Source of the DNA: Mycolicibacterium nivoides
GTDB taxonomy: Bacteria > Actinomycetota > Actinomycetes > Mycobacteriales > Mycobacteriaceae
Assembly (NCBI RefSeq): GCF_003855255.1
Contig: NZ_CP034072.1
Span: 4,645,208 to 4,709,207 of the forward strand
Reading direction: 5' to 3'
DNA length: 64,000 nt
This document shows positions 1 to 64,000 of this stretch, in pieces (the first letter of the stretch is position 1; each line of letters begins with the position of its first letter). A program made the translations under genes and the position numbers. A model generated the notes under the pieces. The model worked only from the letters and a program-made list of their open reading frames with translations, had not been told where the DNA came from and ran no database searches.

Positions 1-859
1 TGATGATGATGATCAAGATGGCATTGCCGGTTTCACCGATCCCGGCGACGATGTGCAGCCCGCTGCGGATCTGCAGCGCGCCGAGCCCCAGGGACGCGGC
101 CGACCCGAACAGCGTGGCGAAGATCGCCAGCATGTCGATCACCTTGCCCCACGGCCCGTTGGCACGTTTGCCCAGCAGAGGCTCGAACGCCGCACTGACC
201 AACTGCAACCTGCCCTTGCGGTACACGCCGTAGGCGATGGTCAGGCCGACGACCGCGTAGATCGCCCACGGATGCAGGGTCCAGTGGAACATCGTGGTCG
301 CCATCGCGGTCTGCGCGGCCTCGGGATTGCCGGGTTCGCCGGTGCCCGGTGGCGGGGATGCGTAATGCGACAGCGGCTCGGAGACCCCGAAGAACATCAG
401 ACCGATGCCCATGCCGGCGCTGAACATCATCGCCACCCAGGACACCGTGCGGAACTCCGGTTCATCGTCGTCACGACCCAACGGGATGTTGCCGTAACGG
501 CTCATGGCCAGCCAGATCACAAAGACCACGAACCCGGACGCTGTCAGGACGAACAGCCAACCGACATCGGCCATCACCCAACTGAGCGCGTTCGACGACG
601 CCGTGGCGAGCGAATCCGTGCTGACGAATCCCCAGACCAGGAATGCGAGCGCGATGGCGGCGGTGACTCCGAAGACCACCCAGTCAACACCGGCTCGGCG
701 GGTATAGGCCTTCTGCTCCACCGGAATGTCGAGCGCCGGATGGTGCGGCACCACATCGGTGACGCGCGACTTGAGCGCGCCCTGCGTTTTCTTTACTGCG
801 GTTTCGTCGGCTTCTTGCGTGTTCTTGTCAGATCTACTTTTTCGTATCTCAGCTGGCAT
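1..859 (-). CDS. BCCT-family osmolyte/betaine transporter (3' part cut by window edge)
   Basis: The reading frame starts at an ATG at 859 and stays open to the left edge, so only about the first 286 residues are present. After a charged N-terminal tail of about 55 residues come hydrophobic segments near residues 58-78, 95-118 and 140-165. The BCCT hallmark FSAGMGIGLMFFGVSEP lies near residue 145. BCCT carriers import betaine, carnitine, choline or ectoine, usually with Na+ or H+ symport, and the long cytoplasmic tail is common in the osmoregulated branch. Substrate cannot be told from this fragment. It is read in the same direction as the WS/DGAT gene, after a 61-bp gap. Confidence 0.9.
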   Translation of the reverse strand, partial: MPAEIRKSRSDKNTQEADETAVKKTQGALKSRVTDVVPHHPALDIPVEQKAYTRRAGVDWVVFGVTAAIALAFLVWGFVSTDSLATASSNALSWVMADVGWLFVLTASGFVVFVIWLAMSRYGNIPLGRDDDEPEFRTVSWVAMMFSAGMGIGLMFFGVSEPLSHYASPPPGTGEPGNPEAAQTAMATTMFHWTLHPWAIYAVVGLTIAYGVYRKGRLQLVSAAFEPLLGKRANGPWGKVIDMLAIFATLFGSAASLGLGALQIRSGLHIVAGIGETGNAILIIII

Positions 860-920
860 GATCAATTCATCAGACCGCGAATTGCAGCTCAGGTCAAACA
901 CGTCACGCGTTTTGCCAGGT

Positions 921-2330
921 CTACTTGGCGGCCTCGAGCAACTCATCCAGAGATTCACGGAACAGGCTCGGCAGGACGTCGACGTCGCTCATCGCGTCCC
1001 GGTCGGCGTTGATCCCGAAATACAACATGCCGTCGTATGACGTGACCCCGATGGCCAGAACCTGGTTCTGCAGCAACGGCGGCACCGCGTAGGTCTCCAG
1101 CAACTTGGTGCCCGCGATGTACATCTGTTTCTGGGCCCCGGGCACGTTGGTGATCAACAGATTGAACAGCCGGGCCGAAAACCCTGTCGCCACGCGAATA
1201 CCCATGGCGTGCAACGTCGGCGGCGCGAACCCGGACAGCGTCACGATGGTGCGCGCGTCGACCAGGCTGGCCGCGGTGGAGTGCGATTCGGTGGCATGGG
1301 CGATCTGCGACAGCCGCACCACCGGGTTACCCTCTCCGACCGGGAGATCGACCAGGAACGGCGAAACCTCGCTGATGGCCTGCCCCGGGCCCGAAGAGTC
1401 CAGTTCGGCGTCCGGATACACCGACATCGGCGCCATCGCCCGCACAGTGGTGGTCGGGGTCACCGGCTCCCCACGCGACAGCAACCAGTTGCGCAGAGCG
1501 CCGGCCACCACGGCCAGCACGACGTCGTTGATGTCGCAGTTGTAGCGGGCCCGCACCAGCCGGTAGTCGTCCAGCCGGTGCTGGTCCACCGAGAACCTGC
1601 GGTTGCGCGAGACGGTCGTGTTCAGTGGGCTGCTCGGTGCCGTGCCACGCGCCACCGTGCGCGCCACATCGGCGACCCGCCGGCCCACCGCGGCCAGTTC
1701 GGTGGCGCTGGTGGCCACCTCGGTCACCGTGTCCCGCAGTGCGGTCAGCTGGCTGGTCGGCCGGGTGATCCACTCCCCGATCGCGCCGAGCATCAACTGG
1801 CGGTCGCTGGGTTCGCGGGCCGGAATCCAGATGTCCTCGCCGAACTCCGGCGGCTTCTGCGCGCGGTCGACGATCACATGCCCGATCTCGAGTGCGGTCA
1901 TGCCGTTGACCAGAGCCTGGTGGGTCTTGGTGTAGATCGCGAGGCGATTCTTGGTCAGCCCTTCGACCAGGTACATCTCCCACAGCGGCCGGGTCCGGTC
2001 CAACGGCCGCGAGCCGAGCCGGGCGATCAGGTCGTGCAGCTGCGCATCGCTGCCCGGAGACGGCAGCGCCGAGCGCCGGATGTGGTACGTGATGTCGAAA
2101 TCCCGGTCGTCGACCCACACCGGCCGGGCCAAGCCCAGCGTCACCTCACGCACCTTCTGCCGGTAACGCGGAATCTGGGGTAAACGGCGCTCGACGGTCT
2201 CCAGCAGGGTCTCGTAGCTCAAGCCGGCACGCGGCTTCCGCAGGATCGACAAAGACCCGACGTACATCGGCGTCGCGGTGTTCTCCAAGTGGTAGAACGC
2301 TGCGTCGGACGCCGACAGTCTGTTCACCAT
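921..2330 (-). CDS. WS/DGAT-family acyltransferase-like protein with altered active-site motif
   Basis: The 469-residue protein has the length and layout of the mycobacterial wax ester synthase/diacylglycerol acyltransferase family, opening with MVNRLSASDAAFYHLE and carrying the PLWEMYLVEGL block at about residue 115-125. Enzymes of this family make triacylglycerol or wax esters from acyl-CoA at the membrane, using an HHxxxDG motif. Here that site reads THQALVNG (residues 136-143): the second His is Gln and the Asp is Asn. The start at 2330 is chosen because a GGGGAGG ribosome site lies about 9 bases upstream; a longer frame opens at 2393. The position near a Rv3235-like gene and secA1 matches the Rv3233c/Rv3234c (tgs3) locus. 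Activity is doubtful given the motif. Confidence 0.85.
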   Translation of the reverse strand: MVNRLSASDAAFYHLENTATPMYVGSLSILRKPRAGLSYETLLETVERRLPQIPRYRQKVREVTLGLARPVWVDDRDFDITYHIRRSALPSPGSDAQLHDLIARLGSRPLDRTRPLWEMYLVEGLTKNRLAIYTKTHQALVNGMTALEIGHVIVDRAQKPPEFGEDIWIPAREPSDRQLMLGAIGEWITRPTSQLTALRDTVTEVATSATELAAVGRRVADVARTVARGTAPSSPLNTTVSRNRRFSVDQHRLDDYRLVRARYNCDINDVVLAVVAGALRNWLLSRGEPVTPTTTVRAMAPMSVYPDAELDSSGPGQAISEVSPFLVDLPVGEGNPVVRLSQIAHATESHSTAASLVDARTIVTLSGFAPPTLHAMGIRVATGFSARLFNLLITNVPGAQKQMYIAGTKLLETYAVPPLLQNQVLAIGVTSYDGMLYFGINADRDAMSDVDVLPSLFRESLDELLEAAK

Positions 2331-2458
2331 GCGGCGCCAACCTCCCCTTCTCGCCCCCCTGAACCCCGTCACGTTAACCGGCGATTCGGCCACCGCGCAT
2401 CACGGGTGCTGCCGCGCGTCAATTTCGCGCCGGCGTTCATGTCGGAGGTCCCGGGCGT

Positions 2459-4312
2459 TCATGCCGAAATCGCCGAGAGCTCCCATCGCCCATCGCCCTC
2501 CAGGCTCAGCCGGGACCGATGATGACGGTCGATCGTGGACCGGTGTCCCACGCTGACCACCACACACCCGGGTAACCGCTCACGCATCAACTCATACATG
2601 GCGTCCTCAAGTCCCTCGTCCAACGCGGACGTCGACTCGTCGAGGAACACCACCCGCGGGCGCACCAACAGCACCCGCGCGATCGAGACCCGCTGTTGTT
2701 CGCCCAGCGACAGCACCGATGCCCAGTCGGCCTCCTCCTCCAGCCGTTCCGTCAGATGTCCGAGGGCCACCGCGCGCAACGTGTCCCGGAGTTCGCTGTC
2801 GCTCACGTCGGCTATCGGAAGCGGGTACACCACGGCGGCTCGCAGATCGCCGAGCGGCAGGTACGGCAGCTGGGGCAGGAACAGCGTCGCCCATCCGGGC
2901 GGATACTCGACCAGTCCGGATGTCCGCGGCCACAACTCGGCAAGGCTTCGCAGCAGGGTGGTCTTGCCGCATCCCGACGGACCCTTCACCACCACACTGT
3001 CCCCCGGGTTCAGCATCATCGTGAGGTCGGTGATCAGCGGGCGCCCCCGCAGGTCACCGACCCGCACATCGGTCAGCCCGAGCGAATCTCGCGTGGTGCC
3101 CACCGAGATGCGGGGTAGCTCCCTGGCCCGGTGATCGCTGTCGAGCATCTGGTCGACGCGCATCAGGGCGGCCCGGTACACCGTGAACTCGTCATAGCTG
3201 TCACGGAAGAACGCCATTGCGGCACAGACATTTCCGAAGGCCGCGACGGTCTGCAGCAGTCCGCCGAGAGTGATCTGGCCGCTGAAGAACCGGGGGGCCT
3301 GCACGATGTAGGGGATCATGCCGGTCGTCACGTCACCGACGCCGCGGTTCCAGCCGTTGAGCCGGAGCTGAGCGAACACGATGCGCCACATATTGGCGAT
3401 CACCTCGGCGAACCGGGAGTGCAGCAGTTGCCGTTCCCGCTCGGAGCCCCGGTAGAAGGCCACTCGTTCGGCGCTGTCCCGCAGCCGCACCAGCGCATAC
3501 CGGAAACTGGCGCTGAACCGTTCGTTGAGGAAGTTCAGCCGCACCAGCGGGCGGCCGATCCAGAATGCGATGACGGTCACCGTGATCGAGAAGATGAACG
3601 CCACGAACACCATGGCCCGCGGAATCACCCAGCCGCCCAACTGCAATGGCCCCGATAGTTGCCACAGCACGCCGGTGAACATCACGATCAGCAGTGACTT
3701 GCTCACCGCCCCGATGCTCAGGTCGACCGACTTGGTGGTGAAAGTCTCGACGTCGGTCTGGATGCGCTGATCGGGGTTCTCCACCGGCGGGTCCAGAAAG
3801 CGGTTGCGGTAGAACGCATCACCGGCCATCCAGTCGTCAACGAGTCGGGTGTTGAGCCAGACCCGCCAACGGATCGAGAAGACCCGGCGCAGGAACAGGT
3901 CGACCACCGTATAGATCACCGTGAGCGCCACCAGGATCCCGCTGATCGCGAACGACGTCATGAACGCGCTGCGCGCGGCATCCAGTTTGGCCGGGTCGTG
4001 GGTGGCCAGCGCCTCCGAACCGGCCTGCACCGCGTTCATCAGATCCGCGTACTGGTAGGTGAAGATCACCACCACCCGCGCCGAATACACGGTGTGCCAC
4101 AGCATGAAGGCCAGCAGCGCCCAGGTGCGCCAACTGCCCCGGCCGCTGAAGAACGGTGCGTTGACCCGCCAGAACTGCCGTCCCCACCGGGTGAACCTCG
4201 CGATGAGCACCGCCACGGCGAGAAACACCACGAGGGTGATCACCCATGCCTGCAACGTCCACATCAGCGAGCGCAGCGGCTCCGCCGGCCAATCGATGCT
4301 GGGCTGAACCAT
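2459..4312 (-). CDS. SbmA/BacA/YddA-type ABC transporter, fused membrane and ATPase domains
   Basis: The 617-residue protein has an N-terminal membrane domain with about six hydrophobic segments (residues ~20-320), then an ATPase domain with Walker A GPSGCGKTT near residue 440, signature LSLGEQQR and Walker B VVFLDES. The membrane part resembles the SbmA/BacA family rather than classic ABC exporters; the mycobacterial member Rv1819c imports cobalamin and hydrophilic peptides. The start at 4312 follows a GGGGGA ribosome site; the longer frame from 4387 would reach into the divergent gene's leader. The gene is convergent with nothing and divergent from the Rv3235-like gene. The cargo is not known; a Rv1819c paralogue is the best guess. 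Confidence 0.88.
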   Translation of the reverse strand: MVQPSIDWPAEPLRSLMWTLQAWVITLVVFLAVAVLIARFTRWGRQFWRVNAPFFSGRGSWRTWALLAFMLWHTVYSARVVVIFTYQYADLMNAVQAGSEALATHDPAKLDAARSAFMTSFAISGILVALTVIYTVVDLFLRRVFSIRWRVWLNTRLVDDWMAGDAFYRNRFLDPPVENPDQRIQTDVETFTTKSVDLSIGAVSKSLLIVMFTGVLWQLSGPLQLGGWVIPRAMVFVAFIFSITVTVIAFWIGRPLVRLNFLNERFSASFRYALVRLRDSAERVAFYRGSERERQLLHSRFAEVIANMWRIVFAQLRLNGWNRGVGDVTTGMIPYIVQAPRFFSGQITLGGLLQTVAAFGNVCAAMAFFRDSYDEFTVYRAALMRVDQMLDSDHRARELPRISVGTTRDSLGLTDVRVGDLRGRPLITDLTMMLNPGDSVVVKGPSGCGKTTLLRSLAELWPRTSGLVEYPPGWATLFLPQLPYLPLGDLRAAVVYPLPIADVSDSELRDTLRAVALGHLTERLEEEADWASVLSLGEQQRVSIARVLLVRPRVVFLDESTSALDEGLEDAMYELMRERLPGCVVVSVGHRSTIDRHHRSRLSLEGDGRWELSAISA

Positions 4313-4466
4313 CTGTCCCCCTGGTTCGACGACTCTCGCCACGCTAACCGGCGAAACTGGGTGCCCGATGATCCGTGCTTCCGGCACGCCGAACCCATGC
4401 GATCATGAGGAGGTCTGCACCTCTCCAGCAGATGTCGTCCGCAATGCCGACCGCTGGAGGTTGTCT

Positions 4467-4954
4467 GTGCCCATCCCGAAACCCGCCGCGCTGACCTCCC
4501 CGGTCATCGACTGCGAGCCGCCCGCGCTGCCGCTGGGAATGCCACCGGCTCCAGTTGTCGTGCCGGCCGCCTGCCAGGCACCGACAGTGCTGCACGGGCA
4601 TACCCCGCGCCGGTCGCGCCTGGTCGGCGCCGAGCCGGAACGGCAAGTGCAGCCCGGTGCCGCGCAGTTCGCCGACATGGCACTGCGCCGGGTCCTCGAG
4701 GTCGTCGACCGGCGCAGGCCTCCGGCCCAGCTGAGGTCGTTGATGAGCCAACTGCTGGTCGACGCGGTCGTCGCCGCCGCCGGGGCACGCCACCGGACCA
4801 CGGCGAGCCTTCGCCGGGTGGGACTACGCCCGGCAGCCTCAGCCGAGGCTGCCGAGCTGTTCGCCACCTACACCCGCGGAGCGCGGGTGCGCGCCATCGC
4901 AGGGCGTATCGAATTACGCAGTGGCCGTTGGCAACTCACTGCGCTACAGCTGGG

Positions 4955-4958
<4 letters not shown>
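4467..4958 (+). CDS. Rv3235-like conserved actinobacterial protein
   Basis: The 163-residue product is rich in Ala, Arg and Pro. The first ~50 residues are low-complexity and proline-rich; the rest (from about residue 60) looks like a compact helical/strand domain with [23 protein letters not shown] and a basic WQLTALQLG end. The GTG at 4467 is chosen because GGAGG sits 6 bases before it, although the frame is open from 4368. It overlaps the 3' end of secA1 by 4 bp, tail to tail, the position held by Rv3235 in M. tuberculosis. The function is unknown; similar small proteins are often found beside secA in actinobacteria, which hints at a link with export but does not show one. Confidence 0.75.
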
Positions 4959-7801
<2,843 letters not shown>

Positions 7802-7904
7802 GCTATTTCCCCTGTGGGTTCGATGGATCCCGTGGGTGGGATCGGTCGGGCTTGTTGGCCTCCATCGTAGGTGACCGGTCGAAGTCGCTGGTTCTGCTGG
7901 CGCG

Positions 7905-7954
7905 AAGAAGCAAAAACGCACCCCGGAATGCTCCGAGGTGCGGTTTTGCTTCTT
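7905..7954 (-). terminator. Terminator hairpin between hpf and secA1
   Basis: An 18-bp inverted repeat with one mismatch (7905-7922 pairs with 7937-7954) closes over a loop that itself contains CGGA/TCCG. The stem carries an A-run on one arm and a T-run on the other, so it can act as an intrinsic terminator in either direction. It lies 20 bp after the hpf stop codon and about 100 bp before the secA1 start. Confidence 0.85.
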
Positions 7955-7973
7955 GGTCTCTGGCCGAGACGCG

Positions 7974-8657
7974 CTAAGCCAGGCGGATCAGCCCGTAGTC
8001 ATAGGCGTGGCGGCGATATACCACCGACGGCCGGTCACTCTCCTTGTCGTGGAACAGGAAGAAATCGTGCCCCACCAGCTCCATCTCGTAGAGGGCGTCG
8101 TCGACGGTCATCGGCGTCGCCGTGTGTTCCTTGGTCCGCACGATCCGGCCCGGCTCATGGTCGTCGAGGCCGTCGGCCAGTCCGGCGTCGGCCGTCGCCG
8201 TCGGCTGGTTCTCGAAAAGCGTCTCGTGTGCGGTCGCTTCGGCCAGCGAGACCGGGGTTTTGTCCCCGTAGTGGATCTTGCGGCGGTCCTTGCTCTTGCG
8301 CAGCCTGCTCTCGAGTTTGCCGGCCGCTGACTCCAAAGCGGCGTAGAAGCTGTCGGCGCAGGCCTCGCCGCGCACCACCGGTCCGCGGCCGCGGGCCGTG
8401 ATCTCGACGTGCTGGCAGTTTTTGCGCTGACGGCGGTTGCGTTCGTGGTCGAGCTCGACGTCGAACAGGTAGATGGTGCGGTCGAACCGCTCCAGGCGCG
8501 ACAACTTCTCCGAGACGTAGATACGGAAGTGGTCCGGAACTTCGACGTTTCGACCCTTGACCACAACCTCTGCGTTCGGCTCCGGGGTGGCGTCGCCGAC
8601 CTGCTCGTCGGGGTCGACCACCATGGTGGCGCTTGTTTCCGGGGAATGGGTTGACAT
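7974..8657 (-). CDS. hpf: Long-form ribosome hibernation promoting factor
   Basis: The 227-residue protein has an N-terminal S30AE-type RNA-binding domain from about residue 25 ([22 protein letters not shown]) and a C-terminal dimerisation domain ([27 protein letters not shown]...). Long HPF binds the 30S decoding region and either pairs 70S particles or stabilises idle ribosomes in stationary phase, hypoxia or zinc starvation. It matches Rv3241c/MSMEG_1878 by position. The ATG at 8657 is favoured, but in-frame starts also exist at 8690 (MRVTTE) and further up, and an AGGAGG sequence sits near 8784-8790, so the true start needs N-terminal data. It is followed by a strong terminator. Confidence 0.9.
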
Positions 8658-8728
8658 ACTCGGCAACTCGTTTCTCTCAGTTGTCACACGCATTGTGCGT
8701 GCCCTACTTCTCAACGAATCGTGATGGT

Positions 8729-8763
8729 GCCGATGGGCCGAATAGTTTGCTCCACCCATCGGC
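8729..8763 (-). promoter_or_regulatory. Hairpin in the hpf leader
   Basis: A perfect 9-bp inverted repeat, GCCGATGGG (8729-8737) with CCCATCGGC (8755-8763), lies about 70 bp upstream of the chosen hpf start. On the hpf transcript it directly follows an AGGAGGTGAGTACC stretch that looks like a ribosome site but has no well-spaced start codon. It could fold in the 5' leader of the mRNA. No known riboswitch was recognised. Confidence 0.4.
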
Positions 8764-8953
8764 GAAAGGTGTCGGGTACTCACCTCCTACCGTTTGGCGG
8801 TGAAGTGGCGCTGCGTTGCGGGAGCGCCGCCGTGAGTCATTCACGGGTGGTTGCTGCCGACGGTAGTCCGTGTTCACCCACTCGTGCCACCAATTTCAAA
8901 TACGTGTTTTCAGTTCTTCATGTGGGTTTGATCCCACCGAAATGACAGACGCG

Positions 8954-9583
8954 TCAGGCGTGCGAAAGCGCCAGCACAGCAGACACCTGCGCCCCGGCGC
9001 GGGTGAGCATCCGCACCGATTCGGCTGCCGTAGCCCCGGTGGTGACGATGTCGTCGACCAACACCACCTCGCCCTCGATCGGTCTGATCAGACGGACCCG
9101 GCCGGAGATGTTGCGTTGGCGTGCGGCGCCCGACAGGCCCACCGAATCACGCACCCACGGCCGCAGGCGCAGGGCCGCCACGACGTGGACGCCGGGCAGC
9201 CCGGCCGCCGCCGAGGTCGCGATCCGGCCGACCGGATCACCACCGCGACGACGCGCTGCGGCGCGCCGGGTGGGAGCCGGTACGACGGTCACCGGAGTGC
9301 CGATGATCCCCCAGGTCAGCAGGTGCCGCAGGCCGGTGTTCAGCGCGCCGGCCAGCGGGGTGATGAGGTCGGTCCGACCGTGCTCCTTGACCGCCACGAT
9401 GGCGCGCCTGCGGGCACCGGCGTGGCGGCCGAGCGCGAAGACCGGGACTCCCGGATCGGCTCGCGGGGTGAACAGGTGCGGCTCGTCGTCACCGACCCGG
9501 AGTTGTCCGGCGCACGACGCGCACCATCTGGTCGAGCGCGCGCCGCAGCCGCCGCACTCCAGCGGCAGGATGAGGTCGAACAT
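8954..9583 (-). CDS. ComF-family phosphoribosyltransferase-like protein
   Basis: The 209-residue product begins with a CGGCGARSTRWCASC zinc-ribbon-like cysteine cluster (residues ~10-24) and ends with a type I phosphoribosyltransferase domain; the PRPP-binding loop is VVLVDDIVTTGAT near residue 175. ComF proteins are linked to DNA uptake in competent bacteria, but in mycobacteria (Rv3242c) the role is not established. The gene follows the Rv3243c-like gene by 10 bp and is probably co-transcribed with it. A 296-bp gap without a recognisable gene separates it from hpf and holds the hpf leader hairpin. Confidence 0.88.
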   Translation of the reverse strand: MFDLILPLECGGCGARSTRWCASCAGQLRVGDDEPHLFTPRADPGVPVFALGRHAGARRRAIVAVKEHGRTDLITPLAGALNTGLRHLLTWGIIGTPVTVVPAPTRRAAARRRGGDPVGRIATSAAAGLPGVHVVAALRLRPWVRDSVGLSGAARQRNISGRVRLIRPIEGEVVLVDDIVTTGATAAESVRMLTRAGAQVSAVLALSHA

Positions 9584-9593
9584 GCGACGGTGC

Positions 9594-10493
9594 TCAGCCC
9601 GTCAGTGCGGTGAGCACGTCGCCGAACGCCCCCTGGGCCAGTACCGAGATGGTCTGGGTCTGCGGGTCCAGCGAGGTGATCCGCTGCAGGTCACGGTTCC
9701 AGTGGTAGAGGTCGCCGCTGATCGGGCCCGGGTTGCCGGCACTGAGCGTCTGGCACAGGTGCGCCATGGCGTTCACCGCCGCGAGCAGCGGGCCCGCGGC
9801 GTGTATCGGATGGACCATGAGCAGGTTTCGCGACGGCGCGCCGACGATCGCGCCGTGCGGCGTCACCGGCAGGTAATCGGGCACCAAGGCCCCGATGTCG
9901 AGGATCTTCGAGCCGACGAACACCGATTCGCCTGCCAGGATCGAGAATTCCGCATCATCGTCACTGCGGCGGATGACCTCGTCGATCGGCTCGGCGACGG
10001 TGTTGCACCGACCCGCCTCGCGCAACCGGCCGGCGTCCCGGGCGCAGACCTGGTCGGTGTTGAGGTAGGCGACGACGTCCGGGTAGTCGATACACAGCAC
10101 CTCGGTCAGGCCGTCGGCGACAGGCCATCCGTACGACAGCATGCCCCCTGGTGAGGACTCGACCTGTTCGGTCGACAGCACCCTGGCCCGCACCCGTTCG
10201 AGCAGTTCGGAGAAGTCCATGTCCTCGACCCTGGGGCGGTCCCGCGCGGCGAGCATGTCCGCGAAGTGCTTGTCCACCAGTGCGGGCCAATCCTGTTGCC
10301 CTGCCTTGCGACACGTGCGGACCAGGTTGTCGAGGCCGTAACTCGACCCGTCCGAACACTTCACCGTGGCGCCGTCCGCGGCGAACACCGCCTCGACCCG
10401 ACGCGCCGCCAGCACCTGCAGCGTGAGGCGCCGAATATGCGCCATCTCGTCGGCCGTCATTGCCGGATACGCGTTGTCACGATCTTCTGCCAT
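9594..10493 (-). CDS. Rv3243c-like conserved hypothetical protein
   Basis: I do not recognise a functional family. The 299-residue product has no signal peptide or membrane segment. It starts with a helical, charged region (MTADEMAHIRRLTLQVLAA), has a central SYGWPVADGLTEVLCIDYPD stretch and a mixed alpha/beta second half containing LLMVHPIHAAGPLLAAVN. It lies 10 bp upstream of comF and 100 bp downstream of lpqB, the position of Rv3243c in M. tuberculosis. The 100-bp gap after it contains three GCCTCAG copies but no clear terminator. It may be co-expressed with lpqB or comF; nothing in the sequence fixes its role. Confidence 0.75.
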   Translation of the reverse strand: MAEDRDNAYPAMTADEMAHIRRLTLQVLAARRVEAVFAADGATVKCSDGSSYGLDNLVRTCRKAGQQDWPALVDKHFADMLAARDRPRVEDMDFSELLERVRARVLSTEQVESSPGGMLSYGWPVADGLTEVLCIDYPDVVAYLNTDQVCARDAGRLREAGRCNTVAEPIDEVIRRSDDDAEFSILAGESVFVGSKILDIGALVPDYLPVTPHGAIVGAPSRNLLMVHPIHAAGPLLAAVNAMAHLCQTLSAGNPGPISGDLYHWNRDLQRITSLDPQTQTISVLAQGAFGDVLTALTG

Positions 10494-10593
10494 GCCGCCC
10501 CCTCGGTCGCCCTCAGCCTATGTCTGACCGTGAGCGGGTAACGACACCTCTTTTTTGCAGAGCCTCAGAGCCTCAGCCGATTTGGCCAATGCC

Positions 10594-12354
10594 TCAGCCG
10601 GGCAGCACGGGCAGCGAGCCGGGAACCATCAGTGGGCGCACCTCGACCCACCCGGGGTTGTCCTCACTGACCGACGCGGACAGCTGCATCACACCGCGTT
10701 GGTCGGCGACGTACACCGTCGACGGATTGGCGGCCACCGTGCCCACCGGGGCCACAAGATTTCGGCTGGGCCCGTCCGAATTCACCCCGTCGAGGTTGAC
10801 GTACGACACCGGGTGCGCCGGATCGGTCCGGCTGACCACGATGTCATCGCCGGTGCGCCAGGACAGCGACACCACGGTGTTGCCCAGGCCGAAGCCGAGG
10901 CGCCGCGGGTAGGTCAGCAGGAACTGTCCCTCGGGGGTTCGCTCGACCCCGGCCAGGATCACCTGTCCGCCGATCACCATCGCCGCCCGGGTGCCGTCGC
11001 GAGAGAGCTGCAGTTCGGTTATCGGGCCCGGGAAGCGGGTGGCCACCGCGGCCACGTCGACCGGAATGCGGGCCGGCACACCGGATGCGTCACGGATGGC
11101 ACGCACCACGTTGGCATCGTCGACCACCACCCATACCGCGTCGTCGAGGGACCAGCTCGGCCGGGTCAGGGTTCGGCCCTCGATGGCCATGGCGGTGGGC
11201 CCGCCCAGCGGTCCCATCCACAGTGAGGCGGCGGTCGCCTCCGGGGCATCGGGCAGCACGACCACCGACGCCGCGTTCTGACCGTTGCGCGACACCGCAG
11301 CCGACTTCTGATTGGGTGCCGAACCGAAGGCCCCGGGCACCCGGCTGGTGCTCTGCCCGTCCAGCGCCACCAGTGAGCCGCCCACCAGCGCATGCAGGCC
11401 CGCGGCGGCACCGGGCACCGCGCCCGGATCCGTGGCCGCGACATCGGAGGTTTCCCATCCGTCGGCGAAGCGGTCGTCCAGCGGCGCGCCGTCGGCGTTG
11501 ATCACGTAGGGCCCGCTGATCCCGGCCCGCGACAGGGTCCAGATGACCTGTGCGGCAAGCAGTTGACGACTGTGCGGATCAGTGGTCGAGAGGTTCTGGA
11601 GATCGATCCGGGCACCGCCGTAACCGCGGCCCACCCCGGTCTTGCCACCGTCGGCCCGGGTTACCGGACCGCGTAGCTGCAGCGGCGCTTCGAGCAGGTT
11701 GCGCACCGCTCTGGACATCTCCGGACGTGGCCCGGCCACCAGTTTGGAGATCAGTTCGGTGGCCAGCTGGTCGGGGTCGGAGACCGCGACGTAGCGCGGG
11801 TCGGGCACGACGGTGGTTCCGGTCGGGTCGACGAAGTAGAGCGTGTTGCGCTTGTAAGTCGACTGAAACTGTTGCCAGTCGAGGAAAACTCCGTTGGGCA
11901 GCTTGTCGATGCGCCAGCCGCCCGGGGTCTGGACGAGCTCGATGGGACCGGGGTCGGGCAGTGCCCCCTCCCCTGTCTCGAACACTCCCATATCGGACAG
12001 GGACCCGAGGATGTCTGCCCGCATGTTCACCGAAACCCGGTCCGAGCCACGGGTTTCGACGAACACCACCCGGTCGAGCAGCAGCGCGCTGCCGGCGTCG
12101 TCCCATGAGCTGGACGCCGACTCGGTGAGGAACTGCCGGGCCGCCAGATGCCGGTTTGCGGGATCGGCAGTGGCCTTGAGGAATTCACGCAGGAGCACGT
12201 CGGGGTCCATCCCCGGCGCCGGCTTGGGCAGATTCGGTGGTGCCGGCTTGTCGACCGTGCCGATCGCCTGCGGGGAAGACGAATTCGGAATTCCCGCGCA
12301 CCCGGACACCAGAACTACCAGACCGACGATCATCACCGTCAGCAGGCGCTTCAC
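10594..12354 (-). CDS. lpqB: Lipoprotein LpqB, partner of MtrAB
   Basis: The 586-residue protein opens with a lipoprotein signal: basic KR, a hydrophobic core and the lipobox LVSGC with Cys19. The mature part has a GerMN-like domain (about residues 60-280) and a C-terminal beta-propeller-like region with repeated [17 protein letters not shown] strands. LpqB sits on the outer face of the membrane, contacts the sensor domain of MtrB and tunes MtrA phosphorylation, affecting cell division and envelope integrity. It overlaps mtrB by 4 bp (ATGA), so it is translated as the last gene of mtrA-mtrB-lpqB. The length is normal for the family. Confidence 0.95.
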
Positions 12355-14012
12355 ACGTTCTCCTCCGCATGCTCCCGGTCACGGTTGGGACGCTGCCGCT
12401 GCTTCTGCTGCGGTGCAACGGGTTTGAGTGGCAGCGGGCTGGTGGTCACCTTGTGGCCACGCACCAACGGAAGCGTCAGGCGGAAGCAGGCGCCCTTGCC
12501 CGGCTCACCCCAGGCCTCCAACCGGCCCTGGTGCAGGCGCGCATCCTCGATGCTGATGGCCAGGCCGAGCCCGGTGCCACCGGAACGCCGGACCCGCGAC
12601 GGATCCGACCGCCAGAAGCGGCTGAACACCAGTTTCTCCTCGCCGGGACGCAGGCCGACGCCGTAGTCGCGGACGGTGACCGCGACGGTGTCCTCGTCGG
12701 CGGCCATCCGGATTCGGACCGGTTTGCGTTCGGCATGGTCGATGGCGTTGGCGATGAGATTGCGCAGGATCCGTTCCACCCGGCGAGGATCCACCTCGGC
12801 GATCACCTCGCCCTCGGGCATGTTGACGTCGAGCTCGACCTCGGCGTCGGCCGCCAAGTGCCCCACGTTGTCCAGCGCGCTCTGCACTGTGGAACGCAGA
12901 TCGACCGACTCCACCGACAGCTCGGCGACACCGGCATCGTGACGGGAGATCTCCAGCAGATCGGCCAGCAGGGTCTCGAAGCGGTCCAGTTCGTTGACCA
13001 TCAGTTCGGTGGACCGGCGCAAGGCAGGGTCCAGATCCTCACTGTGGTCGTGGATCAGGTCGGCCGCCATGCGCACCGTGGTCAGCGGGGTGCGCAGTTC
13101 GTGGCTGACGTCAGAAGTGAAGCGGCGCTGCAGGTTACCGAATTCCTCGAGCTGCTGGATCTGGCGCGACAAGCTCTCGGCCATGTCGTTGAACGACACC
13201 GCCAGCCGGGCCATGTCGTCCTCACCGCGCACCGGCATCCGCTCGGTGAGGTGGCCTTCGGCGAACCGCTCGGCGATCCGCGAGGCCGAGCGCACCGGCT
13301 GCACGATCTGCCGGGCCACCACCAGGGCGATGGCGGCCAGCAGACCCAACAGCACCACGCCGCCGGTCGCCATGGTGCCGCGCACCAGCGAGATGGTGCT
13401 TTCCTCGTTGTTCAGCGGAAAGATCAGGTACAGCTCAAGATTGGGCACCGACGAGGACGCCGGGCTGCCGACGATCAACGCCGGCCCGGACAACGCATCG
13501 GTATGCACCGTGGCGTACTGGTAACTGACCTGCCCGGCCTTGACGAAGTCCCGCAACGCCTTCGGCACCTGCTGCACCGGCCCGGCCGCGGCGGCTTCAC
13601 GCGGGCCGTCGCCGGGAACGATGAGCACCGCGTCGAACGCCCCCGCCACATCCGCACGGGCGTCGGCCTTGCGATCGATCAGGGTGTTCCGGGCCAACTG
13701 CAGGCTGCTGTCGAGCGAGCGGCTCTCCTCACCACCGACGATGCCGCCGACGGTGATGCGGGCGCGCTCGACCTCCTCGGTGGCAGCCTTGACCTTGACC
13801 TCGAGAATGCGGTCGGTGATCTGGCTCGTCAGCACGAAACCGAGAACCAGGATGACGGCGAGCGACAGCCCCAGCGTCAGCGTGACCACCCGCAGTTGCA
13901 GCGAACGACGCCACACCATGCTCAGCGCTCTGCCGAGCGTCCCCAATCCGCGCAACAGTGGGCCGGAACCTCCCCAGCGACCACGGATGCGCCGTCTGGA
14001 GCTGAAGATCAC
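12351..14012 (-). CDS. mtrB: MtrB sensor histidine kinase
   Basis: The 553-residue kinase has a transmembrane helix near residues 40-65, an extracytoplasmic sensor region, a second helix near residues 205-230, a HAMP linker ([17 protein letters not shown]), a HisKA dimer helix with the phospho-His in [11 protein letters not shown] near residue 305, and an ATPase domain with [10 protein letters not shown] and the GTGLGLAI loop. MtrB phosphorylates MtrA and controls septation, replication origin binding and cell-wall enzymes. It overlaps mtrA and lpqB by 4 bp each, giving one coupled operon. All key residues are present. Confidence 0.96.
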
Positions 14013-14695
14013 GGGGGTCCGGCCTTGTATCCCACTCCTCGAACGGTCAACACCACCTGCGGGTTCTCCGGGTCTTTCTCAACCTTGGCCCGCAACCGCT
14101 GGACATGCACGTTCACCAAACGGGTGTCAGCGGGGTGGCGATATCCCCACACCTGTTCGAGCAGCACATCACGAGTAAACACCTGGCGTGGTTTGCGTGC
14201 CAGCGCCACGAGCAGATCGAACTCCAGCGGCGTCAGCGAAATCTGCTCGCCCTGACGGGTCACCTTGTGGGCCGGCACATCGATCTCGACATCGTTGATC
14301 GACAGCAGCTCGGCGGGCTCGTCCTCGTTGCGGCGCAGCCGCGCGCGCACGCGGGCGACCAGCTCCTTCGGCTTGAACGGCTTCATCACGTAGTCGTCGG
14401 CGCCGGATTCCAGGCCCAGCACCACGTCGACGGTGTCGGTCTTCGCCGTCAGCATCACGATCGGCACGCCGGAGTCGGCACGGAGCACCCGGCACACGTC
14501 GATCCCGTTCATGCCGGGCAGCATCAGGTCCAGCAGGACCAGATCGGGCCGTAGTTCGCGGACCGCGGTGAGTGCCTGGCTGCCATCTCCGATGACCGCC
14601 GTGTCGAATCCCTCACCACGCAAGACGATGGTGAGCATCTCGGCCAGCGATGGGTCGTCGTCGACGACAAGGATCCTTTGCCTCATAGTGTCCAT
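14009..14695 (-). CDS. mtrA: MtrA response regulator (OmpR/PhoB type)
   Basis: The 228-residue regulator has a receiver domain with the acidic cluster VVDDDPS and phospho-acceptor Asp56 in [10 protein letters not shown], the switch Thr in VMLTAKTD, Lys in [12 protein letters not shown], then an OmpR-type winged helix (residues ~130-225) with the recognition region near [19 protein letters not shown]. MtrA is essential in M. tuberculosis and binds promoters such as ripA, fbpB, dnaA and the origin. The length equals that of known MtrA proteins. It is the first gene of the operon; the 52-bp gap after tmk probably holds the promoter. Confidence 0.97.
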
Positions 14696-14747
14696 GGTGT
14701 CACCCGATCGCGATAAAACCGGGGTACCACACGCGGGTTTCTCCGCT

Positions 14748-15380
14748 TTATCTGCTGCTTAGCCGACCCGCGAGGGCGTCCGGGTCCACATCCGGGCCCG
14801 CGATGGCCCATCGCCCGCACCAGTCGGCCGCAGCCAGCCCGGCGTAGACCTCACCGGTGCGCTGCTGCAGCCCGCCGTCGCGCTCGTACGCGTCTCTGGC
14901 GCGATCGGCCTCGGTGTTGGCCCGGTGCTCGGCGCGCTGCGCGGCCAGCTCGGTCGGGACGTCGAGCAGCACCTGCCAATCCGGCCTGGGCAGTTTGAGG
15001 CGGTCGAACTCGAGCTCACGCACCCAGGCCACCACTTCACCGTCGGCACCCTGGTGCGACCGGGCCGCGCTGTAGGCGGCATTCGAGGCGACGTAGCGGT
15101 CCAGGATGACGACGTCGTAGGCGCCCTGCAGGTGTTCGATCTCCTCACGCGCGCCGGCCCGGTCGAGCGCGAACAGGGTGGCCATCGCGTAGATCGAATC
15201 GGCCAGGTCCCCGTGCGCCCCGTGCAACGCCTCGGCGGCCAGATCGGCGGGCACCGAGTGGTGATAGCGCGGGAACGCCAGGCTGCCGACGGACTTGCGA
15301 TCGGCCTCGAACGCCGCCCGCAGTCCGTTGGTCAGCGTACGTTTGCCTGCGCCGTCGACACCCTCGATCGCTATGAGCAC
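14748..15380 (-). CDS. tmk: Thymidylate kinase
   Basis: The 210-residue enzyme phosphorylates dTMP to dTDP. The P-loop is GVDGAGKRT at residues 7-15, unusual for Arg in place of Lys/Ser neighbours but typical of mycobacterial Tmk. The DRYVASNAAYSAAR segment near residue 95 matches the DRY/H substrate motif, and the lid region is rich in Arg/Glu near residue 150. The start at 15380 is the first in-frame ATG. It lies just upstream of mtrA in the same direction, as Rv3247c does with Rv3246c. Regulation is not visible. Confidence 0.95.
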   Translation of the reverse strand: MLIAIEGVDGAGKRTLTNGLRAAFEADRKSVGSLAFPRYHHSVPADLAAEALHGAHGDLADSIYAMATLFALDRAGAREEIEHLQGAYDVVILDRYVASNAAYSAARSHQGADGEVVAWVRELEFDRLKLPRPDWQVLLDVPTELAAQRAEHRANTEADRARDAYERDGGLQQRTGEVYAGLAAADWCGRWAIAGPDVDPDALAGRLSSR

Positions 15381-15454
15381 GCGGGCAGCCTAACGCGGGC
15401 GTACGTTCCCGCAAAGATAGCCATGCTTAGCATTTCTTCCGGTACCGTCGCTCG

Positions 15455-15715
15455 GTGCCCGAGATCGCCGACGGTCGGCGTGCTGCTCGGCAGCGGATGG
15501 GACGACTGGGACGGCAAGGCCAATGCCCCGCCCCCAAGCCCCCGCTGTTCGGACTGCACCCGCTCGCGACGGGTGACGCGCTGAGCGTTACCGCACAAAG
15601 CGCCGGCGTCACCAAGCTGCGCGGCATGCTCAAGACCGCCGCCGTCAACGACATCGTCAAGTAGCTGCAGGGGTTGACCGCCGGCAGCAAGAGCAAGCAC
15701 GACGACATGAAGTAG
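15455..15715 (+). pseudogene. Possible gene relic interrupted by an in-frame TAG
   Basis: From a GTG at 15455 a frame runs to TAG at 15662-15664 and then continues in the same frame for 16 more codons (LQGLTAGSKSKHDDMK) to a second TAG at 15713. The part around AQSAGVTKLRGMLKTAAVND and the Lys-rich end look protein-like, but the N-terminal half is Arg/Pro-rich and unlike a normal start. I do not recognise the family. It lies in the ~475-bp stretch between tmk and the MmyB-type regulator that has no other gene. It may also be a spurious frame. Confidence 0.3.
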
Positions 15716-15733
15716 CCAAGCCGGAGTCACGAC

Positions 15734-15761
15734 GGTGGGCCCCGCTCCGGAGGGGCCCACC
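15734..15761. terminator. GC-rich perfect hairpin
   Basis: A perfect 10-bp inverted repeat, GGTGGGCCCC (15734-15743) with GGGGCCCACC (15752-15761), encloses an 8-base loop. There is no T-run on either side. It sits 19 bp after the gene relic and about 95 bp before the next start, so it may be the terminator of the relic or of an unseen transcript. Confidence 0.5.
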
Positions 15762-15855
15762 GCGCGTTCGCACACCTCGTCCGAGCCCGATCCAGGTGGT
15801 GACACCACCAGGCCGACGCGCGCGCCGGCCCTGGCGGCACTTCTACGATCGATTT

Positions 15856-16701
15856 ATGAAGCGCGAGCAGCTCAGCGATTTCTTGCGTACCCGGCGTGCC
15901 CGGCTCAAGCCGACCGACGTGGGGTTGACGGTCGGCGGCACGCGACGGACCCCGGGACTGCGCCGCGAGGAGGTTGCCCTGCTGGCCGGTGTCGGAACAT
16001 CCTGGTACACGTGGCTCGAACAGGGCCGCGACATCAACGTGTCGTCGAGCGTGCTGGACGCGATCAGCGCTGCCCTACAGCTCTCGCAACCCGAACGGTC
16101 GCACCTGTATTCGCTGTCGGGGTTGAATCCCCCGCCGGCAGGTGAGCGCGCAACCGAAGTCACTCCCGAGCTTCTCCATCTGCTCGAGGCGTGGTCGCCG
16201 CGACCGGCCATGCTGCAGGACCGGTACTGGAATCTGCTCGCGGTCAACGAAGCGACCCGGCGGGTGTTCGGCTACGGCGCCACCGATCGCAACTGCCTCG
16301 TCACGTTCTTCACCAACAGCCGCTACCGCGACATGTACCTCCACTGGGCAGCGGCGGCGCCGGGGGTGGTGTCCGCGTTCCGCGCCGATGCGGCACGGTA
16401 TCCCGACGATGTCCGGTTCGCCGAGATCGTCGATGATCTCGGCGCGGTCAGCCCCGAGTTCGTCGAGCTGTGGGAACGGCACGACGTGGGTCACCATTCA
16501 CAGGCGATCAAGGCCGTGCTGCATCCTCAGGTCGGTGAGCTGGTGTTCGACAAGACAACCCTGGCCGTCACCGACCATCCGGGCCGGCACCTGGTGCTGT
16601 ACAACCCGAGACCCGGGACCGGCACCGATGAACGGCTCGCTGCCCTGATGCAGGCTCAGTCGCGGAACGGCCTGGTCAGCTCGGCAAGTTCGTCGAGATA
16701 G
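15856..16701 (+). CDS. Helix-turn-helix regulator with MmyB-like ligand-binding domain
   Basis: The 281-residue protein has an N-terminal XRE-type DNA-binding domain (residues ~5-85) with the helix-turn-helix around LRREEVALLAGVGTSWYTWLE, then a PAS-like MmyB ligand-binding domain (about residues 105-265) with the typical NLLAVNEATRRVFGY and ARYPDDVRFAEIVDDL stretches. Streptomyces MmyB-type regulators bind fatty acids or similar ligands and often control an adjacent oxidoreductase gene. The ATG at 15856 is chosen because the protein then begins MKREQLSDFLRTRR, the usual family start. Its last 46 bp overlap the tail of the convergent F420-type oxidoreductase gene, a likely target or partner. 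Confidence 0.88.
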   Translation: MKREQLSDFLRTRRARLKPTDVGLTVGGTRRTPGLRREEVALLAGVGTSWYTWLEQGRDINVSSSVLDAISAALQLSQPERSHLYSLSGLNPPPAGERATEVTPELLHLLEAWSPRPAMLQDRYWNLLAVNEATRRVFGYGATDRNCLVTFFTNSRYRDMYLHWAAAAPGVVSAFRADAARYPDDVRFAEIVDDLGAVSPEFVELWERHDVGHHSQAIKAVLHPQVGELVFDKTTLAVTDHPGRHLVLYNPRPGTGTDERLAALMQAQSRNGLVSSASSSR

Positions 16702-17546
16702 CGCAACGCCTCGGTCTCCGCGGCCGCGGCATCGCGGAAGAACACGCAATGGTCGACGCCGCCGTCGGCCAACACCTCGAGCTCGCGACGGGTCAACGGC
16801 GTGATCGTGCTCTGCCGGTCGGGCCCCAGGTAGCCGCGCTGGTCGGCACCGATCAGCGTCACCGGAATCCGGTCACGTCCGCGCTCGCCGGCCCGGCGCC
16901 GAAGTTCCTTGACCCGGGTCACCAGCTCCTCAGGTGTGCCAACAAGATTCGGCGCCCACTGGTCACCGTACTCGAGCACCCGTTCCAACACGGTGGGGCC
17001 GTTGCCGCCGACCAGCACCGGCAGGTGGGGCCGCCCGACCGGCTTGGGCCATGAGTAGATCGGGTCGAAATCGACGAATTCGCCATGAAATTCGGCTTTC
17101 TCAGCGGTCCAGATCTCCTTCATCGCCAGCACCCGCTCGCGCATCAACGCCAGCCGGGTCCTCGGCTCGGTACCGTGATTGCGCATCTCCTCACGCAGCC
17201 AACCGGCGCCGACGCCGAGCTGGAAACGACCGCCGGAGAGGTGATCCACACTCGCCGCCTCCTTGGCGAGCGTGATCGGATCCCGTTGCACCACCAACGC
17301 AACCCCGGTACCGAGGATCAGTCGATCGGTGACGACGGCGGCCGCCGACAGCGCCACGAAGGGATCCAGCGACCGGTAGTAATCGTGCGGCGGCAGGTCG
17401 CCTTCGGGCGGTACCGGCCCAGCCACCGGCAGATGAGTGTGCTCGGCGACGAAAAGTGAGTCCAATCCCCGCTCTTCGAGGGCTATCGCCAGTTTCGTGG
17501 GCGCCAGGCCCCGGTCAGTGAGGAATGTGCTGACACCGAACTTCAT
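16656..17546 (-). CDS. LLM-class F420-dependent oxidoreductase
   Basis: The 296-residue enzyme belongs to the luciferase-like monooxygenase fold. Residues 1-120 contain the typical MKFGVSTFLTD start, SLFVAEHTHLPV, and DPFVALSAAAVVTDRLILGTGVALVVQRDP; the later PVLVGGNGP and GDQWAPN motifs fit the F420 subgroup. Such enzymes use reduced deazaflavin F420 to reduce or oxidise substrates that cannot be predicted. Two genes of F420 synthesis (fbiA, fbiB) lie elsewhere in the window. The ATG at 17546 has GGGTGGAGG just upstream. It overlaps the MmyB-type gene tail to tail. This pair breaks the tmk-sahH neighbourhood seen in M. tuberculosis. Confidence 0.88.
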   Translation of the reverse strand: MKFGVSTFLTDRGLAPTKLAIALEERGLDSLFVAEHTHLPVAGPVPPEGDLPPHDYYRSLDPFVALSAAAVVTDRLILGTGVALVVQRDPITLAKEAASVDHLSGGRFQLGVGAGWLREEMRNHGTEPRTRLALMRERVLAMKEIWTAEKAEFHGEFVDFDPIYSWPKPVGRPHLPVLVGGNGPTVLERVLEYGDQWAPNLVGTPEELVTRVKELRRRAGERGRDRIPVTLIGADQRGYLGPDRQSTITPLTRRELEVLADGGVDHCVFFRDAAAAETEALRYLDELAELTRPFRD

Positions 17547-17620
17547 GCCTCCACCCTGCCGCTCGGTCGCCGAACCGGAAAGGGCGCAGTCAACATGGGA
17601 CCGGCACCACCACCAATGCA

Positions 17621-17654
17621 AAAGTCCCCGAAATCCTTGGATCTCGGGGACTTT
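17621..17654 (-). terminator. Terminator of sahH
   Basis: A 14-bp inverted repeat with one mismatch (17621-17634 with 17641-17654) closes over a 6-base loop, with TTT at the 3' side on the minus strand. It begins 27 bp after the sahH stop and is the natural end of that transcript. Confidence 0.85.
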
Positions 17655-17681
17655 CGCATCTGCTCGCGCAGAAGGGGTTAC

Positions 17682-19142
<1,461 letters not shown>

Positions 19143-19279
19143 GTAGAGCCCTCTTCCATTCGTGATTGCTTGCCAGCGCACGGGCACGCCGAAAAGCGAC
19201 GCCACGTGCAGATACCTCTAGCCTGCGGGCTCGCGGGACAGGCGCTCATGTGTTTTTGACAGCGGCGGCGCTCTGACAG

Positions 19280-19903
19280 CTAGGGGGTATCTATGACACC
19301 GTAGCGCTCGGCGAATGGCGTCATGAGTCGGGCCAGGTCACCGGCCACGTCGTGGTCTGCTTCGGGCGGCATCGACACGTAGCTCATCGCCAGCCGCACG
19401 ATCGCCCGGGCCAGTACCCCGGCGTCCTCGTCGCTGGCCTTCATCCAGCTGTTCTGGAAGGTTCCGGTCAGCCGTTGCGAGCAACGGGAGATGATCGGCC
19501 CGCTGCCGGTGGTGATGATCTGCAGTAGGTCGGGCTTGGAGGCACCGGTGAGCAACGAGATCACCAGTGGATCGGCGGCGGACTCGAGGAAGAACGCGCG
19601 GAAGCCCTCGAGAAACGCCGCGTGCACTTCGCCGACGTTGTTGTTGATGGCCTCGTCGACCGCATCGACGAGGCGGTCCGCCAGGCGCATGGCATATCCC
19701 TCGGCCAGGCCCTGGCGTGAACCGAACTCGTTGTAGATCGTCTGACGGCTGATACCCGCGACCTGAGCCACGTGCGAGAGCGTGATGGCCGACCAGTCAC
19801 GGGTCAGCAGCAGCTCCCGCATGCCGTCGAGAATCGAATCGCGCAACAGCACTCGCGATGCCTCCGCATACGGGATGCGCTGCTTGTCTCGCGGCCGACT
19901 CAC
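19280..19903 (-). CDS. TetR-family regulator of the alkane operon
   Basis: The 207-residue protein has an N-terminal TetR DNA-binding domain with the helix-turn-helix LSHVAQVAGISRQTIYNEFGSR (residues ~45-66) and an all-helical ligand domain after it. It is the last gene of alkB-rubA-rubB-tetR, the order of Rv3252c-Rv3249c, where such a regulator (AlkX type in other actinobacteria) represses the operon until alkane or a product binds. The GTG at 19903 is chosen as VSRPRDKQR; longer starts would run into rubB. The gap after rubB is 53 bp. Its likely operator lies upstream of alkB near 21604-21636. Confidence 0.87.
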   Translation of the reverse strand: MSRPRDKQRIPYAEASRVLLRDSILDGMRELLLTRDWSAITLSHVAQVAGISRQTIYNEFGSRQGLAEGYAMRLADRLVDAVDEAINNNVGEVHAAFLEGFRAFFLESAADPLVISLLTGASKPDLLQIITTGSGPIISRCSQRLTGTFQNSWMKASDEDAGVLARAIVRLAMSYVSMPPEADHDVAGDLARLMTPFAERYGVIDTP

Positions 19904-19956
19904 ACGGGCGACAATATCGCTTTCCGGGCCGCTTTCGAGCGCGTCGCACGAAGCCG

Positions 19957-20142
19957 TCAAGGCCGAACGACCTCGACCATGTCGAAATCGGCTTTCGCCG
20001 CGCCGCAGTCCGGGCAGCTCCAGTCCTCGGGAATGTCGTCCCAGCGCGTGCCCGGGGCGATGCCGTCCTCGGGCCAGCCCTTGGCCTCGTCGTACTCGAA
20101 TCCGCACTGCACGCAGACGAACAGCTTGTATGGCTCGCTCAC
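19957..20142 (-). CDS. rubB: Rubredoxin RubB
   Basis: This 61-residue rubredoxin holds one iron in two CxxC knuckles, CVQCGF and CPDCGA. It carries electrons from a reductase to the AlkB diiron centre. The GTG start at 20142 overlaps the rubA stop codon (GTGA), so translation is coupled. Compared with RubA it has the Trp-rich loop [15 protein letters not shown], the AlkG2-type pattern that is usually competent for alkane hydroxylation. Confidence 0.93.
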
Positions 20143-20312
20143 GTCACTACTCCTATTGCCTCGAAATCGATCTTCTCCCGTACGGCACAGTCGGGGCAGC
20201 ACCAGTCGTCAGGTACGCCATCCCATGCCGTTCCGGCCGGAAAGCCTTCGCGCGGAGCGCCTTTGGCCTCGTCGTAGATGTAGCCGCACCCGGGGCACCG
20301 GTAGGCGCTCAT
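20139..20312 (-). CDS. rubA: Rubredoxin RubA
   Basis: This 57-residue rubredoxin has the iron ligands CPGCGY and CPDCAV. It overlaps alkB (ATGA) upstream and rubB (GTGA) downstream. The second knuckle is preceded by [14 protein letters not shown], with an additional Cys, as in many AlkG1-type rubredoxins. Two rubredoxins in tandem after alkB are typical of mycobacterial and rhodococcal alkane operons. Confidence 0.93.
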
Positions 20313-21550
20313 GCCGCGGCGCCCGTGTCGGAAGCCCCGTACCGGGCCAAGACCTTCTCCCGCAACCGCGGCTGGATGTTGACCTTGGTGATGTCGCCGT
20401 CGTAGTGCTCCAGCACCCGGTGGTCCATCACCTTGCGCCACAACGGCGGCAGATAGGTGAGCCCGATCAGCGACGCATACCCACTGGGCAGGTTGGGCGC
20501 ACCGTCGATGCTGCGCAGGGTCTGGTACCGGCGTGTCGGGTTGGCGTGGTGATCGCTGTGGCGCTGCAGGTGATACAGGAACAGGTTGGTCACGATGTGG
20601 TCGGAGTTCCAGCTGTGCACCGGCGCGCAGCGTTCGTAGCGGCCGCTGGAGGCCTTCTGCCGCAGCAGTCCGTAGTGCTCGAGGTAGTTCACCGACTCCA
20701 ACAGGCTGAAGCCGTAGATCGCCTGAATCACCATGAACGGGACCACACCGACGCCGAAGATCGCGATCAGCGCGCCCCAGAACACCACCGACATCGCCCA
20801 TGCGTTGAGCACATCGTTGGACCAGTGCCACGGCGAGCGGTCCTGCCGGCGCAACCGCTGGGCTTCCAGCTCCCACGACGAGCGCAGGCTGCCGAACACG
20901 CTGCGCGGCAGGAATTCCCAGAAGGTCTCGCCGAAACGCGCCGACGCGGGATCCTCGGGAGTGGCCACCCGCACGTGGTGCCCGCGGTTGTGCTCGATGT
21001 AGAAGTGGCCGTACCAGGTCTGGGCCAGCGTGATCTTGGACAGCCAGCGCTCCAGCGAGTCACGCTTGTGCCCCATCTCATGTGCGGTGTTGATGCCCAC
21101 CCCTCCGAGCACACCCACCGACAGTGCGATGCCGATCTTGGCCGGCCAGCCCAGCCCGCCGTCGAACCCGAGCCAACTGAGGTCGGACGCGGTGAACAGG
21201 TACGCACCCATCACGACGCTCGCGTACTGGAACGGGATATAGAGGTAGGTGCAGTACCGGTAGTACTTGTCGTTCTCCAGCCGCTCCATCATCTCGTCGG
21301 GCGGATTCTGGCCGTCGGGTCCGAACCCCAGGTCCAGCAGCGGCAGCAAAACGTAGAGCAGGATCGGGCCGATCCAGAGCGGCACCTGCGCCGCGGCATG
21401 CCAGCCGGCCTGATTGAGCGCCCAGACCAGCGGCAGCATCACGAAGATCGCCGTCGGGGCGATCAGCCCCATGAGCCACAGATGCCGCTTCTTGTCCCGC
21501 CACTGCCCGACGTCTGCGACGTCCGGTCCGTTCGAGAGTTCCGCCACCAC
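20309..21550 (-). CDS. alkB: Alkane 1-monooxygenase AlkB
   Basis: The 413-residue integral membrane diiron enzyme oxidises medium-chain n-alkanes at the terminal carbon. All histidine boxes are present: NTAHEMGHK, EHNRGHHVRV, the NYLEHYGL motif specific to alkane hydroxylases, and LQRHSDHHANP. About six membrane helices lie between residues 30 and 260. The start is a GTG at 21550 with AAGGAGG six bases upstream; a second GTG follows directly. It is the first gene of alkB-rubA-rubB-tetR and is preceded by a recognisable promoter and a palindromic operator. Confidence 0.96.
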   Translation of the reverse strand: MVAELSNGPDVADVGQWRDKKRHLWLMGLIAPTAIFVMLPLVWALNQAGWHAAAQVPLWIGPILLYVLLPLLDLGFGPDGQNPPDEMMERLENDKYYRYCTYLYIPFQYASVVMGAYLFTASDLSWLGFDGGLGWPAKIGIALSVGVLGGVGINTAHEMGHKRDSLERWLSKITLAQTWYGHFYIEHNRGHHVRVATPEDPASARFGETFWEFLPRSVFGSLRSSWELEAQRLRRQDRSPWHWSNDVLNAWAMSVVFWGALIAIFGVGVVPFMVIQAIYGFSLLESVNYLEHYGLLRQKASSGRYERCAPVHSWNSDHIVTNLFLYHLQRHSDHHANPTRRYQTLRSIDGAPNLPSGYASLIGLTYLPPLWRKVMDHRVLEHYDGDITKVNIQPRLREKVLARYGASDTGAAA

Positions 21551-21591
21551 GATGAGCCTCCTTGTGTGAGAGCTATCACTGCAATGGCTTG

Positions 21592-21620
21592 ACTATATGC
21601 GGCAACATGTCGCCTGTCTA
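21592..21620 (-). promoter_or_regulatory. Candidate alkB promoter
   Basis: On the minus strand TAGACA (21620-21615) and TATAGT (21597-21592) are 17 bases apart, a good sigma-A-like match. The predicted start would lie about 35 bp upstream of the alkB GTG. The -35 half overlaps the palindrome listed next, which suits repression. Confidence 0.55.
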
Positions 21621-21636
21621 GACATTTGCCTATGTT
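21604..21636. promoter_or_regulatory. Candidate TetR operator of the alkane operon
   Basis: A perfect 10-bp palindrome TGTCTAGACA (21615-21624) lies inside outer inverted arms AACAT (21604-21608) and ATGTT (21632-21636) that share nearly the same centre. It covers the -35 box of the alkB promoter. The operon's own TetR protein is the obvious candidate ligand-responsive repressor; this is inference from position. Confidence 0.5.
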
Positions 21637-21720
21637 TTGTAAAGAGCTGTGAGTGCGCGGCGTCACAGCCCGGGTACGCGGGTTGTCAATCAGAGTGGTC
21701 ACGCCGCCCGGCAGGGGCGG

Positions 21721-23190
21721 TCAAACCGTGGCGACGTCCCGGTTGGCCAGGACCGAATGCCGCCGGCCGTAAGCGAGGTACACCACCACGCCGATCGCCA
21801 TCCAGAGCAGAAACCGGATCCAGGTCAATCCGGTCAGGTTGAGCATCAACCACAGGCACGCCAGGATCGCCGCGATCGGCAACACCGGCACCCACGGCAC
21901 GCGGAACCCGCGCGGCAGGTCGGGGCGGGTCCGCCGCAGCACGATGACGCCCGCCGAGACCAGCACGAAGGCGAACAGTGTGCCGATGTTGACCATCTCC
22001 TCGAGCCGGCCCATCGGAAACACCGAGGCAGCGATGGCCACCAGCACACCGACGATCACAGTGATGCGGACCGGTGTCCCGTGACTGCCCGTGACGGCCA
22101 GTTTGCGCGGCAACAGACCGTCGCGCGACATCGCGAACAGCACCCGGGTCTGTCCGAGCATCAGAACGATCACCACCGTGGTGAGACCTGCGAGCGCTCC
22201 GATCGAGATGACCTTCGCGGCCCAGTGCACACCGTTGGCCTCGAAGGCCGTGGCCAGGTTGGCGTGGCCGTCCGGCGCATCGCGCAGCACGGTGTAGGAC
22301 ACCATGCCCGAAAGCACCACCGACACCGCGACATAGAGCACGGTGACGATGCCGAGCGAGGCCAGGATGCCGCGGGGTACGTCGCGCTGCGGATCGCGGG
22401 TCTCCTCGGCAGTGGTCGCGACGACGTCGAACCCGATGAACGCGAAGAACACGATCGAGGCGCCGGCCAGCACGCCGTACCAGCCGTAATGACTGCCGGC
22501 GGCCCCGGTCAGCAACGAGAACAACGACTGGTCGGCGCCGGTGGCCCCCTCACCGGCCTCGTTCGGCGGGATGAACGGGGTGTAGTTCGCGGCCTTGATG
22601 TAGAACGCGCCGACGATCACCACCAACAGCACGACCGACACCTTGATGATCGTGATCACCAGGCTGAAGTGCGCCGACAACTTCGTTCCGACCACCAGCA
22701 GGACCGTCACCAGCGCGATGATCACCAACGCGCCCCAGTCGACCGCCAGACCGCCGAAATCCGCGATCCCGCCGCCGAACCCGAACACCGTTCCGAGATA
22801 GCTCGACCAGCCCTTGGCCACCACCGCGGACGCGACGGCGAACTCCAGGATCAGATCCCACCCGATGATCCACGCGGCGAATTCGCCGAACGTGGCATAG
22901 GAAAAGGTGTAGGCGCTGCCTGCCACCGGCACGGTCGAGGCGAACTCGGCGTAGCACAAGGCGGCCAAACCACAGGCCACGGCGGCGATCACAAAGGCGA
23001 TCGAGATCGCCGGCCCAGTCAGATTGCCCGCCGTGGATGCGGTGATGGTGAAGATGCCCGCGCCGATCACGACCGAGACCCCGAACACCGTCAAGTCCCA
23101 CCACGTGAGGTCCTTGCGCAGCCGCGTCGACGGCTCGTCGGTGTCGGCTATCGACTGCTCGACAGATTTCGTTCGCCGAAGGGCAGACAT
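21721..23190 (-). CDS. APC-family amino-acid permease (Rv3253c-like)
   Basis: The 489-residue carrier has 12-14 hydrophobic segments and the APC/CAT landmarks: FGVSVVIGAGIFTITA near residue 40, FIGFDVVATTAEE near residue 250, and a C-terminal hydrophobic cluster ending near ARDVATV-type residues. The TAEE motif and length place it with cationic amino acid transporter-like proteins. Substrate is not certain. In M. tuberculosis the homologue Rv3253c is divergent from Rv3254; here a two-gene module separates them, and the first codons of this gene belong to a ~100-bp sequence that recurs before the Rv3254-like gene. Confidence 0.92.
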   Translation of the reverse strand: MSALRRTKSVEQSIADTDEPSTRLRKDLTWWDLTVFGVSVVIGAGIFTITASTAGNLTGPAISIAFVIAAVACGLAALCYAEFASTVPVAGSAYTFSYATFGEFAAWIIGWDLILEFAVASAVVAKGWSSYLGTVFGFGGGIADFGGLAVDWGALVIIALVTVLLVVGTKLSAHFSLVITIIKVSVVLLVVIVGAFYIKAANYTPFIPPNEAGEGATGADQSLFSLLTGAAGSHYGWYGVLAGASIVFFAFIGFDVVATTAEETRDPQRDVPRGILASLGIVTVLYVAVSVVLSGMVSYTVLRDAPDGHANLATAFEANGVHWAAKVISIGALAGLTTVVIVLMLGQTRVLFAMSRDGLLPRKLAVTGSHGTPVRITVIVGVLVAIAASVFPMGRLEEMVNIGTLFAFVLVSAGVIVLRRTRPDLPRGFRVPWVPVLPIAAILACLWLMLNLTGLTWIRFLLWMAIGVVVYLAYGRRHSVLANRDVATV

Positions 23191-23280
23191 ATTCGGTGTT
23201 GCCTCTCATCCTGTCCTGGGTCACGCAATGTTCCCACCACGGTGGCGGTGAAACAGGTAGGACTCTCAAACTTCGCCGAA
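23177..23280. repeat. Left copy of duplicated divergent-promoter sequence
   Basis: This segment aligns without gaps to 25802-25905 (offset 2625) for about 95 bases; 65 of 100 bases match by hand count, with the longest identical block GTTGCCTCTCAT (23198-23209). It spans the permease start codon and the region that, in the right copy, carries the start of the Rv3254-like flavoprotein. Here that start is lost, but the bases after it still resemble that gene's first codons. Confidence 0.75.
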
Positions 23281-23345
23281 CCGTGCCCTGCCGCCCCAGT
23301 GGGGTCTACGTCACACTTGGCCCCGATCGTGATACGGTCCCGCGC

Positions 23346-24179
23346 ATGGCTGAGCTCCCCTACTTTGACCTGCTGATCGATGAACGGCAGGACGGCGGCG
23401 AAACCGGCCAGCTGTGGGAAAACCAGGTGCACTGGGGCTACTGGGAGGACCCCAGGACCGCCAAGGGCACCCGGGCCGACTACATCGCCGCCATGGAGCA
23501 GATGGACCACGTCCTGTTCGCGGCAGGAAAGGTTGCCGACGGGCAGAAGCTGCTGGACGCAGGCTGCGGATTCGGCGGAACCATCCAGCAGATCAACGGC
23601 ACCTACTCCAACATGGATCTCACGGGCCTGAACATCGATGCGCGCCAGCTCGCGGCCGCCGAGGCCCAGACCAAGCCGGCCAACGGCAACAAGATCGGCT
23701 GGGTCGAAGCCGACGCCTGCCAGCTGCCGTTCGAGGACAACTCGTTCGACCGCGTTCTGGCCGTCGAGTGCATCTTCCATTTCCCGTCCCGTGAGAAGTT
23801 CCTCGCAGAAGCTGCGCGGGTGCTCAAGCCGGGCGGTTACCTGGCGGTGTCCGACTTCGTCCCGACCCTGATGTTCTTCGGCAAGACACCGATCTGGATG
23901 GCGATCCGTCCCAGGATCGCGAAGTCCTACGGAACGCTCGGCAATGTGCCCCTACGAGGCTACAAGTCCATGGGCAAGCGAGCGGGGCTCGAACTCGCGG
24001 CGAAGCGCAACATCAGGAAGAACACGTTGCCGACGTATCCGTTCCTGCTCAAGTTCTTCCGTGAGCAGGGGTCGGCGGATGCCCAGAAGACGATGATCGT
24101 CGGCACCCGCTGGATGAAATGGCTGTCCAAGCTCGGCCTCATCCAATACCGGGTGTACACGTACCACAAGCCCGCCTGA
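23346..24179 (+). CDS. Class I SAM-dependent methyltransferase
   Basis: The 277-residue protein has the SAM-binding motif LLDAGCGFGGT near residue 65, motif II LTGLNIDARQLAAA, and EADACQLPFEDNSFDRVLAVECIFHF, followed by FPSREKFLAEAARVLKPGGYL. It fits the mycobacterial methyltransferases near phthiotriol and sterol/quinone methylases, but the substrate cannot be read. The ATG at 23346 is chosen because earlier codons lie in the duplicated promoter. It converges on the AurF-like gene, and the two together replace the direct Rv3253c-Rv3254 junction seen in M. tuberculosis, so they form an accessory module. Confidence 0.88.
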   Translation: MAELPYFDLLIDERQDGGETGQLWENQVHWGYWEDPRTAKGTRADYIAAMEQMDHVLFAAGKVADGQKLLDAGCGFGGTIQQINGTYSNMDLTGLNIDARQLAAAEAQTKPANGNKIGWVEADACQLPFEDNSFDRVLAVECIFHFPSREKFLAEAARVLKPGGYLAVSDFVPTLMFFGKTPIWMAIRPRIAKSYGTLGNVPLRGYKSMGKRAGLELAAKRNIRKNTLPTYPFLLKFFREQGSADAQKTMIVGTRWMKWLSKLGLIQYRVYTYHKPA

Positions 24180-24210
24180 CGGCAGTCAGCTCGAACGAAA
24201 CCCCTTGACC

Positions 24211-24229
24211 AGCGGCGCTTGTCGCCGCT
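24211..24229 (+). terminator. Short hairpin after the methyltransferase gene
   Basis: AGCGGCG (24211-24217) pairs with CGCCGCT (24223-24229), followed by TTT. It lies 31 bp after the methyltransferase stop, between the two convergent genes of the inserted module. Confidence 0.45.
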
Positions 24230-24274
24230 TTGTCATGCGTGCGGTCAGCGGTGCGCGAAACGGTTCGGGCAGCG

Positions 24275-25582
24275 TCAGAGGGTGGGCATGAACTCGGCGA
24301 GCGCCAGGATCATGAACACCACCAAAGCGAGCCCGATCAGCCCACCTGCCGGAATCATGGCCACGCACACCGCAACCCACACGAAAAGCCGCGGCCATTC
24401 AAAAGGTTGATTGCCCATCACACCGCCACGACGTTCCCGCAGAGCGTGGTAGGCGGCCCACACGCCCGCGCCGGCAGCGGCACACGCGATGATCCGCAGT
24501 CCGTCCGGTGTCACCAGCAGGGCGACACCCGCCATGATCGCCACCGCTGTCAGGCGCGCCGTCACAGCGGTGTGAAGCCCGGCCACGCGTGTGATCGCCG
24601 AACCCCGATCCGGCTCACCCCGGTAGCGCGGTAACCGCCCCTCGATACCCAACATTCGCCAGATCCAGCGCGACCATGTCGTTCGCAGGCCGAGATCCTC
24701 GGCCACCCGCCGAACGTCGGCGGCCGATTCCGCCATCATCTGGCGCGACTGATCACTGCGCCAGAACGCCGCCTTGAAGACCTGGCGCGGAACCCCGAAC
24801 TGCCGGGCGAAAGTGCGTGGCGGACCGATCATCTCCCCGATCAACCACCGGAGAAAGAATGGGAAAAGAATGGCATACCACGCCCGCTTCAATCGCGTGA
24901 CGCGTTGCATCCGCTGAGCCAGGAGGTCGTCGGCAAACGAAATGTGGCGAGCTTCCTCGGCCAGATGAATGTAGGTGATCTTGTTCAGAAGCGGCGGTAC
25001 GTGCGCCGCGCCGCGGTGCTGAAGCGTCTGCTGAAAGTGCAGCGGCTGTTCACCGCACAGCACCCCGATGAAATGGATGATGTTGGCATAACCGCCGATA
25101 AAGCCCAGGATCGGTCCAATGAACCGGGAGCCGCGCCGCATTCCTGGCACATCCTCGCCGGTGCGATTGACGAATTCCTGGAACATCTGGATGTGATTGC
25201 ATTCGTCGATGAGCTCGTGGAGCAGATACTGGAATACCGGTGAACCGTTCGGCATCTTGCCGGCGTAATGCACCACTCCGCGAATCAACATCATTTCGAA
25301 CTGGAGCGTGACTTTCAGGGTGTTCGCGGTGATCCAGCGGCCCATGTCAATTCGACGCTGCAACGGCTGTTGGGCATACCAGTCCGTCGCCGCGAGCGGG
25401 GCACTGTCTGGGTCCAGCTGCCAGCGCGGATCGTGCTCGTCCAACGCGTTCTCGGGTGCGTCCCAGTCGATGTCGACGTAGGGATCGAAGCGCCGACGGA
25501 CCGTAGCACGAGAGAGGGCCTCCACTCGTTCGAAGTAAAGGTCCCCCGTTGCTGTGCCGTCCGCGTCGCCGACCGTTGTCAT
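24275..25582 (-). CDS. AurF-like diiron oxygenase with C-terminal membrane segments
   Basis: The 435-residue protein has an AurF/p-aminobenzoate N-oxygenase-like domain (residues ~60-310) with two carboxylate/histidine helices, HELIDECNHIQMF near residue 145 and HLAEEARHISFADD near residue 210, that supply a diiron site. AurF enzymes oxidise aryl amines to nitro groups; other members act on lipids or alkenes. After residue ~340 come three hydrophobic stretches (GLRIIACAAAGAGVWAAYH, VWVAVCVAMIPAGG and LALVVFMILALAEF), which suggests anchoring in the membrane and an apolar substrate. It is convergent with a methyltransferase gene and divergent from the Rv3254-like gene. Confidence 0.82.
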   Translation of the reverse strand: MTTVGDADGTATGDLYFERVEALSRATVRRRFDPYVDIDWDAPENALDEHDPRWQLDPDSAPLAATDWYAQQPLQRRIDMGRWITANTLKVTLQFEMMLIRGVVHYAGKMPNGSPVFQYLLHELIDECNHIQMFQEFVNRTGEDVPGMRRGSRFIGPILGFIGGYANIIHFIGVLCGEQPLHFQQTLQHRGAAHVPPLLNKITYIHLAEEARHISFADDLLAQRMQRVTRLKRAWYAILFPFFLRWLIGEMIGPPRTFARQFGVPRQVFKAAFWRSDQSRQMMAESAADVRRVAEDLGLRTTWSRWIWRMLGIEGRLPRYRGEPDRGSAITRVAGLHTAVTARLTAVAIMAGVALLVTPDGLRIIACAAAGAGVWAAYHALRERRGGVMGNQPFEWPRLFVWVAVCVAMIPAGGLIGLALVVFMILALAEFMPTL

Positions 25583-25801
25583 TTCCCCATCCGTTGATGT
25601 GTGAGTTTCCTTGCAGAGGGTATCAACCTGAGAGCCGTATCACGGCCCTAGCCACGGGATTGTGCCACGAGTTGTTGCAAGTCCGTTAGGTGGGCGGAAC
25701 CAGCGCTGACGGCGGCATGGGCGCGGACCACCGACGAGAGAGCCGACCGGCGGCGAAGGCGACGCAAGGACCCGCGCGAGGGGCTGCCCGCAGACGATGA
25801 C

Positions 25802-25906
25802 AGAAAGGCACACAGAATTGACGTTGCCTCTCATTCGGACCCGGTTCGTGCTCAGTTCGCAGTACCGTAGCCGTCATATGCGCAGGACTCACGAACTTTC
25901 GTCGAA
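25802..25906. repeat. Right copy of duplicated divergent-promoter sequence
   Basis: This segment matches 23177-23280. It includes the start region of the Rv3254-like gene (ATG at 25878) and, on the minus strand, a decayed version of the permease start: GTGTGCCTTTC where the intact gene has ATGTCTGCCCTTCGG. It therefore looks like one of two copies of an ancestral divergent promoter. Upstream of it, 25583-25801 holds no gene that I can see. Confidence 0.75.
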
Positions 25907-27257
25907 ACAAGCCGTTGTTGTCGGAGGGAGCATCGCCGGGCTGTGCGCAGCCCGGGTGCTCGCCGACCATTTCGACCGCGTCATCCTCTACGAACGTGAC
26001 GAGCTGCCGGACCAACCGGTCAATCGCAGCGCCATACCGCAGGGCCAGCATGTCCATCTGCTGATGGCCCGTGGTGCTCAGGAACTGGAAGAGCTGTTCC
26101 CCGGATTGCTCCACGACATGGCGGCCTCCGGCGTCCCGGTGATACGCAACCGTCGCGAGTTGATCCACTTCGACGCGGCCGGCCACGTCCTCGAAACCGG
26201 ACTGGACGACAAGTACGTCGCCTATGTGCCCAGCCGCGGCCACCTCGAATGGCAGATCCGCAAGAGGGTGAGCGCGATGCCCGGCATCGAGATCGCGCAC
26301 CGAGCCGTCGCACATCCGCAGTACGACCCGGCAGCCGAGCGGGTGACCGGCGTCGTCCTCGACGACGGTGATGTCACGCCGGCCGATCTGGTGGTCGACG
26401 CGTCAGGCCGCGGCAGCCGGCTTCCGACGTGGTTGCAGCAGTGGGGATTCGAGCGCCCACGCGAGGATTCGGTACAGGTGGGCGTGACCTACGCCTCGCA
26501 CCGCGTGAAGATCCCCGACGGCATGATGCCCCAGAAGATGGTCATCGTCGGCGCCACCCGAAACCGCCCACTGGGGATGGGCATGCTGTTCCACGAGGAC
26601 GGCATCTGGATGGTGACGGCATTCGGGGTGGCCAAGGCCGAACCGCCGCGTGACTTCGCGGAGGTCTGCACGCTGGCCGACGAGCTGCTGCCGCCCGAGA
26701 TCAGCGCAGCGTTGCGAGCCGGGACTCCCGTCGGCGAAATGAACGTGCACCGGTACCCGACGAGCAAGTGGCGCCGCTACGAGCGGATCAACAAATTTCC
26801 CACCGGCATCCTGCCGTTCGGTGACGCCATCGCCAGCCTCAACCCCACGTTCGGGCAGGGCGTGACGATGGCGGCACTGCAGGCCGGCAATCTGCGCCGG
26901 GCGCTGGCCCAGGGCATGGACAACGTGATGTGGCGGCTGGCGTTCCGCAACGCCAAGACGATCTGGCCGGTGTGGATGATGAACGGCGCGGCGGACCACA
27001 CCGAACACGGGGCGCAGGGCGACCGCCCCTGGTGGTACCGGCCGGCGTACGAACTCTTCACTCAGTTTGTCGCCGCAGCCGAGACCGACCCCGTTCTGGC
27101 CGAATGGTTCTTGAGCAGAACCAGCTTGCTCGACAGCCTGTATCTGGTGCCGACACCCCGCCTGATCGGCCGTGCGATGCGCAACAACGTCAAGCAGTGG
27201 GTCGCCGGGCGCAAGAGCCGAGACGGCGAGGTCAACACCCTCGACACTGTGGCGTGA
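25878..27257 (+). CDS. Rv3254-like FAD-dependent oxidoreductase
   Basis: The 459-residue flavoprotein has an N-terminal Rossmann motif VVVGGSIAGLCAARVL (residues ~14-29), ERDELPDQP, and the FAD-ribityl motif PFGDAIASLNPTFGQG near residue 315, the layout of class A flavoprotein monooxygenases or geranylgeranyl-reductase-like enzymes. The substrate is unknown. The ATG at 25878 is used; the frame is open upstream to 25797 but that part is the duplicated promoter sequence. It ends 10 bp from the convergent manA. It is the homologue of Rv3254 by position and fold. Confidence 0.88.
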   Translation: MRRTHELSSKQAVVVGGSIAGLCAARVLADHFDRVILYERDELPDQPVNRSAIPQGQHVHLLMARGAQELEELFPGLLHDMAASGVPVIRNRRELIHFDAAGHVLETGLDDKYVAYVPSRGHLEWQIRKRVSAMPGIEIAHRAVAHPQYDPAAERVTGVVLDDGDVTPADLVVDASGRGSRLPTWLQQWGFERPREDSVQVGVTYASHRVKIPDGMMPQKMVIVGATRNRPLGMGMLFHEDGIWMVTAFGVAKAEPPRDFAEVCTLADELLPPEISAALRAGTPVGEMNVHRYPTSKWRRYERINKFPTGILPFGDAIASLNPTFGQGVTMAALQAGNLRRALAQGMDNVMWRLAFRNAKTIWPVWMMNGAADHTEHGAQGDRPWWYRPAYELFTQFVAAAETDPVLAEWFLSRTSLLDSLYLVPTPRLIGRAMRNNVKQWVAGRKSRDGEVNTLDTVA

Positions 27258-27267
27258 CCGGTACCCG

Positions 27268-28494
27268 CTAGATCCCGATGGTCACGCGGAACAGTTTCGT
27301 CGGCTCGGCGGCGGTCAACCGGATGGGGCCGTCCTCGGCCGCCACCCAGGCCGCCGCGCCGCGCTGCATGGTCAGCTTGTCGTCGTCGGCATAGATCACC
27401 GCGGAGCCCTCGGTGCACAGCAGCAGCTGCGGACCATCGTGGTGGGAGTGCACGTCGATCTCGGCACCGATGTGTTCACCGTCGACCGCCAACACGGACA
27501 CCGCGAACTCCTGTGCGGGCGTCTGATAGATGGTTTCCGCCCCGTCCGTGACGGTTTCCGGACGGAGCCGCTCCTCCGGGGTCGGGGTGAAGTCCAGCAC
27601 CCGCAGCAGCTCAGGCACATCCACGTGCTTCGGGGTCAGCCCACCGCGCAGCACGTTGTCGGAGTTGGCCATCACCTCGACGCCGACACCGTGCAGGTAT
27701 GCGTGCAGGTTTCCGGCAGGAAGGTAGATACCCTCCCCGGCGCGCAGGCTGATGCGGTTGAGCAACAGGGAGGCCAGCACGCCGGCATCACCGGGATAAC
27801 GCTCACCGAGTTCCAGCACCGTCTTGACCTCGGCGGCGAATTTCTTTGCCCCGGAACGGATGTAATGGACCGCTCCGTCGAGAACGGCAGGCACCAGTAC
27901 GTCGAGGTCAGGCTGCGGCGCGGTGATCCAGGTGGTGAACAGAGCCCGCAACCCGTCGGCGTCGGACTGATCGGAGAGCAGGTTGATGAACGGGTCCAGA
28001 TCCGAGACCGCAAGTGCGCGCATCAACTCGACCGTGCGGTCCACGGTGCGGAATCCGGCGAGCGCATCGAATTGTCCCAGCGCAACCAGTAATTCGGGTT
28101 TGTGGCTCCGGTCGCGGTAATTGCGTACTGGGGAGGACACCGGGATGTCCAGCCGATCCTCGCGGTCGAAGCCCTCCCGGGCCTGCGCGGCGCTGGGATG
28201 AGCCTGCAACGACAACGGTTCGTCGGCCGCCAGCACCTTGACCAGGAACGGCAGCGCATCGCCGAATCGGCCGATCGCCACGCTGCCCAACTGACCCTCT
28301 GGGTCGTCGTGAACCGCCTGCAGCAGCGACTCTTCACCGTGTTCGGTCTGCAGCCAGGCCGGGTCGCCCGGATGTGCTCCGAGCCACAGTTCAGCCTCCG
28401 GATGGATTGTCGGACTGGGCCTTCCGGTGAAATCAGCGATTGCCGTACGCGAACCCCAGGCATAGGTCCGCACCGCGCCCCGTAGCAGATGCAC
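27268..28494 (-). CDS. manA: Mannose-6-phosphate isomerase, type I
   Basis: The 408-residue zinc enzyme interconverts fructose-6-phosphate and mannose-6-phosphate. Zinc-site stretches are HPEAELWLG near residue 32 and LQAHPSAAQAREG near residue 95, and the active-site region NLHAYLHGVGVEVMANSDNVLRGGLTPKH lies near residue 270. It supplies mannose for PIMs, LM/LAM and mycothiol-independent glycans. The SIS-domain gene and pmmA lie directly upstream in the same direction with gaps of 3 and -4 bp, so the three genes form one mannose-activation operon. Confidence 0.95.
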   Translation of the reverse strand: MHLLRGAVRTYAWGSRTAIADFTGRPSPTIHPEAELWLGAHPGDPAWLQTEHGEESLLQAVHDDPEGQLGSVAIGRFGDALPFLVKVLAADEPLSLQAHPSAAQAREGFDREDRLDIPVSSPVRNYRDRSHKPELLVALGQFDALAGFRTVDRTVELMRALAVSDLDPFINLLSDQSDADGLRALFTTWITAPQPDLDVLVPAVLDGAVHYIRSGAKKFAAEVKTVLELGERYPGDAGVLASLLLNRISLRAGEGIYLPAGNLHAYLHGVGVEVMANSDNVLRGGLTPKHVDVPELLRVLDFTPTPEERLRPETVTDGAETIYQTPAQEFAVSVLAVDGEHIGAEIDVHSHHDGPQLLLCTEGSAVIYADDDKLTMQRGAAAWVAAEDGPIRLTAAEPTKLFRVTIGI

Positions 28495-28497
28495 TTC

Positions 28498-29568
28498 TTA
28501 TCCTCGAACCAGTTTCAAATATACGGCCGTCATCTCCAAGCGGACAGCCAGAATCGCCAGTTGTTGTTCCGGGCGCCCGGCCGGCAGGGTCGTCTCCGCC
28601 GATTCCGGCACATCCTCGGCGCCGATCACCGCGATGTCGTCGAATCCGTTGACGCGTGCCGCCACCGCTTGTCGTTCGGTGTCGGTGATCAATGCGAACG
28701 TACGCATGCGGCGCGGCAGCGGTCCGTCGATCTCCTCGTCATGGAACAGCGACCTGGCCCCGGCCGGCCCCACGGCGCCACTGCCTATCGCAGCGAGCAC
28801 GTCGCCCAGTCCGGCTGCCGCCACCACTTCCCCGGCCAGGCGCAGCATCACGGCTGCCCCGTGCCGGGCCAGCGCCAGGGTGGCCGGATTGTCGCCGGCC
28901 AGCACGACCGCGCTGTCCGACATCCGCTCGGCCAGCGTTTTGGCCGGGTTGGTGAACAGCTCTCGCCCGACGCTGTTGCGCAGCGCCTCGGCGTCCAGTT
29001 CATCGGCCAGCGCGGACAGATCCACGTGCATCCCCGGATCCACGACATGCAGCGCGGCCAGACCCGCGGCCAGGTACCTGGTCAGCCCGAAGTCGTCGGG
29101 CACCCACAGCCGGGGCGCCAGCACCACCGCGCGCCCGGCCGCGATGTCCCGCAACGGCCCCTCGTTGGGCGCCACGATCAGCACCCGGGCACCCCGGCGC
29201 ACGCCGGTGGCCGCTGCGTTCACCAGGGCCGGATCACCCGGGTCGTCGCCGGCCACGATCAGCACGTCGAGCGCACCGAGCCACGGCGGGGTCTCGGCGG
29301 CCACCACGATGGGCGCCGAGATCGACGCGCCCAGTGCGGTGACCAACATGGCCCCGGCATTCTCGGCCGTACCGCGGCCGGCAACCCAAATGACCGTGCG
29401 CGGTGGGTAATCGGCGCGCAGCGGGTCGAGCAGACCCTCTGCCAACGCCGCGGCGGTGGCCCGAACCTGGGCTCCCGCCATGGCCGCGGCCCGCAGCAGA
29501 CCGTTGCGATCGGCGGCGAGAAGTCCGTCGCCGTCGCCTAGATCGACCGTGGCGTCCACGGCGTTCAC
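28498..29568 (-). CDS. SIS-domain protein (Rv3256c/TobH-like)
   Basis: The 356-residue protein has two sugar-isomerase-like halves. The first contains RTVIWVAGRGTAENAGAMLVTALG and a GDDPGDPALVNAA loop, typical of SIS phosphosugar binding; the second has RTFALITDTERQAVAARVNG. It resembles phosphoglucose/phosphomannose isomerase-like proteins but lacks an obvious catalytic set. It overlaps pmmA by 4 bp and precedes manA by 3 bp, so it probably acts with mannose phosphate enzymes, perhaps as a regulator or second isomerase. That role is inferred from context. Confidence 0.82.
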   Translation of the reverse strand: MNAVDATVDLGDGDGLLAADRNGLLRAAAMAGAQVRATAAALAEGLLDPLRADYPPRTVIWVAGRGTAENAGAMLVTALGASISAPIVVAAETPPWLGALDVLIVAGDDPGDPALVNAAATGVRRGARVLIVAPNEGPLRDIAAGRAVVLAPRLWVPDDFGLTRYLAAGLAALHVVDPGMHVDLSALADELDAEALRNSVGRELFTNPAKTLAERMSDSAVVLAGDNPATLALARHGAAVMLRLAGEVVAAAGLGDVLAAIGSGAVGPAGARSLFHDEEIDGPLPRRMRTFALITDTERQAVAARVNGFDDIAVIGAEDVPESAETTLPAGRPEQQLAILAVRLEMTAVYLKLVRG

Positions 29569-30953
29569 GGCACCGGCTCGCTCACCCCACGGATCTGTGC
29601 CGAAACTCTGTCGACGAGCGCGGCGACGTCCTCGGCGGTACGCGCTTCCACGTTGAGCCGCAACAGTGGCTCGGTGTTCGACGTGCGCAGGTTGAACCAG
29701 CTGCCGTCACCGAGATCGACCGTGACCCCGTCGAGGTGGTCGATGGACTGGATCGAGCTGCCGAAGGATCTGAGCACGGCCTCCACGCATGCCGGGGCAT
29801 CGCTGACGGTGAAGTTGATCTCGCCGGAGGCCTCGTACCGCTGGTAGTCCGCCATGAACTCCGAAAGCGGGCGGTCCTGCTCGCCCAGTGCGGCCAGCAC
29901 GTGCAGGGCCGCCAGCATGCCGGAATCGGCGCCCCAGAAATCACGGAAGTAGTAGTGCGCCGAGTGTTCCCCACCGAAGATCGCGCCGGTCTCGGCCATC
30001 AGCGCCTTGATGTAGGAGTGCCCGACCCGAGACCGCACAGGGGTGCCGCCACGCTCGATCACCAATTCGGGAACGGCGCGCGAGGTGATCAGGTTGTGGA
30101 TCACCGTGGCACCGATCTCCCGCTTGAGCTCACGGGCGGCCACCAATGCCGTCACTGCCGACGGCGACACGGGACGGCCGAGTTCATCGACAACGAAGCA
30201 GCGGTCGGCGTCGCCGTCGAACGCCAGGCCGATGTCGGCACCGGTGGCCAGCACATGGGCCTGCAGGTCGATCAGGTTGGCCGGATTCAGCGGGTTGGCC
30301 TCGTGATTGGGGAAGGTGCCGTCGAGTTCGAAGAACAGCGGGAGCACGGTGGCGCCGGGGATCGGCCCGAGAACCGCGGGGGTGGTGTGGCCGGCCATGC
30401 CGTTGCCGGCATCGACCGCGATGCGCAGCGGCCGCAGCGTGCTCAGATCGACAAGGGACCGAAGGAAGCTGCCGTAGTCGTCCAGCACATCGCGATCGGA
30501 GAGGGCTCCGGCCGGGCCGTCATAGGTGGGCACCCCCGCGATCACCTCGTCGGAGATGACCGACAGTCCGGTGTCCTTGCCCACGGGCTTGGCCCCGGCC
30601 CGGCACAGTTTGATCCCGTTGTAGGCGGCGGGGTTGTGGCTCGCGGTGAACATCGCCCCGGGACAATCCAACAGGCCCGAAGCGAAATACAGCTGATCGG
30701 TGGAGGCCAGGCCGATGCGGACCACATCCAGGCCCTGGGCGGTGACACCATCGGCGAATGCCGATGCCAGCGTTGGCGAACTCGCCCGCATGTCGTAGCC
30801 GATCGCCACCTGCACGGCGCCTTCGCCACGGACCAGACGAGCGAATGCGCCGCCGACCTCGGTCACGAATGCCTCGTCGATCTGACTGCCGACCAGACCT
30901 CTGACGTCATAGGCCTTGATGACATCGTGAACAGCCGCCGCTGGCCTAGACAT
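29565..30953 (-). CDS. pmmA: Phosphomannomutase
   Basis: The 462-residue alpha-D-phosphohexomutase converts mannose-6-phosphate to mannose-1-phosphate. The phosphoserine loop TASHNP lies near residue 105, the metal site GDADRCF near residue 250, the sugar loop GGEHSAHYYF near residue 325, and the phosphate-binding RTSNTEP near residue 425. All four hallmark motifs are intact. It corresponds to Rv3257c (also called manB in some annotations). It opens the pmmA-SIS-manA operon; a 96-bp gap separates it from the DUF3499 gene. Confidence 0.95.
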   Translation of the reverse strand: MSRPAAAVHDVIKAYDVRGLVGSQIDEAFVTEVGGAFARLVRGEGAVQVAIGYDMRASSPTLASAFADGVTAQGLDVVRIGLASTDQLYFASGLLDCPGAMFTASHNPAAYNGIKLCRAGAKPVGKDTGLSVISDEVIAGVPTYDGPAGALSDRDVLDDYGSFLRSLVDLSTLRPLRIAVDAGNGMAGHTTPAVLGPIPGATVLPLFFELDGTFPNHEANPLNPANLIDLQAHVLATGADIGLAFDGDADRCFVVDELGRPVSPSAVTALVAARELKREIGATVIHNLITSRAVPELVIERGGTPVRSRVGHSYIKALMAETGAIFGGEHSAHYYFRDFWGADSGMLAALHVLAALGEQDRPLSEFMADYQRYEASGEINFTVSDAPACVEAVLRSFGSSIQSIDHLDGVTVDLGDGSWFNLRTSNTEPLLRLNVEARTAEDVAALVDRVSAQIRGVSEPVP

Positions 30954-31049
30954 ATAGCTCCTTGTGAAACGGAATCGTTGGCGCCAGCCTAACCGTCGGG
31001 CGGCGTCGACACGTTCACTACTCTTGGGCCGGTCGTGGTCTGTTCAGGG

Positions 31050-31469
31050 TTAATCGGTGGGATCCGGCAACACCCGCAGGTGCCCGCGACGACGTCCGTT
31101 GGTCTCCGCCGGTCGCGCCTGCGGTGCCATCACCGCGCTGGTACCCAGACCGGTGGCGGGATCGGAGAACCCGGCCACCACCCCACCCCGGGGAACCGCA
31201 CCGGGCTGGCCTTCGCGGACCGCATCTGCCAACGCCACCAGATCGTCTTCATCGGGATGAGTGGGCAGCGGCCCGGCGTGCCGGACCAGCTCCCAGCCCC
31301 GCGGAGCCGTGATACGGCCGGCGTGGCCGACACACAAATCCCAGGAATGAGGCTCAGACACCGTGGCCAAGGGTCCGACCACCGCCGTGGAGTCGGAGTA
31401 GACAAAAGTCAGCGTCGCCACGGCATAGTGCGGGCACCCGGGCCGGCAGCAGCGACGGGGAACATTCAC
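31050..31469 (-). CDS. DUF3499-family protein (Rv3258c-like)
   Basis: The 139-residue product begins VNVPRRCCRPGCPHYAVATLTF, with a CC-x3-C cluster and a later CVGHAGR, which together look like a small zinc-binding unit. The C-terminal 40 residues are Arg/Pro-rich and probably disordered. The family is restricted to actinobacteria and has no known function. The GTG at 31469 is chosen since upstream codons lie in the promoter gap shared with the divergent metallopeptidase-like gene. It lies upstream of pmmA in the same direction. Confidence 0.82.
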   Translation of the reverse strand: MNVPRRCCRPGCPHYAVATLTFVYSDSTAVVGPLATVSEPHSWDLCVGHAGRITAPRGWELVRHAGPLPTHPDEDDLVALADAVREGQPGAVPRGGVVAGFSDPATGLGTSAVMAPQARPAETNGRRRGHLRVLPDPTD

Positions 31470-31556
31470 GCTCCAGAGATTACTTTGGACGATCGCTGTG
31501 CGCCGCCGGACACGCGGCCGTCGGGGCCCCGATCCCGAACCGTTACGATCATCGCC

Positions 31557-32021
31557 GTGGCCCAGCGGAACCCATGGCGATCGCGCCGCGGCCGCGATAT
31601 GCGCGGGCCGCTGCTTCCCCGCTCGGTTCCCGGCTGGCGCAGCCGGGCCGAGCGGTTCGACATGGCGGTACTGGAGGCCTACGAGCCGGTCGAACGTCGG
31701 TGGGCGTCGCGCCTGCGAGAACTCGACGTCGCTGTCGACGAGATTCCGCGGATGTCTCCGAAAGATCCGGACAGTGTGCAATGGCCACCCGAGGTCATCG
31801 CCGACGGACCGATCGCATTGGCGCGGCTGATACCTGCTGGGGTCGACGTCAGAGGAAATGCGACCCGGGCTCGAATTGTCTTGTTCCGCAAGCCCATCGA
31901 GCGCCGGGTCAAAGGATCCGATGAGCTCGCGGACCTGCTGCATGAAATCCTGGTGGCCCAAGTGGCCACCTATCTGGGAGTAGAACCGTCAGTCATCGAC
32001 CCGACGATCGACGACGACTGA
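31557..32021 (+). CDS. Zincin-like metallopeptidase family protein (Rv3259-like), degenerate motif
   Basis: The 154-residue protein matches the actinobacterial metallopeptidase (DUF1025-type) family by length and context. The first ~35 residues are Arg-rich. The expected HExxH zinc motif region reads LLHEILVAQVATYLGV near residue 130: the first His and Glu remain but the second His is replaced, so zinc peptidase activity is unlikely. The GTG at 31557 is the family-like start; a frame is open upstream to 31035. It is divergent from the DUF3499 gene and converges on whiB2. Confidence 0.78.
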   Translation: MAQRNPWRSRRGRDMRGPLLPRSVPGWRSRAERFDMAVLEAYEPVERRWASRLRELDVAVDEIPRMSPKDPDSVQWPPEVIADGPIALARLIPAGVDVRGNATRARIVLFRKPIERRVKGSDELADLLHEILVAQVATYLGVEPSVIDPTIDDD

Positions 32022-32067
32022 CACCGAGCGCCACACCCTGCGGTGAGCGCTCCATCGAGCCAGAGCG

Positions 32068-32457
32068 TCAGATGATGCCGCGTTTGAGCCGGCGACGCTC
32101 CCGCTCGGACAGGCCTCCCCAAATACCAAAACGCTCATCGTGCGCGAGCGCGTACTCCAGGCATGCGTCTTTCACTTCGCACCCCAGGCAGATGCGCTTG
32201 GCCTCGCGGGTTGACCCGCCCTTCTCCGGGAAGAACGCCTCCGGGTCGGTCTGCGCGCACAGCGCACGTTCCTGCCATTGGTCGTCTTCGGCTTCCGGAT
32301 CAACATCAATGTGCTCGGGAACCAAACTCAGCTGAGGGCGTCCAGCCTCCCCCAGCGGTGCCGGTGCCGCATTGATGTGCGGTGCGTTGTCCAGTGAGCC
32401 GAGTAGCCGGTTGTCGAACCGGACCACACGATCGAAATCGCCGCTCTCATAAGACAT
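32068..32457 (-). CDS. whiB2: WhiB2 iron-sulfur transcription regulator
   Basis: The 129-residue protein has a variable N-terminal half and the WhiB domain with four cysteines in CAQTDPEAFF and CLGCEVKDAC that bind a 4Fe-4S cluster, then the GIWGG turn and a basic RERRRLKRGII tail that contacts DNA. WhiB2 (WhmD in M. smegmatis) is essential for septation and works with WhiA-type control. The ATG at 32457 has GGGGG just upstream. A 294-bp leader with no other gene separates it from the divergent fbiA. Confidence 0.95.
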   Translation of the reverse strand: MSYESGDFDRVVRFDNRLLGSLDNAPHINAAPAPLGEAGRPQLSLVPEHIDVDPEAEDDQWQERALCAQTDPEAFFPEKGGSTREAKRICLGCEVKDACLEYALAHDERFGIWGGLSERERRRLKRGII

Positions 32458-32751
32458 TATCCCCCGCCTCCTCACTCGGTCTCGTAGATCCTAAGTGGAG
32501 CCCCACTATTGCGATATGCGGTCACCCCATTCGAACAAATGATCGAATCTCGGTCTGCGACACCGGAATCAGTCACCGACCGGGAAATGACACATCTGTG
32601 ATTACACACGTGTTAGCTGCCGGGGTCAAGCGCCAGGGCGCGAATTCATACCATCTCGTAATGTCAAATCGGCGCGTCGCGACATCGGCGTGTCCTGCCC
32701 GTGACGACGTCGTTTCCATCCGCGAGCCTGGAACGCCTAGGGTCGGACGTT

Positions 32752-33735
32752 GTGAAGATCACCGTTCTGGTCGGCGGCGTCGGAGGCGCCCGGTTTTTGC
32801 TGGGGGTGCAGCACCTGTTGGGTCTCGGGCAGTTTGCCGGGAGCGACAGCAAGCACGAACTCACAGCGATCGTGAACGTCGGCGACGACGCCTGGATGCA
32901 CGGAGTCCGGATCTGCCCGGACCTCGATACCTGCATGTACACCCTGGGCGGCGGTATCGACCCCGAGCGCGGTTGGGGCCACAAGGATGAGACCTGGCAC
33001 GCCAAGGAAGAACTGGCCGCATACGGTGTGCAACCCGACTGGTTCGGTCTGGGCGACCGGGACCTCGCCACCCATCTGGTCCGCACCCAGATGCTGCGCG
33101 CCGGCTACCCGCTGTCGCAGGTCACCGAGGCGCTGTGTAAGCGCTGGTCACCCGGGGCGCAGCTGTTGCCCGTCACCGACGACCGCAGTGAGACCCACGT
33201 GGTGATCACCGACCCCGCCGACGGCGAACGCCGAGCCATCCATTTCCAGGAGTGGTGGGTGCGCTACCGCGCGCAGGTGCCCTCGCACAGCTTTGCGTTC
33301 GTCGGTGCGGAACAGGCAACCGCGGCGCCGGGCGTCGCCGAGGCCATCGCCGATGCCGACGTGGTGTTGCTGGCGCCGTCAAATCCGGTCGTGAGCATCG
33401 GACCGATCCTGCAGATCCCGGGAGTCCGGGGCGCACTGCGCTCGACCGAGGCGCCGGTGATCGGCTACTCCCCTATCATCAACGGAAAACCGTTGCGCGG
33501 CATGGCAGATGAGTGCCTCTCCATCATCGGTGTGGAGTCCACCTCACAGGCCGTCGGTCAGCACTTCGGCGCCCGGTCGGGCACCGGCATCCTGGACGGC
33601 TGGCTGGTACACGAAGGCGATGACGCCGAGATCGAGGGCGTGAAGGTGCGCGCCGTGCCACTGCTGATGACCGACCCGCCCACCACCGCCGAGATGGTGC
33701 GCGCCGGTCTGGATCTCGCAGGAGTCCCGTTGTGA
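32752..33735 (+). CDS. fbiA: FbiA, F420 precursor transferase
   Basis: The 327-residue enzyme joins the phospho-lactyl (in mycobacteria, enolpyruvyl) moiety from its guanylated donor to the deazaflavin Fo, giving (dehydro)F420-0. The N-terminus [18 protein letters not shown] is the characteristic nucleotide-binding start, and the [11 protein letters not shown] and SPIING motifs are present. The GTG at 32752 is the family start although the frame opens at 32701. It overlaps fbiB by 4 bp (GTGA). The pair serves F420 enzymes such as the LLM oxidoreductase in this window. Confidence 0.95.
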
Positions 33736-35087
33736 CCACCGACGCGAACACCGAGCACGGGTCCGCCGGCCGCGTCGAGATTCTGCCGGTACCAGGTCTT
33801 CCCGAGTTCCGGCCCGGGGATGACCTGGCCACCGCGCTGGCCGAGGCCGCGCCATGGCTGCGCGACGGGGACGTACTTGTCATCACCAGCAAGATCGTGT
33901 CGAAGTGCGAAGGCCGCATCGTCACCGCCCCTTCCGATCCGGAAGAGCGGGATACCTTGCGGCGCAAGCTTATCGATTCCGAAGCGGTCCGGGTACTGGC
34001 TCGCAAGGGCCGGACGCTGATCACCGAGAACGCAATCGGCCTGGTCCAGGCCGCCGCCGGAGTCGACGGGTCGAACGTCGACTCCAATGAATTGGCGCTA
34101 CTGCCGGTGGATCCCGACGGGAGCGCTCGGGTCCTGCGCGAACGCCTGCGTGAGCGACTCGGCATCAACCTCGCCGTCGTGATCACCGACACCATGGGCC
34201 GCGCCTGGCGCAACGGCCAAGCCGATTTCGCGATCGGTGCGTCCGGGCTCACCGTCCTGCACGGATACGCCGGCGCACGCGACCGGCACGGTAACGAACT
34301 TCTGGTCACCGAGGTGGCGGTGGCCGACGAGATCGCTGCGGCAGCCGATCTGGTGAAGGGCAAGCTCACCGCGATCCCCGTCGCGGTGGTGCGTGGGCTG
34401 GAGCTGACCGACGACGGATCGAACGCCCGCACGCTGCTGCGCTCCGGCGAGGACGACCTGTTCTGGCTCGGTACCGCCGAGGCAATCGAGATGGGGCGCA
34501 ACCAAGCTCAGCTCCTGCGTCGCTCGGTGCGCACGTTCTCCCACGAGCCGGTGGACCACGCGCTCATCGAAGCTGCCGTCAGCGAGGCACTCACCGCGCC
34601 CGCCCCGCATCACACCCGTCCGGTGCGCTTCGTCTGGGTGCAGGACAACGCCACCCGCACCCGGCTGCTGGACCGGATGAAGGATCGGTGGCGGACCGAT
34701 CTCACCGGGGACGGCCGGGACCCGGAGTCCGTGGAGCGGCGCGTGAACCGCGGTCAGATCCTGTACGACGCTCCGGAACTGGTGATTCCGTTCCTGGTTC
34801 CCGACGGCGCCCACAGCTATCCCGACGAGGCCCGTACCCAGGCCGAGCACACCATGTTCACCGTCGCGGTGGGCGCCGCGGTGCAGGCCCTGCTGGTGGC
34901 GCTGGCGGTACGCGACGTGGGCAGCTGCTGGATCGGCTCGACCATCTTCGCCGGTGACCTGGTGCGTGCCGAGCTCGACCTTCCCCCCGATTGGGAGCCG
35001 TTGGGCGCCATCGCGATCGGTCATGCCGCCGATCCGCAACCGCCGCGCGACCCGGTGCCCACCGACGGCCTGCTGGTCGTGAAGTGA
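33732..35087 (+). CDS. fbiB: FbiB, bifunctional F420 ligase/nitroreductase-like protein
   Basis: The 451-residue protein has an N-terminal gamma-glutamyl ligase domain (residues ~12-245; [37 protein letters not shown]) and a C-terminal nitroreductase-like FMN domain (residues ~250-450; [12 protein letters not shown] and [15 protein letters not shown]). It adds glutamates to F420-0 and, in mycobacteria, the C-terminal domain reduces dehydro-F420. It overlaps fbiA and the nudix gene by 4 bp each, giving a three-gene coupled operon. Length is normal. Confidence 0.95.
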
Positions 35088-35632
35088 GCGCCGAGAGCCT
35101 GCACGCCTCCGCCGTCGAGATGCTGACGCATTGGCAGACGGCCGATCCCGGTCAGGACACCCTGCGGCACGCGGTGCTGTCGTTCCTGGCCGCCCGTCCC
35201 GATGCGTGCCTGCGCGCGTGCGTGCCCGGCCACATCACCGCGTCGGCACTGGTCGTCGATCACACCGGGACCCAGACGTTGCTCACCCTGCATCCCCGCT
35301 TCGGCCGCTGGCTGCAGCTCGGCGGCCACTGTGAGGAATCGGATTCCGACATGGCTTCGGCGGCACTGCGCGAGGCCACCGAGGAGTCCGGCATCGCCGG
35401 ATTGACCATCGACCCGCAACTGGCGGCGCTGCACGTACATCCGGTGACCTGCTCACTGGGCGTGCCGACCCGCCACCTCGATATGCAGTTTGTGGTGCGG
35501 GCCCCGGCAGGCGCCGAGATCGCCTGCAGTGACGAGTCTTTGGACCTGCGCTGGTGGCCCCTGGATGCGCTGCCCGATGGCACCGACTTCGGCCTTCAAC
35601 AACTCGCCGACTCTGTCACCGGGACCGTCTAG
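35084..35632 (+). CDS. NUDIX hydrolase
   Basis: The 182-residue protein has a NUDIX fold with the motif region [24 protein letters not shown] near residue 80. It ends with the essential REATEES core, but the first spacing differs from the strict GX5EX7 pattern by one residue and has Asp where Glu is usual, as in several actinobacterial NUDIX proteins. The substrate is unknown; its coupling to fbiB (GTGA overlap) suggests a link with F420 synthesis, perhaps cleaning a nucleotide by-product. This is inference. Confidence 0.86.
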
Positions 35633-35641
35633 TCTGGGCCG

Positions 35642-36478
35642 GTGAACCCGGAGCGCAGGACCATCGTCATCACCGGCGCCAGTGACGGCGTCGGTGCCGC
35701 GGCCGCCCGCCAGTTGAGTCGGCGCGGCGACAATGTCGTGGTGGTGGGCCGGTCACCCGGCAAGACCGCGGCGGTGGCCGGTGCGCTGGGCGCCGACTAC
35801 CTCGTCGCCGACTTCGCCGAACTCGGCCAGGTCCGCGACCTGGCCGCCCACTTGCTGGATCGGTATCCGCGCATCGACGTGCTGGCCAACAACGCCGGCG
35901 GCATCATGAGCGGAACCCGGCAGGTGACCGTCGACGGCTTCGAGAAGACCTTCCAGGTCAACCATCTGGCCCCGTTCCTGCTGACCACCCTGCTGCTGGA
36001 TCGCCTGATCGCGGCCAGGGCATCGGTGATCAACACCTCCAGCGTCGGCAACCGGTTGTTCGGCCACATCGACATCACCGACCTGAACCACGAACGCGGG
36101 TTCAAGGCGCAGAAAGCCTACGGCGACGCGAAGCTGGCCAACATCCTGTTCACCAAGGAACTGCACCGCCGTCACCACTCGGACGGGATCTCCACGGCGG
36201 CATTCCACCCGGGTTCGGTGGCCTCGAACTTCGGCGCCGAGGCCAACAATCCCGCCCTGGAACTCCTCTACCGCACACCTCTGAAGAAGCTCATCCTGAT
36301 CAGCCCGGACAAAGGGGCAGATCAGTTGGTATGGCTGGCCACGTCGACCCCGGGCACCGACTGGACCTCCGGACAGTACTACGCCCGGCGCAAGCCTGGT
36401 CGGCCGAACAAGCAGGCCAACGATCCTGTTCTGGCACAGCAACTCTGGGACCGCAGCCGGGAGATGGTCGGCGCCTAG
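35642..36478 (+). CDS. Short-chain dehydrogenase/reductase
   Basis: The 278-residue SDR has the cofactor motif TGASDGVG (residues ~10-17), NNAGG near residue 84, catalytic Ser in NTSSVGNRL near residue 131 and the YGDAK Tyr/Lys pair near residue 160. The NRSPGK-type Arg after the second strand (VGRSPGK) suggests NADP. It belongs to the retinol-dehydrogenase-like 'WW-domain oxidoreductase' group. It starts with GTG 9 bp after the nudix stop and may be co-transcribed with fbiA-fbiB-nudix. It overlaps the convergent DUF732 gene by 4 bp. Confidence 0.88.
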   Translation: MNPERRTIVITGASDGVGAAAARQLSRRGDNVVVVGRSPGKTAAVAGALGADYLVADFAELGQVRDLAAHLLDRYPRIDVLANNAGGIMSGTRQVTVDGFEKTFQVNHLAPFLLTTLLLDRLIAARASVINTSSVGNRLFGHIDITDLNHERGFKAQKAYGDAKLANILFTKELHRRHHSDGISTAAFHPGSVASNFGAEANNPALELLYRTPLKKLILISPDKGADQLVWLATSTPGTDWTSGQYYARRKPGRPNKQANDPVLAQQLWDRSREMVGA

Positions 36479-36822
36479 CCCGGGGCCTGGGTGCAGTACG
36501 CCCGGCGGGCAGCCCGCAGCGCAACCGCGGTCTGCTGCGGTGTGGCCGCGTACTGGCCGGACATCTGGTCGATCACCGCTTGGGCGGGTGTCCCCGTGTA
36601 GAGCAGGCGGCACATCTCACGGCCCACCAGCAGCAACTGGTCGTCATCGCCGGGAAAGACCCCGCGCGTGGCCTTGAGGTAATTGGTGTCCTCCGCGGTC
36701 AGCGGTATCGGCCAGGCCGCCGCCTGAGGGGCGGTGACCCCAAAAAGCGTCCCCAGCACCATCGCCGCCGCGATCGACGCCGACACATTGCGCCGCAACC
36801 CGTTGAACAGTCTGTTGAACAT
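36475..36822 (-). CDS. Secreted DUF732-family protein
   Basis: The 115-residue precursor has a signal peptide: basic NRLFNGLRRN, a hydrophobic ASIAAAMVLGTLFG core, and a likely cleavage after APQAAAWP near residue 36. The mature domain has two cysteines (MCRLL and YCTQ) that probably form a disulfide, and the repeated-helix pattern of DUF732, a mycobacterial family of small exported proteins of unknown role. A GGGGAGGGG ribosome site precedes the ATG. Its 3' end overlaps the SDR gene. Confidence 0.85.
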   Translation of the reverse strand: MFNRLFNGLRRNVSASIAAAMVLGTLFGVTAPQAAAWPIPLTAEDTNYLKATRGVFPGDDDQLLLVGREMCRLLYTGTPAQAVIDQMSGQYAATPQQTAVALRAARRAYCTQAPG

Positions 36823-36964
36823 GGCCCCTCCCCTTTCGCCGAATGAAGCCTAAGGCTCGATGGGGGCCGGCAAACACACTTTTATCAACGCCGAGACGAC
36901 GCCTTTTGACCGCATTTCCGCCAATTCTCGTCAGAAAGCGTAGTTTCGGCGCAGCAGCCGGACC

Positions 36965-38044
36965 TCAGACGTCGGTGGAGTACCGGATACCGCCATCGGG
37001 AATGGTCACCCCGGGCCACACCCTGGCGCCGCGCAACAGCTCGCAGCGGGCACCGATGTCGGCCCCGTCGCCGATCACGCCGTCGCGGATCAGTGCCCGC
37101 GGGCCGATGCGGGCGCCGAAGCCGATGATCGAACGTTCAATCACCGCACCGGCTTCCACGCGCACCCCGTCGAAGATCACCGCGCCGTCGAGGCGTGCGC
37201 CGGCACCGATCTCGGCGCCGCGGCCCACCACGGTGCCCCCGATCAGCAGGGCACCAGGCGCAACCGCCGCACCTTCGTGGACCAGGGACTCGCCGCGACG
37301 GCCGTTGAGCGCCGGCGACGGTGCGATGCCACGGACCAGATCGGCCGACCCGCGCACGAAATCGTCTGGCGTGCCCATGTCCCGCCAGTACGAGGCGTCG
37401 ACGTACCCGCACATCTTCAGTCCGCGGGAGAGCACCTCGGGGAAGATCTCGCGTTCGACCGACAGGGCCCGGCCGCGCGGGATCTGGTCGATGACGTTGC
37501 GGTTGAACACATAACAGCCCGCGTTGATCTGGTCGGTCGGCGGATCCTGGGTCTTCTCCAGGAACGCCGTCACGAGACCGTCGGCATCGGTGGGCACGCA
37601 ACCGAACGCACGCGGATCACTGACGCGCACCAGGTGCAGCGTGACGTCGGCCTGGTGGGTGTCATGCGATTCGAGCACCGCGCCGAGGTCAGCGGCCGAC
37701 AGCACGTCGCCGTTGAACACCATGGCCGTGTCGTAGCGCAGCTTGTCCGCCACGTTGGCGATGGCGCCGCCGGTACCGAGTGCCTCGGTCTCGGTGACGT
37801 ACTCGATCTCGAGCCCGAGATCGGAGCCGTTGCCGAACGCCTCCTCGAAAACCTCGGCCTTGTACGAGGTGCCCATCACCACATGCTTGATGCCGGCAAC
37901 GGAGATTCGCGCCAGCAGATGGGTCAGGAACGGAACGCCGGCGGTCGGCAGCATCGGCTTGGGCGCCGAGAGGGTCAACGGCCGGAGCCTGGTGCCTCGT
38001 CCACCGACGAGGACGACAGCGTCCACCTCCGCGGGATTGATCAC
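36965..38044 (-). CDS. manB: Mannose-1-phosphate guanylyltransferase (Rv3264c-like)
   Basis: The 359-residue enzyme makes GDP-mannose from mannose-1-phosphate and GTP. The nucleotidyltransferase signature VVLVGGRGTRLRPLTLSAPKPM lies at residues ~9-30, followed by a C-terminal left-handed beta-helix of hexapeptide repeats (residues ~260-355; GTVVGRGAEIGAGARLDGAV and similar). The GTG at 38044 gives the length of Rv3264c. It is the third gene of rmlD-wbbL-manB, starting 1 bp after the wbbL stop. With manA and pmmA it completes the route to GDP-mannose. Confidence 0.93.
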   Translation of the reverse strand: MINPAEVDAVVLVGGRGTRLRPLTLSAPKPMLPTAGVPFLTHLLARISVAGIKHVVMGTSYKAEVFEEAFGNGSDLGLEIEYVTETEALGTGGAIANVADKLRYDTAMVFNGDVLSAADLGAVLESHDTHQADVTLHLVRVSDPRAFGCVPTDADGLVTAFLEKTQDPPTDQINAGCYVFNRNVIDQIPRGRALSVEREIFPEVLSRGLKMCGYVDASYWRDMGTPDDFVRGSADLVRGIAPSPALNGRRGESLVHEGAAVAPGALLIGGTVVGRGAEIGAGARLDGAVIFDGVRVEAGAVIERSIIGFGARIGPRALIRDGVIGDGADIGARCELLRGARVWPGVTIPDGGIRYSTDV

Positions 38045-38045
38045 G

Positions 38046-38936
38046 TCAGTGCCCTTTCGCCTGTTTACGTCGAGAACTACCGACCACCAGGCCCGCACGT
38101 GCTGCCAGCGCGCCCCGAATTGTCCACCGTAACGGCGCCTGCCAGGGCGCCGAGTATCGATCAGCCAAAAAAGTGTAGGTACTGCGGTGATGGGCGGCCA
38201 AGTTGCGCGCCGGATCGCGGCCCGTGGAATGCCCCTTGTCGTGGAGCACCTCAGCCGACGGCACGTAGACGTTCTGCCAGCCGGCCTGGGCGATCCGGTC
38301 GCCGAGGTCGACGTCTTCCATATACATGAAGTAGCGCTCGTCGAATCCGCCGACGGCGTCGAAGGCGGCCCGGCGCATCAGCAGGCACGAACCGGACAGC
38401 CAGCCGACCTCGCGCTCACTGGGCTCCTGACGGTCCTGGCGGTAGGCCGCGGTCCACGGATTCGATTTCCAGAACGGGCCGACGACGGCGTGCATGCCGC
38501 CACGGACCAGGCTGGGCTGATGGCGCGCCGACGGGTAGACCGAACCGTCGGGATCGCGGACCAATGGCCCGAGAGCACCGGCCGCCGGCCACCGCTGGGC
38601 CGCGTCGAGCAGCAGGTCGATCGACCCTGGCCCCCATTGCACGTCCGGGTTGGCGACGATAAAAAATTCCGAGCACTCCGCATCCGATATCTGCTCGGCG
38701 CCGCGGTTGACCGCGCTGCCGTAACCGAGGTTGCTGCCGGTACGGATCAGGCGCACGTTGGGGTAACGCTTTTCCGCTCGTTCAGGTGCCCCGTCGGTCG
38801 ATCCGTTGTCGGCCATGATGACGGTCACCGGCCGGTCGGTGGCCAGGGCGAGCGAGGACAGGAAACGGTCCAGATGTGGCCCCGGCGAGTACGTCACCGT
38901 CACCACCACGAGCGGGCGGGCCGCATCCTCAGTCAC
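38046..38936 (-). CDS. wbbL: Rhamnosyltransferase WbbL
   Basis: The 296-residue GT2-family enzyme adds rhamnose to GlcNAc-diphospho-decaprenol, forming the linker between peptidoglycan and arabinogalactan. The GT-A fold starts with VVTVTYSPGPHL and MADNGSTDGAPE, has NLGYGSAVNRG near residue 70, the VANPDVQW acidic site near residue 95, and the FDERYFMYMEDVDLG motif near residue 200. The GTG at 38936 overlaps the rmlD stop (GTGA); the longer frame to 39002 is internal to rmlD. It is essential in M. tuberculosis (Rv3265c). Confidence 0.94.
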   Translation of the reverse strand: MTEDAARPLVVVTVTYSPGPHLDRFLSSLALATDRPVTVIMADNGSTDGAPERAEKRYPNVRLIRTGSNLGYGSAVNRGAEQISDAECSEFFIVANPDVQWGPGSIDLLLDAAQRWPAAGALGPLVRDPDGSVYPSARHQPSLVRGGMHAVVGPFWKSNPWTAAYRQDRQEPSEREVGWLSGSCLLMRRAAFDAVGGFDERYFMYMEDVDLGDRIAQAGWQNVYVPSAEVLHDKGHSTGRDPARNLAAHHRSTYTFLADRYSAPWQAPLRWTIRGALAARAGLVVGSSRRKQAKGH

Positions 38937-39817
38937 GGCGTAGAGGGTAGCGGGCCGGACGGGCACTCTTTTCCAACCGCTGCCGCCAGGGCTTCTCGCC
39001 AATCCCGCAGCGGGGTCAGGCCCGCCTCGGCGGACCGGAGCGCCGACAGCACGGTGTAGGCCGGACGCGGTGCGGGCCGCGGGTGACGGCTGCTGTCGAC
39101 CGGGCGGACCCGTTGTGGATCGGCACCGACAGCCGCGAAGGTCTCCCGCGCCTGGTCGAACCGGCTGGCCGACCCGGCGTTGGCGGCATGCAAAACGCCG
39201 GGCCGCACACCGCCGTCGGCGATCTGCAGCAACGCCGCGACCAGGTCACCGGTATAGGTAGGCGACCCGACCTGGTCGGCGACCACATCGACCGGGCCCT
39301 CCCCGGCGGCCAGCCGGCGCATGGTCGCCACGAAGTCGGTTCCGTCTCCGCCGCGGTACACCCAGGCGGTTCGGACGACGTAGGCGTCGGGTTTGGCGGC
39401 CAGCACCGCCTGTTCCCCGGCGAGTTTGGTCCGGCCGTAGACGTTGACCGGTCCGGTCTGGTCATCGATCTCATATGGGGTGCGACGTTGCGCGGAGGCG
39501 CCGAACACGTAGTCCGTGGAGATGTGCACCAGGCCGGCGCCGGCCTGCGCACACACCGCGGCGAGGTTGCCGGGACCGACGGCGTTGACGGCGCGGGCCC
39601 TGTCCTGGTCCGTCTCCGCAGTGTCGACCTGCGTGTATGCCGCGCAGTTGATCACCACGTCGCCGGGCTCGACGAACCCGCGCACCGTGTCAACGTTGGT
39701 GATATCACATTCCGCCGAGGTCAGGGCCAGCACGTCACGACCCTCGACACGGGCCTGATCAGCCAATACTCGGCCGACCATGCCGCCACCCCCGGTGATC
39801 ACAATCCGTTGCGCCAT
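38933..39817 (-). CDS. rmlD: dTDP-4-dehydrorhamnose reductase
   Basis: The 294-residue NADPH-dependent reductase makes dTDP-L-rhamnose, the donor used by WbbL. The Rossmann motif ITGGGGMVG lies at residues ~6-14, NCAAYTQVDTAE near residue 58, STDYVFG near residue 100 and the catalytic YGRTK near residue 127. It begins the rmlD-wbbL-manB operon with 4-bp coupling to wbbL. It is divergent from the LCP ligase gene with a 66-bp shared upstream gap, so both linker-related functions may be controlled together. Confidence 0.94.
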   Translation of the reverse strand: MAQRIVITGGGGMVGRVLADQARVEGRDVLALTSAECDITNVDTVRGFVEPGDVVINCAAYTQVDTAETDQDRARAVNAVGPGNLAAVCAQAGAGLVHISTDYVFGASAQRRTPYEIDDQTGPVNVYGRTKLAGEQAVLAAKPDAYVVRTAWVYRGGDGTDFVATMRRLAAGEGPVDVVADQVGSPTYTGDLVAALLQIADGGVRPGVLHAANAGSASRFDQARETFAAVGADPQRVRPVDSSRHPRPAPRPAYTVLSALRSAEAGLTPLRDWREALAAAVGKECPSGPLPSTP

Positions 39818-39883
39818 GCGCCGAGTCTGGCACGCCGGTCTGCGTTACCCGGCTCACGTCCGAGCCGCAAGTAGCCTGGGCAC

Positions 39884-41365
39884 GTGCCTTTCCCTGTCCT
39901 TCGCTCCCTCGCTGTCGCCACGGCGTCGGCCGTGGTGCTCGGAACCGGGGTGGCCTGGAGCCAGATCCGCTCCTTCGAATCCGGCATCAACCACATCAGC
40001 TCGGCGGCCCTCGGTGGTGGCGGCGAGGATGGTGCCATCGACATCCTGCTGGTCGGTATGGACAGTCGTACCGACGCCCACGGCAACCCGTTGTCGGCCG
40101 AAGAGTTGGAGACCCTGCGCGCCGGCGACGATGTCTCGACCAATACCGACACCATCATCCTGATCCGCATCCCCAACAACGGGAAGTCGGCCACAGCCAT
40201 CTCCATCCCCCGCGACTCGTACGTCGAAGCACCGGGCTGGGGAAAGATGAAGATCAACGGCGTGTTCGGCGACGTCAAACTCGACCGGATGAAGCAGCTC
40301 GTCGAGGTCGAGGGTGAAGATCCCGCCGTGGCCGAGCCCAAGGCCACCGAGGCGGCCCGCGAGGAGCTGATCCAGACCGTCGCCTCGTTGACCGGCGTCA
40401 CGGTCGACCACTACGCCGAAATCGGACTCCTCGGCTTCGCGCTGATCACCGACGCCCTGGGCGGCGTCAACGTCTGCCTCAAAGATGCAGTCTACGAACC
40501 CCTTTCGGGTGCAGATTTCCCGGCCGGCTGGCAGAAGCTCAACGGCCCGCAGGCGCTGAGCTTCGTTCGGCAACGCCATGACCTGCCGCGCGGGGACCTC
40601 GACCGGGTGACCCGCCAGCAGTCGGTGATGGCGTCGCTGGCCCACGAGGTGATCTCCAGCAAGACGCTGTCCAGCCCAGGCACGCTGGGGCGGCTGCAGG
40701 ATGCCGTGCAGCGCTCCGTGGTGATCTCCGACGGCTGGGACATCATGAATTTCGTCGAGCAGCTGCAGAAGCTGGCGGCCGGCAGCGTCGCGTTCGCCAC
40801 CATCCCGATCCTGCGCGAGGACGGCTGGAGCGACGACGGTATGCAGAGCGTGGTCCGGGTGGATCCCGACGAGGTCCACCAATGGGTGTCGAGCCTGCTG
40901 CAGGACCAGGACGCGGGCAAGACCGAACAGCTCAGCTATTCACCGGAGAACACCACCGTCGAGGTGGTCAACGGCACCGACATCAACGGCCTGGCGGCCG
41001 CGGTGTCGCAGGTGCTGAGCAACAAGGGGTTCCTGCCCGGCACCACCGGCAACCATGAGGGTGCCCCGCCGGTGTCCAGCCAGGTGCTGGCCGCCAAGAG
41101 CGACGACCTCGGCGCCCAGGCGGTGGCGAAGGACCTCGGCGGATTGCCGGTGAACGAGGATTCGTCGTTGCCGCCCGGCGCGGTGCGGGTGGTCCTGGCG
41201 GCGGATTACACCGGACCCGGCTCCGACGGCATGGATCCGTCCGCGGGCATCGTGGATCCGGCTTCGGTCGGCGACACCTACAGCGACACCGGCGAGCAGA
41301 GTCCGCCGCCACCGCCGTCGCCGATCCTCAACGCGGGTTCGGACGATCCCAAGTGTGTGAACTGA
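39884..41365 (+). CDS. lcp1: LytR-CpsA-Psr ligase (Rv3267-like)
   Basis: The 493-residue protein has an N-terminal membrane anchor (residues ~5-25), the LCP domain from about residue 48 (DILLVGMDSRTDAHGN, NTDTIILIRIPNN, ATAISIPRDSYV, FSF-like RQRHDLPRGDLDRVTRQQ) and a C-terminal LytR_C domain (residues ~345-440; TTVEVVNGTDINGLA). Arg residues that bind the pyrophosphate lipid are present. Rv3267 (Lcp1) transfers arabinogalactan to peptidoglycan. The sequence ends in a Pro-rich tail. It lies divergent from rmlD-wbbL, which makes the linker of the same polymer. Confidence 0.93.
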   Translation: MPFPVLRSLAVATASAVVLGTGVAWSQIRSFESGINHISSAALGGGGEDGAIDILLVGMDSRTDAHGNPLSAEELETLRAGDDVSTNTDTIILIRIPNNGKSATAISIPRDSYVEAPGWGKMKINGVFGDVKLDRMKQLVEVEGEDPAVAEPKATEAAREELIQTVASLTGVTVDHYAEIGLLGFALITDALGGVNVCLKDAVYEPLSGADFPAGWQKLNGPQALSFVRQRHDLPRGDLDRVTRQQSVMASLAHEVISSKTLSSPGTLGRLQDAVQRSVVISDGWDIMNFVEQLQKLAAGSVAFATIPILREDGWSDDGMQSVVRVDPDEVHQWVSSLLQDQDAGKTEQLSYSPENTTVEVVNGTDINGLAAAVSQVLSNKGFLPGTTGNHEGAPPVSSQVLAAKSDDLGAQAVAKDLGGLPVNEDSSLPPGAVRVVLAADYTGPGSDGMDPSAGIVDPASVGDTYSDTGEQSPPPPPSPILNAGSDDPKCVN

Positions 41366-41388
41366 TCGCCCTCGAGTAGAACGAGGCT

Positions 41389-42093
41389 ATGAGCACAGTC
41401 AGCGCTGCCGTCCTGGATCCGTTGTTGGCAGCGGACCCGGCCGGGCCACGGATCACCTATTACGACGACGCCACCGGTGAGCGGATCGAGCTGTCGACGG
41501 TGACCATGGCCAACTGGGCCGCCAAGACCGCCAACCTCTTGCGCGACGAGATGGGGACCGGCCCGGGCACGCGGGTGGCGGTGCTGCTGCCCGCGCACTG
41601 GCAGACCGCGGCGGTGTTGTTCGGAATCTGGTGGATCGGCGCCGAGGTGGTTCTGGACGGGGAGGCCGACACCGCCCTGTGCACCCGGGATCGCCTCGAT
41701 GAGGCCGACGACGCGGTTTCCGGCGGCGAGGTCGCGGTGCTGTCGCTGGACCCGTTCGGCAAGCCGGCCCCGGACCTGCCCATCGGCGTCACGGACTACG
41801 CCACCGCGGTACGGGTGCACGGCGACCAGATCGTGCCCGAGCGTGTTCCCGGCCCGGCCCTGGCCGGGCAGTCGGTCGCCGAAGTGCTGGAAGCTTCCCG
41901 GAATGCCGCGGCCGCACAGGGTTTCACCGCCGACGACCGCGTGTTGTCCACCGCGGGCTGGGCCACCCCCGACGAGCTCATCTCGAATCTGGTCGCGGTG
42001 TTCGCCGCCGGGGCGTCACTCGTCCAGGTGGCCAATCCCGATGCGGGCGCACAGGAACGGCGTCGCACGACGGAGAAGGTCACCCGCGGCTAG
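41389..42093 (+). CDS. TIGR03089-family protein (Rv3268-like)
   Basis: The 234-residue protein resembles the N-terminal part of an acyl/AMP-forming ligase fold (ITYYDDATGERIELS, WAAKTANLLRDEMGTGPGTRVAVLLPAHWQ) but lacks the AMP-binding P-loop and the rest of the enzyme. It belongs to an actinobacterial family of unknown function (TIGR03089). It starts 23 bp after the lcp1 stop and probably forms an operon with it. A perfect hairpin terminator follows. Confidence 0.85.
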   Translation: MSTVSAAVLDPLLAADPAGPRITYYDDATGERIELSTVTMANWAAKTANLLRDEMGTGPGTRVAVLLPAHWQTAAVLFGIWWIGAEVVLDGEADTALCTRDRLDEADDAVSGGEVAVLSLDPFGKPAPDLPIGVTDYATAVRVHGDQIVPERVPGPALAGQSVAEVLEASRNAAAAQGFTADDRVLSTAGWATPDELISNLVAVFAAGASLVQVANPDAGAQERRRTTEKVTRG

Positions 42094-42107
42094 CCTCTTT
42101 CGCCGAC

Positions 42108-42157
42108 CAGACAGAAAACTGCCCCTTTTCGCATGAAAAGGGGCAGTTTTCTGTCTG
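42108..42157. terminator. Perfect 22-bp bidirectional terminator
   Basis: Left arm 42108-42129 pairs perfectly with right arm 42136-42157 over a 6-base loop (CGCATG). The stem has AAAA and TTTT runs so that both strands end in T-rich RNA. It sits 15 bp after the TIGR03089 gene and 10 bp after the fadE25 stop, serving both convergent genes. Confidence 0.92.
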
Positions 42158-42166
42158 CTCGCGGAA

Positions 42167-43336
42167 CTACTTGAGCAGGGCGCGGCTCATGACCACGCGC
42201 TGAATCTGGTTGGTGCCCTCGTAGATCTGGGTGATCTTGGCGTCACGCATCATCCGCTCGACCGGGAAGTCCACGGTGTAGCCCGCGCCACCGAACAGCT
42301 GCACCGCGTCGGTGGTGACCTCCATGGCCACATCGGAGGCGAAGCACTTGCTCGCCGCCGAGATGAACCCGAGGTTGGTCTCGCCACGCTCGGCGCGCGC
42401 CGCGGCGTGGTAGACCATCAGGCGCGCAGCTTCCAGCTTCATCGCCATGTCGGCCAGCATGAACTGCACGGCCTGGAAATCAGCGATGGCCGTACCGAAT
42501 TGCTTGCGGTCCTTGGTGTAGGCGATCGCCGCGTCCAGCGCACCCTGGGCAACGCCGACTGCCTGCGCGCCGATGGTCGGGCGGGTGTGATCCAGGGTCG
42601 CCAGTGCGGTTTTGAAACCGGTCCCCGGCTCACCGATGATCCGGTCGCCCGGGATCCGGCAGTTCTCGAAGTACAGCTCGGTGGTCGGGCTGCCCTTGAT
42701 GCCGAGCTTGCGTTCCTTGGGGCCGACGCTGAAGCCCTCGTCGTCCTTGTGCACGATGAACGCCGAGATGCCGTTGGCGCCCTTGTCGGGGTCGGTCACC
42801 GCCATCACGGTGTACCAGGTCGACTTGCCGCCGTTGGTGATCCAGCACTTGGTGCCGTTGAGGATCCAGTCATCGCCATCGGCCTTGGCGCGGGTACGCA
42901 TGCCCGCCGCATCCGAGCCGGCCTCACGCTCGGACAGCGCGTAGGAGGCCATCGCCTCACCGGAGGCCAGCGATGGCAGCACCTGCTTCTTCAGCTCATC
43001 GGAGCCGCGCAGGATCAGGCCCATCGTGCCCAGCTTGTTGACCGCCGGGATCAGTGAGGCCGAGCAGTCCACCCGGGCCACTTCCTCGATCACGATGCAG
43101 GCCGCGACCGAGTCGGCACCCTGGCCGCCGTACTCCTCGGGGACGTGCACCGCGTTGAAACCCGAGGCGTTCAGCGCCTGCAGGGCTTCCTCCGGGAACC
43201 GGGCGTTCTCGTCGACGTCGGCAGCGTGCGGGGCGATTTCCTTCTCCGCCAGCGCCCGGATCGCCGCCCGAAGCTCCTGGTGCTCCTCAGGCAACTGAAA
43301 CAAATCGAAAGATGGGTTACCGCCCCAGCCAGCCAT
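42167..43336 (-). CDS. fadE25: Acyl-CoA dehydrogenase FadE25
   Basis: The 389-residue flavoenzyme oxidises acyl-CoA to enoyl-CoA. Landmarks are YALSEREAGSDAAGMRT near residue 135, WITNGGKSTW near 165 and the catalytic Glu in IYEGTNQIQRVVMSRALLK at the C terminus. The ATG at 43336 follows GGGAGAAGATC and gives the length of Rv3274c. The tail matches the family exactly in position. A TetR gene lies divergent upstream with a palindrome between them, so FadE25 may be under its control here, unlike in M. tuberculosis where purE follows directly. Confidence 0.95.
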   Translation of the reverse strand: MAGWGGNPSFDLFQLPEEHQELRAAIRALAEKEIAPHAADVDENARFPEEALQALNASGFNAVHVPEEYGGQGADSVAACIVIEEVARVDCSASLIPAVNKLGTMGLILRGSDELKKQVLPSLASGEAMASYALSEREAGSDAAGMRTRAKADGDDWILNGTKCWITNGGKSTWYTVMAVTDPDKGANGISAFIVHKDDEGFSVGPKERKLGIKGSPTTELYFENCRIPGDRIIGEPGTGFKTALATLDHTRPTIGAQAVGVAQGALDAAIAYTKDRKQFGTAIADFQAVQFMLADMAMKLEAARLMVYHAAARAERGETNLGFISAASKCFASDVAMEVTTDAVQLFGGAGYTVDFPVERMMRDAKITQIYEGTNQIQRVVMSRALLK

Positions 43337-43421
43337 GATCTTCTCCCTAGCTTTCAGCTCTCGGCTCTCTTGGATCAATCGTTGCGCGGACTGCACATCG
43401 AGTACATCGCCCTGCTACTTT

Positions 43422-43436
43422 TGGTACTCAGTACCA
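43422..43436. promoter_or_regulatory. Palindromic operator candidate between fadE25 and tetR
   Basis: TGGTACT-C-AGTACCA is a perfect 7-1-7 palindrome 35 bp before the TetR start and about 85 bp before the fadE25 start. TGCTA and TAGCA also flank it nearly symmetrically. A palindrome in the gap between a TetR gene and its divergent neighbour is the usual position of the autoregulatory operator. Confidence 0.6.
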
Positions 43437-43470
43437 TAGCATCGGCACTCAGTCCCACGGAAGGTGCATC

Positions 43471-44127
43471 ATGCCCGACCTGCCAAGCACTCGTGAGCGT
43501 CTGGTGAGCGCGGCATTCGAACTGTTCGAAGAACGCGGGTACGAAGCCACCAGCGTCGATGACATCGCGGCACGGGCGCGGGTCGGACGCACCACCGCGT
43601 TTCGTCAGTTCGGATCGAAAGAGGCGTTGATCTTTCCCGATCACGAGGCGTTGCTGCGCCGCGCCGACGAGAGATTGTCGGCGGTGCCGCCCGAAACGCT
43701 CCCCGCCGAGGTCATCGCGGTGGCGACAACCTCGGTCTTCGAGAACTACCTCGCCGAGGGTGAGCGTGCGCGGACGCGGTATCGGCTCACCCGCTCGGTA
43801 CCTGCCCTGCGCGACTTCGAAACAGCCGTGGTGTCCCGGTATGTCCGGCTGTTCACCAAACACCTGCGGAGCGCGCCGACCGAGGATTGGACGGCGGACC
43901 TGCGCGCCGAACTGTTCGCCAACGCCGTGGTCGTTGCACACAACCATGTTCTGCGCCGGTGGCTGCGCGGCGACGTGGCCAACCCACGGTCCGACCTGGC
44001 CCAGGCGCTGGCCGCGACATGGCCGATCTACCGGGGCGGCACTGGCCGCACCGCGGTTGTGGTGATGTCGACCGATGAACCGATCGAGTCGCTGACCCCC
44101 CGCATTCGCGAGCTGATCGGCGATTGA
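43471..44127 (+). CDS. TetR-family regulator divergent from fadE25
   Basis: The 218-residue protein has a TetR DNA-binding domain (residues ~5-55; VDDIAARARVGRTTAFRQFGSKEAL) and an all-helical C-terminal domain with a hydrophobic pocket. The family member cannot be named. Its position between fadE25 and purE is not that of M. tuberculosis, so it looks like an accessory gene. It ends 1 bp before the convergent purE stop region. A lipid or acyl-CoA ligand is a fair guess given FadE25 across the operator. Confidence 0.85.
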   Translation: MPDLPSTRERLVSAAFELFEERGYEATSVDDIAARARVGRTTAFRQFGSKEALIFPDHEALLRRADERLSAVPPETLPAEVIAVATTSVFENYLAEGERARTRYRLTRSVPALRDFETAVVSRYVRLFTKHLRSAPTEDWTADLRAELFANAVVVAHNHVLRRWLRGDVANPRSDLAQALAATWPIYRGGTGRTAVVVMSTDEPIESLTPRIRELIGD

Positions 44128-44128
44128 C

Positions 44129-44641
44129 TCAGCCGTCGCCCAACAGGCGATCGCGCAGCGCCGCGTCCTTCTTCAACACCATGGTTTCCAGGTCTGCCTG
44201 GAATTTCACCATCCGGTCCCGCAACGCGGTATCGGATGAACCGAGGATCCGCACAGCCAGCAGGCCCGCATTACGCGCTCCACCAATGGAAACCGTGGCC
44301 ACCGGCACCCCGGCGGGCATCTGCACGATCGACAGCAAGGAGTCCATGCCGTCCAACCGGGCCAGCGGTACCGGAACTCCGATGACCGGAAGCGGCGTGG
44401 CCGACGCCACCATGCCGGGCAGATGTGCGGCTCCTCCCGCTCCGGCGATGATCACCTCGATACCCCGGTCCGCCGCGGTCTTGGCGTAGTCGAGCATGCG
44501 CTGCGGGGTCCGGTGCGCGGAGACCACACCGACCTCGAACGGCACCTCGAACTCGGCGAGCGCGGTGGCCGCATCGGACATCACCGACCAGTCGCTGTCG
44601 CTGCCCATGATCAGGCCGACCCTGGCATTAGTTCCCGGCAT
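44129..44641 (-). CDS. purE: N5-carboxyaminoimidazole ribonucleotide mutase
   Basis: The 170-residue PurE moves the carboxyl group of N5-CAIR to form CAIR in purine synthesis. It has [14 protein letters not shown] at residues ~7-20, SAHRTPQRM near residue 43, and [14 protein letters not shown] near residue 66. The ATG at 44641 (MPGTN) is preceded by GGATGG; another ATG at 44647 would add two residues. Either way it overlaps the purK 3' end by 14-20 bp, so the two enzymes of this step are translated together. Confidence 0.95.
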
Positions 44642-45827
44642 GCTCATCCCATCCGTCGGTCCACTCGCCGTGTGACAACCAGTGCGCTGCCCGCACCGCA
44701 CGCTCGCGAAGTTCGTCCATGTCCGTGCCGATGATGTTGACGTGCCCGAGCTTGCGCCCGGCCCGTTCACCCTTGCCGTACAGGTGCACCTTCGCGTCGG
44801 GAATCCGAGCGAAGAGGTGGTGCATCCTCTCGTCCATCGACATCGTCGGCGTCTGCGGCGCCCCGAGCACGTTGGCCATCACGGCAGCAGGCGCGATGGC
44901 CGAGGTGTCGCCGAGCGGGTAGTCCAGGACCGCCCGCAGATGCTGCTCGAACTGGCTGGTGACCGCGCCGTCCATGGTCCAGTGCCCGGAGTTGTGCGGA
45001 CGCATGGCCAGCTCGTTGACCAGCAGCTTGCCGTCGGCCGTCTCGAACAGCTCGACCGCGAGCACCCCGACCACGCCCAGCTCGTTGGCCACCCGCAGGC
45101 CGAGTTCCTGTGCGGCCGAGCCGAGTTCGTCGGACAGTCCGGGCGCCGGGGCGTACACCTCGACGCAGATGCCGTCGCGCTGCACGGTTTCGACCACAGG
45201 CCACGCCGCACCCTGTCCGAACGGCGAGCGGGCCACCAGCGCGGCGAGCTCCCGGCGCATCGCGACGCGCTCCTCGGCCAGCACCGCCACCCCGTCAGCC
45301 AGGTAGCCGGCCACCACCTCGCGTGCGGAGTCGAGGTCGTCGGCCATGACCACGCCCTTGCCGTCGTACCCGCCACGCACGGTCTTGATCACCACGGGAC
45401 CGTCGATCTGCCGCACGAATTCCTCGACGTCGGCGACCGAGGTGATCTCTGCGAAGCGCGGCACCGGGGCACCCAGGCTGTGCAGCTTGCGGCGCATCAG
45501 CAGCTTGTCCTGGGCATGCACCAACGCCTGCGGCGGCGGGTTGACCGTGACCCCTTCGGCCACGAGCGTCTCCAGGTGTTCGGTGGGCACGTGCTCGTGG
45601 TCGAACGTCAACGCCGTCGCCCCGTCCGCCGCCCGGCGCAGCGCGTCCAGGTCGGTGTGGGAGCCGATGACGACGTCGGGAGTCACCTGTGCGGCGGATT
45701 CGTCGGGCCCGGCGGACAGCACCCGCAGGGTCTGCCCGAGCGCGATGGCTGCCTGGTGCGTCATCCTCGCGAGCTGGCCGCCGCCGATCATCGCCACCAC
45801 AGGAGGTTTCTTGGGAGTTGTCGGCAC
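44628..45827 (-). CDS. purK: N5-carboxyaminoimidazole ribonucleotide synthase
   Basis: The 399-residue ATP-grasp enzyme carboxylates AIR using ATP and bicarbonate. The N-terminal [18 protein letters not shown] motif lies at residues ~9-26, the central ATP-grasp has [16 protein letters not shown] near residue 145, and [18 protein letters not shown] near residue 270 holds the metal-binding residues. The GTG at 45827 follows AGAGGGC; a frame opens at 45941. It overlaps purE at the 3' end. It is divergent from the GtrA gene. Confidence 0.95.
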
Positions 45828-45950
45828 GCCCTCTATGGTGTCATGCGCGGATTCATGTCCTCGTCGTGACCGACTCATTGACCTGCGGTTAAGGTACGGC
45901 GTCCGCAGCGATGCGGCATCGGGCGGCGCATTTACGTACACTGCCTAGCT

Positions 45951-46613
45951 GTGTCCTTCGCCGATGCGACAATCGCTCGATTGCCGCGATTCGTCCGTCC
46001 CTACGCCGAGCGGCATCACGAACTGATCAAGTTCGCGATCGTCGGCGCGACGACGTTTGTCATCGATTCGGCGATCTTCTACACCCTCAAACTCACGGTG
46101 CTGGAGCCCAAGCCGGTCACCGCCAAGATCATCGCCGGCATCGTCGCGGTCATCGCCTCCTACATTCTCAACCGGGAATGGAGCTTCCAGAATCGCGGCG
46201 GCCGCGAGCGCCACCACGAGGCCCTGCTGTTCTTCGCGTTCAGCGGCGTGGGTGTGATGCTGTCGATGCTGCCGCTGTACTTCTCCAGCTATGTGCTGGG
46301 GCTCCGGGTTCCCGAGGTTTCGCTCACAGTCGAGAACATCGCCGACTTCATCTCGGCCTACATCCTCGGCAATCTGCTGCAGATGGCGTTCCGGTTCTGG
46401 GCGTTCCGCCGCTGGGTGTTCCCCGACGAGTTCACCGACAAGCCCGATCTGGCTCTCGAGTCCACGCTCACCGGCGGCGGCTTCGCCGAGGCGTTCGAGG
46501 ATCACGCCGAGCGCAAGGCCGCCAACGTGACGCCGCTACGCCGGCCGAGCCGCCGTTCGAAGGCGCGTCAGCTCGGTGATTCTTCGGACCCCAGGGTGTC
46601 GAAGACTTCGTGA
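45951..46613 (+). CDS. GtrA-family membrane protein (Rv3277-like)
   Basis: The 220-residue protein has four hydrophobic helices (about residues 25-45, 55-75, 100-120 and 135-155) typical of GtrA, which moves or presents polyprenyl-linked sugars across the membrane in cell-envelope glycosylation. The GTG start follows the divergent purK promoter gap. The C-terminal 60 residues are charged and end ...SDPRVSKTS. The last 87 bp belong to a direct repeat copied again at 50484-50573; the antisense of the same bases still encodes the end of the PH-domain protein, showing that the two genes once overlapped tail to tail. Confidence 0.88.
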   Translation: MSFADATIARLPRFVRPYAERHHELIKFAIVGATTFVIDSAIFYTLKLTVLEPKPVTAKIIAGIVAVIASYILNREWSFQNRGGRERHHEALLFFAFSGVGVMLSMLPLYFSSYVLGLRVPEVSLTVENIADFISAYILGNLLQMAFRFWAFRRWVFPDEFTDKPDLALESTLTGGGFAEAFEDHAERKAANVTPLRRPSRRSKARQLGDSSDPRVSKTS

Positions 46614-46616
46614 TAC
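46527..46616. repeat. Left 90-bp direct repeat bounding the inserted module
   Basis: These 90 bases match 50484-50573 at 80 positions with no gap (offset 3957). On the plus strand they encode the end of the GtrA protein, which is in use. On the minus strand they keep YHEVFDTLGSEESPS and a TGA stop, the exact C-terminus of the PH-domain protein, now detached from its gene. Confidence 0.93.
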
Positions 46617-46863
46617 CGCGGGGGTGACCCCACACGAAACGATGGGCCGGTTCAACGACGGTCGAGCCGCGCGAAGCGGGTTTCCGCGCCAGCAGCAAGA
46701 TGGCTGCGGCGATCGGAATTACCAGTAGTGCACCGACGGTTGGCCGACGGCGTTGTTGTGCGCCGCCCGACCCACCGCCGTTGGTGACGAATCGTTTTCA
46801 GGTTCAAGCACCGGAACCTCCAGCACCTAGGCGAAGTGCGCCGTCAGTCCCGCATCGTTCCGG

Positions 46864-47037
46864 TCAGTTCTTGAAGGCGTCCTTGACCTTCTCGCCGGCC
46901 TGCTTGAGATTGCCCTTGGCCTGGTCCTTCTGTCCCTCTGCCTGGGTGTCCCTGTCGCCGGTGGCCTCCCCGACCTTCTCCTTGGCCTTCCCAGCCACTT
47001 CTTCGACCTTGTTCTTGGCCTTGTCTACGGCGCTCAT
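46864..47037 (-). CDS. CsbD-like stress protein
   Basis: This 57-residue, highly charged protein is made of Lys/Glu-rich amphipathic stretches: a MSAVDKAKNKVEEVAGKAK start, then EKVGEATGD, a Gln/Asp middle, and a ...AGEKVKDAFKN end, the CsbD family pattern. CsbD proteins are induced in general stress under alternative sigma factors; their molecular job is unclear. A GGGAG site lies 6 bases before the ATG. A SigF-like promoter lies about 100 bp upstream. The 247-bp stretch between it and the GtrA gene shows only one hydrophobic frame (VGALLVIPIAAAILLLARK, minus strand) without a start, possibly a broken membrane-protein end. Confidence 0.88.
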   Translation of the reverse strand: MSAVDKAKNKVEEVAGKAKEKVGEATGDRDTQAEGQKDQAKGNLKQAGEKVKDAFKN

Positions 47038-47131
47038 GTGTTTCTCCCGTTTTTTGCGCTGGCCGTGCCGCGGACTCGCGACACGTAATGACGCAGCGTG
47101 CGAACGTTATTCGTCACGCTGCCACCACGGG

Positions 47132-47156
47132 ATACCCATCCCGGCAATGTCTAACC
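47132..47156 (-). promoter_or_regulatory. SigF-like promoter for csbD
   Basis: On the minus strand GGTT (47156-47153) and GGGTAT (47137-47132) are 15 bases apart. This is close to the mycobacterial SigF consensus of GTTT, then 15-17 bases, then GGGTAT, with one -35 mismatch if GTTA is read. It lies about 95 bp before the csbD start, and stress control fits the CsbD family. Confidence 0.5.
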
Positions 47157-47187
47157 ACACCCTCGGGAGATCGGCGAGGACCATCGC

Positions 47188-47214
47188 GGTTTCGCGACTG
47201 GTCAATGCGGGTAT
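47188..47214 (+). promoter_or_regulatory. Orphan SigF-consensus promoter facing the four-gene operon
   Basis: GGTTT (47188-47192), 16 bases, then GGGTAT (47209-47214) is a full match to the mycobacterial SigF consensus. It points right, into the 3' end of the minus-strand methyltransferase gene. No credible plus-strand gene follows; the best frame is ATG at about 47239 with roughly 50 codons ending before 47400 and it looks spurious. It may drive an antisense RNA or be the relic of a lost gene. 47038-47326 holds no other feature. Confidence 0.4.
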
Positions 47215-47326
47215 GTCAGGGCGACACGAAGTTGAGCCATGCCGTCGGCGGCCGCAGTCATTAGCACTGGACCGCTACCCCGGCGGCGCACCCAAGTGCA
47301 TTGGGGGCCAGTCCTATCCGCCTTGG

Positions 47327-47965
47327 TCAACCGGCACCCGGCACCCCGTCGCGCTCGGCAACGGATGCTGCGCGATGGGTGTCGAAAACCTCGATGACAA
47401 CATCGCGGTCGCGGTAGCTCCCGATCGAAATGAGCCCCGGCGTCGCCGCGATGACCCTGTTGGCCTGATCACCGGTGTGCGGATAGTCGGCCACCTCGTG
47501 ACGCCAGTGTGCCGCTATCACGGTCGCACCGCGGGCCAACTGCGGACACTCGCGGCGGAGCAGCCCGGCCAGCAACTCCTCCTCCAGGTAGTACGCCACT
47601 TCCGAGAGCACCAGCAGGTCGAAAGGTCCTGGAGGCCAAGGGTCGTCGAGCGATCCACGCACCAGAGTGACACGATCGCGCGGCCCGTCCCGGTCGCCAT
47701 CGGCACGCAGTCGCACGTCGGCGATGTCCAGAGCGGCCCCCGCCACATCCATCGCGGTGACGTGATCGCAGCGCTCGGCGAGCATCGCCGTGAGAGTGCC
47801 GATCGAGCAACCCGGCTCGAAGGCATGCCGATAGCGCCGCTGCGGCAGCATTGCCAGCGTGATCGCGTACTTGCGTTGCTCATACCAGCGGGTGGCCAGT
47901 CGCCACGGGTCCGCCGAGGTCGCGTACATACGGTCGAAGTACGAGTCGGGCAGGCGCTCTGTCAC
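47327..47965 (-). CDS. NodS-like SAM-dependent methyltransferase
   Basis: The 212-residue protein resembles NodS-type methyltransferases: MTERLPDSYFDRMYATSADPW start pattern (here VTERLPD), WYEQRKYAITLAMLP, motif I HAFEPGCSIGTLTAML near residue 50, and DLLVLSEVAYYL near residue 115. NodS itself N-methylates the deacetylated glucosamine of Nod factors. The GTG start overlaps the PIG-L stop by 4 bp (GTGA). It is the last gene of the operon GT2-acyl-CoA dehydrogenase-PIG-L-methyltransferase. The true substrate is unknown; a deacetylated amino sugar made by the partner PIG-L protein is the natural hypothesis. Confidence 0.87.
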   Translation of the reverse strand: MTERLPDSYFDRMYATSADPWRLATRWYEQRKYAITLAMLPQRRYRHAFEPGCSIGTLTAMLAERCDHVTAMDVAGAALDIADVRLRADGDRDGPRDRVTLVRGSLDDPWPPGPFDLLVLSEVAYYLEEELLAGLLRRECPQLARGATVIAAHWRHEVADYPHTGDQANRVIAATPGLISIGSYRDRDVVIEVFDTHRAASVAERDGVPGAG

Positions 47966-48741
47966 CGGAACACCATCTCCCCGACCGCGAGCAGCCGAGG
48001 CAACACGAACGGCGGCAGTACCGGGTGCACACCCGGTGCCGATGGAAGGAACTGGCTGCGGAAGCATTGCGCGGCAGCTTGTTTACGCCCCACGGCGGAG
48101 GCCGTCAACGGCACCATGAGCGCCCGATCCCAGGGCACCGCGGAGTCTCCGGGCGTCGCCCAGTGCCACATCCAGACCGGGTACTCCAGCAGAACCGCCG
48201 CGGTGCGGTGCGCAGCCGCGGCAGCAGCCCGCCCAACCGCCTCGTGATCGGGATGCCCGTCGCCGCGCCACGTCGTTGCACACCAGGTGCCAGGCGGGCA
48301 CTCCTCGAGTATCCCGGTCAGCAGATCTGCCAGCGAGTCTTGGTGGCCGGCGAGTTCACCGTCGGGCAATGCGAGGCTGATCGGCTCCCCCACACCGAGA
48401 ATCCTTGCGGCCTTTCTCAACTCGGCGCTTCGGGTGCGCTCCAGCCGGATTCGGTCGAAGGGCGTGAGACCCTCATGGGCGGCCCCGCCGTCACTGACGG
48501 ACACCACTCGGACCTCGATCCCCCGCTCCGCCAGCAGCGCCATGGTCGCCCCGAAGCCGAGGGTCTCGTCGTCGGGATGCGGTGCGACCACCACCAGGGC
48601 GGGACATGTCGTGAGGTCCAGCTCACCGAACGATCGGTCCCAGGTCGTCCAGGCGTGACCCGGGGTGCCACCGCAGCTCAGCGGGCGTGACCCGAACCGC
48701 GCTGCGTTGCCGCACGGTTCAGCGGGCTCTGCGGCTGTCAT
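47962..48741 (-). CDS. PIG-L-family deacetylase
   Basis: The 259-residue protein is a zinc deacetylase of the PIG-L/LmbE/MshB type. The metal motif is APHPDDETLG near residue 54 and the second site GHPDHEAVG lies near residue 165; SVSDGGAAHEG and TWRGDGH complete the active site. Relatives remove acetyl groups from N-acetylglucosaminyl lipids, mycothiol precursors or antibiotics. The ATG at 48741 overlaps the dehydrogenase stop by 4 bp. The N-terminal ~40 residues are extra relative to MshB. It is placed between a flavoenzyme and a methyltransferase in the same operon. Confidence 0.9.
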   Translation of the reverse strand: MTAAEPAEPCGNAARFGSRPLSCGGTPGHAWTTWDRSFGELDLTTCPALVVVAPHPDDETLGFGATMALLAERGIEVRVVSVSDGGAAHEGLTPFDRIRLERTRSAELRKAARILGVGEPISLALPDGELAGHQDSLADLLTGILEECPPGTWCATTWRGDGHPDHEAVGRAAAAAAHRTAAVLLEYPVWMWHWATPGDSAVPWDRALMVPLTASAVGRKQAAAQCFRSQFLPSAPGVHPVLPPFVLPRLLAVGEMVFR

Positions 48742-49691
48742 CGGCGCTCCCCCGCCAGTTTGCCGAGCGCGGCGAGGTCGCGCTCGGCATGGCTCTGCCG
48801 CACGTAGATCGTCAGATCCGCGACGCGACGTGCGTGTTGGGCATCCTGGCACAGCGGCGCGGGCCCGAGTGCGCGGCCCGTGCGGGTAATCGCCGCATCC
48901 ACAGCGGTTTCGGCGACGGCGCGGGTTCGCCGGGCGAGTAACTGGGCGGACCGGGAGCGATCGAAAGGGTCAGCGTCGGTCGCCTCGGCCGCCGCGACCA
49001 GCATCGCTTCGGCCGCCGCGATCGCGGCGTCGACGGCACCGAGGTGGGCCAGTACGTGCGCATCAGCTGCTCCGCGGGCGGCGCGGTCATACAGCGGTGC
49101 GGCGACTGCGCGCGCAGCACCGACCCAACACGCCGCGACGCCGATCGCACCGTGCCAGAACCCGGGGCGATCCAGATAGTCACCGGGACTACCGACGGAC
49201 ACCGCGGGCGCGCCGCTGAATTGGACCGAGCGGGTATCGCTGGCCGCCATGCCCGGATTCCTCCAGGTGCTGGGCAACGGGCGCACCCCTTTGCCGCTCG
49301 TCTCCACCGCGTACAGCGCGCGTCGGCCGTCGTCGAGGCGGGCCGTCACCAACGCGTGTGTGCAGAGGCCCGCTCCCGAGCACCACGCCTTGGTGCCCGA
49401 CAGTTTCACCGTGCCTGTTTCACCGCTTCCGGTGGTGTGCGCATTGAGGACGGCGTTCGGATCTTCGGCGGCCCACACCGCCCACAGCTGGCCTGGCGCA
49501 GGCGGTTTGGCACCCAGCTCGTCGAGGATCGCGACGGCGTCGACGTGAGCTTCCGCAAGTCGCCCGGCGACGACGTCGATCTCCGTCAGCTCCGCAAGCC
49601 GTTGCCAACGCCGCACCGTCGCACCTGAGCCCGGCAGCGGCAGGTCCAACCGGCCCGACTCCAGCCAGCTCCGAACCAAACCGGCCGTCAT
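48738..49691 (-). CDS. Short acyl-CoA dehydrogenase-like flavoprotein
   Basis: The 317-residue protein matches acyl-CoA dehydrogenases in the middle and C-terminal domains: LWAVWAAEDPNAVLNAHTTGSGETGTVKLSGTKAWCSGAG near residues 60-100 corresponds to the FAD-binding beta domain, and the last ~140 residues are helical. It is about 60-70 residues shorter than normal FadE proteins, and the C-terminal xxEGTNxIQ motif that carries the catalytic Glu is not seen. It may act on a non-CoA substrate, like other flavoproteins of antibiotic and sugar pathways. The ATG overlaps the glycosyltransferase stop. Confidence 0.82.
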   Translation of the reverse strand: MTAGLVRSWLESGRLDLPLPGSGATVRRWQRLAELTEIDVVAGRLAEAHVDAVAILDELGAKPPAPGQLWAVWAAEDPNAVLNAHTTGSGETGTVKLSGTKAWCSGAGLCTHALVTARLDDGRRALYAVETSGKGVRPLPSTWRNPGMAASDTRSVQFSGAPAVSVGSPGDYLDRPGFWHGAIGVAACWVGAARAVAAPLYDRAARGAADAHVLAHLGAVDAAIAAAEAMLVAAAEATDADPFDRSRSAQLLARRTRAVAETAVDAAITRTGRALGPAPLCQDAQHARRVADLTIYVRQSHAERDLAALGKLAGERR

Positions 49692-50437
49692 GCGGAATCC
49701 CTTTCGGCCGAACGAAATACCGACCGCGACACATCGCGGAGGTAGCCTGCGAAGCCGCCGGGCGCCCGGCCGTTTCTGCGCGCTGAGGTGGTCACCGACA
49801 GCGTCGAGTCCCGTTCTATCCGGTAGCCGGCGGTCTCGAACCTTTCGACCAACTCGACGTCCTCGCCGGTGGCCAGGGGGCGGAAACCCCCGAGCGTCCA
49901 GTACACGTCGGCACGAAAACCCATGTTGGCGCCATGGATGTGGTTGTGCCCCTTGGGTCCCCGCGCACCCGACTCGTAGGAACGCATGTAGTGCCGGACG
50001 AGCGCGACGGGGTGATGCCGCCAGTCGGTCACCCGCACCACGCCCAGCACCATGGCGGCCGCCGACGCGGTCTGCCGAAGCAGCCAGTCGGGATCCACCT
50101 GGCTGTCGGCGTCGGTGGTGGCGTACCAGGCGCGGGAGTCGTCGACGTGGTTGCACAGCGAGCGTGCATAGGCGAAACCGGCGGCCCGGCTCGCGCCGAC
50201 GTTGCCCGCCTCCACGCTGACGAAGTGAACGTCGTGACCGAACTCGCCCACCAGCTCGGCGCTGCCGTCGTCACAGGAATCCAGGACGACGACGGTCAGC
50301 ACCGGCATCGGGCAACAGGCCGCGGCCGTGGTCACCGCACGCAGGCAGCGGGGCAGAAGCGCCGCTTCATTGTGGGCCGGAATGACGATGATTGCCTGAT
50401 CAAAGGCGGTCGCCAAGTGGTTCACCCGTGCTGTCAT
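49688..50437 (-). CDS. GT2-family glycosyltransferase
   Basis: The 249-residue enzyme has the GT-A fold: AIIVIPAHNEAALLPRCL near residue 15, VVVLDSCDDGSAEL near residue 50, the DXD-like ATTDADSQVDPDWL near residue 105 and HGANMGFRADVYWTLGGF near residue 168, where the acceptor-side motif usually lies. The GTxEDVEL-like ATGEDVELVERFE follows. It belongs to the small-glycosyltransferase group without membrane helices. The ATG at 50437 is chosen; another start is at 50470. It is the first gene of the four-gene operon, and each following gene overlaps by 4 bp. Confidence 0.88.
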   Translation of the reverse strand: MTARVNHLATAFDQAIIVIPAHNEAALLPRCLRAVTTAAACCPMPVLTVVVLDSCDDGSAELVGEFGHDVHFVSVEAGNVGASRAAGFAYARSLCNHVDDSRAWYATTDADSQVDPDWLLRQTASAAAMVLGVVRVTDWRHHPVALVRHYMRSYESGARGPKGHNHIHGANMGFRADVYWTLGGFRPLATGEDVELVERFETAGYRIERDSTLSVTTSARRNGRAPGGFAGYLRDVSRSVFRSAERDSA

Positions 50438-50483
50438 GGCTGATAGATAGCCATTTTCACCGGATTTCACACCCGCTGCCGCG

Positions 50484-50573
50484 GTGAGACCGCTACGCCG
50501 GCCGAACCGCCGGGCGCAGGCGCGTCAGCTCGGCGACTCTTCAGACCCCAGGGTGTCGAAGACTTCGTGATAC
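50484..50573. repeat. Right 90-bp direct repeat bounding the inserted module
   Basis: This copy of 46527-46616 contains the live 3' end of the PH-domain gene on the minus strand. On the plus strand it keeps the GtrA reading frame for the last 28 codons, including QARQLGDSSDPRVSKTS and the TGA, but joined to nothing. The module between the copies is about 3.87 kb. Confidence 0.93.
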
Positions 50574-51043
50574 AGCAGTGAATGCACCTGCTCCACGCGC
50601 GGAATATCGTGGAATTCCAGAGGATCCTGCGACGCCGATTCGATGATCAGCGTGCCGGTGCGCATCAGCCGGTCGGTCAGCCCGTGGCGGAATTCGACGC
50701 TGTTGATCCGCGCGAGCGGGATGTCGATGCCCGAGCGGGTCAGTACCCCGTGCCGGAACATCACCCGCCGGTCGGTGATGACGAAGTGCGTGGTCCACCA
50801 GTTGAGGAACGGCCAGACCGTCAGCCAACCGACCACGACTAGCCAAATCGCCCCGATCACGATGAACAGCACGTTCTTGGCGGTGGCCTGCCAGTCCATG
50901 GTGTTGACCACGGCGGCGACGAACGCCGATGCCGCGGTCGTCAGGACGAGGACGAGGACCGCACCGATCAGACGTTTCCAGTGCGGATGCCGGTGCAACA
51001 CCACCTGCTCGTCGTTTGCCAGCACATTCTCCGGGTACCCCAC
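50525..51043 (-). CDS. Bacterial PH-domain membrane protein (Rv3278c-like)
   Basis: The 172-residue protein has two hydrophobic helices (residues ~25-48 and ~55-85) and then a bPH2-type domain from about residue 85 (HFVITDRRVMFRHGVLTRSGIDIPLARINSVEF). The family is found near cell-envelope genes but its role is unknown. It starts 9 bp after birA in the opposite sense of accD5; the two are probably co-transcribed (birA first). Its last 49 bp lie in the right direct repeat. Confidence 0.88.
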   Translation of the reverse strand: MGYPENVLANDEQVVLHRHPHWKRLIGAVLVLVLTTAASAFVAAVVNTMDWQATAKNVLFIVIGAIWLVVVGWLTVWPFLNWWTTHFVITDRRVMFRHGVLTRSGIDIPLARINSVEFRHGLTDRLMRTGTLIIESASQDPLEFHDIPRVEQVHSLLYHEVFDTLGSEESPS

Positions 51044-51052
51044 GGCAGCACT

Positions 51053-51862
51053 CTACGGCGCATCGGGGCGCAGATGCGTGATGTCGCCTGCAGAAACCGT
51101 GGCCCGTTCGGCACCGGTGTCGATGATCAGCCGCCCGAGTTCGTCGACGTCGACGGCCATGCCCACCAACGCGTTGTCGCCGGGCAGGATCGCGCGGACC
51201 CGGCTGCCGATGGTGACGCTGCGAGCGCGGTAGTCGGCGGCCAGCCCCGGATCGGCATTGCGCCAGCCGGCGAACCGGGCGGCCAGATGCCGGAGCAGCG
51301 CCTGAGCCAGCGGGTTGCGGTCCACCGTTCCGGCTCCGAGCTGCGTCAGTGAGGTGGCCCGCGGGTCGGGGGCCTCGTCGGTGGTCATCGTCACGTTCAA
51401 GCCGAGCCCGACGACGACGACCGGCGCGGGCGACGCCACCTCAGCGAGGATTCCGGCCAGTTTCCCGCCACCCGGGCCGACCAGGACGTCGTTCGGCCAT
51501 TTCAGGCCCACGCGTACGCCCGTGACCTCAGCGACGGCGTCGACGACGGCGACCCCGGTGGCCAACGGCAGCCATCCCCAGGTGTCCGCGGGAACCCCTG
51601 CCGCGTCGACTCCGACCGACAATGCCAACTGTGACCGTGGCGGCGCCGACCACTGCCTGCCATGCCGTCCGCGCCCCGCGTTCTGGTACTCGGCCAGCAA
51701 CACCGCACCGGCGATCTCCCCACCGGCGGCCGCCCGCGCGATCAGATCGGCGTTGGTCGATCCGGTCTCGTCGACGACGTCGAGTTGATGCCACGGCGCG
51801 CTCAACGACTCCCGCAAAGCGGCGGCATCGAGCGGCGGGCGGTTCGGCTGGCGATCATCCAT
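51053..51862 (-). CDS. birA: Biotin-protein ligase BirA
   Basis: The 269-residue ligase attaches biotin to acyl-CoA carboxylase subunits such as AccA3. It is the short, class I form without a DNA-binding domain. The biotin/ATP loop is NAGRGRHGRQWSAPPRS near residue 65, the catalytic strand GLKWPNDVLVGPGGGKLAGIL near residue 120, and the C-terminal SH3-like domain follows residue 220. In M. tuberculosis Rv3279c sits beside accD5 and accE5, whose partner needs biotinylation; here a five-gene cassette separates them. Confidence 0.94.
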   Translation of the reverse strand: MDDRQPNRPPLDAAALRESLSAPWHQLDVVDETGSTNADLIARAAAGGEIAGAVLLAEYQNAGRGRHGRQWSAPPRSQLALSVGVDAAGVPADTWGWLPLATGVAVVDAVAEVTGVRVGLKWPNDVLVGPGGGKLAGILAEVASPAPVVVVGLGLNVTMTTDEAPDPRATSLTQLGAGTVDRNPLAQALLRHLAARFAGWRNADPGLAADYRARSVTIGSRVRAILPGDNALVGMAVDVDELGRLIIDTGAERATVSAGDITHLRPDAP

Positions 51863-51893
51863 GGGCCGTCAGCTTATTCGCACCGGTAATGAG

Positions 51894-53003
51894 CTACCGA
51901 TTGGCCAGGTTGGCCGCGACCTCCTCGTGCCACAGCTCGTTGGCGTGCGTGGTGTCGACCTCCTGCTCGAAGCGATCGGTCATGTCGGGCGTGACATCGG
52001 CGGCATCGACGTAGAACTGCTCGTACCACCGGCGATGGTGGTAGACCGGACCGTCCTCCTCGGTCAGCAATGGATTGTCGATCCGGGCCTTGTGCTTCCA
52101 GATCTCGACGTCCTCCATGAAGCCGTCGCCGAAGGTCCGGCTCATGGTCGCGGCGAGCTTCTCGGCCTTGTCCGCCGACAGCGCGGGATTCTGCTGGACC
52201 GCGACACCCCACTGCAGCACGAACGAGTCATGCGTCACCGGGTAGTGGCAGTTGATCAGGGCGATCTCCACGGTGAAGTCAGGGGCGAGGTCGTTGTGCA
52301 GCCAATTGATCATGTACGCCGGACCGAAATACGTTGCCTCCGAACGCAGGTAGGTGCCGTCCCAGAGCTCTCTGGTGGCGTAGTCCGGACGCGGCTTGGA
52401 CTCCATGAACTGGCTTGCGGTGTGGCCTTCGATGACGTTCTTGAAGTAAGTCGGGTAGGCGTGGTGAATGTAGAAGAAGTGCGCCATGTCGACGTTGTTG
52501 TCGACGATCTCACGGCAGTGCGATCCCTCGATCAGGATCGAATTCCATTGCCACGGTGACCAGATGCCCTCGTCGTAGCCCTCGATCGTGGGCGGGGTCA
52601 GCTCGGCGGCCGGCGCGGAGCCTTCCGGGTCATGCCAGACCAGCAGCTGACCGTTGACCTCGGTGGTGGGCCACTTGCGGGTACGCGCCAGCCGCGGAGT
52701 GCGCTTGGCGTAGGGCACCAACTTGCACTTTCCGTCGCTGCCCCAGCGCCAGTCGTGGAACGGACACGCCAGGTTGTCGTCCTTGACCGACCCCATCGAC
52801 AGGTCGCCGCCCATGTGCCTGCAGTACGAATCGAGCACGTGCAGTTCGCCGGCCGAGTCGGAATAGACGACGAGCTTGGTACCGAAGGCCTCGATGCCGT
52901 GCGGCTGCCCGTCACGGAATATCTCAGCGAGCCCGACGCAGTGCCAGCCGCGGGCGAACCGCGTCATCTCCGCGCCGGCGTCGATTTCCCGGATGTCACT
53001 CAT
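51894..53003 (-). CDS. KshA-type Rieske oxygenase
   Basis: The 369-residue protein has an N-terminal Rieske 2Fe-2S domain (CRHMGGDLSMG near residue 62 and CPFHDWRWG near residue 80) and a catalytic domain with the mononuclear iron ligands in NNVDMAHFFYIHH near residue 170 and a later Asp. This pattern is that of 3-ketosteroid 9-alpha-hydroxylase oxygenase (KshA), which opens ring B of steroids with a reductase KshB. It overlaps the dehydrogenase-like gene by 4 bp. No KshB is seen here. It may be one of several KshA copies, as in other fast-growing mycobacteria, and its substrate may differ. Confidence 0.88.
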   Translation of the reverse strand: MSDIREIDAGAEMTRFARGWHCVGLAEIFRDGQPHGIEAFGTKLVVYSDSAGELHVLDSYCRHMGGDLSMGSVKDDNLACPFHDWRWGSDGKCKLVPYAKRTPRLARTRKWPTTEVNGQLLVWHDPEGSAPAAELTPPTIEGYDEGIWSPWQWNSILIEGSHCREIVDNNVDMAHFFYIHHAYPTYFKNVIEGHTASQFMESKPRPDYATRELWDGTYLRSEATYFGPAYMINWLHNDLAPDFTVEIALINCHYPVTHDSFVLQWGVAVQQNPALSADKAEKLAATMSRTFGDGFMEDVEIWKHKARIDNPLLTEEDGPVYHHRRWYEQFYVDAADVTPDMTDRFEQEVDTTHANELWHEEVAANLANR

Positions 53004-54544
53004 ACATCTCGTCCTAACATGTCTTTGACCGCCAGGTGGCTGAACAGCATGCTGGTTCCGATCGGATTTCCGCCGCCCGGATAGGCGGTGCCGCTGGGCG
53101 CGGCCATGGTGTTGCCCGCGGCATACAGACCGGCGATCACCTGTCCGTCGACGTCGAGTACCCGGGCCGCGGTATCGGTACGCAACCCGCCCTTGGTGCC
53201 GAGGTCGGAGATGCCGAACGCGGCGGCATGGAAGGGACCCTTCTCGATCGCTACGAGCGGGGATGCCCCGCCGGAGAAGGCGCGGTCGTAGGCCTCGTCA
53301 CCGCGACCGAAATCCTCGTCCGATCCGGCGGCGACGAAGCCGTTGAAGCGTTCCACGGTGGCGGTCAGGTTCTCGGCCGGGACGCCGATCTTGGCCGCCA
53401 GCTCCTCCAGGGTGTCGGCGGTGTGCCACAACCCGGCGTCGATGTAGCGCTGTGCGTCGACCATCGAGACGTTCGTCGCCTTGACGGGCGGCACTTCTCC
53501 CTCGCGGTCGTCGTAGATCATCCAGTACGGCAACGTCATCGAACCGTCGGCCAGTCGCGGCAGGATCGCCCGGCCGATGCGGTCGTAGGCCGCCGACTCG
53601 TTGACGAAGCGCTGCCCGTTCTGGTCGACGAAGATGCCGCCGGTGAACCACAGCGCGAACGCGGAGCGCCCGTCGGGGTGCGTGAGGCCCGGCGACCACC
53701 AGGCCTGCTCCATCAGGTCGACGTCGGCGCCGACCGCCATCGCCGCCTGATGCGCGCGGCCCAGGTTCGCCGGCGGTCCCATGGTGTCGCGGGCGACGCC
53801 CGGCACGCCGTATTCACGGCGCAGTTCGTCGTTGCCTTCGAAGCCGCCGGCGGCGAGCAGCACGCCGCGCCGAGCCCGGATCGCCTGCCGCTCACCGCCG
53901 GATTCGACGATCGCGCCCGTCACGACGCCGTCCTCGACGACCAACTCCACCAGCGGGGTGTTACGCCGCACCGAGGCATTCGGGTACTGCTCAATGGCTT
54001 TGAGGAACCGGGCGATCAGCGCCCGGCCGCCGATGAAGTAGTCGTCGGGCTGTTCGGCGCCGAGCCGGTCGGCGTCGAGCGGGCCCCGCACCAGCTCGCG
54101 CAGGTGCGGGGCTTTCTCCACCTTGAGCGGCCGGGCCGCGATGTGGCGTTGACCGTCGGTGCGGGCCTTGGGCGCCTTGCCGAAATAGTCGGGCCACGGC
54201 ATCGGCGCGAACTTCAGATTGTCGTCGGCTTCGAGATACTCGATCAGCCCGGCGCCGCCGCGGACGTAGGTGTCCTGCAGTTCCCGCGGGGTGCGGTCGC
54301 CGACGACGGCGTGGTAGTACTCCAGCGCGTCCTCGATGGTGTCGTCGGTGCCGGCCCGCTTGAGCACCGGGTTGCACGGGAACCACACCCCGCCGCCACC
54401 GGAATACGCTGTGGTGCCGCCGAATTTGTCGCTGGCCTCCACCAGGATCACCGACAGACCTTCGCGGGCGGCGGTGAAGGCGCCGGTCACGCCGCCACCG
54501 CCGGACCCGGCGATCAGCACGTCACATTCGTCTGTCCACTTCAT
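53000..54544 (-). CDS. 3-ketosteroid delta1-dehydrogenase-like flavoprotein
   Basis: The 514-residue flavoenzyme has the FAD motif VLIAGSGGGGVTGAFTAAREG at residues ~8-28, GGTTAYSGGGVWFPCNP near residue 43, and the C-terminal AYPGGGNPIGTSM near residue 490, whose Tyr and Gly match catalytic residues of KstD. KstD inserts a double bond into ring A of 3-ketosteroids, and together with KshA breaks the ring. The ATG at 54544 begins MKWTDECDV after a GAGGCGGG site; longer frames run into the acyl-CoA ligase gene. It is 10 bp after that gene and overlaps the Rieske gene by 4 bp. Confidence 0.87.
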   Translation of the reverse strand: MKWTDECDVLIAGSGGGGVTGAFTAAREGLSVILVEASDKFGGTTAYSGGGGVWFPCNPVLKRAGTDDTIEDALEYYHAVVGDRTPRELQDTYVRGGAGLIEYLEADDNLKFAPMPWPDYFGKAPKARTDGQRHIAARPLKVEKAPHLRELVRGPLDADRLGAEQPDDYFIGGRALIARFLKAIEQYPNASVRRNTPLVELVVEDGVVTGAIVESGGERQAIRARRGVLLAAGGFEGNDELRREYGVPGVARDTMGPPANLGRAHQAAMAVGADVDLMEQAWWSPGLTHPDGRSAFALWFTGGIFVDQNGQRFVNESAAYDRIGRAILPRLADGSMTLPYWMIYDDREGEVPPVKATNVSMVDAQRYIDAGLWHTADTLEELAAKIGVPAENLTATVERFNGFVAAGSDEDFGRGDEAYDRAFSGGASPLVAIEKGPFHAAAFGISDLGTKGGLRTDTAARVLDVDGQVIAGLYAAGNTMAAPSGTAYPGGGNPIGTSMLFSHLAVKDMLGRDV

Positions 54545-54554
54545 GCGGCCCGCC

Positions 54555-56252
54555 TCATAGGTAACGCTGCCTCCCGTACTGCGCGAACTCATCGTCCAGC
54601 GACTTTTTGTCATCGTCGTCCATGGCCCGGTACACCGGCTCACCGCGTCCCGCCCACCGGTACACCACCTCGTCGGTGTGCCAGCGGTCCCGCTGCAGTT
54701 CGCGTTTGAGCACCTTGTTGGACCCGGTGACCGGCAGGTCCTTCGAAACCCGCAGGAACCGCGGAATTCCCTTGGTTCCCAGGTCATCCTGGCCGGCCAG
54801 GTAGGACACGAAGGCCGCGGCGTCGAAGCCGTCGGGATCGGCCACCTCGATCGCGGCCATCACCTGATCGCCCGAACGCGGATCGGGGACCGCGTACGCA
54901 CCGGCTGCCACCACGTCGGGGTGGCGGCGCAGGACCCGCTCGATGTTCAGTGCCGAGGTGTTCTCACCGTCCACCCGGATCCAGTCACCGCGGCGGCCTG
55001 CGAAGTAGATGAACCCCGCCTCGTCGAGGTAGCCGAGATCGCCGGTCCAGTACCAGCCGTTGCGGATGCGTTCGGCATTGGCCTCGTCGTTCTTGTAGTA
55101 GCCCTCGAACGTGCGGGTGCCGAATTTGTCGACGATCTCGCCCACGGCGTCGTCGGGGTTGAGAACGCGGCCGTGTTCATCGAAAACCGCTGGCACACAG
55201 TCGTTCAGCGACTCGGGGTCGATGATCGCCACCCCCTGGTGGGCGGGGCGGCCCAGTGCGCCCGGCGGCATGTCGGGGGCCAGAACCACCGCCCCGCCGC
55301 CTTCGCTCGAGCCGTAGCCCTCGAACAGTTCGGCGCCGAAGCGGCGCCGGAACTCGTTCTGGTCGTCGGGTGAGGCCTCGGTGCCGAAGCCGCGGACCAA
55401 TGGGTTCTCGGCGTCGTCGGGTTGTTCCGCGGTGGCCATCAGGTAGCCGAGCGCCTTGCCCACGTAGGTGAAGAACGTCGCGCCGAAATATCGCACGTCC
55501 GGCAGGAATCCGGACGCCGAGAACGCTGGTGTCAGGCACACGGTTGCGCCGACCGACAGCGCCGGAGCCCACAGCGCCATGATCGCGTTGCCGTGGAACA
55601 GCGGCATGCAGCAGTACTCGACGTCTTCACGCACGTGGCCGAACTTCTCCGCGGCCGCATAGGCGATGCGGGCCAGCCTGCCCTGGCTGCATTTGACCGC
55701 CTTGGACGCACCCGTCGTCCCCGAGGTGAACAGCAGCAACATCAGCGAGTGCTCGTCCACGCCCTCGCCAGCCGCGATTTGTGCACGGTTTTCCGCGCTT
55801 ACCGCGGACTTTCGTGCACAAATCGCGTCTTGATAGGCCGGATCGTCGACAACGAGGAACCGATCGGGTTGCAGGCCGAGGTCCAGGCCGCCTAGACGCT
55901 CGGCACCGGCGGAATCGGTGACGATCAACTGGCAATCGGCATGGCGGATTTCTGCTGCCATCTCAGTGGCACCGCGGGTCGGGTTGATCCCCACGATCGT
56001 CGCCCCGGCGAGGGCGGCACCGCCCAGCCAGAACAGGAAATCCGGCACGTTGTCGAGAAGGACGCCGATGTGGAAAGGGCCTTCAATTGGGCATGAGCCG
56101 CGGAGCTCCGTCGCGTATGCCCCGCGCGCGGCGGACTCTGCGACCACCTCGTCCCAGGTCCAGTCCCGCTCGCGGGTGCGCAGGCCGAGATGCTGATCGC
56201 CGACGCGGTCGAGCAGCATCTCGGCGACCGAGTCGCGCACTGCGTCAGGCAT
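54555..56252 (-). CDS. Acyl-CoA ligase (FadD family)
   Basis: The 565-residue AMP-forming ligase has the P-loop LLFTSGTTGASKAV near residue 175, the EGYGSSEGGG motif near residue 320, YWTGDLGYLDEAG near residue 420, and the C-terminal VTGSNKVLKREL with the catalytic Lys. In the context of the Rieske and KstD-like genes it may activate a steroid side chain, like FadD17 or FadD19. A 15-bp perfect inverted repeat (55773-55827) lies in frame near residue 150 and encodes ICARKS and ENRAQI, which looks like an inserted element. It overlaps the SnoaL-like gene by 8 bp. Confidence 0.9.
   Translation of the reverse strand: MPDAVRDSVAEMLLDRVGDQHLGLRTRERDWTWDEVVAESAARGAYATELRGSCPIEGPFHIGVLLDNVPDFLFWLGGAALAGATIVGINPTRGATEMAAEIRHADCQLIVTDSAGAERLGGLDLGLQPDRFLVVDDPAYQDAICARKSAVSAENRAQIAAGEGVDEHSLMLLLFTSGTTGASKAVKCSQGRLARIAYAAAEKFGHVREDVEYCCMPLFHGNAIMALWAPALSVGATVCLTPAFSASGFLPDVRYFGATFFTYVGKALGYLMATAEQPDDAENPLVRGFGTEASPDDQNEFRRRFGAELFEGYGSSEGGGAVVLAPDMPPGALGRPAHQGVAIIDPESLNDCVPAVFDEHGRVLNPDDAVGEIVDKFGTRTFEGYYKNDEANAERIRNGWYWTGDLGYLDEAGFIYFAGRRGDWIRVDGENTSALNIERVLRRHPDVVAAGAYAVPDPRSGDQVMAAIEVADPDGFDAAAFVSYLAGQDDLGTKGIPRFLRVSKDLPVTGSNKVLKRELQRDRWHTDEVVYRWAGRGEPVYRAMDDDDKKSLDDEFAQYGRQRYL
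55773..55827. repeat. Palindromic element inside fadD
   Basis: Perfect 15-bp arms (55773-55787 and 55813-55827, containing GATTTGTGCACG and CGTGCACAAATC) enclose 25 bases that themselves fold by TCCGCG and CGCGGA. It adds about 18 codons in frame to the ligase gene. It has the look of a small dispersed palindromic repeat that has landed in the gene; no other copy was seen in this window. Confidence 0.7.
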
Positions 56253-56808
56253 GAGCCTCGGCAGCGGCGCGCTTCTGGTCGATGTAGGCCTGCGGCAGGT
56301 CTTCCTGGCTCAGCCTGGTCACGCTGACCGGGCCGGTCTGGTAGGCGTCCTCACCGATGATCAGGCCGTCGGCGTCTATCGGCCAGTTGATGAGCTGACG
56401 GAACAGCAGCAGGTAGTCGCCGTCCGGGTCGTCGACCTCGACGCCGATCGCCTGGGCGGCCGCGCCCGGATAGATCATCTTCATCCAGCCTTCCGTCATC
56501 ACCAGATCATCGTCGACGGCAAGGCGATCGATCTCGAAAACGAGGTGGTTGGCACCACTGGCCACGAACGCCTCGTAATAGGCGCGCACACCCTCGGTGG
56601 TCTTGGGGCCCATATCGGCATTGGCGTACCAGAAGTGGTAGTCCGGATTCGGGCTCAGAGTCGCCATGAGCCGGTCCATATCGGGCTCAGCCTCGGCCTT
56701 CATGTGCGCGAGAACGACGCCGAGCACCTGCCGGTGCCGCTCGTTGGTGGTGACGGCGAGACGGTCTTCCACGGGGACCCAGGTTCGGGTCGGATCGATG
56801 ATGGCCAT
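56245..56808 (-). CDS. SnoaL/NTF2-like family protein
   Basis: The 187-residue protein has the small cone-shaped alpha+beta fold of SnoaL/nuclear transport factor 2, recognisable from ERHRQVLGVVLAHMKAEAEPDMDRLMATLSPNPDYHFWYANAD and LVFEIDRLAVDDDLVMTEGWMKMIYPG. Such proteins are isomerases, cyclases or hydrolases of polyketides and steroids, or carry no catalysis. AAGGAGG precedes the ATG. It is the first gene of the steroid-like operon and overlaps the ligase by 8 bp. Confidence 0.85.
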   Translation of the reverse strand: MAIIDPTRTWVPVEDRLAVTTNERHRQVLGVVLAHMKAEAEPDMDRLMATLSPNPDYHFWYANADMGPKTTEGVRAYYEAFVASGANHLVFEIDRLAVDDDLVMTEGWMKMIYPGAAAQAIGVEVDDPDGDYLLLFRQLINWPIDADGLIIGEDAYQTGPVSVTRLSQEDLPQAYIDQKRAAAEAHA

Positions 56809-56962
56809 ATCGGCCTCCTTGTGTCGGTCGGCTTGCGGTGGCTGTTGTGGGCTGCAACGCAATCCTGGCCAATGACGTGACACCCGTCACCCGCCATACG
56901 TCGGTCGATTCGACCAATTCATCCGACAGTTGTCGGGCGGATGGAGCTCCGGAAATCCCCGC

Positions 56963-60174
<3,212 letters not shown>

Positions 60175-60810
60175 ATGACCCGGGTCGTTCTCGGTTCGGC
60201 ATCGACAGGCCGGCTTGGCGTTCTTCGCCAGGCCGGCCTCGATCCGTTGGTGGTGGTGTCCGGTGTCGACGAGGACGCCGTCATCGCGTCGTTGGCCGAT
60301 GCCCCACCCGAGCAGGTGGTGAGCGGACTGGCCGCCGCCAAGGCCGACGAGGTGTTCACCCACCTGCCCGCGGCCGTCGTCGGGGACTGTGTCGTCATCG
60401 GCTGTGACTCGATGCTGTTTCTCGACGGGCAGTTGTGCGGCAAGCCCGGAGATGTCGATACCGCGCGCCGGCAATGGCAGTCGATGTCGGGCCGGACAGC
60501 TCAGCTGTATTCGGGCCACGCGGTGCTCGTCGTCCGTGACGGGGCCGTCGCCCATCGCATCGCCGATACCGGCATCACCGCAGTGCATTTCGGCTCACCG
60601 ACCGACGCGGACCTGGAAGCGTATCTCGAAAGCGGCGAACCACTCGGTGTCGCAGGCGGTTTCACGCTCGACGGGTTGGGCGGCTGGTTCGTCGAAGGCA
60701 TCGACGGCGATCCGTCCAATGTGATCGGGTTGAGCCTGCCGTTGCTGCGCCGGATGCTTGCGACCGCCGGGCTTTCCATCGCGGATCTGTGGGCAAGCCG
60801 GCCGGAGTGA
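60175..60810 (+). CDS. maf: Maf-type nucleotide pyrophosphatase
   Basis: The 211-residue protein hydrolyses non-standard or excess nucleoside triphosphates and slows septum formation. Maf landmarks are [11 protein letters not shown] at residues ~4-14, [12 protein letters not shown] near residue 78, KPGD near residue 92 and YSGHAVLV near 110; the C-terminal [28 protein letters not shown] is intact. It starts immediately after the accE5 stop codon and continues the accD5-accE5-maf operon. Confidence 0.93.
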
Positions 60811-60915
60811 GCGGCCGTGGCCCGGACTCCAGAGTGACCAAATTGCAACCTTTTGAATGGCGGCGCGCCGCGCTGATGTCCCGAATAGTCTCAACCACGG
60901 GTTGACACTGGGCCG

Positions 60916-61143
60916 ATGCCAGTCGAAGAAACAATGTGGGATGTTCGCGTGGCACGCGACTTCGAGACATGCGACCTGGAGCGGCTGCGCGCCGCATTCG
61001 CCGACATCATCTCCAAGCGACTGTCGCCGGGTAAGCGATTGCTGCGTGTGGTGACCTGGTCACAGAACGGCGGCTCACTCTTCCGCGCCAACAACGGCGC
61101 CCGCCGTTTCGCCGTGGCCTACGAGGTCGCGTTCACCGCGTGA
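60916..61143 (+). CDS. Small hypothetical protein
   Basis: The 75-residue frame has normal third-position GC for the region and ends RFAVAYEVAFTA. The start may be 60916 or the ATG at 60934 (MWDVRVARDFET). I do not recognise the family. It fills most of the 330-bp gap between maf and the DUF6199 gene, and its stop lies 1 bp from that gene's end in the opposite direction. It may be real or a chance frame. Confidence 0.5.
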   Translation: MPVEETMWDVRVARDFETCDLERLRAAFADIISKRLSPGKRLLRVVTWSQNGGSLFRANNGARRFAVAYEVAFTA

Positions 61144-61144
61144 C

Positions 61145-61951
61145 TCAGCGCCGAGGCGCCGCGTCGAGCTTCGGAATCACATTGCCGGGCTTGGCAGGTA
61201 CGAGAACTGTTCCGTGTGGGTCGGCTATCGGTGAGTCGGTGATCAGTTCCGTCCCGGGATCGACATAGACGGTTTCCGATTTGATCTCGCTCGACCGCGC
61301 GATATCGCGAGTGGTACATGCGTCAGATGCGGCGCTGTCGACCTGCGGCACATCGGGTTCCCAGCTGAGATTGGCTTGCACAGGAACCGGATCGACACCT
61401 TGTGGCGCATATTCCGTGACGCGGGTGACGCACTGGTACCAGCCCTTGGGTGTGCCGAGGCTCTTGATATCGCCCGAAAAGATGTTCGGTGGTTGCAGGT
61501 AATACACCTCGTAGTCCACCCTGGGCGACTGCCCTTTCGCCTCCTCCACGTAGCCGATGATCGGTAGCGGGCCGCGGTTTTCGGGCGGCGGCGGCTGATA
61601 CGCCGCGACGGCCTTGTCCCAATCGTCCTTCTTCTTCTGCTCAGCCTCTGCGGCCACCTTGTCACGCTCGGTCGACCACGCCAGCCCGGCGAGGATGACC
61701 GCCGCGAGGATGACGAACAGGCCGCCAAGGGCCTGCATTCCGTAGCCGGCCTCGCTGGGTTCGTTGGCTTCGGGGTCCTTGTACTTCCACGATTCGGTGG
61801 CCCACCAGATCTTCCTGGGCCGCAGCAGCATGAACAGGCCCAGCGGTATGCCGATCACCAGGCAGAGGATCGCAAGCGCCACGGTAAGCAGCGTAAGGCC
61901 GCACGCCGGGCCCCCGATGCGGCAATCTGCGCCGGTCGTGGGCACTGCCAC
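61145..61951 (-). CDS. DUF6199-type membrane protein
   Basis: The 268-residue protein has two membrane helices (about residues 15-40 and 70-92) around [33 protein letters not shown], the DUF6199 pattern of actinobacterial membrane proteins. The C-terminal part (from ~residue 120) is exported or cytoplasmic beta-rich sequence containing GPLPIIGYV and, near the end, a segment [15 protein letters not shown]...GNVIPKL. The same motif recurs in the partial protein at 63300-64000. The function is unknown. It is read opposite to sseA, with a 35-bp gap between starts. Confidence 0.8.
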
Positions 61952-61986
61952 GCCGCGGTTATCCGGACCGACGGTACGCTCTTGGT

Positions 61987-62883
61987 GTGCCGCTGCCTGC
62001 TGATCCCAGCCCCACTCTTGCCGAGTACGCCCATCCGGAGCGCCTGGTCACCGCCGACTGGCTGGCCAGCAATCTGGGCCGGCCCGGTTTGGCCATCGTC
62101 GAGTCCGACGAGGATGTCTTGCTCTACGACACCGGCCACATCCCGGGCGCCGTCAAGATCGACTGGCATCTCGACCTCAACGACCCCAACGTGCGTGACT
62201 ACATCAACGGTGAACAGTTCGCCGAGTTGATGGACCGCAAGGGCATCAGCCGCGACGACACCGTCGTCATCTACGGCGACAAGAGCAACTGGTGGGCGGC
62301 CTACGCGCTGTGGGTGTTCACCCTGTTCGGGCACCCCGATGTGCGCCTCCTCGACGGCGGCCGCGACCTGTGGGTCTCCCACGGCCGCGACACCACCCTC
62401 GAGGTGCCCACCCGGCAGTCCAGCGGATATCCGGTCGTGGAGCGCAACGACGCCCCGATCCGCGCCTACCGGAACGACGTGCTCGACATCCTCGGCAAGC
62501 AGCCGTTGATCGACGTCCGCTCGCCCCAGGAGTACACGGGCGAACGCACCCACATGCCCGACTACCCGGAAGAGGGCGCACTTCGCGGCGGGCACATCCC
62601 CACCGCGAAGTCGATCCCGTGGGCCAAGGCCGCCAGGGACAGCGGGCAGTTCCGCAGCCGCGCCGAGCTCGAGGAGCTCTACGGCTTCCTCAACCCCGAC
62701 GACGAGACGGTGGTGTACTGCCGGATCGGTGAGCGCTCGAGCCACACCTGGTTCGTGCTGACCCACCTGCTCGGCCTGCCCGGTGTGCGCAACTACGACG
62801 GCTCGTGGACCGAATGGGGCAATGCCGTGCGCGTGCCGGTCGCCGTCGGCCCGGACCCAGGTGACGCCCCGGGCGCCTCATGA
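61987..62883 (+). CDS. sseA: Thiosulfate sulfurtransferase SseA
   Basis: The 298-residue rhodanese has two domains, a non-catalytic first (residues ~25-130) and a catalytic second with Cys in [14 protein letters not shown] near residue 245. It transfers sulfur from thiosulfate. In M. tuberculosis SseA (Rv3283) has been linked with the SufE-like neighbour and Fe-S protein maturation, from established knowledge. The GTG start lies 35 bp from the divergent DUF6199 gene. It overlaps the sufE-like gene by 4 bp. Confidence 0.94.
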
Positions 62884-63299
62884 GTTCGATGCCGGCCGCC
62901 TTGGCAGAGGTCGTCTCCGACTTCCAGGAGGTGGCCGGCCAGGACAAGTTGCAGCTGTTGTTGGAGTTTGCCAACGAGCTGCCACCCTTGCCGACTCATC
63001 TCGAAGAGGCGGCCATGGAACCCGTTCCGGAGTGCCAGTCTCCGTTGTTCCTGGATGTCGACGCGTCCGATCGGGGCAAAGTGCGGCTGTACTTCAGCGC
63101 TCCCCCGGAGGCCCCGACGACGCGCGGGTTCGCCGCGATCCTGGCCACCGGTCTCGACGGCCAGTCCGCCGATGACATCCTGGCGGTGCCCGACGACTTC
63201 TACACCGCATTGGGCCTGGCCGCCCTGATCAGCCCGCTGCGGTTGCGCGGGATGTCGGCGATGCTGACCCGGATCAAGCGGCGGCTGCGCGGAGCCTGA
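62880..63299 (+). CDS. SufE-like sulfur acceptor
   Basis: The 139-residue protein is the size of SufE and has its Cys loop: EC52QSPLFL, followed by the conserved [20 protein letters not shown] and [14 protein letters not shown] near the end. SufE takes persulfide from SufS cysteine desulfurase for Fe-S cluster assembly. It overlaps sseA by 4 bp (ATGA), so sulfur transfer from rhodanese to SufE is plausible. Its stop lies next to the convergent, partial gene to the right. Confidence 0.92.
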
Positions 63300-64000
63300 T
63301 CAGCGCCGAGGCACCCGGTTCCCAGCCGTCGCGCCGGCAACCTCGGCACCTGTATCGGCCGCGATGGGGCCATCGGTGAGAATCGTTGCGCTGTCGGTGA
63401 TTTCGCCCCATCGACTGGTCATCACCCGCACCCCCGAGCCTCCGATCCGGCACTCCGCCTCGCCGTTGCCTGGATGCCCACCGGCGTCGGACCAACGCAG
63501 CTTCACGTTCACTGTCACGGTGGGGGTGCCCAAGCCGGACACCGCTGGGACCACCTGGCAGCCCCCGGACGGACCACTCGACGAACTCCCGTCGTCAACA
63601 CGGACGCCCTTAGGGACGAGGTACGACACGTCCAGGTATTGCGCCCCGTTATGGATGCCGCCGCTTGCGGCGCCGATGGCGTAGCCCACGATCGGCAGCA
63701 CACCACGGTCTGACACGGCCGGAACGGAACCGTTCGCGTTGGGCACTTCGGCGAGCTGGGGAACGACATTGCCTACGGCCGCGGCCACCTCGGTGCCGTC
63801 TGCTGCGAGGATCGGGCCGTTGGTGGTGATCACCGGCGTGGCGGCCGGGAACGGACCGAGGAAAACCTTCTCCAGCTTGGCCCAGAGTCCGGTACGACAG
63901 GAGTCGTTCTGCTCCATGTCGCGGAGGTTCGCCGGGGCCCAGACGACCTCTACCGAGACGGCAAGTTGCCCGTCATCGCCAGGGGTCTGCTTGGGAACCG
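63300..64000 (-). CDS. Repeat-domain protein related to the DUF6199 gene (5' end cut)
   Basis: The frame stays open through the right edge; the ATG at 63917 is probably internal because the upstream codons continue the same domain (LAVSVEVVWAPANLRD). Two tandem copies of a beta-rich unit are seen. Each has VxVxLxW/VEVVW near its start, a Cys-containing middle and an end like TNGPILAADGTEVAAAVGNVVP or TDGPIAADTGAEVAGATAGNRVP. The same unit forms the C-terminus of the 61145-61951 protein. The function is unknown; a secreted or membrane-bound role is likely from that relative. Confidence 0.72.
   Translation of the reverse strand, partial: VPKQTPGDDGQLAVSVEVVWAPANLRDMEQNDSCRTGLWAKLEKVFLGPFPAATPVITTNGPILAADGTEVAAAVGNVVPQLAEVPNANGSVPAVSDRGVLPIVGYAIGAASGGIHNGAQYLDVSYLVPKGVRVDDGSSSSGPSGGCQVVPAVSGLGTPTVTVNVKLRWSDAGGHPGNGEAECRIGGSGVRVMTSRWGEITDSATILTDGPIAADTGAEVAGATAGNRVPRR

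What the first reader, a model, noticed from the sequence alone, without database searches (positions are those of the whole stretch)
46527..50573. A 3.9-kb module inserted between 90-bp copies of the GtrA/PH-gene junction
The 90 bases at 46527-46616 match 50484-50573 at 80 positions, without gaps. Each copy still encodes both gene ends: the left copy carries a useless minus-strand YHEVFDTLGSEESPS plus stop, and the right copy a useless plus-strand GtrA C-terminus. So the GtrA and PH genes once overlapped tail to tail and the junction was duplicated around the insert. No integrase, transposase or terminal inverted repeat lies inside. This suggests insertion through homologous ends (for example a circular intermediate or conjugal transfer of a donor that carried the same junction).
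Basis: partly seen in the sequence, partly recalled or inferred. Interest (0 to 1): 0.85.

Follow-up and report, generated by a model that had tools for sequence, protein, structure and literature searches.

The report
Gene insert flanked by duplicated overlap
In some fast-growing mycobacteria two genes whose tails normally overlap have been pushed apart by extra genes, and the shared tail was copied so that both genes stayed whole; the insert then seems to have moved between species by ordinary recombination rather than by a jumping-gene enzyme.

Summary
In detail: window 46527-46616 and 50484-50573 match at 81 of 90 positions. In 65 of 80 named mycobacterial loci GtrA and PH overlap tail to tail, in 57 by exactly 46 bp: the empty site. 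In 26 loci from other genera of the family GtrA is not beside PH, so the overlap is ancestral only within this genus. Filled sites hold varied cargo: 11 of 80 named loci, and 19 of 148 genomes by my reading. In 22 of 25 distinct filled sites the best alignment of the two tails lies exactly in the empty-site register. The window's insert is CsbD plus a GT2-ACAD-PIG-L-methyltransferase operon, also found elsewhere in other mycobacteria. A shared right border in nine alleles suggests one original insertion. Insert and flank trees conflict strongly, so the operon was exchanged between species by homologous recombination in flanking core genes. No integrase or transposase was found in the parts scanned. 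I file it as insertion with long target duplication plus recombination-driven spread. How the first duplication arose, and any circular intermediate, are not shown.

The parts
45951..46613 (+). GtrA-family gene (left flank), uses the left copy as its C-terminus
   Evidence: PF04138 E 1.9e-21
46518..46619 (.). left copy of the duplicated GtrA/PH junction
   Evidence: 88 of 102 identical to 50475-50576
46568..46615 (-). relic of the PH C-terminus (YHEVFDTLGSEESPS stop) inside the GtrA tail
   Evidence: translation
46864..47037 (-). CsbD-like gene, 57 aa
   Evidence: PF05532 E 9.1e-18
47327..47965 (-). NodS-like SAM methyltransferase
   Evidence: PF05401 E 2.5e-13; NodS chain 3ofj_A E 5.9e-7 and methyltransferase 4isc_A E 1.5e-29
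47962..48741 (-). PIG-L family deacetylase
   Evidence: PF02585 E 1.5e-27
48738..49691 (-). acyl-CoA-dehydrogenase-like flavoenzyme
   Evidence: PF02770 E 3.7e-8; chain 5xb8_A, dibenzothiophene desulfurization enzyme C, E 4.9e-7
49688..50437 (-). family-2 glycosyltransferase
   Evidence: PF00535 E 9.7e-15
50475..50576 (.). right copy of the duplicated junction
50481..50570 (+). relic of the GtrA C-terminus overlapping the PH tail and beyond
   Evidence: translation; tblastn 84% over GtrA residues 190-220 in the window's own locus L001
50525..51043 (-). bacterial PH-domain membrane protein (right flank), uses the right copy as its C-terminus
   Evidence: PF03703 E 1.6e-19

Best explanation
[quoted passage not shown] Step 1 (shown by comparison): within this genus the ancestral junction is a 46-bp tail-to-tail overlap of GtrA and PH. 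Step 2 (inferred from the duplicated relics): foreign genes entered together with a duplication of about 100 bp that contains the whole overlap, so each gene kept its own intact tail; an insertion here can leave both proteins whole only if at least the 46-bp overlap is duplicated. Step 3 (shown): the copies then decayed where no longer needed. Step 4 (shown by tree conflict): the four-gene operon in the filled allele was exchanged between species by homologous recombination in flanking core genes, with no recombinase of its own; the site also gained further cargo. The likely carrier is chromosomal conjugal transfer, which is known in mycobacteria (inferred, not tested).
For: Empty site: 57 of 80 named loci overlap by exactly 46 bp, 7 by 85, 1 by 79; 11 are filled; 4 have no GtrA in the fetched stretch, of which two (L074, L085) are filled when the same contigs are read further as L118 and L122. 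Duplication: in 22 of 25 distinct filled sites the best local alignment of the two tails has exactly the offset of the empty site, including sites with unrelated cargo, for example a PIN-domain gene between 60-bp copies at 90% in M. pyrenivorans (L086). Single origin of the operon-bearing allele: nine of nine alleles share a GGTGTG(A/G)AA border about 30 bases before GT2, and the four that keep the neighbouring stretch in comparable form (win, L032, L113, L114) share a GTT in the right relic where the left copies examined have other letters. Exchange: MT-PIGL-ACAD-GT2 place win with G020 (100/100), while purE+purK+bpl place win with M. septicum (100/100) and G020 with M. peregrinum (100/99); AU p 3e-25 for the module against G020+peregrinum and 9e-10 for the flanks against G020+win. 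G020 informative sites: 188 win-like to 6 peregrinum-like in the four genes, 22 to 68 in bpl. No integrase match listed lies in an insert; no integrase or transposase family was hit by 44 insert ORFs from the window and ten other loci (9 of the 44 hit no Pfam family at all).
Against: The first duplication event is not observed and its mechanism is unknown. The single origin is less sure for the three M. peregrinum alleles: they share the border but not the GTT, and L038 and L039 have lost that stretch. L038 has copies that match at 66 of 68 (46 of 46 in the overlap), closer than the window's 83 of 93 although the insert is the same, which points to gene conversion or a fresh duplication there. 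Three of 25 filled sites (L099, L116, L118) show no in-register match, and in several older ones it is only 14-38 bp long. Other junctions nearby also vary: bpl|PH is enlarged or rearranged in 11 of 70 loci, against 9 of 76 for PH|GtrA at the same 400-bp threshold, 3 of 76 for GtrA|purK and 0 of 72 for purK|purE, so this site is not uniquely hot. The switch inside PH for G020 rests on 9 informative sites. Not every insert ORF was scanned, and the integrase list was cut.
Confidence: 0.72

Rival explanations
1. Remnant of a site-specific integrative element whose att site is the GtrA/PH overlap. The integrase was lost, and the direct repeats are attL and attR, as for islands in the 3' ends of tRNA genes.
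For: The same point is used repeatedly with different cargo, the gene ends are restored, and the two best-preserved independent events (window group and L086) begin within about 3-6 bases past the GtrA stop.
Against: No integrase in the insert ORFs scanned or at insert coordinates in the listed part. The duplication differs in length: about 93-102 bp in the window against about 60 bp in L086, so no fixed core is evident.
Confidence: 0.12
2. Campbell-type circle: the module excises between the 90-bp repeats as a circle carrying one junction, and re-enters an empty junction by a single crossover in those 90 bp.
For: It gives exactly this structure. Empty and filled alleles are interleaved among close relatives: M. 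setense and M. senegalense are empty beside filled sisters. The near-identical copies of L038 (66 of 68) would fit a recent re-entry.
Against: In G020 the right switch lies in or near the 5' part of PH, a few hundred bases from the repeat, so flanking-gene homology was used. In win, L032, L113 and L114 the right copy keeps a change that the left copies examined lack, as expected if the pair is old and travels together.
Confidence: 0.1
3. Tandem duplication first: the overlap was duplicated by slippage, which decoupled the two genes and left a neutral spacer; foreign genes entered later.
For: One filled site is only a 203-bp spacer (L123) in which my ORF caller found no gene (it also called none in the 1.4-kb inserts L125 and L127). 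Sites holding only CsbD among the query genes exist (L041, L047).
Against: No bare tandem duplication was seen. L123 lies inside an old filled clade, so it may be a deletion derivative.
Confidence: 0.2

Closest known systems
Insertion with long target duplication (Nobusato et al., Gene 2000, Helicobacter pylori; known here from passages in PMC1643837 and PMC3154945 that describe and cite it; the 2000 paper itself was not read)
   Same: A gene block flanked by a long direct duplication of the target and visible by comparison with an empty relative.
   Different: Here the target is the overlap of two convergent genes, the cargo is metabolic and not restriction-modification, and the allele has since recombined between species.
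Hotspots of gene turnover without mobile elements, with recombination at flanking core genes (Oliveira et al. 2017, PMC5635113; passages and section 10 read)
   Same: Variable cargo between two conserved genes, no integrase found in the inserts, tree conflict between insert and flanks.
   Different: Here the exchange is seen between named species of one genus, and the duplicated overlap is an extra feature; the words 'convergent' and 'intergenic' do not occur in that paper's main text.
Distributive conjugal transfer in mycobacteria (Gray et al. 2013, PMC3706393; outline and abstract read)
   Same: A known source of large homologous replacements in this genus.
   Different: Whether it acted here was not tested.

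Membership tests
Insertion with long target duplication | direct duplication far longer than a transposon target site, flanking the insert | tested here: met
   88 of 102 bp
Insertion with long target duplication | single copy of the target in relatives without the insert | tested here: met
   65 of 80 named loci are overlapping single-copy junctions
Insertion with long target duplication | no recombinase or terminal inverted repeats in the insert (my wording; the original paper was not read) | tested here: met
   window insert:
Insertion with long target duplication | restriction-modification cargo (frequent in the described cases according to PMC1643837; not required) | tested here: not met
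   cargo is CsbD plus GT2, ACAD-like, PIG-L and methyltransferase genes
Site-specific integrative element (ICE, IME, island) | integrase gene inside the element | tested here: not met
   (list cut)
Site-specific integrative element (ICE, IME, island) | att core of fixed length in independent insertions | tested here: inconclusive
   about 93-102 bp against about 60 bp; only two well-preserved independent events
Hotspot without mobile elements | recombination in flanking core genes | tested here: met
   tree conflict and switch in or near the 5' part of PH for G020
Hotspot without mobile elements | turnover well above other junctions genome-wide | tested here: inconclusive
   four junctions of this locus compared; bpl|PH is as variable
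Transposon | transposase or terminal inverted repeats with a short target duplication | tested here: not met

The most novel reading that the evidence does not exclude
Overlapping convergent gene tails act as a recombinase-free landing site: each lasting insertion must copy the whole overlap, so the site carries a built-in record of insertion, and the copied tails provide homology for later exchange or precise removal. If this holds at other overlapping convergent pairs, it is a general rule for how bacterial chromosomes open closed gene junctions.
Probability: 0.2. Interest if true: 0.65.

Novelty: new variant of a known kind. Interest (0 to 1): 0.45.

Why it matters
It shows how a junction with no spare bases between two conserved genes can still take in foreign genes. 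It also gives a datable mark (two decaying copies of one sequence) that separates a true insertion from a lost ancestral gene. It adds a worked case of between-species exchange of a small operon in mycobacteria without a recognised mobile element, testable with strain collections of the M. fortuitum group.

Tried and rejected
Phage or plasmid origin: no phage record matches the insert DNA; 27 plasmid records match parts of it, none over 80% of the query, the best being scattered matches to the same gene families in Kitasatospora, Streptomyces and Embleya and many to CsbD alone. Integrase in the inserts: none listed at insert coordinates in 19 filled genomes (list cut); one broken integrase-like match in G085 lies about 11 kb outside its insert. 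A third copy of the junction in the genome: only a 24-bp match. Literature: no paper in the library held the term sets for the M. tuberculosis names of the flanking genes (names from the finding), for the operon or for the pair-plus-species terms; two searches listed papers whose titles and abstract starts are on other subjects, and I did not open those. The count of 81 overlaps was dropped because it included relics read as GtrA; one search replaces it. One AU test (L039 with win, L032, L038) is not used because the held group left out G020, which sits inside it. The gap-counting table was replaced by the gap-free one. My first CsbD coordinates were in the wrong frame (no match), corrected; the wrong frame also served as the CsbD query in the locus maps. 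Reading M. porcinum (L039) as a mosaic is only suggestive: its left insert genes lean to the peregrinum side (CsbD 2:8, MT 14:20, PIGL 17:28, ACAD 17:31) and GT2, PH and bpl to the win side (46:7, 9:0, 74:13), but L037 also gives mixed counts.
Full report
What was checked. The repeat can be taken to 102 bp at 88 of 102. The best other match of the left copy in the window is 47 of 90, and a search of the genome finds no third copy beyond a 24-bp match. Each copy keeps both reading frames: the left has YHEVFDTLGSEESPS plus stop on the minus strand, and the right has a GtrA C-terminus on the plus strand.

The empty site. PH was used to fetch 80 named loci, the best 80 of 506 confirmed stretches. 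Stop codon to stop codon, 57 overlap by exactly 46 bp, 7 by 85, 1 by 79, 11 are filled and 4 have no GtrA in the stretch. In 148 genomes of the genus, the window's own included, PH was found in 146 and GtrA in 147. By my reading of the two tables 19 have more than 200 bp between the gene ends. The rest overlap or lie within about 180 bp, where the GtrA match stops short of its end; the exceptions are G139 (different contigs), G111 and G115 (no PH). In 26 loci from as many genomes of other genera of the family (L133-L158; 77 such genomes were searched), no GtrA match lies within the 1.5-kb flank of PH. The overlap is therefore a feature of this genus and the filled state is derived.

The filled sites. 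Gaps between the gene ends run from 0.2 to 17 kb. Cargo includes CsbD; the window's operon; an AI-2E transporter family protein; GMC oxidoreductase, TPP enzyme, SDR and DUF421; PIN-domain genes; DUF218, GAF and GGDEF proteins; a CrcB-like protein below the family cut-off; a secretory-lipase-like protein; bacterial sugar transferase, glycosyltransferases, polysaccharide deacetylase and O-antigen-ligase-like genes. On a GtrA+PH tree of 87 loci, 25 of them filled, filled and empty need at least 10 changes. Seven named loci were represented there by unnamed copies of the same contigs; I left out L056, L080, L100 and L102, and L090 had no GtrA. One search aligned the two tails of 29 filled loci, 25 of them distinct (L111, L112, L115 and L126 repeat L033, L039, L047 and L099). 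In 22 of the 25 the best local alignment has exactly the 46-bp offset of the empty site, from 14 bp long (L128) to 104 bp (L114). In L099, L116 and L118 it does not, although the GtrA tails of L116 and L118 still look PH-like by eye.

Edges of the duplication. In the window the match runs from about 3-6 bases past the GtrA stop to about 40-50 bases past the PH stop. In L086 it starts at the same place but stops about 8 bases past the PH stop. The left edge at the GtrA stop in both events is unexplained; the differing right edge speaks against a fixed att core.

One origin, then exchange. All nine alleles that carry the operon (window, L032, L033, L034, L035, L037=L113, L038, L039, G020=L114) have a GGTGTG(A/G)AA border about 30 bases before GT2, and the right relics of win, L032, L113 and L114 share a GTT where the left copies examined differ; the three M. 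peregrinum alleles do not share it, and L038 and L039 lack that stretch. One insertion of the operon is the simplest reading. In L038 the two copies match at 66 of 68, against 83 of 93 in the window, so conversion between copies or a later re-duplication is possible there.

The trees then disagree. MT+PIGL+ACAD+GT2 (3111 columns, 9 rows) join win and G020 with 100/100. purE+purK+bpl (2487 columns, 18 rows) join win with M. septicum (100/100) and G020 with M. peregrinum (100/99). Holding G020 with peregrinum on the module data costs 311 log units (AU p 3e-25); holding G020 with win on the flank data costs 206 (AU p 9e-10); all. The groups were chosen after I had seen identity tables, so the p-values are descriptive. 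DNA identity shows the same: win and G020 share 93.8-96.0% in the four operon genes but 89.6-91.1% in purE, purK, GtrA and PH and 78.3% in bpl, while win and M. septicum share 92.7-97.1% in those five flanking genes but 88.8-92.6% in the operon. For G020 the switch on the right lies in or near the 5' part of PH: the first sixth of PH has 1 win-like to 4 peregrinum-like sites, the rest 4 to 0, and bpl beyond it 22 to 68. Homology in flanking core genes, not only in the 90-bp ends, was therefore used. GtrA tail indels give a second hint: M. porcinum and M. peregrinum share a 27-bp insertion, and with G020 a 3-bp deletion, although the flanks of M. porcinum group elsewhere; M. frederiksbergense (L045), with an empty site, also has the 27-bp insertion.

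What the cargo is. GT2, ACAD-like, PIG-L and NodS-like methyltransferase genes form a compact operon. ACAD relatives at E<=1e-20 occur in 84 of 148 genomes, 5 of them at this junction. In 5 of 8 other loci fetched, all four genes lie together in the same order; L162 has them in a different order, L164 is cut by the contig end and L159 shows only ACAD. Its product is unknown. By analogy with deacetylation plus N-methylation of amino sugars in Nod factor synthesis (established knowledge, recalled), I infer modification of an amino-sugar conjugate. That is a guess and not part of the main claim. The MT and PIG-L proteins score well below the curated cut-offs of the NodS, BshB and MshB models, so I do not file them in those families.

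Controls and limits. Junctions of the same locus in the 80 named loci: bpl|PH is changed in 11 of 70, PH|GtrA in 9 of 76 at the 400-bp threshold, GtrA|purK in 3 of 76, purK|purE in 0 of 72; loci lacking one of the two genes were set aside (10, 4, 4 and 8). The junction is variable but not the only variable one. Pfam was run on 44 insert ORFs (5 of the window, 39 of ten other loci), of which 9 hit no family; other insert ORFs were not scanned. The integrase search listed no match inside the inserts of 19 filled genomes, but its list was cut. The first insertion, its donor and its mechanism are not seen.

Place in the literature. 'Insertion with long target duplication' has been described for Helicobacter pylori and restriction-modification genes (Nobusato et al. 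2000, known here through passages in PMC1643837 and PMC3154945). Hotspots that lack mobile elements and show recombination at flanking core genes are described by Oliveira et al. 2017 (PMC5635113; passages and section 10). Chromosomal conjugal transfer with mosaic progeny is known in mycobacteria (PMC3706393; outline and abstract). In the listings of my searches I saw no paper on this junction or on duplicated overlaps of convergent genes as a landing site; I did not open most listed papers, and the library holds only open-licence papers, so this absence is weak evidence.

Noticed in passing
window 46568-46613 and 50525-50570: The overlap contains an odd palindrome (CGAAGTCTTCG); it is not kept in relatives where the PH codons change, so probably incidental.
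   Followed up: no
L086:6654-7085: In M. pyrenivorans a PIN-domain gene, preceded by what looks like a short reading frame (toxin-antitoxin-like; the upstream frame was not tested), sits between 60-bp copies (90%) of the same junction: an independent, recent-looking insertion.
   Followed up: partly
L049, L050, L077, L103, L069-L071, L076, L081, L088, L101: The neighbouring bpl|PH junction is also enlarged or rearranged in several lineages.
   Followed up: no
L114 (G020) 1298-15669: 14.4-kb version of the insert with added GMC oxidoreductase, TPP enzyme, SDR and DUF421 genes between the methyltransferase and GtrA: cargo accretion at the site.
   Followed up: partly
left duplication edge, window 46614-46619 and L086 7091-7097: Two unrelated insertions start their duplication within about 3-6 bases past the GtrA stop codon; no explanation.
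   Followed up: partly
window 47327-50437: GT2, PIG-L deacetylase and NodS-like methyltransferase together recall the enzyme set of Nod-factor sugar modification; an operon of unknown product found in many mycobacteria.
   Followed up: no
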